This document shows positions 1 to 64,000 of a stretch of DNA of 64,000 nucleotides, piece after piece. The stretch covers positions 1 through 64,000 of the forward strand of contig NZ_FOHO01000012.1 of assembly GCF_900111675.1 (NCBI RefSeq), in the 5' to 3' direction. The position numbers and the translations under genes are program-made. Source of the DNA: Paracoccus homiensis (lineage in GTDB: Bacteria; Pseudomonadota; Alphaproteobacteria; Rhodobacterales; Rhodobacteraceae). Position 1 is the first letter of the stretch; each line of letters begins with the position of its first letter. The notes below the pieces were generated by a model. The model did not search any database. It was given only the letters and a program-made list of their open reading frames with translations, and was not told where the DNA came from.

Positions 1-506
1 CGATCAAGGAAGGCCTCCAGGTCGTCCGTTCCGGACCGAAGCGTCAGCAGCGCGGGTCCGCCGGACAGTCGGCGCACGGCCCAGCCGATCCGGTACATAG
101 CCTGCGCATCATCCGTTGCGGTCGACACCCGCAGCGCCATGTAGAGCGACAGCCGGTCAAGGCCGATCCGGTCTTGCGTTAACCAACTCAGGTCAGCAGC
201 CTCGATCAGGGCGAGCCGCTGCCGCCAGCCTGCTGGGCCTCGGCGCAAGCGTTCATCGAGGATCCCCAAGCGAGCGGCGACACGAGCAAGCTGCGCCGCC
301 TGCCCGGCCTCGGCCGCTCGCCATGCATCGACGATTTCAGATTCCCTGGCCTCGGGCGCGGGTCCGGGCGGCAGGTAAACCGGTTCATCATCATCGAGCG
401 GCCCGGGCAGAAACCAGAGATCCGCATTATCCTTGTCCTCGGACGCCTCTGGGTCTTCAAGAGGCACCCCGGTCTCGTCCCATGATCTATGACGAAATCC
501 ACTCAT
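1..506 (-). CDS. Hypothetical protein, 3' part cut by window edge
   Basis: A minus-strand frame opens with ATG at 504-506 and runs without a stop to the first base, giving at least 168 residues. The N-terminus is acidic and proline-rich. A helical part follows, with LGILDERLRR and later LSLYMALRVS. The LDERLRR stretch faintly recalls the first domain of DUF1612 (RHE_PE00001-type) plasmid proteins, but this is a weak family guess. It is divergent from the recombinase at 745. Function unknown; the C-terminus lies outside the window. Confidence 0.55.
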   Translation of the reverse strand, partial: MSGFRHRSWDETGVPLEDPEASEDKDNADLWFLPGPLDDDEPVYLPPGPAPEARESEIVDAWRAAEAGQAAQLARVAARLGILDERLRRGPAGWRQRLALIEAADLSWLTQDRIGLDRLSLYMALRVSTATDDAQAMYRIGWAVRRLSGGPALLTLRSGTDDLEAFLD

Positions 507-547
507 CCGCGCATTATAAATCTATTTTGCGCGCTTGACGATGGAAT

Positions 548-577
548 TTGAGTCTTCTCTAGTTTCTTTACTATAGA
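548..577 (+). promoter_or_regulatory. Possible sigma70-type promoter upstream of recombinase
   Basis: TTGAGT at 548-553 and TATAGA at 572-577 are separated by 18 bases, in an AT-richer island between two divergent genes. They would leave a leader of about 165 nt before the recombinase start. Match by eye only. Confidence 0.3.
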
Positions 578-744
578 GGTGTTCGAGCATGCTGTCTTCT
601 CGGGACTGCTGGCGCGCTTCTCGTGAGCTTCAGCCCATAAAAACAAGGCATCTCGTGCTCAGCACGACGAGAGAAACACCCGTTGCACACGTTTACAAAC
701 GGTCGTTTAGTAGCGATATCTTAAATTGCAAACGGCCCGGTTTC

Positions 745-1626
745 ATGCCTTTGATAGGCTATGCGCGTGTATCCACAGACGATCAGACCCCCCTGCCCCA
801 GTCCGAGGGCCTTCAATCTGCGGGTTGCGTGGAGATCTTTGAAGAGCACGCCTCGGGCGGCAATCGGGCGCGGCCGGTGCTTGCACGTGTGCTGGAGCGG
901 ATTGGCAAGGGCGACACGTTGGTTGTCGTACGAATCGACCGGCTTGCGCGGTCTCTGTCTCACCTTCTCGAGGTGATTGAGCGTTTGGAGGCCAAGGGCG
1001 CCTTCTTCCGCTCCCTGCAGGACCCCATCGACACCTCATCCCCGCAGGGCAAATTCACGCTGCAAGTTCTGGGCGCTGCGGCCGAGTTCGAACGTGCCCT
1101 GATCCGTGAGCGTACCAAGGCCGGGCTTGCTTCGGCGCGCGCCAAAGGGCGCGTGGGCGGCAACCCAGGGCTTCGCGCCAAGGACCCTGCCGCGCTGCGC
1201 AAGGTGCGGCTGGCGCGACAGGACGGCTACATGGAGCGATTGAACGAGACAGCGCAGGATTGGGTGCCGCATGTGCGCCGCCTGCGCCCCGACATGGCGT
1301 GGGAAGACGTCCTGCGGATTATCAATGCCCCCCTGCCCTATGATCGGCGCTGGACGCAAAGCCGCCTGCTCCGCGCCGTGAAGGCATGGGTGCGCGACGG
1401 GTTTCTACCCGCCGAGGTCCTAGCCCGAGCTGGCCGCCGCGAAACCGACGATCGCCTGCCTGCGATTGTCGCCGCAATCAAAGGTGCTGACCCCGAGATC
1501 ACCTTGCAGGCAATCTGCGACCGACTGGAATCCATGCGTGAGCGCACCCCTCGCGGTCGCACCAGCTGGCAGCCTTCCTCGGTCAGAATGCTGCTGGAGC
1601 GTGCTGAAAAGCTGGGGCTCCTCTGA
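745..1626 (+). CDS. Serine recombinase (resolvase/invertase family)
   Basis: A 293-residue serine site-specific recombinase, likely a resolvase that reduces plasmid multimers or cointegrates. The N-terminal catalytic domain has IGYARVSTDDQ carrying the nucleophilic serine and VVRIDRLARS carrying the active-site arginines. EFERALIRERTKAGLASAR is the E-helix entry. A C-terminal part of about 150 residues, much longer than the roughly 45-residue DNA-binding tail of Tn3-type resolvases, holds no motif I recognise. I start at ATG 745 because upstream residues do not look like the family. It lies just upstream of repABC, where such recombinases are common. Confidence 0.85.
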   Translation: MPLIGYARVSTDDQTPLPQSEGLQSAGCVEIFEEHASGGNRARPVLARVLERIGKGDTLVVVRIDRLARSLSHLLEVIERLEAKGAFFRSLQDPIDTSSPQGKFTLQVLGAAAEFERALIRERTKAGLASARAKGRVGGNPGLRAKDPAALRKVRLARQDGYMERLNETAQDWVPHVRRLRPDMAWEDVLRIINAPLPYDRRWTQSRLLRAVKAWVRDGFLPAEVLARAGRRETDDRLPAIVAAIKGADPEITLQAICDRLESMRERTPRGRTSWQPSSVRMLLERAEKLGLL

Positions 1627-1676
1627 GGATCACACTTGTGTTGGCCTAACCGATTGCCACTAAATCTAGAAAGTGC

Positions 1677-1705
1677 TTGCACGAATCTGGTTGGTCGGGC
1701 AATAG
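1677..1705 (+). promoter_or_regulatory. Possible repABC promoter
   Basis: TTGCAC (1677-1682), 17 bases, then CAATAG (1700-1705), lie 55-84 bp before the repA start. GCGCG and CGCGC arms around 1720-1742 could be an operator for RepA/RepB autoregulation, as known for repABC operons. Weak -10; by eye. Confidence 0.3.
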
Positions 1706-1760
1706 TCTCGAAAAATAACGCGCGGTCACATAAAAAACGCGCCCACGGATCGGGGCAGAC

Positions 1761-2954
1761 ATGAGCGAAGCAGAGCAGGATCTAGACATCGCCATCGGGC
1801 ACTACGCGGAACTTCTCGCGTCGAACCTGCATGCTCAGCGCGCCGCACACTTCCCTCCGGATGCAAAGAAGGTGATGCGCACTTTGACCAGCGGCGAAGC
1901 TGCCGAGCTCCTTGGCGTCGACCATACCTATCTTCGGAAGCTTCATCGAGAAGGAAAGATCGTTGACGTCGAGACGACGGCTGGAAGTCATCGTCGCTAT
2001 ACTCTCGACGATATCTGGGAAATCCGGCAGACGCTTGAAGGAAACGCAAAAAAGTCTGGAACTTACGTGCCTGGGCGTCGCGACGGTGACGAGCTTCAAG
2101 TTATTTCAGTGGTGAACTTCAAGGGCGGGTCCGGCAAAACGACGACGTCTGCTCACCTCGCTCAGCGCTTGGCGCTCAAGGGGTACAGGGTTCTTGCGAT
2201 CGATCTCGACCCCCAAGCATCTCTTTCGGCTCTTCACGGAATCCAGCCAGAACTCGACCTTATGGAGGGCGGAACCCTCTATGATGCCGTTCGCTATGAC
2301 GATCCGGTTCCGATCGCCGAAGTGATCCGCAAGACCTACATCCGCGGCCTTGATCTTATCCCGGGCAACCTTGAACTCATGGAGTTCGAGCACGAGACGC
2401 CTGCTGCTATCCAGCGAGGCGGAGCGAAAGCGTTCTTCGCGAGAGTTCATGACGCACTCGATAGTGTTGAAGCGAACTACGACGTTGTTGTGATCGACTG
2501 CCCGCCGCAGCTTGGTTTCTTGACGATGTCAGCACTTTCCGCGTCCTCGGGTGTCCTCGTGACGGTTCACCCGCAGATGCTTGACCTCATGTCGATGTCC
2601 CAATTCCTGCGAATGACCGCGGATCTCCTGGGAGTGATCAGGGATGCAGGCGCAAATCTGCGCTTCGATTGGCTGCGCTTTTTGCCAACGCGATACAAAG
2701 TCGGCGACGCGCCACAAACCGAAGTCATCGCTTTCATTCGCGGACTGTTCGGGAGGTCGGTCCTGACCAATCACATGGTTGAATCGACCGCAATTTCTGA
2801 TGCCGGCTTGACCAAGCAAACGCTCTACGAAGCTGACAAAAAGGACTTCACGCGTCAGACGTTTGATCGTGCGATCGAATCCATGAACGCAGTCAACGAT
2901 GAGATCGCTGAAATCATCCAGAACACATGGGGGCGGAATGGCAAGAAAGCCTAA
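1761..2954 (+). CDS. repA: Plasmid partitioning ATPase RepA (ParA family)
   Basis: A 397-residue ParA-type Walker ATPase of the repABC family that segregates plasmid copies and represses the operon. An N-terminal helix-turn-helix (TSGEAAELLGVDHTYLRKLH, about residues 40-60) precedes the deviant Walker A motif FKGGSGKTTTSAHLAQ (about 120). IDLDPQAS and VVIDCPPQLGFLT are the A'/B motifs. It is the first gene of repABC; its last 17 bases overlap the repB start, indicating translational coupling. Length is normal for RepA. Confidence 0.95.
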   Translation: MSEAEQDLDIAIGHYAELLASNLHAQRAAHFPPDAKKVMRTLTSGEAAELLGVDHTYLRKLHREGKIVDVETTAGSHRRYTLDDIWEIRQTLEGNAKKSGTYVPGRRDGDELQVISVVNFKGGSGKTTTSAHLAQRLALKGYRVLAIDLDPQASLSALHGIQPELDLMEGGTLYDAVRYDDPVPIAEVIRKTYIRGLDLIPGNLELMEFEHETPAAIQRGGAKAFFARVHDALDSVEANYDVVVIDCPPQLGFLTMSALSASSGVLVTVHPQMLDLMSMSQFLRMTADLLGVIRDAGANLRFDWLRFLPTRYKVGDAPQTEVIAFIRGLFGRSVLTNHMVESTAISDAGLTKQTLYEADKKDFTRQTFDRAIESMNAVNDEIAEIIQNTWGRNGKKA

Positions 2955-3867
2955 ACTCGGCCTGCCGCTGCAGACCCTTCGCAACGCTCCTGACGCTCTT
3001 GAAGGGCGCCGACTGCGTGGTGGTGTATTTGAGATCGATCCGGCGCAGATTGTTACCGAAGGACGGTTGGATGACAGGCTTCAGATTGAAGTTGAGGGCC
3101 TGAAGAACTCTATCTCCAAGAACGGTCAACGTGTGCCTGTATTGGTCCGCCCACTGGAAGGCCATCGCTACAACCTGATCTATGGCCGCAGGCGCCTAGA
3201 AGCATGTCGCGAACTCGGCATCAAAGTTCGAGCCATCGTCACGGAAGTTGAGGGTGATCAAGCGCTTCGAGATCAGCTTCTCGAGAACCAAGAGCGTCGT
3301 GATCTGAGCTTTATTGAACGTGCGCTTGTTGCAACGGCGCTTCTGGACGGTGACCATTTGGAAGGGGCTGAGCGCACCAATCGTGGTGTCGCCGAAGTCC
3401 TTAACCTCCACGAAGCTGGGGTTTCACAACTCTTGAGTGTCGTTCGGACAGTCGGCGAGGAACTCATCCAGGCAATTGGTGCAGCTCCTGGGATTGGTCG
3501 CCCAAGATGGGAAGAACTCAAAAAGGCCTTGGTTGCCTACGACGGTGATCGAGACCAACTGCAAGCCGCAGCTCATACAGCTAAGTCCGAAAGTTCCGGC
3601 TCGGTCGATGAGGTTTCTGATCGTGCGTTTCTCGCAGTTCTGGAAGCTGCGAAGAGCGCGGAGAGGAAAGCAAGTCCGCCTCGCAAGGGCGCGCCTGCTT
3701 TGGCGATCCCCGGTGTCGGAGCTGCGACAGTCAAGACCGGTCGCCAAGGCAAGCAGCTAAAACTCGATCTGACTACGGATGAACCTGAATTTGTCAGCTG
3801 GTTGGAGGGCAATGCCTCAAAGCTGATTACCGAGCTTCATGAGCGCTGGAAGCGTTCAGAAGACTGA
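2938..3867 (+). CDS. repB: Plasmid partitioning protein RepB (ParB family)
   Basis: A 309-residue ParB-like centromere-binding protein that works with RepA at parS. The ParB box is visible as GQRVPVLVRP and YNLIYGRRRLEACRELG, followed by DQLLENQERRDLSFIERA and a helix-turn-helix region. I choose ATG 2938 (MARKPKLG), which is how RepB proteins usually begin. The palindromes at 5289 and 5347 are its likely binding sites. The gap after it holds the antisense RNA. Confidence 0.94.
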   Translation: MARKPKLGLPLQTLRNAPDALEGRRLRGGVFEIDPAQIVTEGRLDDRLQIEVEGLKNSISKNGQRVPVLVRPLEGHRYNLIYGRRRLEACRELGIKVRAIVTEVEGDQALRDQLLENQERRDLSFIERALVATALLDGDHLEGAERTNRGVAEVLNLHEAGVSQLLSVVRTVGEELIQAIGAAPGIGRPRWEELKKALVAYDGDRDQLQAAAHTAKSESSGSVDEVSDRAFLAVLEAAKSAERKASPPRKGAPALAIPGVGAATVKTGRQGKQLKLDLTTDEPEFVSWLEGNASKLITELHERWKRSED

Positions 3868-3903
3868 GGAAGAGCAACCAACAAGAAGGAGGCACGATAC
3901 AGG

Positions 3904-3990
3904 CAAAAAAGAAAAAGGCCCCGAGAAGCTAGCTTCACGAGACCTTTGTAAGGTTTCGCACCGGGATCAGCCCGCTACAAAATCTCAGTT
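3904..3990 (-). ncRNA. RepC-controlling antisense RNA (ctRNA/incA), 5' end approximate
   Basis: In repABC plasmids a small antisense RNA is encoded opposite the repB-repC gap and limits repC translation. Read on the minus strand, bases 3944-3917 form a stem closed by G-C and G-U pairs around a CTAG loop, followed by a T-rich run (3916-3904), a typical intrinsic terminator. On the plus strand the stem is weaker because the wobbles become mismatches, which supports minus-strand transcription. The 5' end is estimated. Confidence 0.6.
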
Positions 3991-4081
3991 TTCGCACTTC
4001 TGAATGTAGCGTTCTGGCCCCTACCCCGCAAGCGCAAAGCGATTCGCGGGCCGTAGAAATTTTGCCTTCGTGGACGTTTTC

Positions 4082-5293
4082 ATGGAGTACACACCGATTT
4101 CGCCGTTTATGCGGACGATCTCGCACGCCCATCTACGCGTGATCGAGCGACCCGAGGCATCTGTTCCGGGTAGACCCGTCAATAAGTGGGAACTCCTGCG
4201 CGAACTCTCGAAGGCGCAAGCGGCCTTTGGCGTGTCAGAACGTGATTTGACTGTTTTGCAGGGGCTCCTCAGCTTCTTTCCAAACGATGCACTTGGCGGG
4301 AACGCCGAGATGGTAGTCTTCCCCTCGAACAAGGCGATCTGTGAGCGCCTGAATGGTATGCCCTGCTCCACGATGCGTCGTCACCTCGCGCGTCTTGTCG
4401 ATGCTGGTTTGCTCCAGCGGCGTGATAGCCCCAATGGAAAGCGCTACGTCCGCAAGCACGGCGAAGAGCGCGTCGCCTTTGGCTTCGATCTTTCCCCGCT
4501 CTACTGCCAGTCCGAGGAGATCGCGCGGGCCGCTGAGGTCGTGCGCGAAGCTGCGGATCGTGTCAGGCGCTTGAGAGAGGTCGTAAGTCTGATGCGACGT
4601 GATCTTGCGGCCCTCGCGGAGTTCGGAGACGAGATAAAGCCAGGCCTAGGCCTCTGGGATCATCTACGCGACAAGGCAGCCCTCACAGCGCGCGCGCTTC
4701 GCCGCAAGCTTTCAATTGAGGACCTCGAGGCCTATCGAGCCGATCTTGAAGCTCTCCTCGACCAGGCACGCAACATAATTGATGGCTCTGAAACAGAAGA
4801 AATGAGCGCCAATGATGCCCGATTTGAGCGTCACCATCATAATTCAAATAAAGACTCTATAGATCTTGAACCTGCTTTAGAAAAAAGCGGGGCGGCAGCC
4901 GTCGTGCCAGATGTTGACAGGGATGGGCCCGTTGCTGACGTCGATGAACAGGACACAAGACACCTACCAAAGATCCCGCTGCACCTGGTGATCGCGGCAT
5001 GTCCCTCGCTCAAGACCTTCTACGAAGGCGAAATCCGACATTGGCACCAACTTTTCGATGCGGCATGCCATGTGCGGCCAGCCATGGGGATCAGTGCGTC
5101 TGCATGGGAAGAAGCGCAGCGGTTCATGGGTCCGGAGCAAGCGTCGATCGTAGTTGCTGCAATGCTGGAACGCTTTGAGAGCATCAGATCACCTGGTGGA
5201 TACTTGCGAGCTCTGGCTGCCAAAGCTGCGGCCGGTGAGTTTTCATGTGGGCCGATGGTCATGGCATTGATGGGACGACGATCTGCAGCTTAA
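4082..5293 (+). CDS. repC: Replication initiator RepC
   Basis: A 403-residue RepC, the initiator of repABC replicons. The N-terminal winged-helix domain contains SNKAICERLNGMPCSTMRRH and LVDAGLLQRRDSPNGKRY. A charged, less conserved middle follows. The C-terminal domain has GISASAWEEAQRFMGPEQAS and ends SCGPMVMALMGRR, the usual RepC ending. I prefer ATG 4082 (MEYTPISPF) over the upstream GTG at 4070 because family members start in this way. In repABC plasmids the origin is usually inside repC. Its stop codon lies within the first parS palindrome. Confidence 0.93.
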   Translation: MEYTPISPFMRTISHAHLRVIERPEASVPGRPVNKWELLRELSKAQAAFGVSERDLTVLQGLLSFFPNDALGGNAEMVVFPSNKAICERLNGMPCSTMRRHLARLVDAGLLQRRDSPNGKRYVRKHGEERVAFGFDLSPLYCQSEEIARAAEVVREAADRVRRLREVVSLMRRDLAALAEFGDEIKPGLGLWDHLRDKAALTARALRRKLSIEDLEAYRADLEALLDQARNIIDGSETEEMSANDARFERHHHNSNKDSIDLEPALEKSGAAAVVPDVDRDGPVADVDEQDTRHLPKIPLHLVIAACPSLKTFYEGEIRHWHQLFDAACHVRPAMGISASAWEEAQRFMGPEQASIVVAAMLERFESIRSPGGYLRALAAKAAAGEFSCGPMVMALMGRRSAA

Positions 5294-5304
5294 CAGCTGT
5301 TAAG
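5289..5304. promoter_or_regulatory. parS-like centromere palindrome 1
   Basis: CTTAACAGCTGTTAAG is a perfect 16-bp palindrome overlapping the repC stop codon. repABC parS sites are 14-16 bp palindromes next to the rep genes, so RepB binding is the natural reading. A second copy lies 58 bp downstream. Confidence 0.7.
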
Positions 5305-5347
5305 GCTGAGAGACTGCGTACTGTTCCGCCACCTCGGGACTGACGAC

Positions 5348-5361
5348 TTAACAGCTGTTAA
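5348..5361. promoter_or_regulatory. parS-like centromere palindrome 2
   Basis: TTAACAGCTGTTAA repeats the 14-bp core of the palindrome at 5289-5304. Two identical palindromes directly after repC strongly suggest a RepB-bound centromere. Confidence 0.7.
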
Positions 5362-5408
5362 AGTCCTCTCTCGCAAGTGTCAGAATATGAGAGGAAAGGT
5401 TTGTTGGT

Positions 5409-5939
5409 TTGAGAAAAGCTGGAAGTGAGATCAGAAGAGTGGCTTCCAACGCCCGCGGTAAGTGGCATTTCGATGAGGTCGTCATCGCGATCCGCGGGAC
5501 GAAACACGGGCACGGGCGCGCCGTCGACGCGGACAGTCAGGTGCTCGACATTCTGGTTCAGCCCCGGTGGAACGCCAGAGCTGCAAGGCGCTTCCTGAAA
5601 GTGCTGATCGAGCGGTTCAGCGCACCATGTGTCATCTTCCCAGACAAGCTGCGCAGCTACATAAAACCAATTCGGGAATTGGCGCCGGGTGCCGATCGCC
5701 GAGCGCATCGGGGCTCGAACAACTGTATCGAAGGGCCCCACAGGCCGACCAGAAAGCACGAGAAGCTTATGGGTAGGTTCAAGTCACCAAGGCAGGCACA
5801 GAGGTTCCTCGTCGCGCATGACCAAGTCTACCCGATCTTCAGGCCCCGCCGCTATCGCCTTTTCGCCACATCATATCACCAAGCCAGATCCGATTCCCAA
5901 GAGCTGTGGGTCGCATACGCCCTCGAGATGACCGCCTGA
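5409..5939 (+). pseudogene. IS6-family transposase, 5'-truncated
   Basis: The frame encodes the DDE catalytic part of an IS6-type transposase: WHFDEVVIAIRGTKH (first D), FPDKLRSYIKPIREL (second D) and NNCIEGPHRPTRKHEK (E). The N-terminal DNA-binding part of about 60 residues before WHFDEV is missing, and I see no matching terminal repeats. The remnant lies between the intact repABC and the relic of a second repC, so it may mark the junction of an old replicon fusion. Transposition is unlikely without the N-terminus. Confidence 0.75.
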
Positions 5940-6012
5940 AAGACGCCGCTCAGGCCGAATTCGTACGCATCACAAAAAGCTGGCAATCCCGCCTGGCCCC
6001 ATACCAGTTGAC

Positions 6013-6242
6013 ATGCCCTTACCACTCATCCCGATAGGTCTCGTCCTCTCCGTCTGCCGTGAGATCCAAGCCTATGCTGACGAAAAGGTGCACCACTGGC
6101 ATCACCTTGTTCGCGCCGCGGAGCTGGTCCGGTCGATTATAGGCATCTCGGAATCCGCTCGGTCCGAGGCCATGGCCGCAATGGGACCGGTACATGCTCT
6201 TGTGGCCCGATGGTGTTGGCTCTGATGCGGAAGGCGGCCTAG
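6013..6242 (+). pseudogene. 3' relic of a second repC gene
   Basis: The frame LPLIPIGLVLSVCREI ... VHHWHHLVRAAELVR ... IIGISESARSEAMAAMGP parallels the RepC C-terminal domain encoded at about 4970-5130 but differs enough to come from another repABC plasmid. After MGP the frame breaks. Shifted, the last bases (about 6206-6242) read CGPMVLALMRKAA then stop, the RepC ending, so an internal deletion removed the part in between. A decayed parS-like site follows, as after the intact repC. Confidence 0.7.
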
Positions 6243-6243
6243 A

Positions 6244-6259
6244 CTTCACAGCTGTTACT
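6244..6259. promoter_or_regulatory. Decayed parS-like site after the repC relic
   Basis: CTTCACAGCTGTTACT matches the intact parS palindrome at 5289 in 13 of 16 positions and sits immediately after the repC relic stop. Probably a degenerate centromere copy; binding is doubtful. It also lies 16 bp before the cas3 start. Confidence 0.45.
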
Positions 6260-6274
6260 TCAAAGGGGGCGACC

Positions 6275-8773
6275 ATGAATTTGCCAGCATATATCGTCAA
6301 TTGGCCGGGCAAAAGCGGCCGTAACGGCGGGCCGGAGCATCCGGCGGTCTATCATATGCTGGACGTCGCGGCCGTGGCGGAAATCCTGATCGCGCGCGAG
6401 GATTTTCCGGCGCAGGTCCGGGACGCACTCGCGCTGCTGGTCGGATTGCACGATCTGGGCAAGGTCGGGATCGGCTTTCGAGCGATGATCCGCGAGGGCC
6501 TGTCGCAGACCGTTCGGCATTGGGAATTGTCCGAGGCGTGGCTGACGCAGGACGAGTTTCTGGCTGAGAGATTGCAGGCGGACCCTTGGGTCATGCAGGC
6601 GTTGATCGGGGCTGTGGCCGGACATCATGGGCGACCATCCAGACAGGATGAGCGGTTCTTTTCGAAGATGTGCCTCTCGGCCGGAGCCGCGGCCGGGGCG
6701 GATGTGGTGACCATCGCGCGGGACTTTGCCGCGCTTTGGCCCGAGGCTTCGCTGAAGGGGATCGGGCGGCGGCAGGCGGCTGGTTTGGGCTGGTGGCTGG
6801 CGGGGCTGACGAATGTGGCGGATTGGGTTGGGTCCAACGCGGAGTGGTTTCCGGCGCGGGAGGCCGACCTTTCCCTGATCGACTATCTGGAACTGGCCCG
6901 GCCTCGGGCGCGGCGGGCTGTGCCCGAGGCCGGGCTTGGCGGGGCCGAGGCGCTGGCGGGGTCGCTGTTCGATTTCCGGCCACGACCCATGCAGGCGGCA
7001 GCGGTCGGGATCGATCTGCCGGAAGGGCCGGTGCTGGCGGTGATCGAGGATGAGACGGGCGCGGGTAAGACAGAGGCCGCGCTGGTCCTTGCGCAACGGA
7101 TGTTGCTGGCGGGGAAGGGGCGCGGCTTGTTCTTCGGGCTTCCGACCACGGCGACGGCGGATGCGATGTTCAGGCGGGCCGCGTCATTCGCGGGGCGGCT
7201 GATGCGCAACCCGGCGCTGACGCTGGCCCATGGGCGGGCAGGGCTGTCGGTGCCGTTCCGCGATCTGGTGGCGGGTCGGGCCGAGACGGGCGACGAAGTC
7301 ACCGCGACGGCCTGGTTGGCCGATAACAGCCGGCGGGCGCTGCTGGCGGATATCGGGATCGGCACGATCGATCAGGCGCTGCTGGCCGTGATGCGGGCGC
7401 GGTTTTCGGCGCTGCGGCTGTGGGGGCTGTCCTCGAAGATCCTGATCGTGGACGAGGCGCATGAGATTCAGGGCGACGGCTATATGGCCGCGCTGCTGGA
7501 GACGCTGCTGCGGGTCCATGCGGGGCAGGGCGGGTCGGCTATTCTGCTGTCGGCGACCTTGCCGCTGGCGGCGCGGAACCGGCTGAGCCGGGCCTTTGCC
7601 GAGGGCGCGGGGCGGCAGGTTCGGACGGATGCCAGCCGGGCTTATCCGGCGCTGTCGGTCAATGGCGCGGTGCAGGGGGTCAGGGCGCTTGACTCGGCCA
7701 AGGGGGCGGTCGGTATCGGGTGCTTGCCTGAATTCGATAATGCATTGAATATATTGGAATATAATGCTAAGCAAGGGGCTGCCTGCCTATGGGTCCGCAA
7801 CGCCGTGGACGATGCCATTCAGGCGGTCGAGGCGCTGCGGGTGCGGGGGGTCCTGGCCTCGCTGCTGCACGCTCGGTTCGCGCTGTGCGACCGCAAGCGG
7901 ATCGAGGCGGCGGAACTGGCGCGGTTCGGGCGCGATGGCGTGGACCGGGCAGGGCGCGTGCTGGTGGCGACTCAGGTGGTCGAGTCCAGTCTGGATCTGG
8001 ATTTCGATGTGATGGTGTCGGACCTTGCGCCGATGGCGGCGCTGATCCAGCGGGCAGGGCGGCTGTGGCGGCATATGGATATGCGCCCGCGTGAGGCTCG
8101 TCCGGTCGCGGCGCCGGTGCTGCATGTGCTGTCACCCGATCCTGCCGAGGTCCGTGACGACCGCTGGCTGCGCGAGGTGCTGGGCGCGGGGGCATGGGTC
8201 TATCCGCTGGACCTGCAATGGCGCACCGCCGATCTGCTGTTCCGCGCGGGCGAGATCCGCGCGCCCGAGGGGCTTCGCGACCTGATCGAGCCGGTGCATG
8301 GCGACGGTGCGGACCCGATCCCCGAGGTTCTGGAACGGGCCGAGCGGGAACGGATCGGGGAAGGCTATGCCCGCCGTTCGATGGGCGATCAGAACGTGAT
8401 CGATTTTCGGGCGGGATACCGGGGCGGGGCTTCGGGCGCGGATGATGCGCATTATCCGACGCGGCTGGGGCGCGAGACGCGCAAGCTGGCCCTGGCGCGG
8501 TGGCAGGGTGGCTGTCTGGTGCCCTGGGCGGGCGAGGGGACCTCGCTGGACGAGCTGTGGCAGATGTCCGAACTCAGCGCGGCCAAGGCGCGGCTGGACC
8601 GGCTGCCCTTGCCCGATCAGGCCAGCCCCGCGATTGCGGCGGCCAAGCGCGACTGGCCGGAATGGCGGCGCGATGCGGTGACGCTGTGCCCGGTCGAGGA
8701 CGGTGTGATCTGCGAGGGGTTGACTTATGACGGCGAGATCGGGCTGAGCTTTGTGTCCCCGATAGTGCGATGA
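6275..8773 (+). CDS. cas3: CRISPR-associated nuclease-helicase Cas3 (type I-E)
   Basis: An 832-residue Cas3, which unwinds and degrades DNA marked by Cascade. The N-terminal HD nuclease domain shows H22, H27, the H59-D60 pair in LHDLGK, and AGHHGRPS. The SF2 helicase has Walker A ETGAGKTEAA (about 255-265), LIVDEAHEIQGDGYM (about 390), LSATLPLA (about 424) and QRAGRLWRH (about 591). ATG 6275 follows a GGGGG ribosome site. It is the first gene of a tight plus-strand cas operon and is visibly more GC-rich than repABC, pointing to separate acquisition. Confidence 0.95.
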   Translation: MNLPAYIVNWPGKSGRNGGPEHPAVYHMLDVAAVAEILIAREDFPAQVRDALALLVGLHDLGKVGIGFRAMIREGLSQTVRHWELSEAWLTQDEFLAERLQADPWVMQALIGAVAGHHGRPSRQDERFFSKMCLSAGAAAGADVVTIARDFAALWPEASLKGIGRRQAAGLGWWLAGLTNVADWVGSNAEWFPAREADLSLIDYLELARPRARRAVPEAGLGGAEALAGSLFDFRPRPMQAAAVGIDLPEGPVLAVIEDETGAGKTEAALVLAQRMLLAGKGRGLFFGLPTTATADAMFRRAASFAGRLMRNPALTLAHGRAGLSVPFRDLVAGRAETGDEVTATAWLADNSRRALLADIGIGTIDQALLAVMRARFSALRLWGLSSKILIVDEAHEIQGDGYMAALLETLLRVHAGQGGSAILLSATLPLAARNRLSRAFAEGAGRQVRTDASRAYPALSVNGAVQGVRALDSAKGAVGIGCLPEFDNALNILEYNAKQGAACLWVRNAVDDAIQAVEALRVRGVLASLLHARFALCDRKRIEAAELARFGRDGVDRAGRVLVATQVVESSLDLDFDVMVSDLAPMAALIQRAGRLWRHMDMRPREARPVAAPVLHVLSPDPAEVRDDRWLREVLGAGAWVYPLDLQWRTADLLFRAGEIRAPEGLRDLIEPVHGDGADPIPEVLERAERERIGEGYARRSMGDQNVIDFRAGYRGGASGADDAHYPTRLGRETRKLALARWQGGCLVPWAGEGTSLDELWQMSELSAAKARLDRLPLPDQASPAIAAAKRDWPEWRRDAVTLCPVEDGVICEGLTYDGEIGLSFVSPIVR

Positions 8774-8833
8774 AATCCTTGACAGGACCGGATGCGCTTG
8801 CGCTGATGGGGCATTGACCATTGCGATTTTGCC

Positions 8834-10296
8834 ATGCCCTTGAACCTGATCACCGACGCTTGGATCCCCGTGACGCGCAGCGATGGCGGGGACAGGGTGA
8901 TCCGGCCCGATCAGATCGCCGAGCCGGGGGTGATCTTTCCCGACTGGCCGCGCGCCGATCTGAACATCGCCTGCCTGGAACTGCTGATCGGTCTGGTGTT
9001 TCTGGCCGACCCGCCCGAGGACGATATCGACTGGGCGGAACGCAGTGCCGACCCGGCACGGCTGCGGGCGAAGCTGGCGCCTTTTGCGCGGGCTTTCGAT
9101 CTGCTGGGCGAGGGGCCTCGGTTTCTGCAGGATCTCGAGGCGCTGGAGGGTGAGGCCTCCGGCCCGGATATGCTGTTCATCGATTCCGCGGGCGGCAATA
9201 CGGCGCGCAACAATGCCGATCTGATGGTGCGGCGGGGCCGGTATCCGGCGCTGGATCTGCCGATGGCGGCGATGGCGCTTTATACGTTGCAGGCTCATGC
9301 GCCCTCGGGCGGGGCGGGGAACCGGACCTCGATGCGGGGCGGCGGGCCGATGGTGACGCTGGTCGATTCGGGCAGGGGTCGCTTGTGGGATCTGGTCTGG
9401 GCGAATGTGCCCGAGGGTCGCGCAGCGGATATCGATGCGTTGCCGTGGATGCGGGACACGGTCACATCGCAGAAGGGGGCGCAGATCCACCCCGCCGCCG
9501 CCCATCCCGCCGAGGCGTTTTTCGGGATGCCGCGTCGGTTGCGGCTGCTGGGCGGGGATGCCGTCACCGGCGTGATCCAGAAGCCGTGGGGAACGAATTA
9601 CGCCGGTTGGGTTCATCCGCTGACGCCCGCCTATCGGGTGAAGGAGGGGGCCGAGCTGCTGCCCCTGCATCCGCGCGCGGGGGCCTTTGGCTATCGCAAC
9701 TGGCTGGGCGTCGTGGTTGAGATGCCGGGCGACGAGGCCGATCTGCGTCGCCGCTCCGCCTGTCTGGACAGCTACGAGCGGCGGGTTCTGCCGCGCGACC
9801 GGGCCGGGGCCAGCGTGATCGTGGCGGGCTGGTCGATGGACAACATGAAGCCGCGCGATTTCGTCTGGTCTCGGCAGCCGGTTCTGCCGGAGGTCGATCA
9901 GAAGACGCTGATCGCGATGATCCAGTCGGCCGAGGTGTTCGGCGGTGCCTTGCGCGGGGCGCTGAAGGGGGTCGCTGGCGAGGGGTCGGCGCTGGATGCG
10001 CTGCGCGAGGAGTTCTTCGTCGAGACTCAGGCGGATTTCGAGATTGCGCTGGCGGGGTTGCTGCGCGGTCGGGCGGTGGCTGCGGATTGGGTGGCGACCA
10101 TGGCGCGGGTGGCCCTCGCGATCTTCGACCGGCAGGCGCTGCCGGGGCTGGACCGGCGCCCGCCCGAGGCGATGGAGCGGATCATCCGGGCGCGTGACGG
10201 GCTGCGTGCGGTTCTGGCCGGGTGGCGCAAGCCCGGCTCGGACGTGTTTCTGCGGCTGGGGCTGGAGCCTGCGGCGCGGGCGAAAGGGGAGGCGGC

Positions 10297-10300
<4 letters not shown>
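8834..10300 (+). CDS. casA: Cascade large subunit CasA (Cse1/Cas8e)
   Basis: A 488-residue type I-E large subunit that recognises the PAM and recruits Cas3. Family features include LNLITDAWIPV at the N-terminus, ARNNADLMV, and KPWGTNYAGWVHPLTPAYR in the middle. The C-terminus is a helical bundle. It begins 60 bp after cas3, the only real gap in the operon until cas6e-cas1, and its stop overlaps casB by ATGA coupling. Confidence 0.94.
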
Positions 10301-12578
<2,278 letters not shown>

Positions 12579-12582
<4 letters not shown>

Positions 12583-13313
12583 GCCTGTATCTGTCGCGCG
12601 CCACCCTGTCGCGCAGCCCCGCCACCACTGCGCTGAAGGCGCTGATCGACCCGCCCGAGGCGCGCGGGGTGGGGCTGCATGACCCGGACCGGGGTCGGGT
12701 CATGGACGCCCATCACCGGCTGATCTGGTCGCTATTCGCGGGCGATGCCAGTGCCGAACGCGATTTTCTGTGGCGGTCCGAAGGCAAGGGCCGGTTCCTG
12801 ATCCTGTCGCCGCGCCCGCCCGCCCCAGACGGGGCGGGGCTGTTCGATCCGCCTGAGATCAAGCCTTTCGCGCCCGATCTGCGGGCGGGCGACCGGCTGG
12901 GTTTCGTGCTGCGCGCCAATGCCACGCGGACCCGCAAATTGGGCGCCCAAGTGCGCGGGCAGCGGGTCGATGTGGTCATGGACGCGCTGCACGGTCTTCC
13001 CTCGGGCAAGGACAGCGATGCGCGGCGGGTGGCGCGGATGGATGCCGCGACAGATGCCGGGCGCGACTGGCTGGCGCGGCAGGGTGCGCGCGCGGGCTTC
13101 GATCTGCTGGATTTCGCCGCCGCCGACTATTCGGTCGTGCCGCTGCCGGATCATCGCGGCAAAAGGCGCGGACAGCCGCAATTCGGCATCATCGAGATGG
13201 CGGGCCGCCTGCGCATCACCGCGCCTGCGGATTTCGTGGCGCAGATGGCGCAGGGTTTCGGGCGGGCCAAGGCCTTTGGCTGCGGGCTGATGCTGGTCCG
13301 CCGCGCGCCATGA
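12579..13313 (+). CDS. casE: CRISPR RNA endoribonuclease CasE (Cas6e)
   Basis: A 244-residue Cas6e that cuts pre-crRNA at the base of the repeat hairpin and stays bound to the 3' handle. The N-terminal AHHRLIWSLFAGD holds the conserved histidine. The C-terminal glycine-rich loop GFGRAKAFGCGLMLV is characteristic. It overlaps casD by four bases. Its substrate would be the palindromic repeats of the array at 14616-15010. Confidence 0.94.
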
Positions 13314-13326
13314 TCGGGGGGCAGGT

Positions 13327-14537
<1,211 letters not shown>

Positions 14538-14615
14538 GGTGCTGCGAGAGCCGGACATTTCGGTAGGGCAGGCGACATCGTGAATATCGTTTTTAGCCAA
14601 TGACTTCTAAGAAGT
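14538..14615 (+). promoter_or_regulatory. CRISPR leader
   Basis: The 78 bp between cas2 and repeat 1 hold an AT-richer stretch (about 14579-14613) in otherwise GC-rich DNA. The repeat variants (see the array) show that this is the growing end. I see no convincing full IHF consensus. Confidence 0.6.
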
Positions 14616-15010
14616 CTGTTCCCCGCACGTGCGGGGATGAATCGCCTGAACTGTCGCAGCTTTGGCCGGGGCACTACTGTTCCCCGCACGTGCGGGGATG
14701 AATCGGCGCACAGCACCCGACGCAAAAACCTATATCACTGTTCCCCGCACGTGCGGGGATGAATCGCCTGTATGCGAACAACCTGGCGTTGGCAGCGGCT
14801 GTTCCCCGCACGTGCGGGGATGAACCGTATCGCGGCCAGCCGTGTTCAGATCCTTGCCCCTGTTCCCCGCACGTGCGGGGATGAACCGATAGAAACCGTG
14901 GCTATACTGCGACGGGGGCACTGTTCCCCGCACGTGCGGGGATGAACCGTGGACGACCAAGGACGCGCCGCAATACATCGACTGTTCCCCGCACGTGCGG
15001 GGATGAACGC
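14616..15010 (+). CRISPR. Type I-E CRISPR array, 7 repeats and 6 spacers
   Basis: 29-bp repeats start at 14616, 14677, 14738, 14799, 14860, 14921 and 14982, an exact 61-bp period with six 32-bp spacers. The repeat centre CCCCGCACGTGCGGGG is a perfect 16-bp palindrome, the hairpin Cas6e would bind. Repeats 1-3 end GATGAATCG, repeats 4-6 end GATGAACCG, and repeat 7 ends GATGAACGC. The shared variant next to cas2 marks the leader-proximal, newest repeats; the last repeat is broken by an IS fragment. Spacer targets are unknown; I saw no match inside this window. Confidence 0.98.
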
Positions 15011-15120
15011 CTTCTGCGCCTCCGTGAACTTCGATGCCTTCATGCTTTGCCGCTCCTCTCCCAGCCAGGAAAGCTTAGCCGGAAACTCCAGCTTAGAAAG
15101 GTCCAAGTTTTAGGGGGCAG
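15005..15120 (-). mobile_element. IS3-family 5' fragment fused to the CRISPR array end
   Basis: Read on the minus strand, MKASKFTEAQKAF (15043 down to 15005) is the start of an IS3-family OrfA. Its upstream part runs to a likely element end near 15120 (TGCCCCCTAAAACTTGGACC). Everything after codon 13 is missing and is replaced by the CRISPR array. The junction falls on GATGAA, shared by the repeat end and the reversed transposase codons for Phe-Ile, so a deletion at short homology is likely. Confidence 0.65.
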
Positions 15121-15165
15121 AGCATAATCATTGGACCAGAAACTCTCCGGTAAACCCGGGGCGGT

Positions 15166-16164
15166 TCAGCTTAGAAATCGCGCGGTGTCCAGCCCTGCCT
15201 TGATGATGTAAGGTGGTAGGTTGAGAGAGTAGTGCCCGCAGTTCACTCTGGTAACCCTCGACCGAGCGCCCGAGCGGTCCAGTTTGGAGATCAGACTCTC
15301 TGACAAAGCGGGCAGCACAACCCTGTCTCGTTTGGCTAGCAGTAATTGCAGTTCGAGACTTGGGCGGGCCAGTTTATCTACGTAATTGTCAAGACTGATG
15401 GGCGCCCAAGCACGGCGAAGCTCGTGTAGATCAATTTCGCCTTCAAAGCTCGCGCGAATGTGGCGCGTTGCACTGCCAGTCCACACCATATCGGCTAGGC
15501 TGCCAGCAGAGAGAAACAAGGCCGCTTTCGTGACCGTGGGATCGTGGGCCGCGATAAGGCCAGCTACCCAAGACCCCAAGCTGATACCGAGAACAGAAAG
15601 TTTTTTGTATCCGCGCAGTTGCAGAATGGCGATTAGCTGCCGTCCGTCCAACACAGCTTGGCGCACGGACCGGATTGTGAGTCCAAGATTTGCGCTTAGC
15701 ATGTAGTCGGCGTGCGTAGAGCCTGGACGGTTACGTTCAAGGTGGTACGGCATGGCAATCTCAACAACCGTGAGGCCATGCCACGCAAAAAATCGGGCAA
15801 GTTGGGGGTTGCGGGAGGTCGCATTCCAGTGATGGAAGACGACCAGTGCATGATCGGATGACCTGGCTTCCGTAACTTTGGCCCAAACCGTGTTGTTTTC
15901 GGAGGTCTCGGTGAAAACTCTCGATGGGAAGCTGATCCAGCCGCCTTCCCAGCTCGTCGCTGCGACCTCATCATCCAGGCGATAGAAAGAGGACGAGTCT
16001 TCGACGGCCCTAGCGGCTATTGCGCCAAATTCGGCTAGGGTGGTCACACTCTCGGCCTCTGGAAAGGCTAGGTCTCTGCGGAGGTTCAGCTCCACCCTTT
16101 TCTTTCCAGCAGCACTGCGTTGCCCGCGGCGCTCGTCCCACCGGTCCAGCAACCTAAAATACAT
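15166..16164 (-). CDS. Alpha/beta hydrolase family protein
   Basis: A 332-residue protein with an alpha/beta-hydrolase pattern. LSVLGISLGSWVAGLIAA holds the G-x-S-x-G nucleophile elbow at mid-length, ALVVFHHWNA is a likely oxyanion region, and VNCGHYSLNLPPYI carries a C-terminal histidine. MPYHLERNRPG recalls ABHD18/DUF2048-like hydrolases, but the substrate is unknown. ATG 16164 (MYFRLLD) lies 11 bases inside the end of the upstream membrane-protein gene, so the two are co-transcribed and probably act together. No signal peptide. Confidence 0.75.
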   Translation of the reverse strand: MYFRLLDRWDERRGQRSAAGKKRVELNLRRDLAFPEAESVTTLAEFGAIAARAVEDSSSFYRLDDEVAATSWEGGWISFPSRVFTETSENNTVWAKVTEARSSDHALVVFHHWNATSRNPQLARFFAWHGLTVVEIAMPYHLERNRPGSTHADYMLSANLGLTIRSVRQAVLDGRQLIAILQLRGYKKLSVLGISLGSWVAGLIAAHDPTVTKAALFLSAGSLADMVWTGSATRHIRASFEGEIDLHELRRAWAPISLDNYVDKLARPSLELQLLLAKRDRVVLPALSESLISKLDRSGARSRVTRVNCGHYSLNLPPYIIKAGLDTARFLS

Positions 16165-17782
16165 GCAGACAATCCTCTCGCCGCTTGTAATGACCGCTGA
16201 AGTTAGGATCGAAAAAACCATAAATGGCGACCGCGATCGCGAATGCCAGCAAAATCGAGGAGCCAGCCGCGACGCCGATTAGCAGGTAGGCAAGGGCAAG
16301 AAACAGTATCGCGGTCGTGGGTCTCGCCAAAGGCACATGAAAAGGCGCGGTTAAGCCAATGCGGATGACAGCGTACAGATAGACCGCAACCGCCAAAAGA
16401 GCCACCAAGAGGCTCGTGAAATGGGTTGGCATACTGTAGTCGCCCCAGTCCACTTGGGCTCCGAGGCTGGTCATAACCGACCGGGCATCCGAGGTGAGCC
16501 ATTGCCAGATGTTCGGGGCGGCTGTGACGACATACAGACTCTGTAGTTTCATGCACATTGCGACTAGAAGCCCGGAGAGCGATGCACGGACTATCCCTCG
16601 TATGATACTCGAACCCGCAGCCTGTACTTTTTTTAAAGGTACTGCTTTGGGCTGCTTTTCTAGAGTCCTGCCGATATGTGTGAAGTCATCGACCAGATTG
16701 CACAGCAGGATGAGGCCCGCGATAAACAGGTAGAAACACAAGCTCATGTAAAGATACGCAGCGCCAGTGAACAAGGCCTGGTTGACGAACCCAAATTTGT
16801 CCGGCTGAACGAAGGCCAAAGATCCCCAATCTATAGCAATCGCGCCGGCACCATCCAGGACCGGACGCAGACGAACACTTACCCACTGAAAGATTCCCGC
16901 GAAACCGAGACAGAGGATGAAAGCGACCCAATAGGTATAAGATGATGCCTCGACCCGACTCATCCAGCCATCGGGGATATCATGCTCGCTGAGTTGGGAT
17001 AGCAGTCCGGCGCGGTTCTCGTTCTTCCAAGTTGTCACCTGATCGGCCACAAAAGCGAAGAAGATGGGCATGAAGATCAGGAAAACGAAGGTCCAGTTTG
17101 GTGCCCAAAGGAACCCAACCTGCTTGCTGATACCATCACTGCGAACGTAAGTGATGCTGTGGATCGACAGGAAGTAGGAGATGAATTGCAGTGCGATAGC
17201 ACCTGCAAAAACCGAAGCCGGCAAGTTGAGAGGGGATCCGTGACTGAAGATTGCCTCCGAGACGCGAGCGAGGCTGAGCCCCTCGTGGGGGTCATCACCC
17301 TGGTGGATCATTATAGGGCTGTTGTCCTCTGACCGTTCGTCGCGTTCCGCTTTGCTCTCTGTATCCTGCAGTTGACGGGCCTGGCGACGGGTCGTCAGGC
17401 GGGCTTGCGACTTTATCAATGCGGCTTGCCACGCGCTCGCTCCTTCCGGGTCATTGCAGCCAAGAACCCTTGCAAGCCACCGGATATTAGTTGTGCTTAT
17501 CCCCTTCTCATTGTCCTTGAACCAGAGCTGAACTGTCCGCAGCTCGACCCCGTTACGGTTAGGGCCGATCTGTGAAATCGCCTCAGCCAGCAACTCCGGT
17601 GTCCATGGCCCTTGCGGACACCCGTCGTTATCGACGGGGCGGCCGATGCCAGCTGCCGCAACGCGCATGAAGAGCGACTTGAAATCGTCGTCACTATCCT
17701 CAGGAAGAGAAAAATATTTTCCGTTTTTTATCAATGCTATATCAATCCAAATTTCGTCTGATTTCGCCCCGCTTCGTATCAT
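16154..17782 (-). CDS. Multi-pass membrane protein with N-terminal HTH-like domain
   Basis: A 542-residue protein. Residues about 55-140 look like a DNA-binding-type helical domain (ELRTVQLWFKDNEKGISTTN, IRWLARVLGC), followed by a charged linker and at least seven hydrophobic segments (for example SVFAGAIALQFISYFLSI, FVFLIFMPIFFAFVADQV, AILFLALAYLLIGVAAG). It resembles proteins deposited as RcgA-family putative transporters; that label is recollection. The helix-turn-helix-like part on a membrane protein suggests a sensor or regulator as much as a carrier. Upstream and overlapping partner of the hydrolase gene. Confidence 0.65.
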   Translation of the reverse strand: MIRSGAKSDEIWIDIALIKNGKYFSLPEDSDDDFKSLFMRVAAAGIGRPVDNDGCPQGPWTPELLAEAISQIGPNRNGVELRTVQLWFKDNEKGISTTNIRWLARVLGCNDPEGASAWQAALIKSQARLTTRRQARQLQDTESKAERDERSEDNSPIMIHQGDDPHEGLSLARVSEAIFSHGSPLNLPASVFAGAIALQFISYFLSIHSITYVRSDGISKQVGFLWAPNWTFVFLIFMPIFFAFVADQVTTWKNENRAGLLSQLSEHDIPDGWMSRVEASSYTYWVAFILCLGFAGIFQWVSVRLRPVLDGAGAIAIDWGSLAFVQPDKFGFVNQALFTGAAYLYMSLCFYLFIAGLILLCNLVDDFTHIGRTLEKQPKAVPLKKVQAAGSSIIRGIVRASLSGLLVAMCMKLQSLYVVTAAPNIWQWLTSDARSVMTSLGAQVDWGDYSMPTHFTSLLVALLAVAVYLYAVIRIGLTAPFHVPLARPTTAILFLALAYLLIGVAAGSSILLAFAIAVAIYGFFDPNFSGHYKRREDCLHVF

Positions 17783-18144
17783 ATCGTGACATTACGTGCC
17801 AGCGAAGACAAAGCGAGTACCGAGGGCGCACAGATATACCTTTGCTGCTCGAAATCAGATTCGGACTGGCTCTAGATACTTAAGTTTGATGGGATAGCAT
17901 GATGAGGCACAGTGATCATACGACAAGACGCGAAGCCATTCTGACCCAGGCATGCCCTGAGGGCACCGGCGTTCGAGCACAGTACCGCTGGAACACGGGC
18001 GAAATCTCGCAGATCTCGGTTCCTGCCAATTTTAGCTTCGATCCTTCTGCTGCAGTGAGGCCGAAGGCATACGCACAATCGGGCATTGCCTCAGATGCAA
18101 AGGCAGAGTAATCGTAATACCTAAACGCTTTGCGGATAGGTATT
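17783..18144. other. Intergenic region without a supported gene
   Basis: About 360 bp between divergent genes. A 70-codon plus-strand frame (17899-18111) and an opposing minus frame overlap here; neither has a good ribosome site or a family signature. Promoters for both flanking genes should lie here. Confidence 0.5.
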
Positions 18145-18711
18145 ATGATTTTTAAACGCTTGCTGCGGCGATCTATCTTCAGCTTACTTGCTGGCTGCCT
18201 TCCTATAGCTATGGCTTCGGCTGCCGAGGCTTACCCTATCGACTGCGCGATCCTTCTTTGCCTTCCTGGAGGGTTCCCTGCGTCGGGTGAATGCTCAGCA
18301 GCGCGAGCAGAGGTGATCAGACGCATCACCCCGTGGCCGGTCGAGCCACCGCTACAGATCTGGAATTGCCCTATGGGCGGGTCATCTGGCGTTTTTTCCA
18401 TCCCAAGCGATCTTCCAGCCGAAGTCCGCGCCTATCGTGATGGGATTGAAGTCTGGCTTGTGTCGAAATCATCATACAGCACGGGCGATGGACGCGAAGT
18501 CTCTGCGTCTGCAATGCGTCACTTCTACGATGATGCTGGTAGTTTCCAAAACCAAAGCGTGTCGGTTTCATTGGTGCCAGGGTGGGTTGAAGGCCAAGCT
18601 AGAGAGCATACAGGAAACACTCTAGCCGGTGATCGCGGCAGCTTCCGCGCCGTCCTGATACGGTATCACGACTATGGGGAAACCGCCAATCATGTCTGGA
18701 TCGACTACTGA
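18145..18711 (+). CDS. Conserved secreted plasmid/ICE protein
   Basis: A 188-residue protein with a clear signal peptide (RLLRRSIFSLLAGCLPIAMA, cut after ASA). The mature start IDCAILLCLPGGFPASGECS and the segment RITPWPVEPPLQIWNCPM are a strongly conserved cysteine-containing signature seen in many alphaproteobacterial plasmid and ICE proteins of unknown function. ATG 18145 is preferred over an upstream TTG. Probably periplasmic or envelope-associated; a transfer role is possible but not shown. Confidence 0.7.
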   Translation: MIFKRLLRRSIFSLLAGCLPIAMASAAEAYPIDCAILLCLPGGFPASGECSAARAEVIRRITPWPVEPPLQIWNCPMGGSSGVFSIPSDLPAEVRAYRDGIEVWLVSKSSYSTGDGREVSASAMRHFYDDAGSFQNQSVSVSLVPGWVEGQAREHTGNTLAGDRGSFRAVLIRYHDYGETANHVWIDY

Positions 18712-18830
18712 TCATTGATCATGCACCCAGCTCTCCAGCAAGAGTAGCCGCACGACCTCACTAGTCGTGCGCAGCGCAATAAAGTCTCAAAGAGGAGCAT
18801 GAGAAGAATCAGACAGACCACCCAGAAATG

Positions 18831-18866
18831 AAAACCCCCCGCACGGGGTCCGCACGAGGGGGCTTT
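18831..18866. terminator. Bidirectional intrinsic terminator
   Basis: AAAACCCCCC and GGGGGCTTT flank a short stem-loop (18831-18865). The A-run upstream and T-run downstream allow termination in both directions after the secreted-protein gene. Confidence 0.6.
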
Positions 18867-19018
18867 GGGGTGTAACACAGGTTTGGCGACCTGCATTGCT
18901 CTAGGTGTTACGAGCATAGTTACTTTCCCAGCCCTGAAAATCAAGAGCAAAAACGCATCTGTGCGAACACAGAGCTGTTGCCTGCGGAACCTGTGCCTCA
19001 ACAAAAATGAGGACAGAG

Positions 19019-20272
19019 ATGGTATTTCAGAAGGCGGTGCATCCCGCCGCAACGCGGGCCTACCGCGACCCCGAATACAGACACCCGGCGCTGCCGGGCA
19101 ATATGCAGCGCGACAACTTCGCGATCATAGTCGAACGCGTGTCGCCGCGCCTTGGCGTGGGGCTGGCAGCGGCGCATGCCTTTGTGCGCCTGGCAGCAAT
19201 GACACGACCGAGCGACTGGACCAGCCAAGTCAGGACACCTTTCATCTACGCGGAAGCCGGCGAGGTCGCGAAGATGCTTGGTCTGTCCCAACCGCGGACC
19301 CGCGCAATCACCGCTGAGCTGGAGCGCGCCGGTCTGATCGAGCGACGCACCGCGGCCAATGGCAGTCGGTCGCGGGCGGCAGGAACCGGACTTTATTTTG
19401 GCGCAGCGATTGCGCGTGTCGACGAACTGATGGCCTTGGACGACCAGCTGACCGAAGAGCGACAGCGGGCAATCTTTCTGCGAGGCCAACGCAGCACGGC
19501 CAAGCGCTATCTAAAGCACACGCTGGAGCGCCTGTCCGAGATCAGCCCTTACTGTTCGGAAGCTGCCGCAATCCGGCAGGCGGCGGCAGCGTGGCCCTCG
19601 GCGGACCGGCTTCACCGGATGGACCTTGCAACACTTGCTGCGCATGTAGATGAGGCGGACCAACTGTGCAGAGCCGGGCTCGATCTTCTGGAAAAAAGGG
19701 AGAAAACAAGCGGTGGGCCGCTCGAAAACGAGCGGCCTTATATACAAGATACAACCAAAGAATCCTCAGTATCCTGTAACGAGCCAGTCGATATGCAGAG
19801 CGCGGGCAAACCCGCGCAAGATAAAATTCATGTCATGCCGCCTGACGGCGGCCCGAATTGCAATGAAAAAAATGTTGATGCCGCCAGCGGAGCGTTCAAG
19901 AGCGAATTTATCGCCCGGCTTGGACCACAGAGGCTCTTCAATCTCGCGTCACCGGAAATGCAGCTCTACCTGTGTGGACGCGCCGAGCCTGAATACCTGC
20001 GTTTCTATGATTTTGTCTGGGCTGCCGAGCGGCGGGTGCCTGAACTCGGGATCAGCCCCGACGCCTGGAACACGGCCCGCGAGGTGATGGGCGAGGATAG
20101 CGCCATGCTGTCGATCCTGATCCTCGATGCTCGTAAATCAGAGCCGGGGAACATTATTTTCAAGCCCGGCGGCTATTTGCGCGCCATGACCGACCGCTAT
20201 CGCCGGGGCGAGTTACATCTGATCCGCAGCCTGATCGGGCTCAGCGAACGCCAAAGGGCAGGTCACGGATAA
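19019..20272 (+). CDS. RepC-like solitary replication protein
   Basis: A 417-residue protein related to RepC but outside a repABC operon. The N-terminal winged helix reads EAGEVAKMLGLSQPRTRAIT and ELERAGLIERRTAANGSRSR. The C-terminal domain GISPDAWNTAREVMGEDSA and IIFKPGGYLRAMTDRYRRGE matches the RepC C-terminus. The middle is low-complexity and charged. ATG 19019 has AGGACAG before it; ATG 19007 is possible. It may be a second replication initiator or the copy-control gene of an integrated element. A neighbouring secreted gene starts on its stop codon. Confidence 0.7.
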   Translation: MVFQKAVHPAATRAYRDPEYRHPALPGNMQRDNFAIIVERVSPRLGVGLAAAHAFVRLAAMTRPSDWTSQVRTPFIYAEAGEVAKMLGLSQPRTRAITAELERAGLIERRTAANGSRSRAAGTGLYFGAAIARVDELMALDDQLTEERQRAIFLRGQRSTAKRYLKHTLERLSEISPYCSEAAAIRQAAAAWPSADRLHRMDLATLAAHVDEADQLCRAGLDLLEKREKTSGGPLENERPYIQDTTKESSVSCNEPVDMQSAGKPAQDKIHVMPPDGGPNCNEKNVDAASGAFKSEFIARLGPQRLFNLASPEMQLYLCGRAEPEYLRFYDFVWAAERRVPELGISPDAWNTAREVMGEDSAMLSILILDARKSEPGNIIFKPGGYLRAMTDRYRRGELHLIRSLIGLSERQRAGHG

Positions 20273-20592
20273 TGAAACCCGAAATTGCGGCCGCCGCGAT
20301 CCTGCTTCTGTTCATTCACCCGGCATTTGCGCAGGCACCGCTCTGCATCCCGCCGGAAGAGCCCTTCGTGCCGGCCGATGACGCAGTTTTCGGGGAATAT
20401 GGCGACCTGGTGGCAGAAGATTTCGAGCGGTATTTTTCGGAAGTCGGGCCCTACATCGCTTGCCTCGACGCCGCGCGGCAGGATGCCTTTGACCGTGCGC
20501 GAGAGGTTTCCGCACAGCACGAAGCGTTCTGGAAACGGGCCGACGAGATGGGACTGAAGGAAGAAGTTGCACCAGATGCTGACCCAGAGTGA
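20272..20592 (+). CDS. Small secreted hypothetical protein
   Basis: 106 residues with a signal peptide (IAAAAILLLFIHPAFAQA). The mature part has PLCIPPEEPFVPADD and YIACLDAARQDAFDRAREV with two cysteines, which could form a disulfide in the periplasm. Its ATG shares one base with the stop of the RepC-like gene, so it is coupled to it. No known function; proteins of this type occur in plasmid/ICE backbones. Confidence 0.6.
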   Translation: MKPEIAAAAILLLFIHPAFAQAPLCIPPEEPFVPADDAVFGEYGDLVAEDFERYFSEVGPYIACLDAARQDAFDRAREVSAQHEAFWKRADEMGLKEEVAPDADPE

Positions 20593-20653
20593 CTTTCCAG
20601 TCGATACCGGACCGGCGCTCGATCCTGATTGTCTCGCAGCCGGTTTCGACACC

Positions 20654-21049
20654 TTACCAATAGCGGCGGCATATGTTCCGCGTGATCATGATGCCGGCAA
20701 GATCCCTGCCATCCGGCAGGTTGCAACTGCCGATCCATCGGTCATGACTGCGCCGCCCATCGGTCCGACAGACAAGATAGGCCCCTTCGACCAGGCGTTG
20801 CATTTCGGTCTTCGCGCGCTGTCCGGCCGGTGTGTCCAGTTCGGCGCAATCGAGCGATCCGAAGCGAATGGCATGTCCGCCGACATCGATTGTGTCGCCG
20901 TCGCGCACATGTGTGACCGGACCTGCGATCTTTTCCGGGGCCAGGATGGGCACCAGCCACGGAACGTAGTCGGGAAATCGCTCCGCCGGGTTGATGGTGA
21001 CGATCGACAGCGCCAGGAAGCTGAGGACAATAAGAGCAGGGAACTTCAT
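20654..21049 (-). CDS. Thermonuclease-like (SNase-fold) protein
   Basis: 131 residues. After an N-terminal hydrophobic anchor (ALIVLSFLALSIVTI) comes an SNase/OB-fold core: VTHVRDGDTIDVGGHAIRFG, LDCAELDTPAGQRAK and RSHDRWIGSCNL, which place a calcium-binding Asp and the catalytic Arg-Glu-Arg equivalents. The ending RDLAGIMITRNICRRYW is typical of short proteobacterial thermonuclease-family proteins. Convergent with the small secreted gene. The final Arg is in a shortened context, so activity is uncertain. Confidence 0.75.
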   Translation of the reverse strand: MKFPALIVLSFLALSIVTINPAERFPDYVPWLVPILAPEKIAGPVTHVRDGDTIDVGGHAIRFGSLDCAELDTPAGQRAKTEMQRLVEGAYLVCRTDGRRSHDRWIGSCNLPDGRDLAGIMITRNICRRYW

Positions 21050-21144
21050 GCCACGGTTTCTAGCAGAAAATCGAGATTTGTTCACGTAATGTTTCCATCA
21101 TTCAATGCGAACATGGTAAACTCCAGCTGAAAGGAGAACGAGTT

Positions 21145-21666
21145 ATGACCCGGCCCATTCAGATCAGAACTGCCAGTCAGGGCAAGGTGGTGGCCTTCCT
21201 GCAGTGCCAACGCGAAGAGGAACGTAAAGCCGCACGTGTAAAATCGGCTCGCAATCGCGAGTGGCAGAGCCGCTACGACGAATCGGATTTAGAGTGGGAA
21301 GCGTGGGAACAGGCTGCGGCGCATTTGCTGGATGAGGGCCGTGAGCTTTTTGGCAGTGAAGCTGCGGCGCAGATGGAGTTCGATCGCATTGTCAAACGCC
21401 GGGCGAAGGCATCTTCTCAACAAACTTACTCTGAGAACGCTTCATGGACGCCTACCTCGGAAGAGAAAAGTCGCGCCTTCTTCCTGGCACTCCGCCAGGC
21501 CGTGCCGCTGATCCTTCTGTTCGTCCTTGTCGGTCTGCCTGTCGCCAGTCTCGTCGGCACTGCCAGTTCGTGGCCGATGACGGCCGCGCTAGCTGGCATC
21601 GTCTGGTACATCCACAGCCGGATGATGGGAAACATCAGAGAGATGCGACCTGCGGAGGACGATTAA
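21145..21666 (+). CDS. Hypothetical membrane protein
   Basis: 173 residues. A charged, probably coiled-coil N-terminal half (QREEERKAARVKSARNREWQ) is followed by two hydrophobic helices (VPLILLFVLVGLPVASLVG and SWPMTAALAGIVWYIHS). ATG 21145 follows AAGGAGAACGAG, a good ribosome site. Divergent from the nuclease-like gene. No family recognised; a cytoplasmic domain anchored by a C-terminal hairpin is the likely topology. Confidence 0.6.
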   Translation: MTRPIQIRTASQGKVVAFLQCQREEERKAARVKSARNREWQSRYDESDLEWEAWEQAAAHLLDEGRELFGSEAAAQMEFDRIVKRRAKASSQQTYSENASWTPTSEEKSRAFFLALRQAVPLILLFVLVGLPVASLVGTASSWPMTAALAGIVWYIHSRMMGNIREMRPAEDD

Positions 21667-21699
21667 GGGGCGGCCCACAATTCATCTTAGCCTGCGTCT

Positions 21700-21812
21700 T
21701 ATTTGGGTATACCCATAATGATTGCTATTCGTGAACACCGCCTACAACGGAATAGTTGTTCATTTTTGGTGCGTTTTTATTTATTGAACACATATCGCCA
21801 AGGTCATACTCA
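21700..21812. other. Candidate res (recombination) site region
   Basis: The AT-rich gap before the resolvase holds the 12-bp palindrome TGGGTATACCCA (21704-21715) and GAACA / TGTTC arms around 21733-21760. Resolvases usually act on sites just upstream of their genes. I cannot define subsites. Confidence 0.3.
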
Positions 21813-21814
21813 AA

Positions 21815-22408
21815 ATGAACAAGCCAAGCCCCAAAATCGGCTATGCCCGAACATCGACCGTCGATCAGAACCTTGATGCACAAATTGAGGCTCTGATGGC
21901 GGCGGGATGTGGGATGGTGCGTCAAGAACAGCGCAGCGGGGCCACGCTGGAAGGCCGTCCAGAGTTGAGGACGATCCTCGACTTCATCCACCCAGGCGAA
22001 ACACTGGTGGTCACACGGATCGACCGGCTGGCGCGCTCGATGCAGGATCTTCAGACTATTGTTGCCAGGCTGAAGCAGAAGGGCGCCCATTTGGCCGCCA
22101 CCGAACAGCCCGTGGATACGTCAACCGCGGCGGGCAAGGCGTTCTTTGACATGCTTGGTGTCTTTGCTGAGTTCGAGACCAATCTACGACGGGAGCGGCA
22201 GGCCGAAGGTATTAACGCCGCGAAACGCAAAGGTGTCTACCGTGGACGTCCGCCCAAGATCGACATGAAGGCGGTTCAAGCCAAACTGGGTGCAGGCCTT
22301 TCTCCGACGGAAGTTGCTCGCGAGATGGGGATCTCGCGCGGCACCGTCTATAAAGCAAAAGCGCAGATGCCGAGAGGCGCGAATGTCCACAAAGAGGTAG
22401 AAAAATGA
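21815..22408 (+). CDS. Serine resolvase/invertase (Tn3 resolvase-like)
   Basis: A 197-residue recombinase of classical resolvase length. IGYARTSTVDQNLDAQ holds the nucleophilic serine, VVTRIDRLARSMQDL the active-site arginines, and EFETNLRRERQAEGINAAKRKG the E-helix. The C-terminal DNA-binding helix-turn-helix reads LSPTEVAREMGISRGTVYKA. The C-terminus is compact, unlike the recombinase at 745. Probably the resolution enzyme of a lost transposon or of plasmid multimers; no transposase is nearby. Confidence 0.88.
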   Translation: MNKPSPKIGYARTSTVDQNLDAQIEALMAAGCGMVRQEQRSGATLEGRPELRTILDFIHPGETLVVTRIDRLARSMQDLQTIVARLKQKGAHLAATEQPVDTSTAAGKAFFDMLGVFAEFETNLRRERQAEGINAAKRKGVYRGRPPKIDMKAVQAKLGAGLSPTEVAREMGISRGTVYKAKAQMPRGANVHKEVEK

Positions 22409-22444
22409 AAGCTGCCCTGCGCCAGGGAGGCGGCAGATCGGCGC

Positions 22445-22525
22445 GAAGAGCCCAAACTACCTCGTGCCGCCAAGGCGGCATTTCGCGGTCGCAGAATGAA
22501 GGTTTCGGCAGGGCCGGCCCGTTGC
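22445..22525 (+). repeat. Dispersed non-coding repeat, copy 1
   Basis: Contains AGAGCCCAAACTAC and, about 30 bases on, TCGCAGAATGAAGGTTTCGG. The same ordered blocks occur inverted at 39139-39216 and in part at 50553-50615. No frame is kept between copies. Confidence 0.6.
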
Positions 22526-22719
22526 GGCCTTTCACCCGGCAAGCAGCGTGCTGCGGTGCGGCCCGTCAGAGGCGACATTCGCTGCGACTGTAAGTTCCCA
22601 ACCATCGCTAACTCACGGATCGCGGGACGAAGCTGCCGTTCGTTTCTTCGACAATTCTTTGGAAATTCGATATCAATGTGGGCGATGATTCCGTTGAAGG
22701 GGACCAGCTACACGTGCCA

Positions 22720-23172
22720 ATGCCGTGGACATATCGACACGCTTCCAGAGAATGGCGCGCTTTCCTCGATGATGCGAAAGAGCGCATGTGCCTTGAGTCT
22801 GACAACATGGCGTACACGGCGGTCGATGCGGTCTTGCAGGTGTTTCGGCGTCGTTTGAGTGCCCCAGAGGGTTTGGAATTCGCAAGTGTCCTGCCGAGCG
22901 TTCTTCGTGCGATTTTTGTGCAAAACTGGGACGTTACGGAATCCCGCACTGAATTTTATGACCGCAAAAGGCTCGTTTCCGAGGTCAAAGCGGTGAGGGT
23001 GAACCACAATCTAACGCCGGACAATGCAATTGAGGCAACGGCATGGGCGGTTCGGCGATCCACGAACCGGAGGGACTTCGAGCGAGTTTTAGCGAAGCTA
23101 TCGCCTGAAGCGCGCGACTTTTGGCAGGTAGATGTCGATGATCCTGCCGAGCTAGAGCAAAGGATCATCTAG
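22720..23172 (+). CDS. DUF2267 domain protein
   Basis: About 150 residues beginning MPWTYRHASREWRAFLDD. The DUF2267 pattern is clear: NMAYTAVDAVLQVFRRRL, EGLEFASVLPSVLRAIFVQN, and TEFYDRKRLVSEVKAVR. Function of the family is unknown; members often sit beside stress genes. The start is uncertain because the longer GTG start at 22678 is also open and no strong ribosome site precedes 22720. Confidence 0.75.
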   Translation: MPWTYRHASREWRAFLDDAKERMCLESDNMAYTAVDAVLQVFRRRLSAPEGLEFASVLPSVLRAIFVQNWDVTESRTEFYDRKRLVSEVKAVRVNHNLTPDNAIEATAWAVRRSTNRRDFERVLAKLSPEARDFWQVDVDDPAELEQRII

Positions 23173-23480
23173 CTGCTTTGCAGCATCCGTCACTCTGGGC
23201 TCTTTTCCGCCAATGGATCGGTCGCAGCATTTCAACTCGATGGGCGAAACATCACCGGTAAGGGCGGCCCTCTGCGGACCTTCAACCTGGCAACTGCCGC
23301 CGCAGCGCGGCGTCACCGAAGCTGCCTTCCATCCTCGCCGCAGCATTTCCAACGGCCCGAGGTCTGCCGTGGTGGCCAAGGGCGCCGAGGCTGGCCGTCG
23401 GGCCTGTGGGATGGTCTGAGGCGATCTCGTCGCGGACGGCCCTTTGTCTGTGTGTGCCGTCCGCCGGGGCGGCACTCCGA
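23173..23480. other. Intergenic region with repeat-like fragments, no gene
   Basis: Short GC-rich blocks (CCGGTAAGGGCGGCC, CTGCGGACCTTC, GCAGCATTTC) resemble the dispersed intergenic sequences elsewhere in the window. Open frames here lack ribosome sites and family motifs. Confidence 0.5.
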
Positions 23481-24485
23481 TCAGCGCATCTGTGCGCAGA
23501 CGAAGCGGATAATCTCCGTAGAGGCATCGGGACCTGCCGGGTCGGCGTAGGAACCGGCGCGGTCGCCGCCGAACCAGGCGTGGCCCGCGCCGTCCACGCG
23601 CCAGAGCTCCGAGCCGGAGGGAGCCACGCGACGGGTCCAACTGCGTCCGCCGTCGTCATGTGCGGTCTCGAAGCCTCCGGGGGGCACCAGCGCTTCGGCG
23701 TTCGCAACGGAGACTGTGGCATCCGCGGTGCCGTGCAGCACGATGAGCGGCGCGCCGTCCCCCTGGGCGACCCGGGCGCCGCCGCGCATCGCAGCGAAGG
23801 CAGAGCCTATGTCCCGCGCGGCCCCGGCAGGCAGTCCTGAATGCACGCCTGCAGCCACGAAGACATCCGGGTGCGTCACCGCGAGAATGGCCGCCATCGC
23901 ACCCCCGGCAGAGAGACCCGCCACGGCGGACCTCCCATGCGGCAGATCGAGGTCGGCCAAGACCTCTTGCGTCAGCGCAGCCAGCAAGGCGGGTTCGCCG
24001 CCTTCGCGCTGCTGGTCCTCGGGGCGGAACCAGTTCCAGCAGGATTGCGGGTTGTGCGCGGGGCCCTGCTGCGGCCAGGCGACTGCAAGACCGGCCTTGG
24101 CGGCGGCTTGGTTCATGCGCGTGCCCCGGGCAAAATCCTCCGGAGTTTGCGTGCAGCCGTGCAGCATGACGAGCAACCCTTCCGATGCGCCTCCGGCTGG
24201 AACGAACAGACGGTAATCCCGCGATCCCGCAGGGCTTTCATGGCGGCGCAGCGCCCATGTGCCCCCTTCCGGAAGGGGTGGTGTGGCGTCAGGCCGACCG
24301 GAGAGGTTCAGCCCATTGGCCAGATCACCCAAGCCCGGCAGATCGAAGGATGGCATGCGCGGGGCCTGGCCACCGGACAGGCCGGCCTGCGACAGTGCAT
24401 CGTTGATGACCTGGTTGACGTCGATCGGTTGCGTCCGGGCATGCGTGAAGCGCCGGCGAAAAGCCGGGTGGAAGGGTCGGGTCAT
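23481..24485 (-). CDS. PHB-depolymerase-family esterase
   Basis: A 334-residue esterase of the extracellular-type PHB depolymerase family, which hydrolyses short-chain polyhydroxyalkanoate or related esters. LLVMLHGCTQTPEDFARGT gives the oxyanion region, VAGLSAGGAMAAILAV the lipase box (G-L-S-A-G), LIVLHGTADATV an Asp region, and GAGHAWFGG the catalytic His. No signal peptide is visible; the N-terminus is arginine-rich with a low-complexity linker. It follows the ribbon-helix-helix gene by 45 bp on the same strand, probably as one regulated unit. Confidence 0.85.
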   Translation of the reverse strand: MTRPFHPAFRRRFTHARTQPIDVNQVINDALSQAGLSGGQAPRMPSFDLPGLGDLANGLNLSGRPDATPPLPEGGTWALRRHESPAGSRDYRLFVPAGGASEGLLVMLHGCTQTPEDFARGTRMNQAAAKAGLAVAWPQQGPAHNPQSCWNWFRPEDQQREGGEPALLAALTQEVLADLDLPHGRSAVAGLSAGGAMAAILAVTHPDVFVAAGVHSGLPAGAARDIGSAFAAMRGGARVAQGDGAPLIVLHGTADATVSVANAEALVPPGGFETAHDDGGRSWTRRVAPSGSELWRVDGAGHAWFGGDRAGSYADPAGPDASTEIIRFVCAQMR

Positions 24486-24530
24486 GGGTCGTCTCCTGTG
24501 AGACCGAACAGAAGGGTCCGGACGGGGGTA

Positions 24531-24947
24531 TCAGGTGATGCGGTCCTTCAGGGCCGCCTTGACGTCCTTGGGCGCCTGCAAAGCGCCTAGGACCTGGATT
24601 GAGCCGATGGCACGCACCGCCAGCTCCGGCGAGACATCGGAGGCGATCCGCGCGAGGCCCAGCACCTTGAGGTGCAAGGCTTCGCCTTGTGCGACGACCG
24701 CCTCGAGCGCCTCTCGCGTCAGGTCAAAGAGACCGAGCTCAAGCTGATGACGGGCAATCGACCGCTCGACGGTCTCGGTCTCTTCGCGAAGCTGCGCGCG
24801 AATGGCCGTGCGGATGAAGTCCGTCCGGTTCGCGTAGACACCCTCGCGCACGAGCAGGTCGATGCGGCCGAGGTCGACATGACCGAGGTTGATCGTGATC
24901 TTTTCCGGGTCGGCCTGCCGGTCGGGCAGGCGGTGTATGTCCGCCAT
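24531..24947 (-). CDS. Ribbon-helix-helix (CopG-type) regulator
   Basis: A 138-residue protein with an N-terminal ribbon-helix-helix: KITINLGHVDLGRIDLLVRE and VYANRTDFIRTAIRAQLREE. The rest is helical with a long hydrophobic-charged C-terminal part that may bind a ligand or partner. A perfect 16-bp palindrome begins nine bases before its ATG, consistent with autorepression. Likely controls itself and the esterase gene downstream. Confidence 0.8.
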   Translation of the reverse strand: MADIHRLPDRQADPEKITINLGHVDLGRIDLLVREGVYANRTDFIRTAIRAQLREETETVERSIARHQLELGLFDLTREALEAVVAQGEALHLKVLGLARIASDVSPELAVRAIGSIQVLGALQAPKDVKAALKDRIT

Positions 24948-24955
24948 ATCCTACT

Positions 24956-24971
24956 CCATCCATATGGATGG
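24956..24971. promoter_or_regulatory. Palindromic operator of the ribbon-helix-helix gene
   Basis: CCATCCATATGGATGG is a perfect 16-bp palindrome. A TATATA stretch (minus strand, about 24972-24977) next to it could be the -10, so a bound regulator would block transcription. Confidence 0.6.
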
Positions 24972-25346
24972 TATATAGATGATCAAGTCGCAGTGCAAGC
25001 TCGCATCTGACAGCGCAGTCCGGATCTTCGCCCACACGGGCGGCCATCTGATTGTGGGTTCCGGCTAACGGGGCGGCATTGCGCGCCCAATCTTGGCTTG
25101 TGGAACGGGTGAGATAGCCCGAGGGCGACGTGCAAACACCGGCGCCGTTCGAAATGGACACCCCACCGACGTGGATCAGCGGAATTGTAGGACCAAGGCA
25201 TTTCGCTGCGAGTCCATTTTCCGATTAAAATTTCCAGCGCGATGCGATCGCTGTCGGCCCAAGGCCGACGTTCACGCTAGGCGCCGGGCATGACCGGTCG
25301 CGGCCCATTGCGGACATTCGCAACCGGTGCGGCGAACGGCTGAGCT
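24972..25346. other. Intergenic region, no gene seen
   Basis: About 375 bp between two minus-strand units. It contains short blocks resembling the dispersed intergenic sequences (for example CATGACCGGTCGCGGCCC). No coding frame with a family match or ribosome site. Confidence 0.5.
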
Positions 25347-26099
25347 CTATAGACCCTCAACTTGAATGCCATTTTCCGCCAACCAAGTCTTTCTCAAGTG
25401 CCAATCTGGCAGATGTTGTTCCACCTTGATCCAGAAATTCGCGGAATGATCAGGGTAATGAGCATGCGCCAATTCATGCACCACAACGTACTGGGCAATA
25501 CGAGGAGGCAGGAGGATAGCCTTCCAGTGGAACGAAACGCGACCATCGGAACCGAAAGACCCCCACCTGAAGCCAAGATCCTGAACTTTTACCTCCTGCA
25601 AATTCGCACCCATACGGTTGGTGAACTCGGCGACCTGTTTTTCGAACCATCGCTGAGCTCTGTGCGTATACCACGAGACAAAAATGTCTCGTCCCCGGTG
25701 GATAGAGCTGCTCCGCAGGCAGAACCGGCCGTTCTTCAGACTGAGGTCTACTAGCTGGTTATCAACAAGGCGCAGTCGGTGGCTCCGGCCTAGGTACAGA
25801 AAGCCTTCACCCTCGACGAATTCCTTCATCGGAGCACGTTGTTGAAGTCTGGCTTTTTCTTCAACCTTAGTGTGTACCCAGGCCAACTTTTCTTCGACGA
25901 AGCTGACCAGTTGATCGGCAGGAACTGTCGAAGGCGCAACTATCGACAGGTCCCCAGAACGTTCCACTGTGATCTGCATGGTTTTACGGCGATCACTACG
26001 GTGAACGTCAAAAGCAAGACCATCAATCTCCAGTCGGTGCTCGCTCACGCGAGCGGGCTTTCCGCCAGTTCGAATTGGCGTCATGGGAAGCTTGGACAT
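25347..26099 (-). CDS. YgjP-like M48-type metallopeptidase (DUF45)
   Basis: 250 residues. VVVHELAHAHYPDHSANFW carries the HExxH zinc motif with a downstream His, and KVQDLGFRWGSFGSDGRVSF is the conserved family block (usually R-W-G-S). RRKTMQITVERSGDLSIVAP is the typical N-terminal strand region. ATG 26099 shares one base with the hsdR stop, so it is the last gene of the restriction operon. This pairing of a YgjP-like protein with type I R-M is recurrent; its role there is not known to me. Confidence 0.85.
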   Translation of the reverse strand: MSKLPMTPIRTGGKPARVSEHRLEIDGLAFDVHRSDRRKTMQITVERSGDLSIVAPSTVPADQLVSFVEEKLAWVHTKVEEKARLQQRAPMKEFVEGEGFLYLGRSHRLRLVDNQLVDLSLKNGRFCLRSSSIHRGRDIFVSWYTHRAQRWFEKQVAEFTNRMGANLQEVKVQDLGFRWGSFGSDGRVSFHWKAILLPPRIAQYVVVHELAHAHYPDHSANFWIKVEQHLPDWHLRKTWLAENGIQVEGL

Positions 26100-29000
26100 T
26101 AGGCCGCTCGCAGCTTGTCGTCATTGGCTTTGGCCTGCTGCATCAGCTGATCAGCAAGGGCTTCTGCCTCGTCGACTCCGAACCCTTGGATCTGCGCGTC
26201 GAAGATGATCTCAAAAATCTCTGATCTTAGATTTTCCTGATCCGCCATCTTGAAGCTGCTCCACAATGAGCGGTTCGCGCTGATCTCCTCGATAATTCGG
26301 CCCACCACAATCCGTGTCACTTCGTGCAATGCGTGAAGTTGGTCAGCTGAGGTAGTTTGGTCTGCAGAGCTCGCCGCCAGGACCGTGCGGAGGAAAGGCA
26401 GATAGATCTCCGGGATGTCCGGGGTGGTTTCGTCAGGGTCGGTGGCTCCGCCGCGAAGCTCGTCGATGATAGCCTGCAACTGCTCGATGATCTGATCCCA
26501 CTGCTCGCCAAAGCCTTTTAGAATGTCGTTCAGTCGCTCCGACATCTTCCTGAAGCGAACTGGATCGGTTTCGAGGTTCTTGCGTATATGAGAACGGATA
26601 GCGTGTTCCATCTCTGATGCCTTCGCTCGGCCGCCTGTGGCTTTCCCAACTTGATTGTCAAACTCTGCATCCGTCAGTTGCACAGGTGGAATCTTCGGGT
26701 CGATGCCAAGGGAAATGACGTGATCATCGATCAGCTTCCGCACCTTGGCTCCGACATCCGCACCAATGACTGGCATGTCGCGATACCGATTGCGGGCGCG
26801 CGCCTGCAGATATGCAAGTCGCTTGGCGTCATGCACGAAGGGCAAGCCCTCGGGGCGTGGAAGGATGATCTCGAGCGACTTCAGGAAATCCTTGAGCTTG
26901 ACGATAAACTCCGCTCTGGCCTTCTCTGTGGAGAGCACTTCCAGACAATCTTCGTCATTCGAAAGGTCATCAAGTCCAGCACGCCTGAAAATGTCGACGA
27001 CCCGAATATGCCGATCCTGAAGCACAGGAATCTGATCATTCAGGCTGACAAGAGCACCGTCGATGTCCTCGTCGGAATAGGCAGCCAGTGCGGCTTTCAG
27101 GTGATGCGCGACGCCGAAGTAATCCACGATAATACCGCAGGTTTTTCCGAAACCCGTCCGGTTCACACGGGCGATCGCCTGCAACAGCTCGGCCTCCCGA
27201 ATGGAGCGGTCGAGATACATCACCCCTTCGATAGGCGCGTCGAACCCTGTCAGGAGCATGGACTTGACGATCAGGAAAGCCAGTGGATCCGACTTCGTGG
27301 CATCCTTGTGGAACAAGGGCTTCTTGAACCGTTTGATCCGGGTCTCCTGTGCAGACCCTTCCGTCCACTGCTTCCACGAAGCGTCGTCGTTGTTGCCTCC
27401 AGACATGATCGCGGCGAACTCGATCTTCTCCAAGGTGTCGCGATACCGCCAGGCCTGCACTAAGGCCTGAAACACCGCAGGTTTGGTGCAAAGAACCTCA
27501 TCGTCCATCGCTTTGTCGTGGTCGGGGAGTGCGGCGGCCTCTGCCATCAACTCATCTCGGGCAACAAGGAATGCGGCGTGATACCGGATTACCGCCGTGC
27601 GGCTGTAGGCCACCACCTGCGCCTTGTATCCATTCGGCAGGAGATTGGTCACATAATGCCGCAACATGTCGCGCGCCTTTTCCGCGATCAGGGCGGGGGC
27701 TTCCAGGATGTTGCCACTGGTCGCGTATTTCTTGCGGATCGCTTCCAGCTCTTCATCCGTGCGGCCACGGAACATGTCTTCGAACAGACCGTCCAGCGTG
27801 GCGCCATCCTTCACCGCGCCCTCGGCCGTCCGGCCCTCGTACAGGACCGGCACCGTCGCACCATCGGCCTCGGCTTCCTTAATCGTGTATTTGTCGATGA
27901 AGTCACCGAAGATCTGGGTGGTACGCTTCTTCTCGCCCATGATGATCGGCGTGCCAGTGAAGCCGATACGGGCGCAGTTTGGCAGAGCGGCCAACAGGTT
28001 TGCGTGCAAATCGCCCGCCTGCGTCCGGTGCGCCTCGTCCACCACGACCACGATCGTCTCGTCCTCGTTCAGCACCTCGAAGGCCGGCCCCTTGCTGACC
28101 TCAGCCACGTCTTCGTCAGTCCGGTACTTCTGGATGGTGGCAAAAACGAGGCCCGGCCCCTTGCGCTTTGCCAGCTTCTTCAACGATCCATTGCTCGTCG
28201 CCATCTCGACCACATCACCCGACAGGGTTGCCGTCTCCGACAGCTGCCGCTGCAGGTCCTTGCGGTCGGTGACCATGATCACCTTGAACTTCCGTAGCGC
28301 CAGATCCGTCCGCATCTTGCGGATCATGAACACCATGGTGAGGCTCTTGCCCGAACCTTGGGTGTGCCAGACAATGCCGCCGCGGCGGTCATACTCGCCA
28401 TCCTGCAGTCGCGTCTTGCCGCTGCGCAGCCGCTCCAAGGCACGGTTCACGGCGCGGTATTGCTGGTATCGGCAGACGGTCTTGATGGTATGGCCGCCCA
28501 AGTTCATGAACAGCAGGTAATGCCGCAGGATATCCAGAAGATGCGCAGGCCGCAGCATCCCCGCGACAAGGCGTTGCTGCTCCGACAGGCCCTTCTTGCC
28601 CAAGGCCTTGATCACGTCGTCTTCCGACCCCGTGCCATCCGGCCCGACCACCGTCTTCCACTGACCGTAATGCTCCAGCCCCGCGCCGATGCAGCCCACG
28701 CGCGCCTGGTCGAAGCTGGTGGCGATCAGCAGTTGGACACTGGCGAAGAGCGCGGGCGTGCCCTCGTTCTCCTCGACCTCCAGCGCGGCTTTGCGGGCGT
28801 TGTGGTAGCGGCGCAGCTGCTTGACCGCCTCGGCCAGCGGTTCGGGGATGGCAGGGCTCTTCGCCTCGACCACCACTATGGGGATGCCGTTCACCAGCAG
28901 CACCACATCGGGGATGATGAAGCCCTTGCCCACGTCATGGCCGGGCGGGCAATCGACGCGGAACTGGTTCGCGACGGTAAAGCTGTTGGCCGCCACATCG

Positions 29001-29365
29001 TCCCAGGCGATATAGCGGATAGTCTGGCCGCGCCCGCCGTACCAGCCGGGCAGGCCTTCGACCGTCAGGCCCTTGAGGAGCAGTTCGGTGACCGCCTGAT
29101 TGGCCTCCATCAGCCCGCGATGGCCGTGGCGGGTGAGTGCGCTGACGGCCTCTGACAGGCGGGCATCGTCGAGCCAGGGCTGGCCATCGGGGCCGGGATT
29201 GATCGCGCGCAGGCGCTCGCGCAACGTGGCCTCGGCGATGACCTCCTTGAAGCTGGTGCGGCCCGTCAGGGCGGGGTCATCCTTGCTGCCGGCCTGCGCG
29301 GTCCAGCCCATGGCGACGCATTGGTCGATGAAGGGCTTTTCAACATCGTTGTATTCATGTCCCAT
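26099..29365 (-). CDS. hsdR: Type I restriction enzyme, R subunit HsdR
   Basis: A 1088-residue motor-nuclease subunit. The N-terminal PD-(D/E)xK nuclease shows DVVLLVNGIPIVVVEAKSP with the E-A-K. The SF2 translocase follows: VWHTQGSGKSLTMVFMIRKM (Walker A), VVVVDEAHRTQAGDLHANLL (DEAH box) and RIGFTGTPI (motif III). LLTGFDAPIEGVMYLD and LLQAIARVNRTG are motifs V-VI. The C-terminal part is helical and should bind the methylase core. It starts 15 bp after hsdS. Full length, no visible damage. Confidence 0.95.
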   Translation of the reverse strand: MGHEYNDVEKPFIDQCVAMGWTAQAGSKDDPALTGRTSFKEVIAEATLRERLRAINPGPDGQPWLDDARLSEAVSALTRHGHRGLMEANQAVTELLLKGLTVEGLPGWYGGRGQTIRYIAWDDVAANSFTVANQFRVDCPPGHDVGKGFIIPDVVLLVNGIPIVVVEAKSPAIPEPLAEAVKQLRRYHNARKAALEVEENEGTPALFASVQLLIATSFDQARVGCIGAGLEHYGQWKTVVGPDGTGSEDDVIKALGKKGLSEQQRLVAGMLRPAHLLDILRHYLLFMNLGGHTIKTVCRYQQYRAVNRALERLRSGKTRLQDGEYDRRGGIVWHTQGSGKSLTMVFMIRKMRTDLALRKFKVIMVTDRKDLQRQLSETATLSGDVVEMATSNGSLKKLAKRKGPGLVFATIQKYRTDEDVAEVSKGPAFEVLNEDETIVVVVDEAHRTQAGDLHANLLAALPNCARIGFTGTPIIMGEKKRTTQIFGDFIDKYTIKEAEADGATVPVLYEGRTAEGAVKDGATLDGLFEDMFRGRTDEELEAIRKKYATSGNILEAPALIAEKARDMLRHYVTNLLPNGYKAQVVAYSRTAVIRYHAAFLVARDELMAEAAALPDHDKAMDDEVLCTKPAVFQALVQAWRYRDTLEKIEFAAIMSGGNNDDASWKQWTEGSAQETRIKRFKKPLFHKDATKSDPLAFLIVKSMLLTGFDAPIEGVMYLDRSIREAELLQAIARVNRTGFGKTCGIIVDYFGVAHHLKAALAAYSDEDIDGALVSLNDQIPVLQDRHIRVVDIFRRAGLDDLSNDEDCLEVLSTEKARAEFIVKLKDFLKSLEIILPRPEGLPFVHDAKRLAYLQARARNRYRDMPVIGADVGAKVRKLIDDHVISLGIDPKIPPVQLTDAEFDNQVGKATGGRAKASEMEHAIRSHIRKNLETDPVRFRKMSERLNDILKGFGEQWDQIIEQLQAIIDELRGGATDPDETTPDIPEIYLPFLRTVLAASSADQTTSADQLHALHEVTRIVVGRIIEEISANRSLWSSFKMADQENLRSEIFEIIFDAQIQGFGVDEAEALADQLMQQAKANDDKLRAA

Positions 29366-29380
29366 GGGCAGACCCTTCGG

Positions 29381-30649
29381 TTACAACAGAGCGGTGACAG
29401 GCGTCCTGCCGGTGAGCAGGTCGTCCATCAGGCCGGATTTCGTGGCGCGGAGCTTTTGGAGTTCCTGTTCGTGGCGAACGATATCGCTTTCGATTTCCAG
29501 CAGTATTTCTGCACTGCGATCTTGCTCATCCTTCGGTGGCAGAGCGATCATGTACTTCTTGAAAAACGACAGGCCGATGGTCTTGATCGTGCTCCCCATG
29601 GCGATTGCCTCGAAGCGAGGCTTCTCCCGCTGAAGCAGGTAGTACAAGAAGACATGGTTCAGCTTCGATCCACACCGCCATGCCATGAAATGCTGGCTTA
29701 CCGCCATTTCTGACGCAAGGATGGCACTTTTCCCGATCCCTGCATCACGGGAGAGAATGACGGTGTTTTCTGGGTGCCGCACCGCGGAAGAATTCGCGAG
29801 TCCGGCTTCACTGATTTCCTTGTCGGTCTCCCGGATGAATACTTGGTCCAGCCGATGAGAGTCTGCCAGCGAGACCCACTTGATACCGCCGTTCCAGTAC
29901 GACGCTATGGACTTGCTCGGGGTGTGGCCGCTTCCGCGGATAGCAACCTCATCGAGTAGGCGTGCATCCCACTCCTTCGGCAGCCAGCCGAGCGGGGTTT
30001 GTTTGTAGAGGTGGGGGGCCTCGGGGTGTGGGGGGCGGAGGTCTCCGTTTGCGTCGATGCCGCGGGTCAGCAGGTCATGCAGCAGTCCCTGATTCATCGC
30101 CTTCAACTTGGCCACCACCGCCTCGGTCCCCCGTATCGCCGCATCCAACGTATCGAGGATCTCGGCGATCTTGGATTGGTGATCGGGAGAAGGCAGCTCC
30201 ACCTTCAATTCAACCATGTCACGCTGGAAGAGGTGCGGGATCGAGCTTCCCGACACTTTGTCATCAATCAGCTTCTGAAAGCCTCGCCCATTCAAGATAT
30301 GATAGAGGTAGCGATAATCCAGCCTGCGCAACGGCCGCACAAGCATCATCGTTCCGTTGATCGTTGCGTCACCTGGGAGGTCATCTATCCGTGCAACGCG
30401 TCCTATCGTCCCGTCCTTGGTAATGATCACATCACCATCGCGCAGGATGATCTCGTGCGATTCCAGATACCGTTGTTCAGTGATGTGATCGCACTTATCC
30501 CATGTGATCTGCCCGCCACGAATATGCTGACCTGCAATCAGGTATGGGCCATCTTCTGTGTATTCGGACGAAGATAGGCCGCGCCAACCGATGCGCGCCT
30601 TAATATAGCAGATATCTCCAAGGCGTTCCGTTTGCCGTTCCTCAGACAT
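29381..30649 (-). CDS. hsdS: Type I restriction enzyme, specificity subunit HsdS
   Basis: 422 residues with two target-recognition domains, each ending in a conserved helical region: [20 protein letters not shown] (about residue 165) and [20 protein letters not shown] near the C-terminus. The first domain starts [17 protein letters not shown] and the second [20 protein letters not shown]. The two recognition halves set the bipartite DNA target, which cannot be read from sequence alone. ATG 30649 overlaps the hsdM stop by eight bases. Confidence 0.92.
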
Positions 30650-33107
30650 AACCCAGCCCCTTGAGGAATCCAGCCAGCTTTTCCGTGGCATCAGACCTCG
30701 CGCCTTCGATCTCGGTCAGAGTGACGCGATACTTGTCCCACCAGTTCTCGAAGGACGAGACGATCTGCCCGCGCTGCGCAGCAATGTAGCGGGTCAGGAT
30801 CTTCTGCATGTCATCATGCAGAATCTTCAGCAGAAGCTCTGCCGCCCCTTCCTCAGTTAGGTCATCAACGCCCTTGTTCAACTCGGTGGTGAACTGGTCT
30901 TTCTTGGCCTTCAGGGTCTTCTTGACCTCGGTCAGGTCCTTCTTCCACGCCTTGATCTGCGCCTCGTCCACCGGCTCGGCATCATCCTCTTCCTCCTCTC
31001 CTTCCTCGGGCTTGGCGGTCGCGGCTTTGATTTTGGCATCCAGCTCGGCCTTCTCGGCCTCCAACTCGGCGATCTGGGTGACGAAGCCGCCCATCAGGAA
31101 GCTGACCAGCTTGTGGTCCAGCGGGTTCTCCTTGTTGCCCTTGTCCTCCAGCGCGGTGACGATGGAGGTGCGCCATGCATCGGCCACGCCCTTGGTTCCG
31201 CGCGCCATGAGGGTGAGGAAGTCGAAGCGCGACTGGTTCCAGAACTGCGCGATGATCCCGCGCACGGTGAACGGGTCCAGCATGGCGAGGCTTTCGAGCG
31301 TGGTCGAGAAGCTGGACAGAAGCTCGTCGCGCAGGGCGATCAGCGCGGTCGCGCTGTCATCCCCTGCCAGCGCGGTGATTTCATCGGTGTGGGCGTTCCA
31401 CCATGTGTTGAACTTGTCCCAGATCTCGGCCTCGCGCGCCATGAGGCCCGCATTGGTCTCGATGGCCGGTTTGATGTCGGCCTTGACGGTAATTGTTGCC
31501 GCGAAGTCGAGATATCGTTCATCACGCGGGGTCAGCAGGTCCATCGGGTTCAGGCCGTGGGATTTGAACAGCGCGGCCTTGGCCTCGACCTCCGGCTTGG
31601 GGATGCCGCCCACGAGATGGGCGCGCACGTCATGCGGTTCGGGCGGCGGCGCGTTGTCGGCGTAGCGGCGGATGTTGAGGTTCCAGTCATTCGCTTCCAG
31701 CGTGTCGATGTCGACGATGGTCGAAAAACCGGGGATCTGGCGGTATTCCTCGAAGGTGGTGACGATCTTCTCGATATGCTCGGGCATCAGGTGGTTCTGC
31801 GCGCGGCCCTCGAAATACTCGCGGTCGGCGTTGATGAAGAGCACCTTGCCTTGGCGGTCGGCAGGCTTGCCGGAGATGAGCTCCGCACCGTCACGCTTCT
31901 GCTGGCGCAGGACGATGACACAGGCGGGGATGCCTGTGCCGTAGAAGAGCTGAGGGCCGAGGCCGATGACTGCTTCGATCTGGTCGCGTTGGATGATCTT
32001 CTGGCGGATCTTGGCCTCATCGCCGCCGCGGAAGAGGACGCCGTGGGGCATGACTGTTGCGATCATGCCGCCGTCACGAGTGACGTGCAGCATGTGCTGC
32101 AGGAACATCAGGTCGGCCTTCTTCGAACCTCGCGGCACCTCATGGAAGAAGCGTTCGGGGAACTTGGGTTCCCAGACGTAGTTGCCGGACTTGTCCTTGT
32201 CCTTCGACCCCCAATTTATCGAGAACGGCGGGTTTGTGAGGATCCGGTCGAAGCGGCGAAGTTCACCGTTCTCGACGTGCTGCGGCTCTCCGAGGGTGTC
32301 CTCGTTGCGCAGGTCGGGGCTGCTCATGCCGTGAAGCAACATGTTCATCTTGGCGATCGACCAGACGGTGCCCGCGAACTCCTGTCCGAAGAGGTTGGCC
32401 TTGCTCCCGTCCTGACCGTTCTCGTCGATGTAGTCCTTGGCCGCGATAAGCATGCCACCTGACCCGCAGCACGGGTCGTAGATGTCGTGCTCGAGCGTCG
32501 GCTTCAAAAGCCTGACCATCATTCGGACGACGGATCGGGGGGTATAGAATTCACCCCCCTTTTTGCCGGCGGAATCCGCAAACTCCCCGATGAGGTATTC
32601 ATATGCAGCACCCAAGAGGTCGGGGAACTCGAAATCTTCATTGCGGAGTCGAATCTCACCGAAGTGGTTGATCAATTGCCGGAGCTTCTGGTCGCTGATC
32701 TTGCTCTGGCCGACTTTTCGGGTGAAATCGATGTGATCGAGAACGCCTTCGAGAGCAATGTTTTCAGCTTCAATGCCGCCAAGCGCCTTGTTGAGCTTGT
32801 CGCCAATGTTTTCATGAGCTTCGTCGACGAGATAGCTGAAGCGAGATTGAGGGGGTACCCAGAATGCACCCGTCTTTCCGTACCAGACTTTATTCTCAGC
32901 ATCCTGCGCAGCTTGTTTTTCGGGAACGCCATTTCCCATGCGTTTCTTGATAACGTCGCTTCGCGCCTGGTCGAATACGTCAGAGCACCTTTTCAGGAAC
33001 AGCATTCCAAAGATGTATTCCTTGAATTCCGATGCATCCATCTTTCCGCGAAGAATGTCGGCTGCGCTGAATAGGTGGCGCTCAAGCTGCGCAAGTGTCA
33101 GAGGCAT
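30642..33107 (-). CDS. hsdM: Type I restriction enzyme, methylase subunit HsdM (long form)
   Basis: An adenine-N6 methylase of 821 residues. Motif [16 protein letters not shown] lies near residue 210, and motif [18 protein letters not shown] near 290. The N-terminus [20 protein letters not shown] is the usual helical domain. HsdM is normally near 500 residues. The extra C-terminal 300 or so is highly charged, with long predicted coiled coil and an acidic patch ([19 protein letters not shown]). I choose ATG 33107 because upstream residues do not match the family. First gene of hsdMSR-ygjP. Confidence 0.93.
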
Positions 33108-33898
33108 TTGAATTTTCTCGTCTGGTTTGCCCGCAACCTGCGGTATTTCCGGGTAGAGGGCAACGGACAACCAGAGTTCGCGCCGCAACACACGCCGCTT
33201 CGATCTCCTGTCACTGAAGCGACGCTCATGCTGTGAGAGCTCGGTGCGCAGTTGCTGCACAAGGCACCCAGGCCTTGCAGTAAACGTCGATCAACCCTGC
33301 CGCACTGGGGGCGCGAAGGTCCGCTAGTGTGCAATCTCGGACATTGGTGCTCCATGCGGCGAAAGTCGGCTCACCGCCCAGAGCCGACCTTCGCCCCGCG
33401 GTCCGAATGCTGCGGTGCGGCCCGTCAAAGCAGCCGTTCGAGCATCGCGCAGCTTTTTTTGACCAATACGTCGGTCTGCGGACAAAACACCACTTCGCTG
33501 CGAGCGCAAGATCAGGGCCCGCGTCCCCGCGGCATCGCCCTGCCCCGGCGGAGAGCGGACTTGTGGCGCGGAAGCATTGCGCCCGCAGCAGTCTGAGTAT
33601 GTGGACGTTCAAGCCTAGCGCAGCGAAACCTTGACCGACGCAGACCACCGGCCGCAATGCTGGCCTACCGCTTGGCGGCATCGGGCACGCAAAAAACCAG
33701 GAAGCGGCCACTCGCGCAACGGACATTAAAAGACAGCCCTATGCATGCCGAAAAAGAGCAATCCACCGCGCCAACTCTGCCGCCCGACACCATACCGTAA
33801 GATCTTTACGCCAAATTTCCAGCGCTATTGGCTGCCGCACGAAGCTGCCACCCTTTCGGGCATGCCACCGCTGCCGCTCCTGGCAGAAACCGCCGGGG
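33108..33898. other. Long intergenic region, no supported gene
   Basis: About 790 bp separate the restriction operon start from gtrA. Open frames on both strands have compositions of GC-rich chance frames. The 18-mer CTGCGGTGCGGCCCGTCA (33410-33427) also occurs at 22551-22568, and nearby GCCGACCTTCGC and CGGCGAAAGTCGGC blocks look like decayed dispersed repeats. Promoters for hsdM should be near 33110-33200. Confidence 0.5.
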
Positions 33899-34285
33899 TT
33901 ATTGCATGCGTGCCGACCCCGCAAAGGCCCAACGGCGAGACAGCATGAAGGTCGAGGCTGCGGCGCATCCCGTTGACAAAACAACGGCGGCTTCGGGGGC
34001 AAGCGCGCCCGTGTTCAGCAGCAGGAATAGCAGGATTTCATTGCCCAGAAACCCGACACCAGCCACCACGGTAAAGCGCGGCAGCGTCCTTGACGCTGCC
34101 GCGCCATGACCGGCGAAGGTGAACAGATGATGTCCCAGAAAGCTGACCAAGAAGGCAATCGCAAAAGCGACCGCATTGCCAACAAGTGGCTGGACATCAA
34201 GCTGGATCAGCAGCATCGCTACGGCCAGATGGGCAAGCGTCGCCGCGCCTCCGGTAAGGGCAAAACGCATAAACAAACCTAGCAT
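33899..34285 (-). CDS. GtrA-family membrane protein
   Basis: 128 residues with four hydrophobic helices in the GtrA pattern (FALTGGAATLAHLAVAMLLI, VAFAIAFLVSFLGHHLFTF, FTVVAGVGFLGNEILLFLL, and a final helix before SRRWAF). GtrA proteins help move lipid-linked sugars, made by a GtrB-type transferase, across the inner membrane. It overlaps the GtrB-like gene by seven bases, and the operon also encodes an ArnT-like transferase. Confidence 0.88.
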   Translation of the reverse strand: MLGLFMRFALTGGAATLAHLAVAMLLIQLDVQPLVGNAVAFAIAFLVSFLGHHLFTFAGHGAAASRTLPRFTVVAGVGFLGNEILLFLLLNTGALAPEAAVVLSTGCAAASTFMLSRRWAFAGSARMQ

Positions 34286-35292
34286 TCTGGCGCGGCAGAG
34301 ATCGTGGTGTTCTCGGCGATCACATAGCCCGGACGGCCCTTCACCTCACTGAAGACGCGGGCGAGATATTCGCCCAGGACGCCAATCGACATCAACTGGA
34401 TACCGCTGAAGAAGAAGATCGCCACTGCCAGCGTGGACCAACCCGGCACGTCATGGCCCAAAAACAGGGTGCGGCCGGCCAGAAACAGCCCGTAGAGGAT
34501 TGACAGGCTGGCAAGCACCATCCCGATGCCGGTCCACATCCGCAAAGGCCAGTCGGTAAAGGCTGTCAGCCCGGTCATTCCCAGCTTCAGCAGTCGCGGG
34601 AAGCTGAACTTCGTGCTGCCACCGCCGCGCGGCTGAAGCTCGACAGGGATTGCGAGCGAGCGGAAGCCGACCCAGGCATAAAGTCCCTTCATAAAGCGGT
34701 TGCTTTCGGGCAGCGAACACAGCGCATCGACGACCTTGCGGTCCATCAGTCGGAAATCCCGCGCGCCCGCCGGCATGGGCACGTCGCTGCCGAAGTTCAG
34801 GAAACGATAGAAAGTGGCGGTGCAGCGGCGTTTCAACCAGCTTTCGTCATCACGATGGGCTCGCACAGCATAGACGATTTCATAGCCTTCGCGGTAATGT
34901 TCCAGCATTGTGTCAACATAGCGCAGGGGCTCTTGCAGATCGGCATCGAGGATCACCACGGCACGGCCCACCGCGTGGCGCAGCCCTGCCATGATCGCCT
35001 GTTCCTTGCCGAAGTTGCGCGAGAGGCGCAGCAGGCGCACCGGCACCTCCCAATGGCCGGATTCGACGAGGCTCAAGGTCTCATCGGTGCTGCCATCATC
35101 GACGACCAGAATTTCGGCATGCTGCACCAGCCTGCGTGCTTTACGCGACACGCGGGTCAGCGTTTCCGTGATCGTTTCCGCCTCGTTATAGGCCGGGATG
35201 ACGAAGGACAGATCCGGGATGGCCGACCCGGGATCAGGGGCGGTTGACAGCAGGTTCGCTGTTTCGCGGTTGATGTCGTGCATGCGCCCCAT
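34279..35292 (-). CDS. GtrB/ArnC-like polyprenyl-phosphate glycosyltransferase
   Basis: About 337 residues. The GT2 catalytic domain has LSFVIPAYNEAETI, ILVVDDGSTDETL (DDGS) and VVILDADLQEPLRYVD (D-x-D-like). Two C-terminal membrane helices (MWTGIGMVLASLSILYGLFL, LAVAIFFFSGIQLMSIGVLG) are usual for undecaprenyl-phosphate sugar transferases. ATG 35292 shares a base with the stop of the upstream ArnT-like gene. Likely makes the lipid-linked sugar donor for that enzyme. Confidence 0.9.
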   Translation of the reverse strand: MGRMHDINRETANLLSTAPDPGSAIPDLSFVIPAYNEAETITETLTRVSRKARRLVQHAEILVVDDGSTDETLSLVESGHWEVPVRLLRLSRNFGKEQAIMAGLRHAVGRAVVILDADLQEPLRYVDTMLEHYREGYEIVYAVRAHRDDESWLKRRCTATFYRFLNFGSDVPMPAGARDFRLMDRKVVDALCSLPESNRFMKGLYAWVGFRSLAIPVELQPRGGGSTKFSFPRLLKLGMTGLTAFTDWPLRMWTGIGMVLASLSILYGLFLAGRTLFLGHDVPGWSTLAVAIFFFSGIQLMSIGVLGEYLARVFSEVKGRPGYVIAENTTISAAPEC

Positions 35293-36818
35293 CACTTCAC
35301 CTCTTTGACGGGCTGCGTCACAAACAGCACATGCCGTCCATATTCGCCCATGTTCTCAAGTCCCAATGCCTCGGCCGTTGTCGTCATGGATGGCGAGACC
35401 GAAAATGCGGTCGGCGCACCATTGCCGGCCAGCCGGGCAAAATCCGCCTCATCGATGGCCCGCGCCCGACCGTGCGAGTAAAACTCGGCCGAGAAGCTGC
35501 GTCCGCCCACGGTATAAAGCGGCGCGTCGGGATGCGCGGTCATCGCCGCGGCGACCAGCCCTTTGTCGGATTTCAGCCGCATTTGCTGCGGGGCAAAGAC
35601 CAATCCGATGGTCAGTGCCAGAAACGACGAAAGCATCGCCAAGCCCGCAACAGCGAATCCGATCCGCGACGCCCGGTTGGGGCGCAAGCCAAGAACCTGA
35701 GACGACAGAACGACCAGCACAATAGCCGCCGCCGGCAGGCCGGGCAGCACATAGGCTGCAAGGATGTTCGAGGCGGGCGTGAACAGCATCAGCGGCGACA
35801 GCGACCAGAGCAGCAGATAGACAAGCCAACCCGATCGGTCTTGCCGAAAGGCACCTGCAAGCCTCGTTGGCCGCGCCAGCAGCACTGCGGGGATCAGGCT
35901 CCATGGCAGGGCCGCCATCAGCCAGAACAGCCAGATCGTGCCCATCGCCTCTTGATGGCCCGATCCATAGAGATCGCCCTGCCAGCCGGGCGTCAAAAAG
36001 CGCTGAACATGTTCGCCGATCAAAAAGTAATGCAGAAAGCCGGGGGTCGCGATCTCGGCCGCAAGATACCACGGCACGTTCAGCACCATCAGCAGAGCCA
36101 TGCCGCCCGTCCAGGGCAGGCGGCGCAGCACCCCCCAGTTCCAGGTTACCATCAGCCAAAGGGTGACGGGGATGGCGCACAGGACCACGGCCACAGGCCC
36201 CTTGGCCAGCATGCCGATTGCCAGTCCCAGAAACACGGCATAGCCCCAGTGGCTGTCTGAATCTATGGCCGCCCGCCAGAACCCGATCATGACCAGCGTC
36301 GTGCCCAGAGTCATCGGTATATCGGTCATCACAAAGGCCGAAGCACCAAAGAACATGGCCATCGTCGCCAGCACAACCGTCGCCACCAGTGCCGTATTGG
36401 TCCCGACAGTATCGCGCACCCAAGCCCAGATCAGAAACAGTATCGCCAGTGCCGTCAGAAGAATTGGCAGGCGCGCTGCCGCCTCGGTCGTGCCAAAGAC
36501 CTGCATTCCGGCGGCTGACAGCCATGTATGCAGCGGCGGCTTGCCCCAGAAAGGGACGCCATAATCGAATTGCGGGATCAGCCAGTTCCCGGTCTCGACC
36601 ATCTTGCGGGCCATCTCGGCATAGCGCGCCTCCGTCGAGTCGGTGAAAGGGACTGCAAAAACCACCCATAGCCGCAAGACCGAAAAGGCCGACGCGAGGA
36701 CGATCAGAATTCGTCGCGTTGCTTGCTCAAGCTGCAGATCCGGCAGCGCGGGCAGCGGAAAAGACCGGTCTTTTCTGGGGACCGATATGTGGCCTGTTTC
36801 GGCCTCGTTCAATGTCAT
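35292..36818 (-). CDS. ArnT-like glycosyltransferase (GT39/PMT type)
   Basis: A 508-residue multi-pass membrane glycosyltransferase. FTDSTEARYAEMARKMVETG contains the acidic E-A-R-Y motif of the first periplasmic loop, and FGVPFWGKPPLHTWL-like sequence (YGVPFWGKPPLHTWLSAAG) and MLAKGPVAVVL are family hallmarks. It should transfer a sugar from polyprenyl phosphate to lipid A or another envelope acceptor, outside the inner membrane. ATG 36818 follows AGGATCC; a GTG at 36860 is an alternative. First gene of the operon, divergent from the two-component system. Confidence 0.88.
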   Translation of the reverse strand: MTLNEAETGHISVPRKDRSFPLPALPDLQLEQATRRILIVLASAFSVLRLWVVFAVPFTDSTEARYAEMARKMVETGNWLIPQFDYGVPFWGKPPLHTWLSAAGMQVFGTTEAAARLPILLTALAILFLIWAWVRDTVGTNTALVATVVLATMAMFFGASAFVMTDIPMTLGTTLVMIGFWRAAIDSDSHWGYAVFLGLAIGMLAKGPVAVVLCAIPVTLWLMVTWNWGVLRRLPWTGGMALLMVLNVPWYLAAEIATPGFLHYFLIGEHVQRFLTPGWQGDLYGSGHQEAMGTIWLFWLMAALPWSLIPAVLLARPTRLAGAFRQDRSGWLVYLLLWSLSPLMLFTPASNILAAYVLPGLPAAAIVLVVLSSQVLGLRPNRASRIGFAVAGLAMLSSFLALTIGLVFAPQQMRLKSDKGLVAAAMTAHPDAPLYTVGGRSFSAEFYSHGRARAIDEADFARLAGNGAPTAFSVSPSMTTTAEALGLENMGEYGRHVLFVTQPVKEVK

Positions 36819-36983
36819 TCTTGGATCCTGCCCGATAGGCTTCTTTGTGATGTCGACCACTCCCTAGCAGTCGCGATCTGTCCGGGTGGTTGCCGGAACT
36901 ATACCGATTGGTAATCTTTCGATCTCTTGACCCACGCGCCCATGTCGCTATGCCTTCGGGTCAGACAACAGAGAGCTGGTCCC

Positions 36984-37655
36984 ATGCGTGTCCTTGTGGT
37001 CGAGGACCATGTCGAAACGGCGGAATATGTCACCTCCAGCCTGCAGGCGCAGGGCCATCTGGTCGATCATTGCAGCAATGGTCGCGAGGGGTTTCTGTCG
37101 GCGCTGGACAATCAATACGATGTCATGATTTTCGACAGGATGTTGCCTGGTCTGGACGGGCTGACACTCGTCAAATCGGTGCGGGGCGCAGGCGTCGAAA
37201 CGCCGATCCTGATCCTCAGTGCCATGGATGGGATCGACGACCGGGTTCAGGGACTAGAGGCCGGATCAGACGATTATCTGGTCAAGCCGTTTTCTTTTCA
37301 GGAATTGTCGGCACGGCTGGCGGCTCTGACCCGCAGACCCCCTTTGAGGGTCGAGGAAACCGTCCTGCAGGTTGCCGATCTGGAAATGAACCTGATCCGC
37401 CGAACGGTCATGCGCAGGGGGGTGGCGCTGGACCTTCAACCGCGCGAATTCAGTCTGCTGGAATATCTGATGCGCAATGCCGGTCGTGTCCTGACACGCA
37501 CGATGCTGCTGGAATCAGTCTGGGATTTTCACTTCGACCCCAAGACGAATGTCGTCGAAACTCATATCAGCCGCCTGCGCAACAAGATCGACAAGCCCTT
37601 TGATACCGATCTGATCCACACGATCCGCGGTGCGGGTTACAGCCTGCATGGCTAG
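36984..37655 (+). CDS. OmpR/PhoB-family response regulator
   Basis: 223 residues. The receiver has the acidic pair in RVLVVEDHVE, phosphoacceptor D51 in DVMIFDRMLPGLDG, and the conserved Lys in DDYLVKPFSFQELSARLAAL. The C-terminal winged helix contains LQPREFSLLEYLMRNAGRVL and NVVETHISRLRNKIDKPF. I start at ATG 36984 (MRVLVVED). It overlaps the kinase gene by eight bases. Because it is divergent from the arnT-gtrB-gtrA operon it may control envelope modification; that is inference from position. Confidence 0.93.
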   Translation: MRVLVVEDHVETAEYVTSSLQAQGHLVDHCSNGREGFLSALDNQYDVMIFDRMLPGLDGLTLVKSVRGAGVETPILILSAMDGIDDRVQGLEAGSDDYLVKPFSFQELSARLAALTRRPPLRVEETVLQVADLEMNLIRRTVMRRGVALDLQPREFSLLEYLMRNAGRVLTRTMLLESVWDFHFDPKTNVVETHISRLRNKIDKPFDTDLIHTIRGAGYSLHG

Positions 37656-39048
37656 AGCCGCAGGTATATCGGGCTTTCTGCGCTCGACCTCGGCGCGGCT
37701 GTCGCTGCGTTTCGCGGTGCTTTACGCGGTAATAACGGCGTTGGTCCTTGGCTTGACCTATCACTTCGCGGATCGCGAGTTGAGACAGTGGGTGGCGGAT
37801 CAACTGGCCCAGGATGCGGCCGGCTTCGCGGACCTTTACCAAGGCGAAGGGCTGGATGCGGTTCAGGCCAAGTTGGCCGGATTCGCAGGATTCAATTTCG
37901 AGGATTACCGGATTTATCTGCTTGTCGATGCGGAGGGCCAGGTTCTGGCCGGAAACGTCGACGCCATCGATCTGTCGGGCGACAGCGGTTACATCCCCGT
38001 CGATGCAATCCATGCCCAAACGCCGCGCTATAAGGATGTCACCGGGTATCTGCTTCACTCGGTGCAACTCGGGCAGCATCGCCTGACGTTGGGCAGCAGC
38101 ACCTATTACCAAGAGGAACTGCGCGAGGTTTTGGGTCGTGGGTTCCTTGCAGGCTTCGTCCTGATGCTCATGACGGGTCTTCTTGCGGGGGTCATTGTCG
38201 GGCATAGAACCGAGCGGCGGCTGACCCAGATTTCTGCCGCGCTGAAAGCGGTCTCTGACGGGCAGCTGGATCGTCGCGTTCCGACCACGGGTGGCGATAC
38301 CAACGATCTTGCGCGCATGGCGGATGACATCAATCGCACGATCGCCCAACTTGAGCGCATGGTCGATAGTCAGAAGCAGATTTCGGCCGACATCGCTCAT
38401 GATCTGCGCACCCCCATGCAACGCCTTCGGCAAAGACTGGATGCGCTGCAAGCCGCGCCCGACTTGCCCGACCCGATCCGCAGCGCTGTCGATGAAGCGC
38501 TCGAGATCGCCGATGATTTGATCGAGACCTTCCACGCCCTGCTGCGGATCGCCCAGATCGAGGCCGGCGCGCGCGCTGACCGCTTTGCCGATGCCGCGCT
38601 TGCGCTGGTCCTCGAGCGCGTCGAGGACGCCTATGGGGCCGTCGCCGAAGAAAACCGTCAACTCCTGACGGTCAAGATGACAGATCACGAAGCTCTGGTT
38701 CGCGGGGATCAGCAGCTTCTGACCCAGATGATCTCCAACCTGGTCGAGAACGCCCTGCGCCATTGCCCCGCCCAGACCAGAATTAAGCTGTCGCTATCGC
38801 GGCTGGATGGCCGCGTCCTCCTTCAGGTCTCGGATAACGGCCCCGGCATCCCGGAGGGCGAACGTGAGAAGGTACTGCGCCGCTTCTATCGGCTAGAGAA
38901 AAGCCGCACGACACCGGGCAACGGCCTGGGTTTAAGCATGGTGAAGGCAATAGCCGATCTGCACGGCGCAACGCTGCGTTTCGATGACAATCACCCGGGC
39001 CTGCGCGTTCTGATCCTTTTCCCTCTGGCCGGTAGGAAGACGAGCTAA
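37648..39048 (+). CDS. Sensor histidine kinase
   Basis: 466 residues. Two membrane helices (LRFAVLYAVITALVLGLTYH and FLAGFVLMLMTGLLAGVIV) flank a periplasmic sensor of about 120 residues. A HAMP domain (SAALKAVSDGQLDRRVPTTG) leads to the H-box ISADIAHDLRTPMQRLRQRL (His near residue 250). The ATPase domain has NLVENALRHCPAQT, VSDNGPGIPEGEREKV and TPGNGLGLSMVKAIADLHG. Partner of the overlapping response regulator. The sensor part has no acidic cluster of the PhoQ kind that I can point to, so the signal is unknown. Confidence 0.93.
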   Translation: MARAAGISGFLRSTSARLSLRFAVLYAVITALVLGLTYHFADRELRQWVADQLAQDAAGFADLYQGEGLDAVQAKLAGFAGFNFEDYRIYLLVDAEGQVLAGNVDAIDLSGDSGYIPVDAIHAQTPRYKDVTGYLLHSVQLGQHRLTLGSSTYYQEELREVLGRGFLAGFVLMLMTGLLAGVIVGHRTERRLTQISAALKAVSDGQLDRRVPTTGGDTNDLARMADDINRTIAQLERMVDSQKQISADIAHDLRTPMQRLRQRLDALQAAPDLPDPIRSAVDEALEIADDLIETFHALLRIAQIEAGARADRFADAALALVLERVEDAYGAVAEENRQLLTVKMTDHEALVRGDQQLLTQMISNLVENALRHCPAQTRIKLSLSRLDGRVLLQVSDNGPGIPEGEREKVLRRFYRLEKSRTTPGNGLGLSMVKAIADLHGATLRFDDNHPGLRVLILFPLAGRKTS

Positions 39049-39360
39049 CCGCGATAGCATAGCCCTTTGCGCGTCCAGTAAATGGTCGGCCTGGTGAATG
39101 CCACAACGCCGCATCCAGACAGAGCGAACGGCGGCTGTGGAGCCGACTCCGCCGGAACCTTCGTTCTGCGATTGCGAAACTCTGCTCTGGTGCCGCAATG
39201 TAGTTTGGGCTCCTTCAAGCCGTTCGCTGCGGTTCGCGCGAACGGCTGCTTCGATGCTGCGGCCGCTCCCTTAACCGTCTGTGACAGGCTGCTGAACTTA
39301 TTTGTGAAAAACGACACGGATCGCATCCACACCGACCACGGCCTCACAGGCCGAAGCGTG
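39049..39360. other. Intergenic region dominated by a dispersed repeat
   Basis: About 310 bp with no gene. It carries the inverted copy of the dispersed repeat (39139-39216) flanked by GCCGTTCGCTGCGG- and GAACGGC-type short inverted blocks. Confidence 0.55.
39139..39216 (-). repeat. Dispersed non-coding repeat, copy 2 (inverted)
   Basis: On the minus strand: AGGAGCCCAAACTAC, then TTTCGCAATCGCAGAACG, then AAGGTTCCGGC, in the same order and spacing as copy 1 at 22445-22525. Confidence 0.6.
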
Positions 39361-39594
39361 CTATCGCGAACACCCGGTCAATCGCCACCGGCGGACGCAT
39401 CGTCTGACGTGATCCCGATGCCTTCGCGGACAATCCGCATGTGACCGGAGGGGTATGCGGACGACCGGTGCCTCATATTTCGGCCAGATGGCCGACTGGC
39501 CGCGATAGTTGCCAAGGTGATCGCGCTGCCCCATCACCTCGAATATCTCGCGCATCGCCGCCTGTGACGTCGTGTTCGCATAAAGATTACACAT
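39361..39594 (-). pseudogene. SRAP/YedK (SOS-associated peptidase) 5' fragment
   Basis: MCNLYANTTSQAAMREIF, DHLGNYRGQSAIWPKYEA and PVVRI are the first 47 or so residues of an SRAP-domain protein, including Cys2, which crosslinks to abasic DNA. After PVVRI the sequence leaves the family and stops, so only about a fifth of the gene remains. Intact SRAP genes are about 220 codons. It sits next to a Y-family polymerase, a normal SOS partner, so it was probably functional before truncation. Confidence 0.75.
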
Positions 39595-39611
39595 GCTCGC
39601 TCCCGCGCCTC

Positions 39612-39923
39612 CTAGCTTTTCATGCCACCATAGGCCGCTGCGATCTGCGCCGAAACACGCGCCAGCGCTTCGATCCGGCGCGCGGCGGGCTCAAACCGGG
39701 CTGCCGCGATCCACGCTGCGCTTAACATTGGACCCTTCGGGTGTCGTTCGCATAAGAGATCGACCGCCGACATGATCTCGCTGGATAGCGGATCGCGTCT
39801 TGCCGCGCCGGCGGCCGCGGCATCAAGGGTCGCGATCGCGGCAGCCTGGGCCTCGCGCCCGGCGATTTGTTCCGACCATGCGCCGCCGAACGCGACATTG
39901 CGGAGCTGACCCGACCTGTCCAT
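39612..39923 (-). CDS. Small conserved hypothetical protein, SOS-linked
   Basis: 103 residues, alanine-rich and helical (EAQAAAIATLDAAAAGAARR, MLSAAWIAAARFEPAARRIE). It has the layout of short proteins found beside plasmid SOS polymerases but has no named domain. It is divergent from the polymerase and shares the GAAC-N7-GAAC box with it, so DNA damage probably induces both. Confidence 0.6.
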   Translation of the reverse strand: MDRSGQLRNVAFGGAWSEQIAGREAQAAAIATLDAAAAGAARRDPLSSEIMSAVDLLCERHPKGPMLSAAWIAAARFEPAARRIEALARVSAQIAAAYGGMKS

Positions 39924-39943
39924 CTTCCCTCCTTGCCAAATGA

Positions 39944-39958
39944 GAACAAAGATAGAAC
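39944..39958. promoter_or_regulatory. LexA (SOS) box, alphaproteobacterial type
   Basis: GAACAAAGATAGAAC is a direct repeat GAAC-N7-GAAC, the known alphaproteobacterial LexA site (GTTC-N7-GTTC on the other strand). It lies between divergent genes, 37 bp from the polymerase start. Confidence 0.8.
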
Positions 39959-39995
39959 ATAAGGTGCGATCTGACCATTCTCGATATCTGGTGTC

Positions 39996-41198
39996 ATGCC
40001 CCCCTTCCGCGTCCTCTATCTCGATATGAACAGCTTTTTTGCAAGCGTCGAACAGCAGCTCGATCCCGCGCTACGTGGGCGGCCGGTGGCGATTACGGCT
40101 GTCGATTCGGACAGCGGCGCCTGCGTCGCCGCGTCCTATGAGGCAAAAGCCTACGGCGTCAAAACCGGCACCCATGTTCGTGACGCCCGTCGCCTTTGCC
40201 CCGGTATCATCTTCCGACCCTCACGACACCGGCTCTATGTGCGCTTCAACCTGGCCGTGGCCGACGTGCTGGACCGTCACGCCGAGCTGACCCATATCCG
40301 CAGCGTGGACGAGTTCCAGCTGGCGCTGTCGGGCGAAGCCCGGACCCTCGCCGGCGCCGTCGATCTGGTCGCGCGCCTCAAGGCGGCAATTGCCGTCGAG
40401 GTCGGCGACTGCCTGCGCTTCTCGGCTGGCATTGGCCCGAACCATCTTTTGGCCAAGATCGCCGGCAAGCTGGAAAAGCCGGACGGGTGCCAGTGGCTCG
40501 GGTCTGAGAACCTGCCCGATGCCATCGCCCATCTAGCGCTGGACGATCTGCCAGGGATCTCGGCTGCGATGAAGGCGCGGCTCTACCGTGCCCGCGTATT
40601 CGACGTTCCTAGCCTCTTTGCGCTTGATCCGCGGCATGCCCGGCTGATCTGGCGTTCCGTCGAAGGCGAACGGTTCGTGCGGATGCTCCAGGGCATGGAT
40701 ATTCCGCTGGTCGCGACGGAACGAGGGGGATTCGGCAACAGCAAGGTGCTGTCGCCCGAATACCGCGATCCGCGCCGTGCCTACTTGGTCGGCCGCTGGC
40801 TGGTCGAAAAGGCGACCGCGCGGCTGCGCCGCGACGGTCGCGTGGCCGGTCGCTTCAGCCTGTCGGTCAGTTCCATGGCCGGCGGGGTCTGGTCCCGGAA
40901 CGTCAGCTGCTTTCCGACACAGGATACCGCGATCTTCCTGCGGCTTCACCGCGCCCTGTGGGTGCGCCTCTGGCGCACCGCGCGACCGGGCGCGGTCATC
41001 AGTATCGGCGTGCACCTGGGCGATGTGGGCTTTCTGCAGGATCGGCGCGGAGATCTGCTCATGCCTCTCGCCCCGGCCGAGCTGACCCGTGGTGAGCGGG
41101 TTTCGCGGGCGCTCGATCAGATCAACGCACGCCATGGCGATGGCGCAATCCGCTTTGGTATGAACACGCCCCATCCAGGATTCTTCGAGAGAGGGTAG
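39996..41198 (+). CDS. Y-family DNA polymerase (DinB/UmuC-like)
   Basis: A 400-residue translesion polymerase. VLYLDMNSFFASVEQQLDP supplies the first catalytic Asp and steric-gate region. AASYEAKAYGVKTGTHVRDA is the conserved finger, HIRSVDEFQLAL the second D-E pair, and RFSAGIGPNHLLAKIAGKLE the palm end, followed by a helix-hairpin-helix LDDLPGISAAMKARLYRA. It lacks an obvious C-terminal beta-clamp motif. The SOS box upstream predicts damage induction. Plasmid-borne polymerases of this kind cause mutagenic bypass. Confidence 0.92.
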   Translation: MPPFRVLYLDMNSFFASVEQQLDPALRGRPVAITAVDSDSGACVAASYEAKAYGVKTGTHVRDARRLCPGIIFRPSRHRLYVRFNLAVADVLDRHAELTHIRSVDEFQLALSGEARTLAGAVDLVARLKAAIAVEVGDCLRFSAGIGPNHLLAKIAGKLEKPDGCQWLGSENLPDAIAHLALDDLPGISAAMKARLYRARVFDVPSLFALDPRHARLIWRSVEGERFVRMLQGMDIPLVATERGGFGNSKVLSPEYRDPRRAYLVGRWLVEKATARLRRDGRVAGRFSLSVSSMAGGVWSRNVSCFPTQDTAIFLRLHRALWVRLWRTARPGAVISIGVHLGDVGFLQDRRGDLLMPLAPAELTRGERVSRALDQINARHGDGAIRFGMNTPHPGFFERG

Positions 41199-41225
41199 AG
41201 TACCCTGATGGGATCGGGATGTGGC

Positions 41226-41450
41226 TCAGACGCGATTGCTTTGGCTTGGTTCCGGAGGAAATGCCGGGACCGAGTGGTCCTCGCGCCAAGCACGAAGTTC
41301 AGCGTTCACGAAGGCCTCCAGTTCATCTATCGAAACGCCCTCTTTCATCGCACGCACCATAGCCAAGGCGCCGTGGTGATAACCGCGGCGGAAGTGAGCC
41401 TCATGTGGGCCATTGGGAGGGTCTGCGTCAAATGTCCCTAATAATTTCAT
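41226..41450 (-). CDS. Small hypothetical protein
   Basis: 74 residues: HEAHFRRGYHHGALAMVRAM then EGVSIDELEAFVNAELRAWR. Convergent with the polymerase gene. The compact acidic-basic helical pattern looks like a real small protein, but I recognise no family. Confidence 0.5.
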   Translation of the reverse strand: MKLLGTFDADPPNGPHEAHFRRGYHHGALAMVRAMKEGVSIDELEAFVNAELRAWREDHSVPAFPPEPSQSNRV

Positions 41451-41903
41451 GGGATGTGCTCTCGTTGTAATGTGTTTTCGGGTCTTGGAGAATACAGCTA
41501 TAGCGCGAAGCGTTGCTAGAATGCAGGACCCGCAGTGGCAATGTCCACAGCGTCCCCCTTCGGGTCGCGCCCCCGGTTCCGGCCTTCAGCCTCCACCCGA
41601 GCTGATCGGAACGATGCGCGCGGCTGCGGCGTCCGGTTGAACGTCTCGTCCCGAGCCGTCCCCCCGAACCCCGGTCCTGCGCGCCCTGCCCCGACGATCT
41701 CGGCCCTGTCGGGCGGGACCGCTGACGCAGGCGCAAGGCGCAGAGCGATGCGCCGGGTGGTGATCGGGTACATAGGCTGCCGTTCGGCAATCGGTGGATG
41801 GCGGACAGCAAGCGGCAGGTGGCGAATTTCGCATTACGATTAACGCGGAACGCATAACGCGAAACCAACCGGGTTCGGTGGTCCGCTGTAGAAGGAACCC
41901 GGA
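41451..41903. other. Intergenic region before leader module A
   Basis: About 450 bp. It holds an AT-rich imperfect palindrome (41827-41864) and a block (about 41642-41700, TCTCGTCCCGAGCC ... CCCGGTCCTGC) similar to one at about 47131-47190. No gene supported. Confidence 0.5.
41827..41864. repeat. AT-rich imperfect palindrome with ACGCG repeats
   Basis: Arms TTTCGCATTACG and CATAACGCGAAA pair at 10 of 12 positions around a 14-bp centre containing ATTAACGCGG. It stands out from very GC-rich surroundings, 40 bp upstream of module A. Possibly a protein-binding site. Confidence 0.45.
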
Positions 41904-42284
41904 GACCCGCGCGCAGGCGCGGGCCATGATGGACTGAGGACGTGCCGGGGGATCGACACGGGCTGCGCCCGCGCTCACCCCCGCCCCGGCGATCCTTTCA
42001 TTTCCTTTTGTCCGCCACGCATCCCTGCGTCTGACGGTCAATGGCCAAGCGCCGCGCGATGCGCGTCGTCGTCCAGGCGGGCCGTGTCCTCGGCTTCGCC
42101 TGCGGGCCGCACCACCCCGCCTTCCCGAGCCTTGACAGTCAGCCCCAGGGCCGCGGGCAGGGCTGCGCCCTCCCCGCTTTGCCGTCCGAAAGGCATGGGG
42201 CCTTTCAGACAGCAAGCAGAGAGGTCTCGCCCATCGGCGGAAAGCAGGCACCAAACCCGCGCCGCCCGTCGCAAAAGAAGGACG
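41904..42284 (+). promoter_or_regulatory. Leader module copy A (381 bp)
   Basis: One of three near-identical non-coding modules (others at 47917-48298 and 56194-56575), ending directly at the DUF3768 start. It begins with the hairpin CCCGCGCGCAGGCGCGGG. Next comes a large nested GC hairpin, then ACGCATCCCTGCGT, a conserved 34-bp core (42082-42115), AGGGCTGCGCCCT, GAAAGGC...GCCTTTC, and a ribosome site AAGAAGGA. In this copy the outer arm of the nested hairpin reads GCCGGGGG and can pair with the adjacent CCCCGGC. Proposed promoter/leader of a conjugative leading-region operon. Confidence 0.75.
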
Positions 42285-42764
42285 ATGCCCATGTTGGCCG
42301 AAGATACCATTGCCGTTGATTTTTCCTGTACCGCTTGCGGAAAGATCATCACCGCCCTGACCGGGCCGAGCCATTGCCCGCACTGTCATGTCGCCGCGCC
42401 CGATCACGGTTTCCCGACCGCCGAGGCCGTGAAGATCGCGGAACAGAACGACCGCTTTCGGGCGGGGATGCTCACCGGGACGGCAAGCGATCTGCGTGGG
42501 CAGGTTGTCGTGACCGCTGCTGTCAACGGCATGGGCCGGGATTTCGTGACCGCCGCACTCATGGCGGTGGCCGGGGATACCGAATTCACCCCGGACAGTG
42601 ATCCTTACGGCGATCATGGTTTCGGCACCGTCACCGTGCTGACCGTCAAGCTGTTCTGGAAGATCGACCTTTACGACGAGGAACTGGTCTACGGCTCGCC
42701 TGACCCCGCGAACCCCGCCGCGACCCGGCGCGTCCTGACCATCATGTTCCCCTCCGATTACTGA
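42285..42764 (+). CDS. DUF3768 domain protein
   Basis: 159 residues. An N-terminal zinc-ribbon-like CTACGKIITALTGPSHCPHC precedes the DUF3768 domain: KIAEQNDRFRAGMLTGTASD, DSDPYGDHGFGTVTVLTVKL, FWKIDLYDEELVYGSPDPAN, and VLTIMFPSDY at the end. The family is found on plasmids near transfer regions; its function is unknown. First gene after leader module A. ATG 42285 is seven bases from AAGAAGGA. Confidence 0.85.
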   Translation: MPMLAEDTIAVDFSCTACGKIITALTGPSHCPHCHVAAPDHGFPTAEAVKIAEQNDRFRAGMLTGTASDLRGQVVVTAAVNGMGRDFVTAALMAVAGDTEFTPDSDPYGDHGFGTVTVLTVKLFWKIDLYDEELVYGSPDPANPAATRRVLTIMFPSDY

Positions 42765-42786
42765 ACCCCCGAACCCGGCCCGCTTC

Positions 42787-42951
42787 ATGCTCCGGGTGGG
42801 CCGGCCAAGCGCAACAGCAACCGGAAAGGAGGTGAGAACAATCAATCAATGGCTTGAGGCGCGGATCGCGGAAGCGTGGGCGCTCATCAGGAAGGGCGGT
42901 CACTCCGCCAAGATCGGCCACGCCTTCCTGAACCAGCACGGGGTCATGTGA
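42787..42951 (+). CDS. Possible 54-residue small protein
   Basis: MLRVGRPSATATGKEV followed by INQWLEARIAEAWALIRKGG and a short basic tail. The second half, from about 42832, looks protein-like (amphipathic helix) and could start from GTG 42832. It lies between DUF3768 and the ParB-like gene on the same strand, with AAAGGAGG inside it. Uncertain. Confidence 0.35.
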   Translation: MLRVGRPSATATGKEVRTINQWLEARIAEAWALIRKGGHSAKIGHAFLNQHGVM

Positions 42952-43024
42952 CCCCCTCGCCTCACCCCGTCAGGGGTGAGGCACCGATAACACAAAACCA
43001 CAGTCGCAAACAAGGAAAAGACCT

Positions 43025-44875
43025 ATGAAACAAGGTGCCATTACCACCGCCCCGATCCAGTATTTCCCGCTGTCCGCGCTCTATCTCTCAGACATGAACC
43101 CCCGGCAGGACGTCGATGCCGACCGCATCGACCAACTGGCCGACAGCATCGTGGCCGTGGGCCTGCTGCAGAACCTTGCGGGCCTTGCCGACGAGGCCGG
43201 ACATGTCGGGATCGTCGCGGGCGGTCGCCGCCTGCGCGCCCTGATCCGCGCTTTCGAGAAACACGCCGACCTGCTGGATCGCCGCCCGGAACTGGCGGAA
43301 ATCCCCGTCCGTCTGGCCCCCGACGAGGCCACCGCACGGGCATGGGCCAGCGTCGAGAACGCGGCCCGCGAGGATTTGCACCCCGCTGATGAAATCCGCG
43401 CCTATGGCCGCATGGCCGAGACGGGCAGCGATGTGCCTGCTATCGCCCGCGTGTTCGCCGTGACCGAGGCGCATGTTTATCGCCGCCTTGCGCTTGCGGC
43501 TTTGCCCGTACCGATCCTCGATGCGCTGAAAGCGGGCGAAATCACCCTTGAGGCCGCGAAATGCTTCACCGTGGCTCAGGACGAAGCCCTTGCACTCGAT
43601 GTGCTGGACCGGATGCGCGGTCAGGACGTGTCGGTCCACCGCCTGAAACAACTTCTGCAACCCGAGGCGATCCGCGACACCGACCGCCGTGCTGTCTATG
43701 TCGGGCTTGATGCCTACGAAGGCGCGGGCGGTCCGATCACCCGTGACCTTTTCGCGAACGAGGTCTTTCTGGGCGATAGCGCATTGCTGGATCAATTGTT
43801 CGCGGAAAAGCTGGCAATGGACGCCGAGGCCATCGGGCATGGCTGGAAATGGGTCGAGACCAGCACGGAGTCGTGGATCAGCTATGATTTGACCTCGAAG
43901 CTGGACCGCATCTATCGGGTCGAAGGCGATCTGACCGAGGAACAAGCCGAGCGTTACGACGAATTGTCGGAACTGGCCGCCGCCGAAGCTCTGGGCGAGG
44001 AAGGGCAGGCGGAACTGGATGCGCTGGAAACACTGGCACGGGGCGACTTCACCGATGCGCAGCGCGACCATGCCGGGCTGTTCGTATTCGTGGACAGTCG
44101 CGGCGAACTGACCGTGCAGGCGGCTTATATCCGGGCCGAGGATCGCGAGGCCGCGATTGCGGCAGAGGTGCTGACCGGACATGCCGCCCGCAGCCGCGAC
44201 GGCAGCACCGCCGATGCCGCTCCGAAATCGCCCATCAGCAACGCGCTGCGCGACGATCTGGGCTGGGTGGCGCAGGGCGCACGGCAGAATGCGGCGCTGC
44301 GCGATCCCGAACTGCTGATCGACCTGCTGGCCTATCAGTTGAGCCACGGCCTTGCCTGGCGCAAGCCGTTCGGGCTTGCGACAGAGGACGTGCCGAACTG
44401 GCCGACCACCGAGGCCGAGGGCTATGCGCTGGACGACCGCCTGACCGCCAATCCGCCGCGCGACATGTATGGCAAGGACCTTGCCAAATCCTTCCGCGCC
44501 TTCCGTTCCAAGGGAGCCGAGCATGTTCGGGGCGAACTGGTGCGGATGCTGGCCGCGCATTACCGGGGCGGGTCCGATGAACTGGCCGCGCTGATCGACA
44601 AGGAGACCAAGCCCGCGATCCGCGAGGTCTGGACGCCCACCGCCGCGAACTTCTTTTCCCGCGTTGGAGGCCCTTACCTCAACGACCTGTGGTGCGATCT
44701 GCTGGACCTCGCCGCCGATCACCCCACCGCCACCAGCTTCGCCAAGCTGAAAAAGGGCGAGAAGGCGGCAAAGCTGGAAACCCTGTTCAGTGATGCCGAC
44801 ACGCGCAAGGCGCTCGGGATCACCGAGGCGCAGGAGGCCCGCATCGCGGCATGGCTCCCCGAGGGCATGGCCTGA
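43025..44875 (+). CDS. ParB/RepB-like nuclease-domain plasmid protein (leading-region type)
   Basis: 616 residues. The ParB N-terminal fold is clear: LSALYLSDMNPRQDVDADRI, VGIVAGGRRLRALIRAF and AWASVENAAREDLHPADEIR, followed by an HTH (VPAIARVFAVTEAHVYRRLA). A long acidic middle and a conserved C-terminus (WTPTAANFFSRVGGPYLNDL) mark the large ParB-like proteins common in plasmid transfer regions, not the partition ParB. Role unknown; some relatives are nucleases or transcription regulators. Third gene after leader module A. Confidence 0.85.
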   Translation: MKQGAITTAPIQYFPLSALYLSDMNPRQDVDADRIDQLADSIVAVGLLQNLAGLADEAGHVGIVAGGRRLRALIRAFEKHADLLDRRPELAEIPVRLAPDEATARAWASVENAAREDLHPADEIRAYGRMAETGSDVPAIARVFAVTEAHVYRRLALAALPVPILDALKAGEITLEAAKCFTVAQDEALALDVLDRMRGQDVSVHRLKQLLQPEAIRDTDRRAVYVGLDAYEGAGGPITRDLFANEVFLGDSALLDQLFAEKLAMDAEAIGHGWKWVETSTESWISYDLTSKLDRIYRVEGDLTEEQAERYDELSELAAAEALGEEGQAELDALETLARGDFTDAQRDHAGLFVFVDSRGELTVQAAYIRAEDREAAIAAEVLTGHAARSRDGSTADAAPKSPISNALRDDLGWVAQGARQNAALRDPELLIDLLAYQLSHGLAWRKPFGLATEDVPNWPTTEAEGYALDDRLTANPPRDMYGKDLAKSFRAFRSKGAEHVRGELVRMLAAHYRGGSDELAALIDKETKPAIREVWTPTAANFFSRVGGPYLNDLWCDLLDLAADHPTATSFAKLKKGEKAAKLETLFSDADTRKALGITEAQEARIAAWLPEGMA

Positions 44876-44947
44876 TAACAGCGGGGCGCGCGCGCGAAGA
44901 TCGCGCGCCCCGGTCCCGGCAACACGGTTTCAGAAAGGACAGCACAG

Positions 44948-45181
44948 ATGGACTATGCACGGGAAAAATCATGGCACGGGCTTTCCTGCACCTGTGGCGG
45001 GGGCTACCGCGTCGGCCATGCCATCGGCTGCGAATACGCAACCAGCAGAGACAATCTCAACCAGTTGGACACCGACCTTGCCCGCGCCGTGGCGCAGGGC
45101 GATCAGGCGGAAGCCGCCGATCTGCGCCGGATCAAAGAAGGGATCGAGGCCGTCGCCGCACGATCCGCCACGGGAACCTGA
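44948..45181 (+). CDS. Small cysteine-containing hypothetical protein
   Basis: 77 residues. WHGLSCTCGGGYRVGHAIGC has a CxC and further Cys/His that could bind zinc. The rest is an amphipathic helix (DQAEAADLRRIKEGIEAVAA). GAAAGGACAGCAC gives a good ribosome site before ATG 44948. Part of the module A cluster, followed in three bases by the next gene. Confidence 0.6.
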   Translation: MDYAREKSWHGLSCTCGGGYRVGHAIGCEYATSRDNLNQLDTDLARAVAQGDQAEAADLRRIKEGIEAVAARSATGT

Positions 45182-45184
45182 TCA

Positions 45185-45661
45185 ATGCGCTTCATCAGAT
45201 CGGCCCGTCACCCGTTCACCGACACCGCCCGCAAGCGGGCCGCGCTGGCCCGCAGACAGACAGCCGACCGGGAGGCCCTGCCGCTCTTCGCCGCCGAGAT
45301 CGCGGCCCGTCAGAAAAGCCCCGACGATGTGATGCTGGCCCGCGCGAATGTCTGGGCGGCGCAGGAGGCCCGCAGCCGCCAGCGCCGCGCCGATCAGTGG
45401 CGGCGTGCCCGCCGCCTGATCGACGCCATGCCACCAAGGCAGCGCCGCCGGGACCGGGCCGCGTGGAACGGCGCACCCTATCCCGCCGATCCGGTCTATC
45501 TGCTGGATTTCCTGCACAGCCTTGAGGCCGGGCGCATCGCCCTCGATGCCCTGCCCTTCACCCCGCGCCGCGTGAACCTGCGCAGTCATGTAACCTCTGA
45601 AGAAATGGCGGCAGGCCGGACCTGCCGCCAGTCCAACAGGGAGGATTTTCAGTGTGGCTGA
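45185..45661 (+). CDS. Hypothetical basic protein
   Basis: 158 residues, arginine-rich and helical (ARKRAALARRQTADREALPL, RSRQRRADQWRRARRLIDAM). The C-terminal half has PYPADPVYLLDFLHSLEAGR. The composition suggests nucleic-acid binding. It directly follows the small cysteine protein and is last in the module A cluster, before the hairpin-terminator at 45727. No family named. Confidence 0.55.
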   Translation: MRFIRSARHPFTDTARKRAALARRQTADREALPLFAAEIAARQKSPDDVMLARANVWAAQEARSRQRRADQWRRARRLIDAMPPRQRRRDRAAWNGAPYPADPVYLLDFLHSLEAGRIALDALPFTPRRVNLRSHVTSEEMAAGRTCRQSNREDFQCG

Positions 45662-45726
45662 CTTTACGTCACTTCGCCATAGGGTTGTTGTAAGTTTCTT
45701 TCTTCGCCTCTCGCACTGACCCTTTT

Positions 45727-45780
45727 CCTTCTGCGACGAAGGTCAACTGGCCCCGCGATTTTCGTGGGGCGCTCTTTTTT
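45727..45780 (+). terminator. Palindromic 16-mer plus intrinsic terminator closing cluster A
   Basis: CCTTCTGCGACGAAGG (45727-45742, CCTTC/GAAGG stem) is followed by the stem GCCCCGCGA/TCGTGGGGC (45750-45770) and TTTTTT (45775-45780). The same 16-mer precedes the terminator of cluster B at 50438. Confidence 0.8.
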
Positions 45781-46212
45781 CCGCCTGCCGCTATCGTCCA
45801 CCCCTGATTGCCAGCCGATATGTGATATCCACTCTCTGCTGCTGTCGGGCCGAGTTGCCCTGCCCCCCTCCCCCGGCATCCGCCGGGAAAGGATCGCCAG
45901 GGCCGGCGCTTCGCGCGGAGCCGCGCCCCCGGCGCGGCGTCTCCACCCGCTCGTTGCACCAGGATGCACCGGCTTCGATTGTGCCCGGCTGTTAACCCGG
46001 CCGAACATCGGCCGGGGCCAGGCCGCACCACCCCGCACGGTCTGTGGATTATTCCACACGGGTCAAGGACGGCGCCGCGCCGAAGGGGCGCGGCTTGCAA
46101 GCGCCCGTGCCGGGCGTCCCTGACCTCGCGTGTCCGAATCCGCCGACCGCGCAGGGCTCTGATGAAGGTTTTCCACTGGAAGTGGACGGGAAACCTTCAA
46201 GCGCCAATTGCT
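45781..46212. other. Intergenic region, no gene seen
   Basis: About 430 GC-rich bases. It includes TGTGGATTATTCCACA (46043-46058), an inverted TGTGGA/TCCACA pair, and the 16-mer GGCCGCACCACCCCGC (about 46021-46036), which also occurs inside the leader modules. The open frames here lack family signals. Confidence 0.5.
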
Positions 46213-46977
46213 TTATGGCTCCTCCCACTTCTCTTGGTAGGTTTCGACAAGAAACGTGGCAATCGCCCCTGCCGTGTTGACCGCAAGGCTGGCGTGACGA
46301 GGTGAAGCCCTGATCGGCAATTTGCCCCCACGCCCGTGCGAGTCAGACAGGCGATTGCGCAACGTGCCGATGCCGTTCACAAGGTTCAATGCACCGCCCA
46401 AAATGGCCTTGATTGGTTCTTCGGTGTGCTGGTTCGGCGCAAGATTCAACAGCTTCGCAACAGTGGCATATAGCTTTGGCAGGTCGTCCTTATCTGAATA
46501 GGTTTCGCCACACTCGTCGAGGATACGCTTGATCATGGTTTCAAGGAGCGTTCGTGCCACCGTGATTGCCCCATCCGGATCGGTACTGCGGCGGGCAATA
46601 GCCTTGCCCCATACGGAATGAACGCCCGCCACGTCGAATGTCTCCAGGGCATCAGACGCCACCTTGTCGCCGGGTGCCGTGTTGCTGCCCTCAAGCCTAT
46701 CCATCAAGGGTGTGAAAGCCTTGTTGATGATCTCGCGCCGTCCGGCATAGGTTTCTGACGCCCGTTTAATATAGGGCCAGAAAGCGGACAGATTTCGGTA
46801 GGTTCTTACAAACGGTGGAAGCAGGTCGCAGAGAAAAGGATCAGCCATGAACTCGCGGCGGAGATGCTGATAAACACCGTCGTCTGCCGAACCACCTGTA
46901 GCCCGTTCAGTAAGCAGGCCTTCAAGCATTGTCGCCTGCTCAATTCGCGACGATGGAATCTCATTTTGTGAATACAT
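46213..46977 (-). CDS. Abortive-infection family protein (AbiC-terminal domain)
   Basis: 254 residues. The C-terminal half matches the abortive-infection C-terminal domain: TVARTLLETMIKRILDECGE, KAILGGALNLVNGIGTLRNR, LSDSHGRGGKLPIRASPRHA. The N-terminal half is helical and unassigned. Such proteins are linked to growth arrest on phage infection; this gene's activity is untested. It is minus-strand and less GC-rich than its plus-strand neighbours, so it looks like a separate defence insertion between clusters A and B. Confidence 0.8.
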   Translation of the reverse strand: MYSQNEIPSSRIEQATMLEGLLTERATGGSADDGVYQHLRREFMADPFLCDLLPPFVRTYRNLSAFWPYIKRASETYAGRREIINKAFTPLMDRLEGSNTAPGDKVASDALETFDVAGVHSVWGKAIARRSTDPDGAITVARTLLETMIKRILDECGETYSDKDDLPKLYATVAKLLNLAPNQHTEEPIKAILGGALNLVNGIGTLRNRLSDSHGRGGKLPIRASPRHASLAVNTAGAIATFLVETYQEKWEEP

Positions 46978-47641
46978 CTTCTACCGCCAGCTTCAGATCC
47001 TCCATCACCATATTCATTCCCTGTTGAGCGACAACGGCGCATCGCCGGCAGGCCGGCGACCGTGCCCCAGTCGCGCTGTCGCGCGACCCAAGCCCGCCAG
47101 GGCGATGCGGTCGGCTGCGGCGCCTGCGGTCTGTCTCGTCCCGAGCCAGATCCTCGATCGCCGGTCCTGACCGCCCTGCCCCGCCGGTCTTGGCCCATCC
47201 GGGTGACGGTCACTTGCGCGGGCCGGCCTTCAGCCCTCGCGCACAACCGGACCCTTGGGCAGGCTTTCGGCCCCTGCCAAACCCGGTCAGTCACAGTCCC
47301 GCACGCGAGCATTCTGCCGGGACAGCTGGCGGCGAGGGCGGTTTCGAGCGAAACTAGCGGGGTTGCGGTTGATCCGGACACGACATGCTCAGCCCCAGCC
47401 CTTGCCATCCTTCTCGCTGCCGGTTCGGCGATCACTTGGCTCCGTGGCCTGTTGGTCCTGTCCTGCAAGGGGCGTTTCTTCCAGATGAAACATGACAGGG
47501 CAGCGCGGCTGACGGCCTTCAACGACGAATTTCCCCTGGCCTGCGGCCATTCCTCGCGCCCCAAATTCGCCTTTGACAGCCGCTTATTCTGCCCTGTCCG
47601 CAGAGGTTTCATCGAAACGCCAGGCAGGAGAGGAAAATCCA
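46978..47641. other. Intergenic region, no convincing gene
   Basis: About 660 bp. Long frames on both strands read as arginine/proline-rich chance translations. A block near 47131-47190 resembles one at 41642-41700 upstream of module A. The last 70 bases lead to a good ribosome site (GGAGAGGAAAATCC) for the next gene. Confidence 0.5.
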
Positions 47642-47833
47642 ATGGCCACCGAAAACATGAAGCTCCGCGTCAAAACCGGCGAGAAGGACGGCAAGAACTT
47701 CTGGGACGACTGCGGGGTCGTCTTCATCAACCGCAACCCCGCCGGCGAGATCACCTCGATCCAGGTCCGCCACAACATGTTCCCCGGCGTCGATATGGTC
47801 GCCTTCCCGAAACGGGCGGACGACCAGGAGTAA
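47642..47833 (+). CDS. Small conserved plasmid protein
   Basis: 63 residues: MKLRVKTGEKDGKNFWDDCG, VVFINRNPAGEITSIQVRHN then MFPGVDMVAF. It belongs to a widespread family of short plasmid proteins with a single beta-rich fold and no assigned role. GGAGAGGAAAA precedes ATG 47642. It lies just upstream of leader module B, and a GGGGGTGGC...GCCGCCCC stem after it may end its transcript. Confidence 0.7.
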   Translation: MATENMKLRVKTGEKDGKNFWDDCGVVFINRNPAGEITSIQVRHNMFPGVDMVAFPKRADDQE

Positions 47834-47916
47834 CGGCAAGGGGGTGGCGACAGCCGCCCCTTCACCGTTCCATCCAGTCGCTACCGCGACAGCCTGCGGC
47901 CAGACAGGACAGGCGC

Positions 47917-48298
47917 GACCCGCGCGGAGGCGCGGGCCATGACGAGATGAGGACGTGGCGGGGGATCGACGCGGGCTGCGCCCGCGCTCACCCCCGCCCC
48001 GGCGACTTTTCCATTTGCTTTTGTCCGCCACGCATCCCTGCGTCTGACGGTCAATGCCCTAGCGCCGCGCGATGCGCGTCGTCGTCCAGACGGGCCGTGT
48101 CCTCGGCTGCGCCTGCGGGCCGCACCACCCCGCCTTCCCGAGCCTTGACAGTCAGCCCTAGGGCCGCGGGCAGGGCTACGCCCTCCCCGCTTTGCCGTCC
48201 GAAAGGCATGGGGCCTTTCGACGACAAGCAGAGAGGTCTCGCCCATCGGCGGAAAGGGGCAGAGACCTCGCCGCCCGTCGCAAGAGAAGGACGACACC
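47917..48298 (+). promoter_or_regulatory. Leader module copy B (382 bp)
   Basis: Second copy of the module, ending one base before ATG 48299. Order of hairpins and the 34-bp core (48095-48128) are as in copy A. The frame that is open in copies A and C is stopped here (ATG CCC TAG at 48054-48062), which argues that the module acts as DNA or RNA and not as protein. Ribosome site GAGAAGGACGA is kept. Confidence 0.75.
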
Positions 48299-48943
48299 AT
48301 GTTTCGGAACTTTGACGATCTGACCCGCTGCGAAGGCCGCTGGCTCAATCTCTGGGCCGCGTTCGACGTGACCGGCGAATACCTCGGCACATTCACCCTC
48401 GATGAATTGCGCGACAGGGCACAGGTGGAAGCCAAATGGGTCAGCTCTGTGCAATTCCGCAGTGCCGGTCAGCGCATGGACGAAAGCGCGCTGGCGCAGA
48501 AACTCAACGGCCTGCCATCCGGCACGACCGTGTTCGACTTTACCGGTTTTCGTGTTTCGCCCGTTCACCACACGGGCGGCACCCTCACGGGGGGAAATAT
48601 CGAAGTTTGCGACCCCGGACAGCACGTCCTCTGGTCAGTCTATGGCTTTCACCGCCAAGCGCAGGAATGGCAGATCGTTCACGACGCCCTACCGGGCGAG
48701 ATTGGCGAGGTTCTGGCCCGGATCGTGGACCTGACGGGCGAGCTGGTCGAATATCGCGACCTCAGCCATGCCTATGCCAACACCCGCCTGCCCGATCTGG
48801 TCGATCTTCTGGCGCAGCGGATTCATGACGAAATCCCCGGATACGATCACCCCGAGAGTTTCCGCGAGGATGATTTTGACGCGCACCCGCTGGCGGAATT
48901 GCGTGAGAGCATCGCCGATGCCCTCGATCTGCGGAGGGGCTGA
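48299..48943 (+). CDS. Hypothetical protein, first gene behind module B
   Basis: 214 residues, acidic. SGTTVFDFTGFRVSPVHHTG, VLWSVYGFHRQAQEWQIVHD and LVEYRDLSHAYANTRLPDLV are features without a family I can name. No signal peptide or membrane helix. It is separated by one base from the next gene, so both form an operon. Position suggests a leading-region function. Confidence 0.65.
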   Translation: MFRNFDDLTRCEGRWLNLWAAFDVTGEYLGTFTLDELRDRAQVEAKWVSSVQFRSAGQRMDESALAQKLNGLPSGTTVFDFTGFRVSPVHHTGGTLTGGNIEVCDPGQHVLWSVYGFHRQAQEWQIVHDALPGEIGEVLARIVDLTGELVEYRDLSHAYANTRLPDLVDLLAQRIHDEIPGYDHPESFREDDFDAHPLAELRESIADALDLRRG

Positions 48944-48944
48944 T

Positions 48945-49547
48945 ATGGACTGGCTCATCTATAACCAAACCCCCGTCTGCATCCGCGACGAGATCGCACG
49001 GCTTTGCACATGGGACAACGAGACAGGACGGGGTTTCCCCGTCCTCATCAGCCGCAAGGGGTCCGTCTGGTATGCCGCCGTGCGCAGCGAACCCGCGATC
49101 GGACAGCTGGTCAGCGGCACCGATGCCAGCGGCAGTTTCGAGACCGATGCCACGGGCGGCTATACGTTCGCCGCTGTCTTCCTGACACGCCGGGAAGGCG
49201 GCGGCTGGGGCTACAAGGACATGGACGAAACGGCTGGTCCGGTCGAATGCGAAGCCCCGGCAAAACTTCTGGACCTGCTGTCAACCACCACCCATGAATA
49301 TGCGCTGGACTGGCGGCAGTGGTGTCGCAGCCACGCGGCCCGCACCGGCCGTCGCCTGAAGGCGGGCGACGTGATCCGGTTCCCTGAACCGTTGAGGTTC
49401 AGCGATGGCAGCGAGGGGCAGACCTTCCGGGTCAACAAGGAACGCTTCGCCGGGGCGAACCGGGCGACCACCTTTTTCACCTGCATCGCGACAGGCGCAG
49501 ATTGCCGCATCAGCCGCGTCATGTCGCGTGACTGGACCCGCATCTGA
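48945..49547 (+). CDS. Hypothetical plasmid protein (possibly DUF6927-like)
   Basis: 200 residues: MDWLIYNQTPVCIRDEIARL, AVFLTRREGGGWGYKDMDET, and CEAPAKLLDLLSTTTHEYAL then WRQWCRSHAA. The C-terminal half (KAGDVIRFPEPLRFSDGSEG) looks like a small beta domain. I recall similar plasmid proteins under a DUF6927 label, but not with certainty. Second gene of cluster B. Confidence 0.65.
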   Translation: MDWLIYNQTPVCIRDEIARLCTWDNETGRGFPVLISRKGSVWYAAVRSEPAIGQLVSGTDASGSFETDATGGYTFAAVFLTRREGGGWGYKDMDETAGPVECEAPAKLLDLLSTTTHEYALDWRQWCRSHAARTGRRLKAGDVIRFPEPLRFSDGSEGQTFRVNKERFAGANRATTFFTCIATGADCRISRVMSRDWTRI

Positions 49548-49607
49548 GCCGCGCGCGCCGCGCCTGACGGCGCGGCGCCCTGCCCCCAACGCCACAAGGA
49601 CTTTGAC

Positions 49608-50393
49608 ATGGCCCATCAAGCCGTGACCGCATTCGTGCGCGCACTCGATCAGTTCGACCGCTCGAAGACCCGCACCGAGGTTTTCCGGATCTTCTGCGAA
49701 ATGGCCTTCTGCGCCCTGGCGAAGCGCGCCTCGCCCTTTGCCGATCAGCGCGACCGGCTGGAAGCGCAATTTTTGGAGTGCGTCCGCATGTTGCCGAACA
49801 AGGACGACGTGCGGCGCATGCCTGAAATGATGGCGATCGCCATCCAGACCATTGCCGCCGGGGGCGTCGATTTCTTCGGCCAGGCAGCGGCCGAGATCGG
49901 CGCACTCGATGCCCGCCTGGGCCAGTTCTTTTCCCCCTACGAGGTCAGCCGCATGATGGCCGAAATGTCCCTTGGTCATGTGTCGGCCCAAATCGAGGAA
50001 CAAGGCTTCATCACTATCTCGGAACCCGCCGCAGGCGCGGGCGGAATGGTGCTGGCCGTGGCCGATGTGATCGAGAAACAGGGTTTCGACCCGGCCCGGC
50101 ATATCTGGGTCGAGGCCGTGGAGCTGTCTCGCGCCACCTTTCACATGGCCTATGTCCAGATCGCCGCGCGAGGTGTCGCCGGACAAGTGATCAATGGCAA
50201 CAGCCTGTCACTCGAAACCTACGATCAGGCATTCACCCCGGCCGCGCCCGCATTTCATGCGATGAACGGCCATCCTTTCGCCAAACAGCAGGAAGCCGCG
50301 CGGCAGGCGGCCGAGGTCGAAGAGGCCGCGCAGGCGGGGCGCCGGGAGCTGCTGCGCAGTCCCGCGCCCGCGGCCGCGCGGGCTGTCTGGTAA
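49608..50393 (+). CDS. N6-adenine methylase-like protein lacking motif IV
   Basis: 261 residues. ISEPAAGAGGMVLAVADVIE is a good SAM-binding motif I of type I-like N6 methylases, and FFGQAAAEIGALDARLGQFF with SPYEVSRMMAEM is the usual preceding helical region. Where NPPY/F should stand, only AFHAMNGHPF is found, so catalysis is doubtful. It may bind SAM or DNA without methylating, or mimic a methylase. Third gene of cluster B, before its terminator. Confidence 0.75.
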   Translation: MAHQAVTAFVRALDQFDRSKTRTEVFRIFCEMAFCALAKRASPFADQRDRLEAQFLECVRMLPNKDDVRRMPEMMAIAIQTIAAGGVDFFGQAAAEIGALDARLGQFFSPYEVSRMMAEMSLGHVSAQIEEQGFITISEPAAGAGGMVLAVADVIEKQGFDPARHIWVEAVELSRATFHMAYVQIAARGVAGQVINGNSLSLETYDQAFTPAAPAFHAMNGHPFAKQQEAARQAAEVEEAAQAGRRELLRSPAPAAARAVW

Positions 50394-50437
50394 TAAGATT
50401 GACGGGGGTAAGCGAGTTCTCTACGCCCCCTACAGAT

Positions 50438-50485
50438 CCTTCTGCGACGAAGGTTTAACTGGGCCGCCCTCGGGCGGCCCCTTTC
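50438..50485 (+). terminator. Palindromic 16-mer plus terminator closing cluster B
   Basis: CCTTCTGCGACGAAGG (50438-50453) is followed by the stem GGGCCGCC/GGCGGCCC (50461-50480) and CTTTCTTT. Same 16-mer and a closely similar TTAACTGG/TCAACTGG spacer as at 45727. Confidence 0.75.
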
Positions 50486-50499
50486 TTTGCAGGCGCGAC

Positions 50500-50522
50500 T
50501 TATCCACAATTTCTGTGGATCG
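50500..50522. other. DnaA-box-like inverted pair
   Basis: TTATCCACA (50500-50508) equals the DnaA consensus. It is followed five bases on by TGTGGAT in opposite orientation. It lies just after the cluster B terminator. Could be a replication-linked site or chance. Confidence 0.4.
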
Positions 50523-50552
50523 TTCTGGGGAAAGACTGAACGGCAGAACGAC

Positions 50553-50615
50553 GCGAAGAGCCCAAACTACCCGTGACCATGCCGAAGTTTCGCTGTGGCT
50601 GCATTCGTCCGCTCC
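50553..50615 (+). repeat. Dispersed non-coding repeat, copy 3 (partial)
   Basis: CGCGAAGAGCCCAAACTAC is identical to copy 1 over 19 bases, then a more diverged AGTTTCGCTGTGGCTGCATT. Lies at the left edge of the copper cargo block. Confidence 0.5.
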
Positions 50616-50782
50616 GCGACATACTTGCCCGCGCTGCATGGCACCAAACGCCGACACTCATGTGGGACTGCGGTTGTCGGCTGCGTAAACCAGTGAGGCT
50701 GGAAGCACGGGAAGTGGTTCCATTTTGGGATTGACCGCGCCGCCGTCCGAACCCATTTTTGATGCTGCAATCGAGGGTCTTT

Positions 50783-51103
50783 ATGCGCCTAATCGCCGTT
50801 ATCTTCCTGACCAGCATTATGATGCTCGCTGCCCTTCCGCAAATGTCTGCGGCAGGGCCTGCGATGCATGACTGTGCGGCCTGCCCAGAAACGACGGTAC
50901 ATGCAGATCAGCAGGCCCCAGCGAACCAGCACCAAGCTGACGTGCCTTGCGCAGACATGGCGATCTGCGCATCCTATGCCCTTCTCGATACCAGTCAGCC
51001 TTTCCGTGACACTGATCTGCCACGCCTCCGTCATGCGTGGCCGGAGCCACGAAGTGGCACGACGATCAGTCTGTCTTTGGACCTCCCGCCTCCTCGCGCC
51101 TGA
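50783..51103 (+). CDS. Small secreted protein of the copper block
   Basis: 106 residues with a signal peptide (LIAVIFLTSIMMLAALPQMS). The mature part has MHDCAACPETTVHAD, HQADVPCADMAICASYALLD, a Cys/His/Met-rich composition that could bind copper. No named family. It precedes the cytochrome gene by 87 bp on the same strand. A metal-binding or chaperone role is inference from composition and neighbours. Confidence 0.55.
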   Translation: MRLIAVIFLTSIMMLAALPQMSAAGPAMHDCAACPETTVHADQQAPANQHQADVPCADMAICASYALLDTSQPFRDTDLPRLRHAWPEPRSGTTISLSLDLPPPRA

Positions 51104-51190
51104 GCCAGCTTGAGTTGAATCTGGGTCGATTTCGGTCGACCCATCATCAGAGCGCGCGGCCCGCAAAGCCGTGCAGGCCAGGATACTATC

Positions 51191-51631
51191 ATGAACAAAT
51201 TCACCCTCGCCGGGGCCGCGGTTCTTGCCGTGGCGCTCGGTATCTTTGCTGTTACCCGCTTCTCCGAGCAAACCGCCCCCGTACAGGAAACCACGGCGCC
51301 AGAGGATGGCGCGGCCATGGTGGCCATCACGCTGCCCGATACGCTGTCGCCCGAGGGGACGATGGGGAAGCGGGCTTTCGATGCGGTCTGCGCTGATTGT
51401 CATGGCGACAATGCCGCCGGGAAAATGGGGATCGCCCCGCCGCTGATCCACAAGATCTACGAACCGTCGCATCATGGCGACATGGCCTTCCAGATGGCGG
51501 CTGCGAACGGCGTACGCGCACATCATTGGACATTCGGAGACATGCCGCCGCAGCCCGGGGTGACCCGTGCGGATGTGACGTCGATCATTGCCTACATCCG
51601 CGAAATACAGCGCGCCAATGGGATCAACTGA
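51191..51631 (+). CDS. Cytochrome c (class I-like), exported
   Basis: 146 residues. N-terminal signal/anchor FTLAGAAVLAVALGIFAV, one heme site CADCH in KRAFDAVCADCHGDNAAGKM, and a distal Met in WTFGDMPPQPGVT. The C-terminal helix VTSIIAYIREIQRANGI is typical. Periplasmic electron carrier. It is immediately followed by the multicopper oxidase gene (stop and start one base apart), so it may accept or deliver electrons to it. Confidence 0.88.
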   Translation: MNKFTLAGAAVLAVALGIFAVTRFSEQTAPVQETTAPEDGAAMVAITLPDTLSPEGTMGKRAFDAVCADCHGDNAAGKMGIAPPLIHKIYEPSHHGDMAFQMAAANGVRAHHWTFGDMPPQPGVTRADVTSIIAYIREIQRANGIN

Positions 51632-51632
51632 C

Positions 51633-53012
51633 ATGAAGATGACACGACGCGTTTTTTGCGCAGGTCTCGCCACCGTGCCACTGATGCGCCCTGCACAGGC
51701 TCAGGATATGCCGCTTCTAACAGCCAGGTCAGCCACGGTGCAGCTTGCCCCGGATGGCTATCCGGCGACGCCGGTCTGGAGCTACGACGGGACGATCCCT
51801 GGCCCGGTCATCCGCGCCGCTCAGGGCAGCCGGTTGCAGCGACGGTTGGTGAACACGCTGGAGGTTCCGACCTCGGTTCACTGGCATGGCATCCGTATCG
51901 ACAACGCCATGGATGGTGTCGCGGGGCTGACGCAGGACGCGGTGCCGCCCGGTGAGTTCTTCGACTACGCCTACGATCTGCCCGATGCGGGAACCTACTG
52001 GTATCACGCCCATACAAATTCGATGGAACAGGTCGCGCGGGGTCTTTCCGGAGCCCTGATCATCGAAGAGGCCACACCGCCGGATGTGGACCGGGACGAG
52101 GTCCTGATGATCGACGATTGGTTGCTGGACCCCGATACCGGCCTGTTTGTCGATGACTTCGCAGCGCCAATGGTGCGCAGCCACGGAGGCCGGATCGGCA
52201 ACCTTGTGGGGGTGAACGGGCGCTACAATTACAGGCTTTCGGCCCGGCAAAACGAGCGGCTGCGGCTGCGGCTGATCAACTCGGCCAATGCCCAGATCTT
52301 CGGTCTGAAGCTGGAAGGGCTGACCGGCTGGACGGTGTCTCTCGACGGCATGCCTCTCGACACGCCGGAACCGGTGACGGATACGCTTGTGCTTGCACCG
52401 GCACAGCGCATGGATCTGATCGTCGATGTCACCGCCGAGGAAAGGGAAACCGCAGGACTTCTCTTTGCCGCAGCGGATGATACCTGGCGCGTACTGGCTG
52501 AAGTTTCTGTCGAAGGACGTGCCGCCTCAGTTCCGCGCGGTGCGCCTCAGCCCTTGCCACGCAATCCACGCATGGAGGTTGTGGGCGTCGACGCCGCGCC
52601 TGTCCTTGAGATGCCGCTGCAGGGCGGTGCGATGCGCGGCCTGGAAAGCGCAGCCTTCAACGGGCAGAAACTGACCTGGCAGGAGTTGGTGCAACAAGGA
52701 CAGTTCTGGGCGCTGGCCGGACAGGCCGGGCTGGGAGAGGCGCCGTTTGCCACGCTTTCGCGCGGCGAGACGGCCCGCATCCGCATAACCAATGACACGA
52801 TTTTTCCGCACGCGATGCACCTGCACGGGATGCATTTCAGGACGCGTAAGGAAGACGGAAGCCTTGGTCCTCTACGGGACACGGTTCTCGTCATGCCCAA
52901 CGAGACGACGGAGATCGCCTTCGTTGCGGACAATCCGGGAAAGTGGCTGCTGCATTGCCACATGCTGGGGCACGCAGCGTCGGGCATGACGAACTGGATC
53001 ATGGTCAGATGA
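51633..53012 (+). CDS. Multicopper oxidase
   Basis: 459 residues with a Tat-like signal (TRRVFCAGLATV, A-x-A cut near PAQAQ). The copper ligands are all visible: TSVHWHGIRIDN (about 82), YWYHAHTNSMEQ (about 123), HAMHLHGMHF (about 392) and WLLHCHMLGHAASGM (about 441), which include the type 1, 2 and 3 sites. Related to CopA/CueO-type periplasmic copper oxidases that detoxify Cu(I). Its stop overlaps the next cytochrome gene. Confidence 0.92.
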   Translation: MKMTRRVFCAGLATVPLMRPAQAQDMPLLTARSATVQLAPDGYPATPVWSYDGTIPGPVIRAAQGSRLQRRLVNTLEVPTSVHWHGIRIDNAMDGVAGLTQDAVPPGEFFDYAYDLPDAGTYWYHAHTNSMEQVARGLSGALIIEEATPPDVDRDEVLMIDDWLLDPDTGLFVDDFAAPMVRSHGGRIGNLVGVNGRYNYRLSARQNERLRLRLINSANAQIFGLKLEGLTGWTVSLDGMPLDTPEPVTDTLVLAPAQRMDLIVDVTAEERETAGLLFAAADDTWRVLAEVSVEGRAASVPRGAPQPLPRNPRMEVVGVDAAPVLEMPLQGGAMRGLESAAFNGQKLTWQELVQQGQFWALAGQAGLGEAPFATLSRGETARIRITNDTIFPHAMHLHGMHFRTRKEDGSLGPLRDTVLVMPNETTEIAFVADNPGKWLLHCHMLGHAASGMTNWIMVR

Positions 53013-53413
53013 AGGGCCTGATCGCACTTGCAGCAACTCTTGCAAGCTGGGCGCAGGCCGTTGCGGCAGAGGAAGGCATGGATGGCGCAGCTCTGTATCA
53101 GCAGAACTGCGCATCCTGCCATGGGTCGGAGCTTCAGGGGCAGCCGGATTGGCGCAGCCCCGGTCCCGACGGCCGCCTTCCCGCGCCACCCCATGATGCA
53201 ACGGGCCACACTTGGCATCATGGCGACGACATCCTGTTCCGCATCACGCGGGACGGGACTGCCTCGGTGGTCGGCGGGGGATATGAAAGTGACATGCCCG
53301 GCTTTGGCGACAGCCTGAGGGATGCGGAAATTCGAGCGATCCTCGACTACATCAAATCCACCTGGCCCGAGCGCGAACGCGCCAATCAACGTGAAAGAAC
53401 TCAGCAGAAATAG
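53009..53413 (+). CDS. Second exported cytochrome c
   Basis: 134 residues. Signal peptide GLIALAATLASWAQAVAAEE, one heme site CASCH in LYQQNCASCHGSELQGQPD, and distal ligand region SDMPGFGDSLRDAEIRAILD. Start ATG 53009 overlaps the oxidase stop by four bases. Its pairing with the oxidase suggests an electron partner in the periplasm. Confidence 0.88.
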   Translation: MKGLIALAATLASWAQAVAAEEGMDGAALYQQNCASCHGSELQGQPDWRSPGPDGRLPAPPHDATGHTWHHGDDILFRITRDGTASVVGGGYESDMPGFGDSLRDAEIRAILDYIKSTWPERERANQRERTQQK

Positions 53414-53490
53414 GCCGAGAAAAGTCAACTTCTAGGGAACATCCACCCACTGGAAGGTTGTTATTCCCTTAAGCGCACTCGGAGGTGACG

Positions 53491-54315
53491 ATGGCCTATT
53501 CCCGCTTTTTCCTGATGATTGCCGTATCTACGGTCCTGATGTTCGGGTTGATGTACCTGAACACGTATCTGATCAGCCATATCTTCTGGTCAGAAACACG
53601 CGCCTATATGGCAATCGTCATGGGGGCGGTTATGGCCTTCGTCATGCTGGCCTTCATGCTCGGCATGTACAAGAACCGCACGCTCAATATCGCGATATTC
53701 GCGGGCTCCATCATCGGTTTCGCAGGGGCGCTCTGGCTGGTGCGCAGTCAGGTGACGGTGCAGGACCGCGCCTACATGCGGGCGATGATCCCATACCATT
53801 CAATCGCCATCATGACTTCGTCGCGCGCGGAAATCACCGATCCCAGGGTGCGCACTTTGGCCGATGACATCATCTACGCCCAGGATAAGGAAATCGCGGA
53901 GATGCGCTATCTGATCGCGGACATTTCGGCGAATGGAGAGGCGACCCCCGCCGGGGATGCACCGGTAGCCGAACTGAAGCCCGCTCAGGACGCCCTGTCC
54001 AGCGAGGTCGTTTCCAAGGTCGATCCGGAGTTCCTGACGCAGGCAGATATCGCCCAGGTCTTCCCGGATGGGGCCGCGTGCAGCTCCACCTACACTGAAA
54101 CGAGCCCGCCCGTGTTCGTGTCTGGAAACGGCACCGCCTTGGTCAAGATCAGCGGGGATCTTGTCCGCCTCGATGGCGCGGGAGGAAGCTTCAAGGCTGA
54201 CCCGATCACGATTCAGGTGCGCGACAGGGAAGATGATGGTCTTCAGGACTTCGTCATCAGCGCGGGCCCTGACTACGAAGCCGGTTTCCGCGGCCAGTAC
54301 CGCTGCGAGAATTGA
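53491..54315 (+). CDS. DUF305-containing membrane protein
   Basis: About 274 residues. Three hydrophobic helices (FLMIAVSTVLMFGLMYLNTY, MAIVMGAVMAFVMLAFMLGM, and IAIFAGSIIGFAGALWLV) precede a DUF305-type segment, RAYMRAMIPYHSIAIMTSSR, in which His in the I-P-Y-H context is the family marker. The C-terminus is a periplasmic domain. DUF305 proteins recur in copper loci. ATG 53491 follows GGAGGTGACG. Part of the copper block. Confidence 0.85.
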   Translation: MAYSRFFLMIAVSTVLMFGLMYLNTYLISHIFWSETRAYMAIVMGAVMAFVMLAFMLGMYKNRTLNIAIFAGSIIGFAGALWLVRSQVTVQDRAYMRAMIPYHSIAIMTSSRAEITDPRVRTLADDIIYAQDKEIAEMRYLIADISANGEATPAGDAPVAELKPAQDALSSEVVSKVDPEFLTQADIAQVFPDGAACSSTYTETSPPVFVSGNGTALVKISGDLVRLDGAGGSFKADPITIQVRDREDDGLQDFVISAGPDYEAGFRGQYRCEN

Positions 54316-54320
54316 GGAAA

Positions 54321-55088
54321 ATGATCATGCCAAACGATACCGAGAAAACCGCCGTTCTATACCGCATGGTCATGCCTGAGCACACATGCCCCTTTGGTCT
54401 GAAATCCAAAGATTTGCTGGAGCGCAAAGGCTACGTCGTCGAAGATCACCACCTGAAGACCAAGGACGAGACCGAGGCTTTCAAGCGCGAGCATGACGTC
54501 AAGACGACGCCGCAGACCTTCATCGACGGGGAACGGATCGGGGGTCATGACGATCTGCGCATCTTCCTCGGGATCGACCCGCCGAAGGAAGAACAGAGCG
54601 ACACGACCTACCGCCCTGTTATCGCGATCTTTTCGGTATGTGCCCTGCTGGCGCTTGGGCTGGCGTGGCACCAATACGGGACGATCCTGACCTGGCAGAG
54701 CTTCCAGTGGTTCATCTCGCTGTCCATGACCGTGCTTGCGATCCAGAAGCTTCAGGACGTCGAGCAGTTCTCGACCATGTTCCTGAACTACGACCTGCTG
54801 GCGAAACGTTGGGTGCCCTACGGCAAGGCCTATCCCTACGGCGAGGCGCTGGCTGGCATCCTGATGACTGCGGGCGTCCTGACATGGATTTCCGCGCCCG
54901 TTGCCCTGTTCATCGGCACCATTGGGGCGGTCAGCGTGTTCAAGGCTGTCTACATCGACAAGCGCGAATTGAAATGTGCCTGCGTCGGCGGGAACTCCAA
55001 CGTGCCGCTTGGCTTTATTTCCCTGACCGAGAACCTGATGATGATCGTGATGGGCCTCTGGATGGGTTTGCACGCCCTCGGGGGCTGA
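54321..55088 (+). CDS. Glutaredoxin-MauE/DoxX-like fusion protein
   Basis: 255 residues. Residues 1-85 form a glutaredoxin fold: MVMPEHTCPFGLKSKDLLER with a monothiol-like CPFG centre, and VKTTPQTFIDGERIGGHDDL. Residues 95-255 are a four-helix MauE/DoxX-like domain whose C-terminal CACVGGNSNVPLGFISLTEN is a MauE hallmark. Likely a membrane redox protein for thiol or metal-site maturation. ATG 54321 follows GAGGAAA. End of the plus-strand copper block. Confidence 0.85.
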   Translation: MIMPNDTEKTAVLYRMVMPEHTCPFGLKSKDLLERKGYVVEDHHLKTKDETEAFKREHDVKTTPQTFIDGERIGGHDDLRIFLGIDPPKEEQSDTTYRPVIAIFSVCALLALGLAWHQYGTILTWQSFQWFISLSMTVLAIQKLQDVEQFSTMFLNYDLLAKRWVPYGKAYPYGEALAGILMTAGVLTWISAPVALFIGTIGAVSVFKAVYIDKRELKCACVGGNSNVPLGFISLTENLMMIVMGLWMGLHALGG

Positions 55089-55098
55089 GATGAGAAAC

Positions 55099-55121
55099 GG
55101 GGGCGTCGTCGTAACGCCCCC
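55099..55121. terminator. Hairpin between convergent genes
   Basis: GGGGGCGT and ACGCCCCC arms around a 7-base loop, between the glutaredoxin-MauE gene and the converging copD remnant. Probably bidirectional termination. Confidence 0.6.
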
Positions 55122-55135
55122 GGTGTCTTTCCGGC

Positions 55136-55977
55136 TTAGCCGACGTGCTCGGGCGCGACCGTGGATGTGAAGGTGGCAGTGACCAGCAGGATCACGAGGA
55201 AGGCCGCGACCTCCCACCGTATCGACGCCCTCAGCGCGCCAGCGTTTCCGGTCTCGACCAGGGCCGTGGTCAGCCGAAGCTTGTTCAACCCGCCGAGGCC
55301 GAGAAGCAGGGCCACGACGGCCAGTTTCAGCGTCAGGAACTGCCTTCAGGGATGAGTCAGGACCGCGATCGGATGTTCTGCCAAGATCAGCAGGATCACG
55401 ACGCCTGCTGCAACAAGCAGCCCGACCATGACCAGCGCCGCCTGACCGAACCGCTCGACAGTCCGGACCGCCGCCTCGTTGCCGCTGCCAGCCATGTCAT
55501 GGAGCGGATAGAAGCCCCCGATCCAGAAGCTCGCAGCAAGGATATGGATGACGAAAAGCGTCGAAAGCGCCAACCTCGGATCTCCGGTTGCATCACCACG
55601 CAGCGCGAAACTGATGGCGACAAAAACAACACCAAGGAACACTACAGGTCGTGTCCAACTGCGATTGAGCGCGATGGTCGCGATGCCGAGTCGGCCAAGT
55701 ATGTCGGCCTCAACCGACAGCCCAGGTGGGCTAAATAGGGCGATCTGAAGCATCATCGGATCAAGCGCGCCAACAACGCCCCCGTAATAGAAAGCCGCCC
55801 GCAGGGGAATGTTCAGCGTGCTGAAGACAATGCCGACGATGGCTGACCATGCTGCACCGTCAGGAGCTGGAGATTGATGACGGAGCCCGCCGCAAGCAGG
55901 ACACTGACATACATCCCAGCCTTGACGAGGATCGAGGCGATCTGCAGCGGTTCCAGTGCGGCAAGAACTCCGCCCAT
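55136..55977 (-). pseudogene. copD: copD-like copper membrane protein, broken
   Basis: Read on the minus strand from ATG 55977: GGVLAALEPLQIASILVKAG and MYVSVLLAAGSVINLQLL, then the frame must shift (about 55850-55875) to continue PDGAAWSAIVGIVFS, TLFVIHILAASFWIGGFYPL and RFGQAALVMVGLLVAAGVVI. A TGA at about 55347 interrupts before QFLTLKLAVVALLLGLGGLN and NKLRLTTAL to the final stop at 55136. CopD proteins have this multi-helix layout without breaks. Two lesions suggest decay, unless sequencing errors explain them. Confidence 0.7.
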
Positions 55978-56193
55978 GATCAATTCGCGATCTTGAACCC
56001 GAAGCTGCCATTGATCGGGTGATCGAGCCCTCCAGTTGCTGCAAACTCACGACTATTTTTGAAGCGGTAAGTAAGGTCGACATCCGCTATTGCACATGGC
56101 CAACGCTCTACCCCTCGCAGGCCACGGTCGCAGCGAACGGCAGGAAGGTCTCGCATAGCAGAATGGCGTAATGCCGCCCAACAGCAATTCGGC

Positions 56194-56575
56194 GACCCGC
56201 GCGCAGGCGCGGGCCAAGATGATGACAAGGACGTGGCGGGGGATCGACGCGGGCTGCGCCCGCGCTCACCCCCGCCCCGACGATCTTTTCGTTTCCTTTT
56301 GTCCGCCACGCATCCCTGCGTCTGACGGTCAATGGCCAAGCGCCGCGCGATGCGCGTCGTCGTCCAGGCGGGCCGTGTCCTTGGCTTCGCCTGCGGGCCG
56401 CACCACCCCGCCTTCCCGAGCCTTGACAGTCAGCCCCAGGGCCGCGGGCAGGGCTGCGCCCTCCCCGCTTTGCCGTCCGAAAGGCATGGGGCCTTTCGAC
56501 GACAAGCAGAGAGGTCTCGCCCATCGGCGGAAAGCAGGCACCAAGCCCGCGCCGCCCGTCGCAAAGGAGGCCGAC
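56194..56575 (+). promoter_or_regulatory. Leader module copy C (382 bp)
   Basis: Third copy, ending at ATG 56576 of ardC with GCAAAGGAGG as ribosome site. The nested hairpin is best seen here: GGCGGGGG (56235-56242) with CCCCCGCC (56269-56276), and inside it GCGGGC with GCCCGC. The 34-bp core is 56373-56406. Similarity to copies A and B starts and ends at the same points. Confidence 0.75.
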
Positions 56576-57469
56576 ATGGCAGCGAAGTTCGATATTTATC
56601 AGCATGTCACCGATCAGATCATTGCCAGCATCGAGGCAGGCACGCCCGCATGGCGCAAGCCTTGGACCGGCGATGCGGGCGGCATCCCCTTCCCCCGGCG
56701 CAGCACCGGCGAGTTCTACCGGGGTATCAATATCCTGATGTTGTGGAGCGAGGCGGCCGAAAAGGGTTTCCGGAGCCCCTACTGGTTCACCTACCGGCAG
56801 GCGCAGGAGGCTGGCGGTCAGGTCCGCAAGGGCGAAAAATCCGCCATTGTCGTCAAATACGGCACCGTGGACCGTGAAGACCCCGAGACCGGCGAGGAAA
56901 AGACCATTGGCTATGCCAAGTCTTACCGGGTGTTCAACGCCGACCAGATCGACGGATTGCCCGAAGCCTATCATGGCGCACCCATCGAGGAACCCCGCGA
57001 TCTCGGGACCGAGGCAGATCCGGCGCTTGAGGCGTTCTTTGACGCGACCGGCATCGAACGCCGCACCAGCGACGATCCGCGCGCCTATTACGATATGGCC
57101 GGTGATTTCGTGCATATGCCGCCGGTTTCGACCTTTCACGAGGCGGGAGGATATTACGCGACCCTCGCCCATGAATTTTGCCATGCCAGCGGCGCAGCGC
57201 ACCGGCTGGACCGCTTCAGCCGGTTCAGCGACCGGGCATCTTATGCATTCGAGGAACTTTGCGCCGAATTGGGGCAAGTTATGGTCTGCGCTCAACTCGG
57301 CCTGACGCCTGATTTCGGGCAGTCGGCGGCTTATATCGCGTCGTGGCTGCGCGCGCTGAAAGACGACAAGCGGATGATCTTCAAGGCCGCGACCGAGGCA
57401 CAGAAGGCCGCCGACTGGCTCATGAAAACCGCACCCGCCGGGATGATCGAGGAAAGGGCCGCCGCATGA
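56576..57469 (+). CDS. ardC: ArdC-like antirestriction protein
   Basis: 297 residues. The N-terminal ssDNA-binding domain reads IYQHVTDQIIASIEAGTPAW and RKPWTG, then GINILMLWSEAAEKGFRSPY. The C-terminal zincin-like domain has YATLAHEFCHASGAAHRLDR (HExxH) and SYAFEELCAELGQVMV. ArdC proteins protect incoming plasmid DNA during conjugation. Here it is the first gene behind leader module C, pointing to the oriT. ATG 56576 is set by GGAGG; the stop overlaps the next gene. Confidence 0.92.
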   Translation: MAAKFDIYQHVTDQIIASIEAGTPAWRKPWTGDAGGIPFPRRSTGEFYRGINILMLWSEAAEKGFRSPYWFTYRQAQEAGGQVRKGEKSAIVVKYGTVDREDPETGEEKTIGYAKSYRVFNADQIDGLPEAYHGAPIEEPRDLGTEADPALEAFFDATGIERRTSDDPRAYYDMAGDFVHMPPVSTFHEAGGYYATLAHEFCHASGAAHRLDRFSRFSDRASYAFEELCAELGQVMVCAQLGLTPDFGQSAAYIASWLRALKDDKRMIFKAATEAQKAADWLMKTAPAGMIEERAAA

Positions 57470-57651
57470 GCGGCCCGACCCCCCTGCCCGTCCTGACCTG
57501 CCGCAAATGCGGCAGCGTCAACCCGCTGGTGTTTCTCGCGCCCGTGACCGTGCCGGGTGAGCCGGTCGGAACCTGCATCTGCATGTCCTGCGCAATGGCG
57601 CGCGGCTGGCTCGACCGCGACGGCAATCTGAAACCCGGCATCACCCTGTAA
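57466..57651 (+). CDS. Small zinc-ribbon-like protein
   Basis: 61 residues with two CxxC pairs: LTCRKCGSVNPLVFL and CICMSCAMARGWL, a likely zinc ribbon. ATG overlaps the ardC stop by four bases, so the two are coupled. No family named. Confidence 0.65.
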   Translation: MSGPTPLPVLTCRKCGSVNPLVFLAPVTVPGEPVGTCICMSCAMARGWLDRDGNLKPGITL

Positions 57652-57663
57652 GGAGGAAAGACC

Positions 57664-57864
57664 ATGCACAGCTTTTCCGCCTATTGCCGCCTGAACGTGA
57701 CGATCTGCGCCAGCAACCTGGCCGTGATCCGCGCGGCGTCCCGGAAGATCAATCCGAAAGCCCGGTTCGATCCGGCGCGGCGGGGCGACCGCCACGCCTA
57801 TTTCCGGGCCATGCTCAATCAGCATGACGATGCCCGCGCCCTCGCGGCGTGGCATCGGTTGTGA
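57664..57864 (+). CDS. Small hypothetical protein
   Basis: 66 residues, basic (VIRAASRKINPKARFDPARR). AAGGAGGAAAG lies just before ATG 57664, a very strong ribosome site. Third gene of the ardC cluster; no family known. Confidence 0.6.
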   Translation: MHSFSAYCRLNVTICASNLAVIRAASRKINPKARFDPARRGDRHAYFRAMLNQHDDARALAAWHRL

Positions 57865-57874
57865 GGGTTGCGCG

Positions 57875-58042
57875 ATGTTCTATGAATTGCGCGACCATCC
57901 CGACGATTTGCCCATTCTCTGCGAGTCACTGGCCGAGGCTCGCAAGCGCGCCCGTGCGCGCGCCGCACGTTTCGGCATCAGTGTTCTGATCTATGAAATG
58001 GACCCATTTACGGGAGAGCGCCTTGTTGAAGATGTAGGCTGA
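57875..58042 (+). CDS. Small hypothetical protein
   Basis: 55 residues: MFYELRDHPDDLPILCESLA then RARARAARFGISVLIYEMDP. Close behind the previous gene (10 bp gap) and last of the ardC cluster, before a strong hairpin. Unknown function. Confidence 0.55.
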   Translation: MFYELRDHPDDLPILCESLAEARKRARARAARFGISVLIYEMDPFTGERLVEDVG

Positions 58043-58048
58043 TATTTT

Positions 58049-58077
58049 CCCCCGGCCCGATATCTGCGGGCTGGGGG
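58049..58077 (+). terminator. Hairpin closing the ardC cluster
   Basis: An 11-bp stem (CCCCCGGCCCG with CGGGCTGGGGG, one G-T) around ATATCTG. No T-run follows, so termination efficiency is uncertain. The 16-mer seen before the other two cluster terminators is absent. Confidence 0.5.
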
Positions 58078-58288
58078 GCGATTTGCGGCTTGGGCCTGAT
58101 TGACCAGGAGGGCAGCGACCGGCGAGCCGGCCACTGCCCTCCTGGTCCGGCGCTGTCCGCGCGGAGCCGCTGCGCGGCAAATTGCGACGAGGCTTCGCCC
58201 GTCACGTCATTTCCTGGCTCTAAAGGACGTCAGGTTTTCCACAGATTTTCTCGCGTCCCTTCGCTCTCTGGGGGCGCGTCCCGCTCGT

Positions 58289-58672
58289 TCATCTGCGAGG
58301 TCCTTCCGCCTGGCGGCGTTTGGGCTGGGTAACCTGCCGTCGTCTAGAGCCAGTTCGGGCCGCCGCGAGCGCTGCCTTGCGGTCCTCGTCGGACAGGTCA
58401 GCGAGTAACAGCTGCGCCAGCCGGATCTTCCCCCGGCGACCGAGATCGCGATGCGCAAGGCGCCTTCCACACGCCAAGAACCAAGCCCGCAGTTCCTCAT
58501 AGGTTGCCATCGCGGCCCAGAACTCTGCATCGTCGTCGATCTCGCCGAACGGCATCAGCGGTGCATCCGCGCGCGCTTCCTCCAGAACGGCGGACATGAC
58601 CATCTCCGCGTCATGCCAGTCGCAGGCTGCGATCGCCTCCAGCAGATTCCGAAACCGTCCCAGACGGGACAT
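58289..58672 (-). CDS. Hypothetical protein divergent from the mobilization operon
   Basis: 127 residues: MSRLGRFRNLLEAIAACDWH, DAEMVMSAVLEEARADAPLM, then EFWAAMATYEELRAWFLACG and an arginine-rich tail. I choose ATG 58672 because GGCAGGAGG precedes it; ATG 58723 gives 17 more residues. No family recognised. It is the only minus-strand gene of the cluster next to oriT, and an inverted copy of the leader-module core lies upstream of it. Confidence 0.6.
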   Translation of the reverse strand: MSRLGRFRNLLEAIAACDWHDAEMVMSAVLEEARADAPLMPFGEIDDDAEFWAAMATYEELRAWFLACGRRLAHRDLGRRGKIRLAQLLLADLSDEDRKAALAAARTGSRRRQVTQPKRRQAEGPRR

Positions 58673-58837
58673 GCGGCCCTCCTGCCCTTCCGCCTCGCAA
58701 TCGTCCCCACCGTGATCGGTCATCTGTACCCCATCACCATCGGGGTGCGGCAAATGGAGCCTGCCCCGAAAACTTCGGTTTTCGGGGTCTGGCCTCGCCG
58801 AGAGTGGGGGGAGCAGAGGCAAGGACAATCGAGGGAA

Positions 58838-58871
58838 GTGGTGCGGCCCGCAGGCGCAGCCGAGGACACGG
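58838..58871 (-). repeat. Inverted 34-bp copy of the leader-module core
   Basis: On the minus strand this segment is identical to bases 48095-48128 of module B, beginning CCGTGTCCTCGGCTGC and ending GGGCCGCACCAC. Flanks differ, apart from a GAAAACCGAAGTTTTC-type hairpin further on. It faces the minus-strand gene at 58289-58672. Confidence 0.7.
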
Positions 58872-58973
58872 TTCTGTCTATTGTCCTTGCCGGCGCGAGG
58901 GGCAAAGCCCCTGGTGACTTCCTGCATCGACGGTCGTGAACGACGGCGCGTATCCCTCGCATCGCGCTTCCCC

Positions 58974-59005
58974 TTGTCTGCGCCGCGAAAGCGCGAAGCA
59001 GACAA
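58974..59005. other. Candidate oriT inverted repeat
   Basis: TTGTCTGC (58974-58981) and GCAGACAA (58998-59005) are perfect 8-bp arms, with CGCG/CGCG inside. AGACAAAAT is repeated at about 59002-59017. The site lies 75 bp before mobC, where oriT is expected for this gene order. I cannot place the nick. Confidence 0.5.
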
Positions 59006-59080
59006 AATAGACAAAATCCTTTGGGAAAGGGGCCATCGATGCTATGGGAGAGTGAGGGTTAAGTAAGCGGTTGGCAGGAA

Positions 59081-59695
59081 GTGCAAGTTGTCAGACAGAA
59101 TTCGCGTAGAGCCGCTTTGTCAAAGGGCGGACAGGCGGCCCACCTGACCACAGCGACCCGCGATCAGATCGTGGCGCGGCTCAAGGAGGGCGAGCCAGTG
59201 GGCCGGATCGCGGCAGAGTTCGAGGTCGCGAAGAGCACGGTCTACCGGCTCCGCAGCGCCGCGATTGCTGCGGTGCGCCCTGCACATGCTCCCACTGAGA
59301 GGGTTTCGTTCCGTATTTCCGCAGGCGAGATGGAAGCGTTTGACGAAGAACTGGCTCGTGCCGGATTCAAGGACCGGTCGGATGCGCTGCGGGCGCTGGT
59401 GCGCAATTCGGTCGGATTGCTGGATCGGAACTTCGCCTTCGTGGGCGAGGTGAAAGCACTCTATGACGAGGTGTCGGCGATCGGGGTCAATGTGAACCAG
59501 ATCGCGCGGGCGGTGAACCGCGGCCAGGCGCCACCGCTGCGCGAGGCAGGTACGGAACTGGCAGAGTTGAAATCGCAGCTTCGGAAAGTTCTGCCCACGC
59601 TGAACAACGTCGTTCAGGAGGCGCGTCGCTCGAACGAACGGGTCTGGACGGCGGCCCGTGCCTCTGACGCTGCGGGCGAAGGGGAGAGCCCGTGA
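59081..59695 (+). CDS. MobC-like relaxosome protein
   Basis: 204 residues. An N-terminal helix-turn-helix (LKEGEPVGRIAAEFEVAKST and VYRLRS) precedes a ribbon-helix-helix-like part (RVSFRISAGEMEAFDEELAR). The MobC signature VNVNQIARAVNRG follows, then a coiled-coil end. MobC proteins open oriT for the relaxase. GTG start at 59081. It overlaps the relaxase gene by four bases. The extra HTH is unusual for MobC and may regulate the operon. Confidence 0.82.
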   Translation: MQVVRQNSRRAALSKGGQAAHLTTATRDQIVARLKEGEPVGRIAAEFEVAKSTVYRLRSAAIAAVRPAHAPTERVSFRISAGEMEAFDEELARAGFKDRSDALRALVRNSVGLLDRNFAFVGEVKALYDEVSAIGVNVNQIARAVNRGQAPPLREAGTELAELKSQLRKVLPTLNNVVQEARRSNERVWTAARASDAAGEGESP

Positions 59696-62082
59696 GTTTC
59701 CTTGCCGAGGACGATGACGGTGTGGCGATCCGCCCGCATCTACGGAAGGTGCGGGACGGTGGACGCTCGGGTGGCCGGCGTGGGTCGGGCCTGTCTGGCA
59801 GCTTGCTGAACAAGTGGAATTTCGCGGAAGGCTCGCGGGCCGCCGTTTTCAAGAAGATCGCCAGCGGCGGAACGCATAACCGCCACCAGATGCGCCGGCA
59901 GATGGATTACATCAACACCAAGGCGCAATACACATTCGGTTTCAGCGATGCATTGTCCGACGACCGGCGCCAGTCCGAGGCGTCGCTTGAGGCCATTGCG
60001 GATAGCTGGGAGGCCAGCTGGCGGGGCGCGCCCAGGAACGGTCATACCTCGCATCTGCTGATCTCGTTTCCGCCCGATACGGCACCGCGCGACGCGGCGG
60101 CCATCGCCGAGGAAATGTGCGAGCGGGCATTCGGGGGCGAGAAGGAATTTGCCGACGATCGTTGGGAGTACATCGCGGCGCTGCACACGGACCGGTCGCA
60201 CCCGCATGTGCACGTTCTGGTCAATAATCGCGGGGTCGAGAACGGCAGCTGGTTCTATCTGTCGAACAAGCTGGAGGCTCCATTCACTTACCAGGGTTTT
60301 CGGAACCTCATGGTGTCGGTGGCGCAGGAATACGGGGTCCAGTTGGAGGCGACAACCCGCTACGCACGTGGCGATCTTCAGTATTCGCCGTCCTCGGCGC
60401 AGTGGCGGAAAGGCAGGGAGCCGGGCCAGCGGGCGTTGTCGGATCGCGTTCTGGGCATGCTGATCGACGAGGCCGACGAGTGGGGTGAGGTGGCGACGGT
60501 CGCGAAGATGGTGGGCAACGCGCGTGTGGCCGAGGTCGCAGAGCGCATGATCCAGGGCATCGCCACGCAGAGCCCGATTTCAAGGAAGGATTTCGAGATG
60601 GTGTTGGAGAATGTCGAGACCGCGGGAGATTTCGAAGCGGCGGTCAAAGGCTGGGTAGACGACGTAAGAGACACTGTTCTGACGCTGCCTCCTGACATGC
60701 AGGGCAAGCATTTCGCGGAAATCGACGGCGTCTTGTCGGATATGAAACGGGATTACGGGCTTGTCATCGAGGTCGAGGGGATCGCGCATCCCGGTCCGAT
60801 GGCGAACAGCCTGCATGCCGATGGCGACCTTCTGGCCCGTCGCGCCGAGGATTATGTCCCCGAGGGTCGCGACATCGGCCGGGAGACGCTGGCGGCGGCT
60901 GTAGAGATGTTCTCGGCCGGGGTCTCTGACGAGGACGAGATCCGAAAATTCGAGGATGCTAAACTTGCCGATCGGCAGGCAGCAATCATTTCAGAAGTGG
61001 AAAAGGGGGTTATTGCACAGTTTGACGGCGAGGCGAACGAGTTTACGAAATTCGAGCCTCTTGTGACGGGCCGAGATGGTATCACCCTGAACGGTTCCAA
61101 TGTCAGCGTCAAAGCTGAACTGGGAATAGCGTTCACAGTCTTGGCTAACGAGCGCGAGGGGGGAGGACTGTCGGTTGAAGATCAGCGCCGTGCCGATGCG
61201 CTGCTGCGCGACACTGCCGACAGATACGGTGAGCAGATGCGCGACGGATTGGTGCGCGAGGATACCCGCGAGTTCAAACCGCATGAACATGAAGATTTCG
61301 AGAACTACAGTGCCCAGGTGAAGCAGTTCGAGCAGGACCGCTTGCGCGAATTTGATGAGGCCATCCGGCCCTATGATAGCCAGGAAGTTACCATTCTAAG
61401 TGACGACAGAATTCGCGATTACAAGACGTCGCTGCGCGCGGTCGAGCTTGCCAATGTCGATTACAGCTTCGAGGCCCGGCCCGGCGCGGTGGCGGATTTC
61501 TGGCAGAAGTTCGACGAGCTGTCGGGTGATGCCGGGATCGACCGACAATTCGCCAAAGGCGTGTTCGAGAACGACCTACTGAGTGATGATCAGAAGCGTG
61601 ATGTGCTGTCCTCGGCCGTCGATCCCGAACGCGGTCCGAAGATCTCGGCCGACGAGATGTTCGACAGGGTTCAAGAGGTGCGCGGCGAGATGCGGGCCAA
61701 TATCATGACGCCCGACAGGGATTACCTGCGGTCCTTCATGCAGCGTCTGACCGAGCGCGAGTATCCCTCCGCGGCGCCGGAGTTCGCCAACCGCGAAAGT
61801 GAGCGGGAATACGCGGCGGCGCTTCGTGCCGAGTTCGGGACCAGGGGCTTCGAGCGCATGGCTGAAGGGGATTACCGCGATCTCGAATCCATCACGCCGA
61901 ACCGGCTGCACCAGCGCGAACTGGCAGCCTCGGTGCTGGCGATGGCGGAGCGTCCGGAACATGCCGCGAAGTTCGATCTGTCGCGCGAGCAGATTGCCCA
62001 GGGCTACGCGGCGGCCGACGAGCCCCACAAGGCGCAGCGGGCGCTTGGCCAGAGCAGCACCGGCGACGATTTCTCGCTCTGA
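59692..62082 (+). CDS. VirD2-like (MOBP) relaxase
   Basis: 796 residues. The relaxase domain has a candidate catalytic Tyr in RRQMDYINTKAQYTFGF (about 72), SHLLISFPPDTAPRDAAA as motif II, and HTDRSHPHVHVLVNNRG (about 168-180) as the three-His metal site. The remaining 550 residues are acidic and repetitive with no clear helicase or primase motif. GTG 59692 overlaps mobC. It should nick oriT, stay bound to the 5' end and lead it through the VirD4 coupling protein encoded next. Confidence 0.88.
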   Translation: MSFLAEDDDGVAIRPHLRKVRDGGRSGGRRGSGLSGSLLNKWNFAEGSRAAVFKKIASGGTHNRHQMRRQMDYINTKAQYTFGFSDALSDDRRQSEASLEAIADSWEASWRGAPRNGHTSHLLISFPPDTAPRDAAAIAEEMCERAFGGEKEFADDRWEYIAALHTDRSHPHVHVLVNNRGVENGSWFYLSNKLEAPFTYQGFRNLMVSVAQEYGVQLEATTRYARGDLQYSPSSAQWRKGREPGQRALSDRVLGMLIDEADEWGEVATVAKMVGNARVAEVAERMIQGIATQSPISRKDFEMVLENVETAGDFEAAVKGWVDDVRDTVLTLPPDMQGKHFAEIDGVLSDMKRDYGLVIEVEGIAHPGPMANSLHADGDLLARRAEDYVPEGRDIGRETLAAAVEMFSAGVSDEDEIRKFEDAKLADRQAAIISEVEKGVIAQFDGEANEFTKFEPLVTGRDGITLNGSNVSVKAELGIAFTVLANEREGGGLSVEDQRRADALLRDTADRYGEQMRDGLVREDTREFKPHEHEDFENYSAQVKQFEQDRLREFDEAIRPYDSQEVTILSDDRIRDYKTSLRAVELANVDYSFEARPGAVADFWQKFDELSGDAGIDRQFAKGVFENDLLSDDQKRDVLSSAVDPERGPKISADEMFDRVQEVRGEMRANIMTPDRDYLRSFMQRLTEREYPSAAPEFANRESEREYAAALRAEFGTRGFERMAEGDYRDLESITPNRLHQRELAASVLAMAERPEHAAKFDLSREQIAQGYAAADEPHKAQRALGQSSTGDDFSL

Positions 62083-62094
62083 GGGGAGGGCAGC

Positions 62095-64000
62095 ATGGAA
62101 CTTGACCTGAAAGACCGGGTGCGGCTCGTCACCGGCATCGTCATGACGCTTCTGATCGCGGTTATCGCCTCGAGCCTAGTGCTGAACGGCATGAACCGAG
62201 ACTTCAACGGCAGTCCGATCTCGATCGTCGGTGTTCTGAGCGATCTGAGCCTTCAGACCGAGGCGCAAAAGATCGCGGCGGCGATCTTCGTTGGCGTGGT
62301 TGTGCTCTGCATCGTGTTCGTCGGGGTGATGATCTACACGACGACCACGACGCGCTACGGCACGGCGCATTTCCAAGGGATCAAGGAGATGCGCCGGAAC
62401 GGCTTTGTTACGCCGCTGGAAGAGGGCGGCCTGATCTTCGGCAAGGTTGCGCGCCCGCCAAAAGAGCTGCGGGGCAAGCCGCTGGAAGTGGTGCAAACAC
62501 CGCCGAAGGAGGCGCTAAACGCGGAGTTCATCTCGGCGCCGATCGACGCCTTTCCGCAATGCCTGCTGATCGGCCCGACGCGGTCGGGTAAGGGGGTGTC
62601 CTATCTCACGCCCAACTGCCTGCTCGCGGACGGCTCGCTGGTGGTGCTCGATGTGAAGGGCGAGATCTTCCGCAACACGTCGCGGATGCGGGTTGAACTC
62701 GGCGATGAAGTGTTTCGCTTCGCACCCTATGACTTCGAGCATGGCTCGCATCATTACAATCCGCTGGCGCGCATTGCCGCGATCACCCATCCGAACCGCC
62801 GGTATGCGGAACTGGACAAGCTCGCGGACAATTTTCTGGTAGCGAAGGGTGAAGGTTCGGCATCGAACTTTCTTGGCGGAGCCAAGCAATGGTTCATCGC
62901 CGGGTGCCTGCGAGCTATTGAGATGGAAGATCCGACACTGACCCGTGTCCATGCGCTGATGTTTGGCGATGGCACTGAGGTCGGGGTGAGTGACAGCGAC
63001 CGCTACAACGCCATCGCAAAGGTTTCGGATAACCCGATCGTGCGGCGGGAGTTCTCGAATTATGGAAATCTCGATCCGAAGATCCGGCAATCCTACAGCC
63101 AGGTCATGAGCGACAGCGGGCTGAAGCAATGGGCCAATCCCCAGATCCAAGCGGTGACCCGTCGCGACGATATCCGGTTCGACGACATCCGCTCGCGGCG
63201 GCAGTCCATCTATATCGTGGTGCAGTCGGACGATATTTCGCCGCTGAACGCAGTGATCCGGCTGATGTTCACGGACCTGATCGCTTCGATCCGCCAGACC
63301 AGCTCGGACCACGACAGTGGGCTGGGGCAGGTATTCATCATGCTCGACGAGTTCGACCAGCTGGGCTATATGCCGATCGTCCAGCAATCGATGAAACAGC
63401 TGGCCGGTCATGGCGCGCGCACGACGGTGGTCACGCAGTCGATCCCCGGCCTGAAATCGGTGGGCTACAGCGATGCCGAGGTCGAAAGCCTGCTCGCCGG
63501 CTGCGAGATGAAGATCTATATCTCTCCCAATGATCACTCGACCACGGAAGAGATCACCAAGGCGCTCGGCACCCGCACCGGCTTCAAGGCCTCCTACAGC
63601 TATACGCTGAACGATTTCTCAAACCGCAGTGTCAATGTCTCGACCGAGGAACTGCCACTGTTCACCGCCGCGCAGCTGCGGGGATTGCCGAAATCAAAGG
63701 TTCTGCTGATGCCGGAAGGGCACCAGCCGATTCTGGCGGACAAGATCGTCTATTACGCTGATCCGGTCTTCAAGCCGATCTTTGAGCGCCAGAAGGGCCC
63801 CTACCCCTATCCGTCGCGGCAGTTGCAGCATATCGACCGCCTGGAACAACAGGTTGTGCAAACTGCCGCGGATAATCGGAAGATGCGAGAAGCGCTCGCG
63901 GAGGCGAAGACGTTCGAGGTGGGCCCAAAACGCGAGGTGCAGGACCCAGCCGTGGTCCTTCCGCGGAAAGAGGCTGCGGCGTCGTACGAGAGCCGTATGG
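62095..64000 (+). CDS. Type IV coupling protein VirD4/TraG, 3' end cut
   Basis: At least 635 residues, open at the window end. Two N-terminal membrane helices (VTGIVMTLLIAVIASSLVL, IFVGVVVLCIVFVGVMIYT) precede the ATPase: Walker A LLIGPTRSGKGVSYLTPN (about 160) and Walker B VFIMLDEFDQLGYMPIV (about 414). GHGARTTVVTQSIPGL is the sensor region. It follows the relaxase by 12 bp. Brings the relaxosome to the type IV secretion channel, whose genes must lie beyond the window. Confidence 0.92.
   Translation, partial: MELDLKDRVRLVTGIVMTLLIAVIASSLVLNGMNRDFNGSPISIVGVLSDLSLQTEAQKIAAAIFVGVVVLCIVFVGVMIYTTTTTRYGTAHFQGIKEMRRNGFVTPLEEGGLIFGKVARPPKELRGKPLEVVQTPPKEALNAEFISAPIDAFPQCLLIGPTRSGKGVSYLTPNCLLADGSLVVLDVKGEIFRNTSRMRVELGDEVFRFAPYDFEHGSHHYNPLARIAAITHPNRRYAELDKLADNFLVAKGEGSASNFLGGAKQWFIAGCLRAIEMEDPTLTRVHALMFGDGTEVGVSDSDRYNAIAKVSDNPIVRREFSNYGNLDPKIRQSYSQVMSDSGLKQWANPQIQAVTRRDDIRFDDIRSRRQSIYIVVQSDDISPLNAVIRLMFTDLIASIRQTSSDHDSGLGQVFIMLDEFDQLGYMPIVQQSMKQLAGHGARTTVVTQSIPGLKSVGYSDAEVESLLAGCEMKIYISPNDHSTTEEITKALGTRTGFKASYSYTLNDFSNRSVNVSTEELPLFTAAQLRGLPKSKVLLMPEGHQPILADKIVYYADPVFKPIFERQKGPYPYPSRQLQHIDRLEQQVVQTAADNRKMREALAEAKTFEVGPKREVQDPAVVLPRKEAAASYESRM

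Follow-up and report, generated by a model that had tools for sequence, protein, structure and literature searches.

Gene organization of the locus

The DNA analyzed here (64,000 nucleotides of Paracoccus homiensis, hereafter the window) belongs to a 106,709-bp contig and carries three modules of 381–382 bp on the same strand (Table 1), which a previous sequence-only reading had described as near-identical leaders. This description holds: the copies are 92–96 % identical and each has a start codon at its end. According to alignment and repeat finder, module 3 shares 96 % identity with module 1 over 375 nt, and module 2 is 92 % identical to both across almost its full length. The likeness begins sharply at GACCCGCGCG and stops inside the ribosome site, and the flanks outside the modules displayed no relatedness between copies upon alignment. 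The ATG directly following the module belongs to the genes for the DUF3768 protein (with a further ATG at 42291), for a protein without family match and for ArdC, respectively. Since unrelated genes thus follow near-identical modules, the earlier claim that the non-coding DNA itself is kept is supported. A coding function of the modules was rejected, the best frame being open in at most 41 of 109 elements; for the same reason the open frames running through the window's modules are attributed to GC content.

Table 1 Position of modules, predicted structures and genes in the window
Feature	Position	Strand	Remarks
UmuC/ImpB-like Y-family polymerase	39996–41198	+	Island border; family scan
Module 1	41904–42284	+	Leader of DUF3768 and ParB-like genes; core 42082–42113
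Inner hairpin of module 1 (predicted)	42037–42137	−	Arm GTCAA (42037–42041, plus-strand letters), core, arm TTGACA (42132–42137)
DUF3768 protein	42285–42764	+	Family scan
ParB-like protein	43025–44875	+	Family scan
Module 2	47917–48298	+	Leader of genes for protein without family match, DUF6927 protein and N6-methylase-like protein; core 48095–48126
Protein without Pfam or NCBIfam family match	48299–48943	+	Family scans
DUF6927 protein	48945–49547	+	Scanned frame started at 48768; no NCBIfam match
N-6 DNA methylase-like protein	49608–50393	+	Family scan
Module 3	56194–56575	+	Leader of ardC; core 56373–56404
ArdC anti-restriction protein	56576–57469	+	Family scan
Fourth core copy	58843–58871	−	Core alone, inverted, with own inverted arms; adjoins mobC
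Putative nic site	59074–59082	−	Minus strand, ACTTCCTG^C
MobC-like relaxosome protein	59081–59695	+	Family scan
VirD2/MobA-type relaxase	59692–62082	+	Family scan

The gene for the UmuC-like polymerase lies ahead of the first module, and those for MobC and the VirD2/MobA-type relaxase lie beyond the last one. This layout resembles the leading-region anti-defence islands outlined in PMC11541004, and the genes behind the modules are probably those which a plasmid brings first into a new cell. The leading region also contains an Abi_C (abortive infection) gene on the opposite strand (46213–46977). Multicopper-oxidase-like as well as redox and membrane genes are located between modules 2 and 3 (51588–55088, translations judged by eye) and may have entered the leading region as cargo.

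Conserved core and predicted hairpin

Searching 72,556 plasmid records with the module (blastn) yielded 217 places in 146 records; in 18 of these, a single place covered ≥80 % of the module. Many of the short matches fell on a single 40-nt stretch, from which the core CCGTGTCCTCGSCTNCGSCTGCGGGCCGCACC was recognized. This 32-nt core is nearly invariant, occupies the centre of the module and is flanked by covarying inverted arms. In module 1 an outer helix lengthens the hairpin on both sides, and equivalent structures are found in modules 2 and 3.

Arm sequences vary among families, yet remain complementary. In the Rhodobacterales type, to which the window's modules belong (17 elements, three of them from the window), 22 of 45 predicted pairs display compensatory change on both sides. 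Cells with double changes numbered 85 as compared to 25 in shuffled alignments (a value that no shuffle out of 500 reached), and 95.9 % of the cells were paired versus 82.4 % after shuffling and 33–46 % for slid structures; here the structure had been taken from the very alignment under test, and the shuffles ignore relatedness, both of which favour the structure, and the paired-cell test counts 46 pairs, i.e., the 45 predicted ones and a meaningless one (columns 201–209). Against shuffles, the arm match attains a modest z-score, with a median of 3.6 and values above 3 in 67/109 elements. The stem of the central triloop hairpin alternates between GGC/GCC and GCC/GGC, and the triloop reads GNA on the minus strand in 53 of 56 elements, with all four bases occurring at N. 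Hairpins of the form C(GNA)G are exceptionally stable in DNA. Judged from sequence comparison, selection maintains the ability of the minus strand (relative to the following gene) to form a long imperfect hairpin, with the core as its apex and a C(GNA)G mini-hairpin within the core.

Besides this structure, a GC-rich hairpin occupies the initial 20 nt of each module (41904–41925 and equivalents), and two more perfect GNA-triloop hairpins per module are present on the minus strand (at 41964, 42164 and equivalents). Across the window, GNA/TNC loops account for 23 of 125 such triloop hairpins.

Strand asymmetry of folding

Before counting, elements near locus ends and the window duplicates (L001–L004 and L009) were left out, and redundant elements were dropped at >88 % identity (folding set) or >93 % (arm-family set). 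With DNA parameters, the minus strand, i.e., the template of the downstream gene, was the more stable one in 55 of the 56 non-redundant elements; the mean gap in its favour amounted to 6.7 kcal/mol, as compared to 0.3 (sd 4.2) for random stretches of the loci. Blanking the core did not alter this proportion (again 55/56), and RNA parameters still favoured the minus strand in 53/56. To allow for the relatedness of the sequences, arms were also grouped into families, 17 of 19 of which agreed on the more stable minus strand. For the window's modules the template strand was more stable in 21/21 folding windows (overlapping and thus not independent). The same overlap applies to the positive control, both Frpo regions of the F plasmid (11/12 each), and to two CUP repeats of R46 as negative control (6/9 and 5/9). 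Stretches upstream of viral ardC genes, a further negative control, favoured the template strand in 7/21.

A strand-neutral comparison of the arms revealed 438 transitions leaving G.T pairs on the minus strand versus 209 on the plus strand, a direction held in only 13 of the 19 arm families. In the fold of the beta-/gammaproteobacterial type (29 elements), one-sided G.U cells outnumbered A.C cells 74 to 9, the fold having been computed on the minus strand, which favours G.U.

These observations bear on the possibility that the element acts on the plus strand, as the structured leader of an mRNA (attenuator or riboregulator). Its position upstream of start codons and its covarying structure would agree with such a role, but the plus strand folds worse even with RNA parameters, the strand-neutral arm comparison favours the minus strand, and Rfam returned no match to the element over the gathering threshold, so that a known RNA family was rejected as the module's identity. 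We consider an mRNA leader very unlikely. The sequence-only reading had proposed a leader carrying a common signal; with respect to its nature, the folding data point to a strand-specific structure of single-stranded DNA rather than to an ordinary double-stranded leader.

Distribution and placement

A degenerate pattern scan detected the core in at least 119 stretches of genomes of named species from the alpha-, beta- and gammaproteobacteria, among the matches listed being Rhodobacterales, Burkholderiales, Pseudomonas, Stenotrophomonas, Marinobacter and Rhodocyclaceae. Further copies ahead of leading-region-type genes in Rhodobacterales plasmids, as anticipated from the window alone, were indeed found, but the element is not confined to this order. 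Eight viral contigs match the core pattern; the pattern scan with one exact core yielded no viral contig. Among 398 genomes drawn from the phylum, eight possess the core (own genome included), one of these being doubtful (G310, 3 mismatches) and another (G404, 2 mismatches) having matching arms. Family-wide, 51 of 295 genomes scored at E ≤ 1e-3, with two candidates scored per genome and many weak ones probably due to chance. The 3.87-Mb genome of P. homiensis itself contains the core at four places only, all on the window's contig (29-nt pattern, ≤3 mismatches), and no occurrence of the reversed core pattern.

At 176 core places, a number that includes window duplicates, the closest reference protein within 1200 nt downstream was determined. 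Such a gene was present at 111 places, namely for DUF932 (65), ArdC (10), DUF3768 (8), ParB (7), DUF3560 (3) or other references (18), and at 65 places none was found. Core and reference gene share the strand in 111/111 cases, with no opposite-strand reference gene within 1200 nt of the 176 places. The core-to-gene distance is 157–208 nt in 81 of the 111 places (range 50–647). Thus, the copies occupy a regular position relative to gene starts rather than being placed independently of them. The ardC gene as carrier of the core was rejected, since none of 22 viral ardC loci contains it. In the Rhodobacterales and Roseobacter types, likeness mostly stays between about −100 and +300 relative to the core, whereas in the beta/gamma type conservation runs further, into the gene. 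Two loci (L048 and L192) represent a further arm type, in which GTCAA/TTGACA arms directly adjoin the core and the other arm parts differ.

That the copies of a single plasmid are so alike could also be explained by a transposable or recombination module spreading without any function of its own. Such a module would not be expected to show compensatory evolution of its arms or regular placement before genes. As to terminal repeats of a transposable element, which the sequence-only reading had named as evidence against its view, a repeat finder covering inverted repeats of at least 40 nt detected none in the region 36000–64000. A function-free mobile module is therefore extremely unlikely.

Polarity and the transferred strand

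The relaxase gene is typically located in the lagging region, as outlined in PMC11541004. A relaxase match was obtained in sixteen records, own genome included, two of these matches scoring below the family cut-off. The sixteen records contain 34 places with the module or core, of which 29 share the strand of the relaxase gene and 29 are situated no more than 20 kb from it; the copies are thus not mainly found away from transfer regions. The five opposite-strand places, one in the window and one in each of four plasmids, all represent the copy closest to mobC, which stands before a small gene that reads away from oriT. In three records without relaxase match, all places (3, 5 and 6) are on one strand, whereas a fourth such record has one inverted place out of four.

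Just before mobC, the motif A[CT]TTCCTGC is present on the minus strand of the window and of four related plasmids, two of which are mutual close relatives. It resembles the nic consensus of this relaxase class; a similar motif also occurs once on the plus strand in the window. Taken together, the polarity of the copies, the nic-like motif and the usual lagging-region position of the relaxase gene suggest that the minus strand is transferred first. Based on gene order and this consensus, it most likely enters the recipient ahead of the plus strand and serves as template of the leading genes.

The inverted fourth core copy, which the sequence-only reading had not listed, is at odds with a role in transcribing the transferred strand. 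It precedes a minus-strand stretch (about 58100–58603) resembling a small protein of other plasmids and reads away from the putative oriT. This stretch matches the small protein of p1PARARS4 as two pieces one base out of step and may therefore be frameshifted. The inverted core nearest mobC is also found in L039, L040, L042, L043 and L008, ahead of a small gene. In the plasmids examined, the inverted core comes after a gene pair for an AAA ATPase and a hypothetical protein, which is absent from the window.

A transferred strand that folds around an invariant core would also suit a primase or primosome site, and the Frpo element of F is itself reported to prime as well. The element might accordingly be a single-strand initiation site for second-strand synthesis only, with gene expression starting from elsewhere. 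Priming could occur anywhere on the strand, but the core mostly ends at the narrow distance before the gene given above; we regard a mere priming site as quite unlikely.

Comparison with known establishment leaders

Repeated leaders before establishment genes are already known, i.e., Frpo, CUP and EGeRS (background on these and on surveys in PMC11541004, PMC9849209, PMC12826799, PMC8708921, PMC7736820 and PMC3490853). According to this literature, bench work on single-stranded promoters has dealt with those of F and ColIb-P9, and one recent survey based its similarity search for such promoters on 5 known and 13 candidate sequences. A search of open-access full texts (with subscription literature outside its scope) returned no paper describing the present element in its title or at the start of its abstract. 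Among these leaders, the present element stands out by its own conserved core and its wide host range.

The Frpo stem-loop is described to restore −10 and −35 boxes (PMC9849209). Two repeats of the F plasmid (541–543 nt, 90 % identical) were taken as Frpo1/2, since their position agrees with the published description. The gene cluster behind one contains a DUF932 gene, that behind the other ssb, a ParB-family gene and psiB. Frpo1/Frpo2 (ssi; F and ColIb-P9 relatives) and the modules are alike in being located in the leading region and repeated ahead of operons; in F, moreover, the genes likewise point toward oriT, the template strand folds better, and DUF932 and ParB-family genes occur in the clusters behind. 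By contrast, no meaningful sequence similarity exists between the two (matches of 10–13 nt, E ≥ 1.4), the F region lacks the core, and the new element differs by hosts including alpha- and betaproteobacteria and by a −10 box that is not evident in the window's type.

The CUP leaders of IncN plasmids (R46/pKM101; ~425–457 nt) are similarly repeated before anti-restriction and other leading-region genes. The two R46 repeats taken as CUP copies folded without strand asymmetry, unlike the modules, and their sole match to the latter is a GC-rich inverted stretch of 21 nt at the hairpin of the initial 20 nt (E 6e-4 with modules 1 and 3 and 0.03 with module 2). In the pLS20 family, EGeRS are reported as conserved upstream DNA marking the establishment regulon, which resembles the situation at the modules; the authors of that report exclude single-stranded promoters because the transferred strand there is the non-template strand, whereas at the modules it is probably the template.

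Both systems offer a model for the element as a double-stranded promoter or operator under a plasmid regulator. The layout of repeated leaders before anti-restriction operons is the same, and inverted repeats can serve as operators. Conversely, strand-specific folding and the GNA loop would be unexpected for a duplex site, asymmetry is missing from the two CUP copies, and a scan covering the sigma-70 type detected no promoter-like pair in the window's modules; the region 41700–57000 has 2 candidates versus 2.8 expected, and a double-stranded sigma-70 promoter was rejected. We judge the duplex reading unlikely, albeit with an appreciable residual probability, also in view of the beta/gamma type discussed below.

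Proposed function and promoter-like boxes

The best reading of the element is that of a promoter or priming element in single-stranded DNA, Frpo-like in its working and unrelated to Frpo in sequence. To this view, in which the modules are leading-region control elements working as single-stranded DNA, like Frpo of the F plasmid, we give somewhat more credence than doubt. The minus strand would enter the recipient first and, once folded, present a duplex start site to the RNA polymerase of the recipient or to a priming enzyme. Transcription of the anti-restriction, ParB-like, methylase and similar genes would then precede duplex formation, second-strand synthesis perhaps being primed by the same folded element. 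Upon conversion to the duplex, the hairpin would dissolve and the genes would be turned down.

A −35/−10-like pair was detected in the beta/gamma type only: the 3' arm of its folded minus strand contains TTGA-N18-TAC[AG]GT with variable spacer in 29/29 aligned elements, in 22 of them in the form TTGAC. In duplex DNA this pair points away from the following gene; a −35/−10-like pair upstream of the gene would thus exist in the folded strand only. There, the 3' arm would be the non-template side, and transcription would proceed along the other arm into the gene. The window's type has an invariant TTGAC and no recognizable −10 at the right distance from it. In the Roseobacter type, TATTTT/TAATAG-like (−10-like) hexamers are present, and a −35 was not found. 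The promoter step is hence deduced, whereas the sequence comparisons demonstrate the strand-specific structure itself.

Alternatively, the boxes of the beta/gamma type could be those of an ordinary divergent promoter, since a divergent AAA ATPase gene is present in 5 of 7 annotated records (four share the same protein). However, the upstream DNA of beta/gamma loci is otherwise mostly unrelated between loci, which argues against a divergent promoter. Rough GC3-based ORF calling at 28 loci suggested a divergent gene at 6, a same-strand gene at 11 and none at 11, at least L006 being misjudged.

Returning to the single-stranded reading, one may tentatively speculate, with more reserve than conviction, that the elements constitute a class of promoters or primers activated in single-stranded DNA, unrelated by descent to Frpo, the 32-nt apex of which would be read by a dedicated factor and which would drive establishment genes across alpha-, beta- and gammaproteobacterial conjugative plasmids and integrated elements. 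This factor could be the recipient RNA polymerase, a primase or a co-transferred protein.

The leaders suggest that establishment genes can become active before the incoming plasmid turns double-stranded, and the core family renders the generality of such early expression during conjugation directly testable. In addition, the invariant core provides a handle for finding leading regions, and hence anti-defence genes, in plasmids that similarity searches would miss. As a lead, the promoters of the phage N4 virion RNA polymerase resemble the module apex, since they are likewise template-strand hairpins of single-stranded DNA with a three-base loop.
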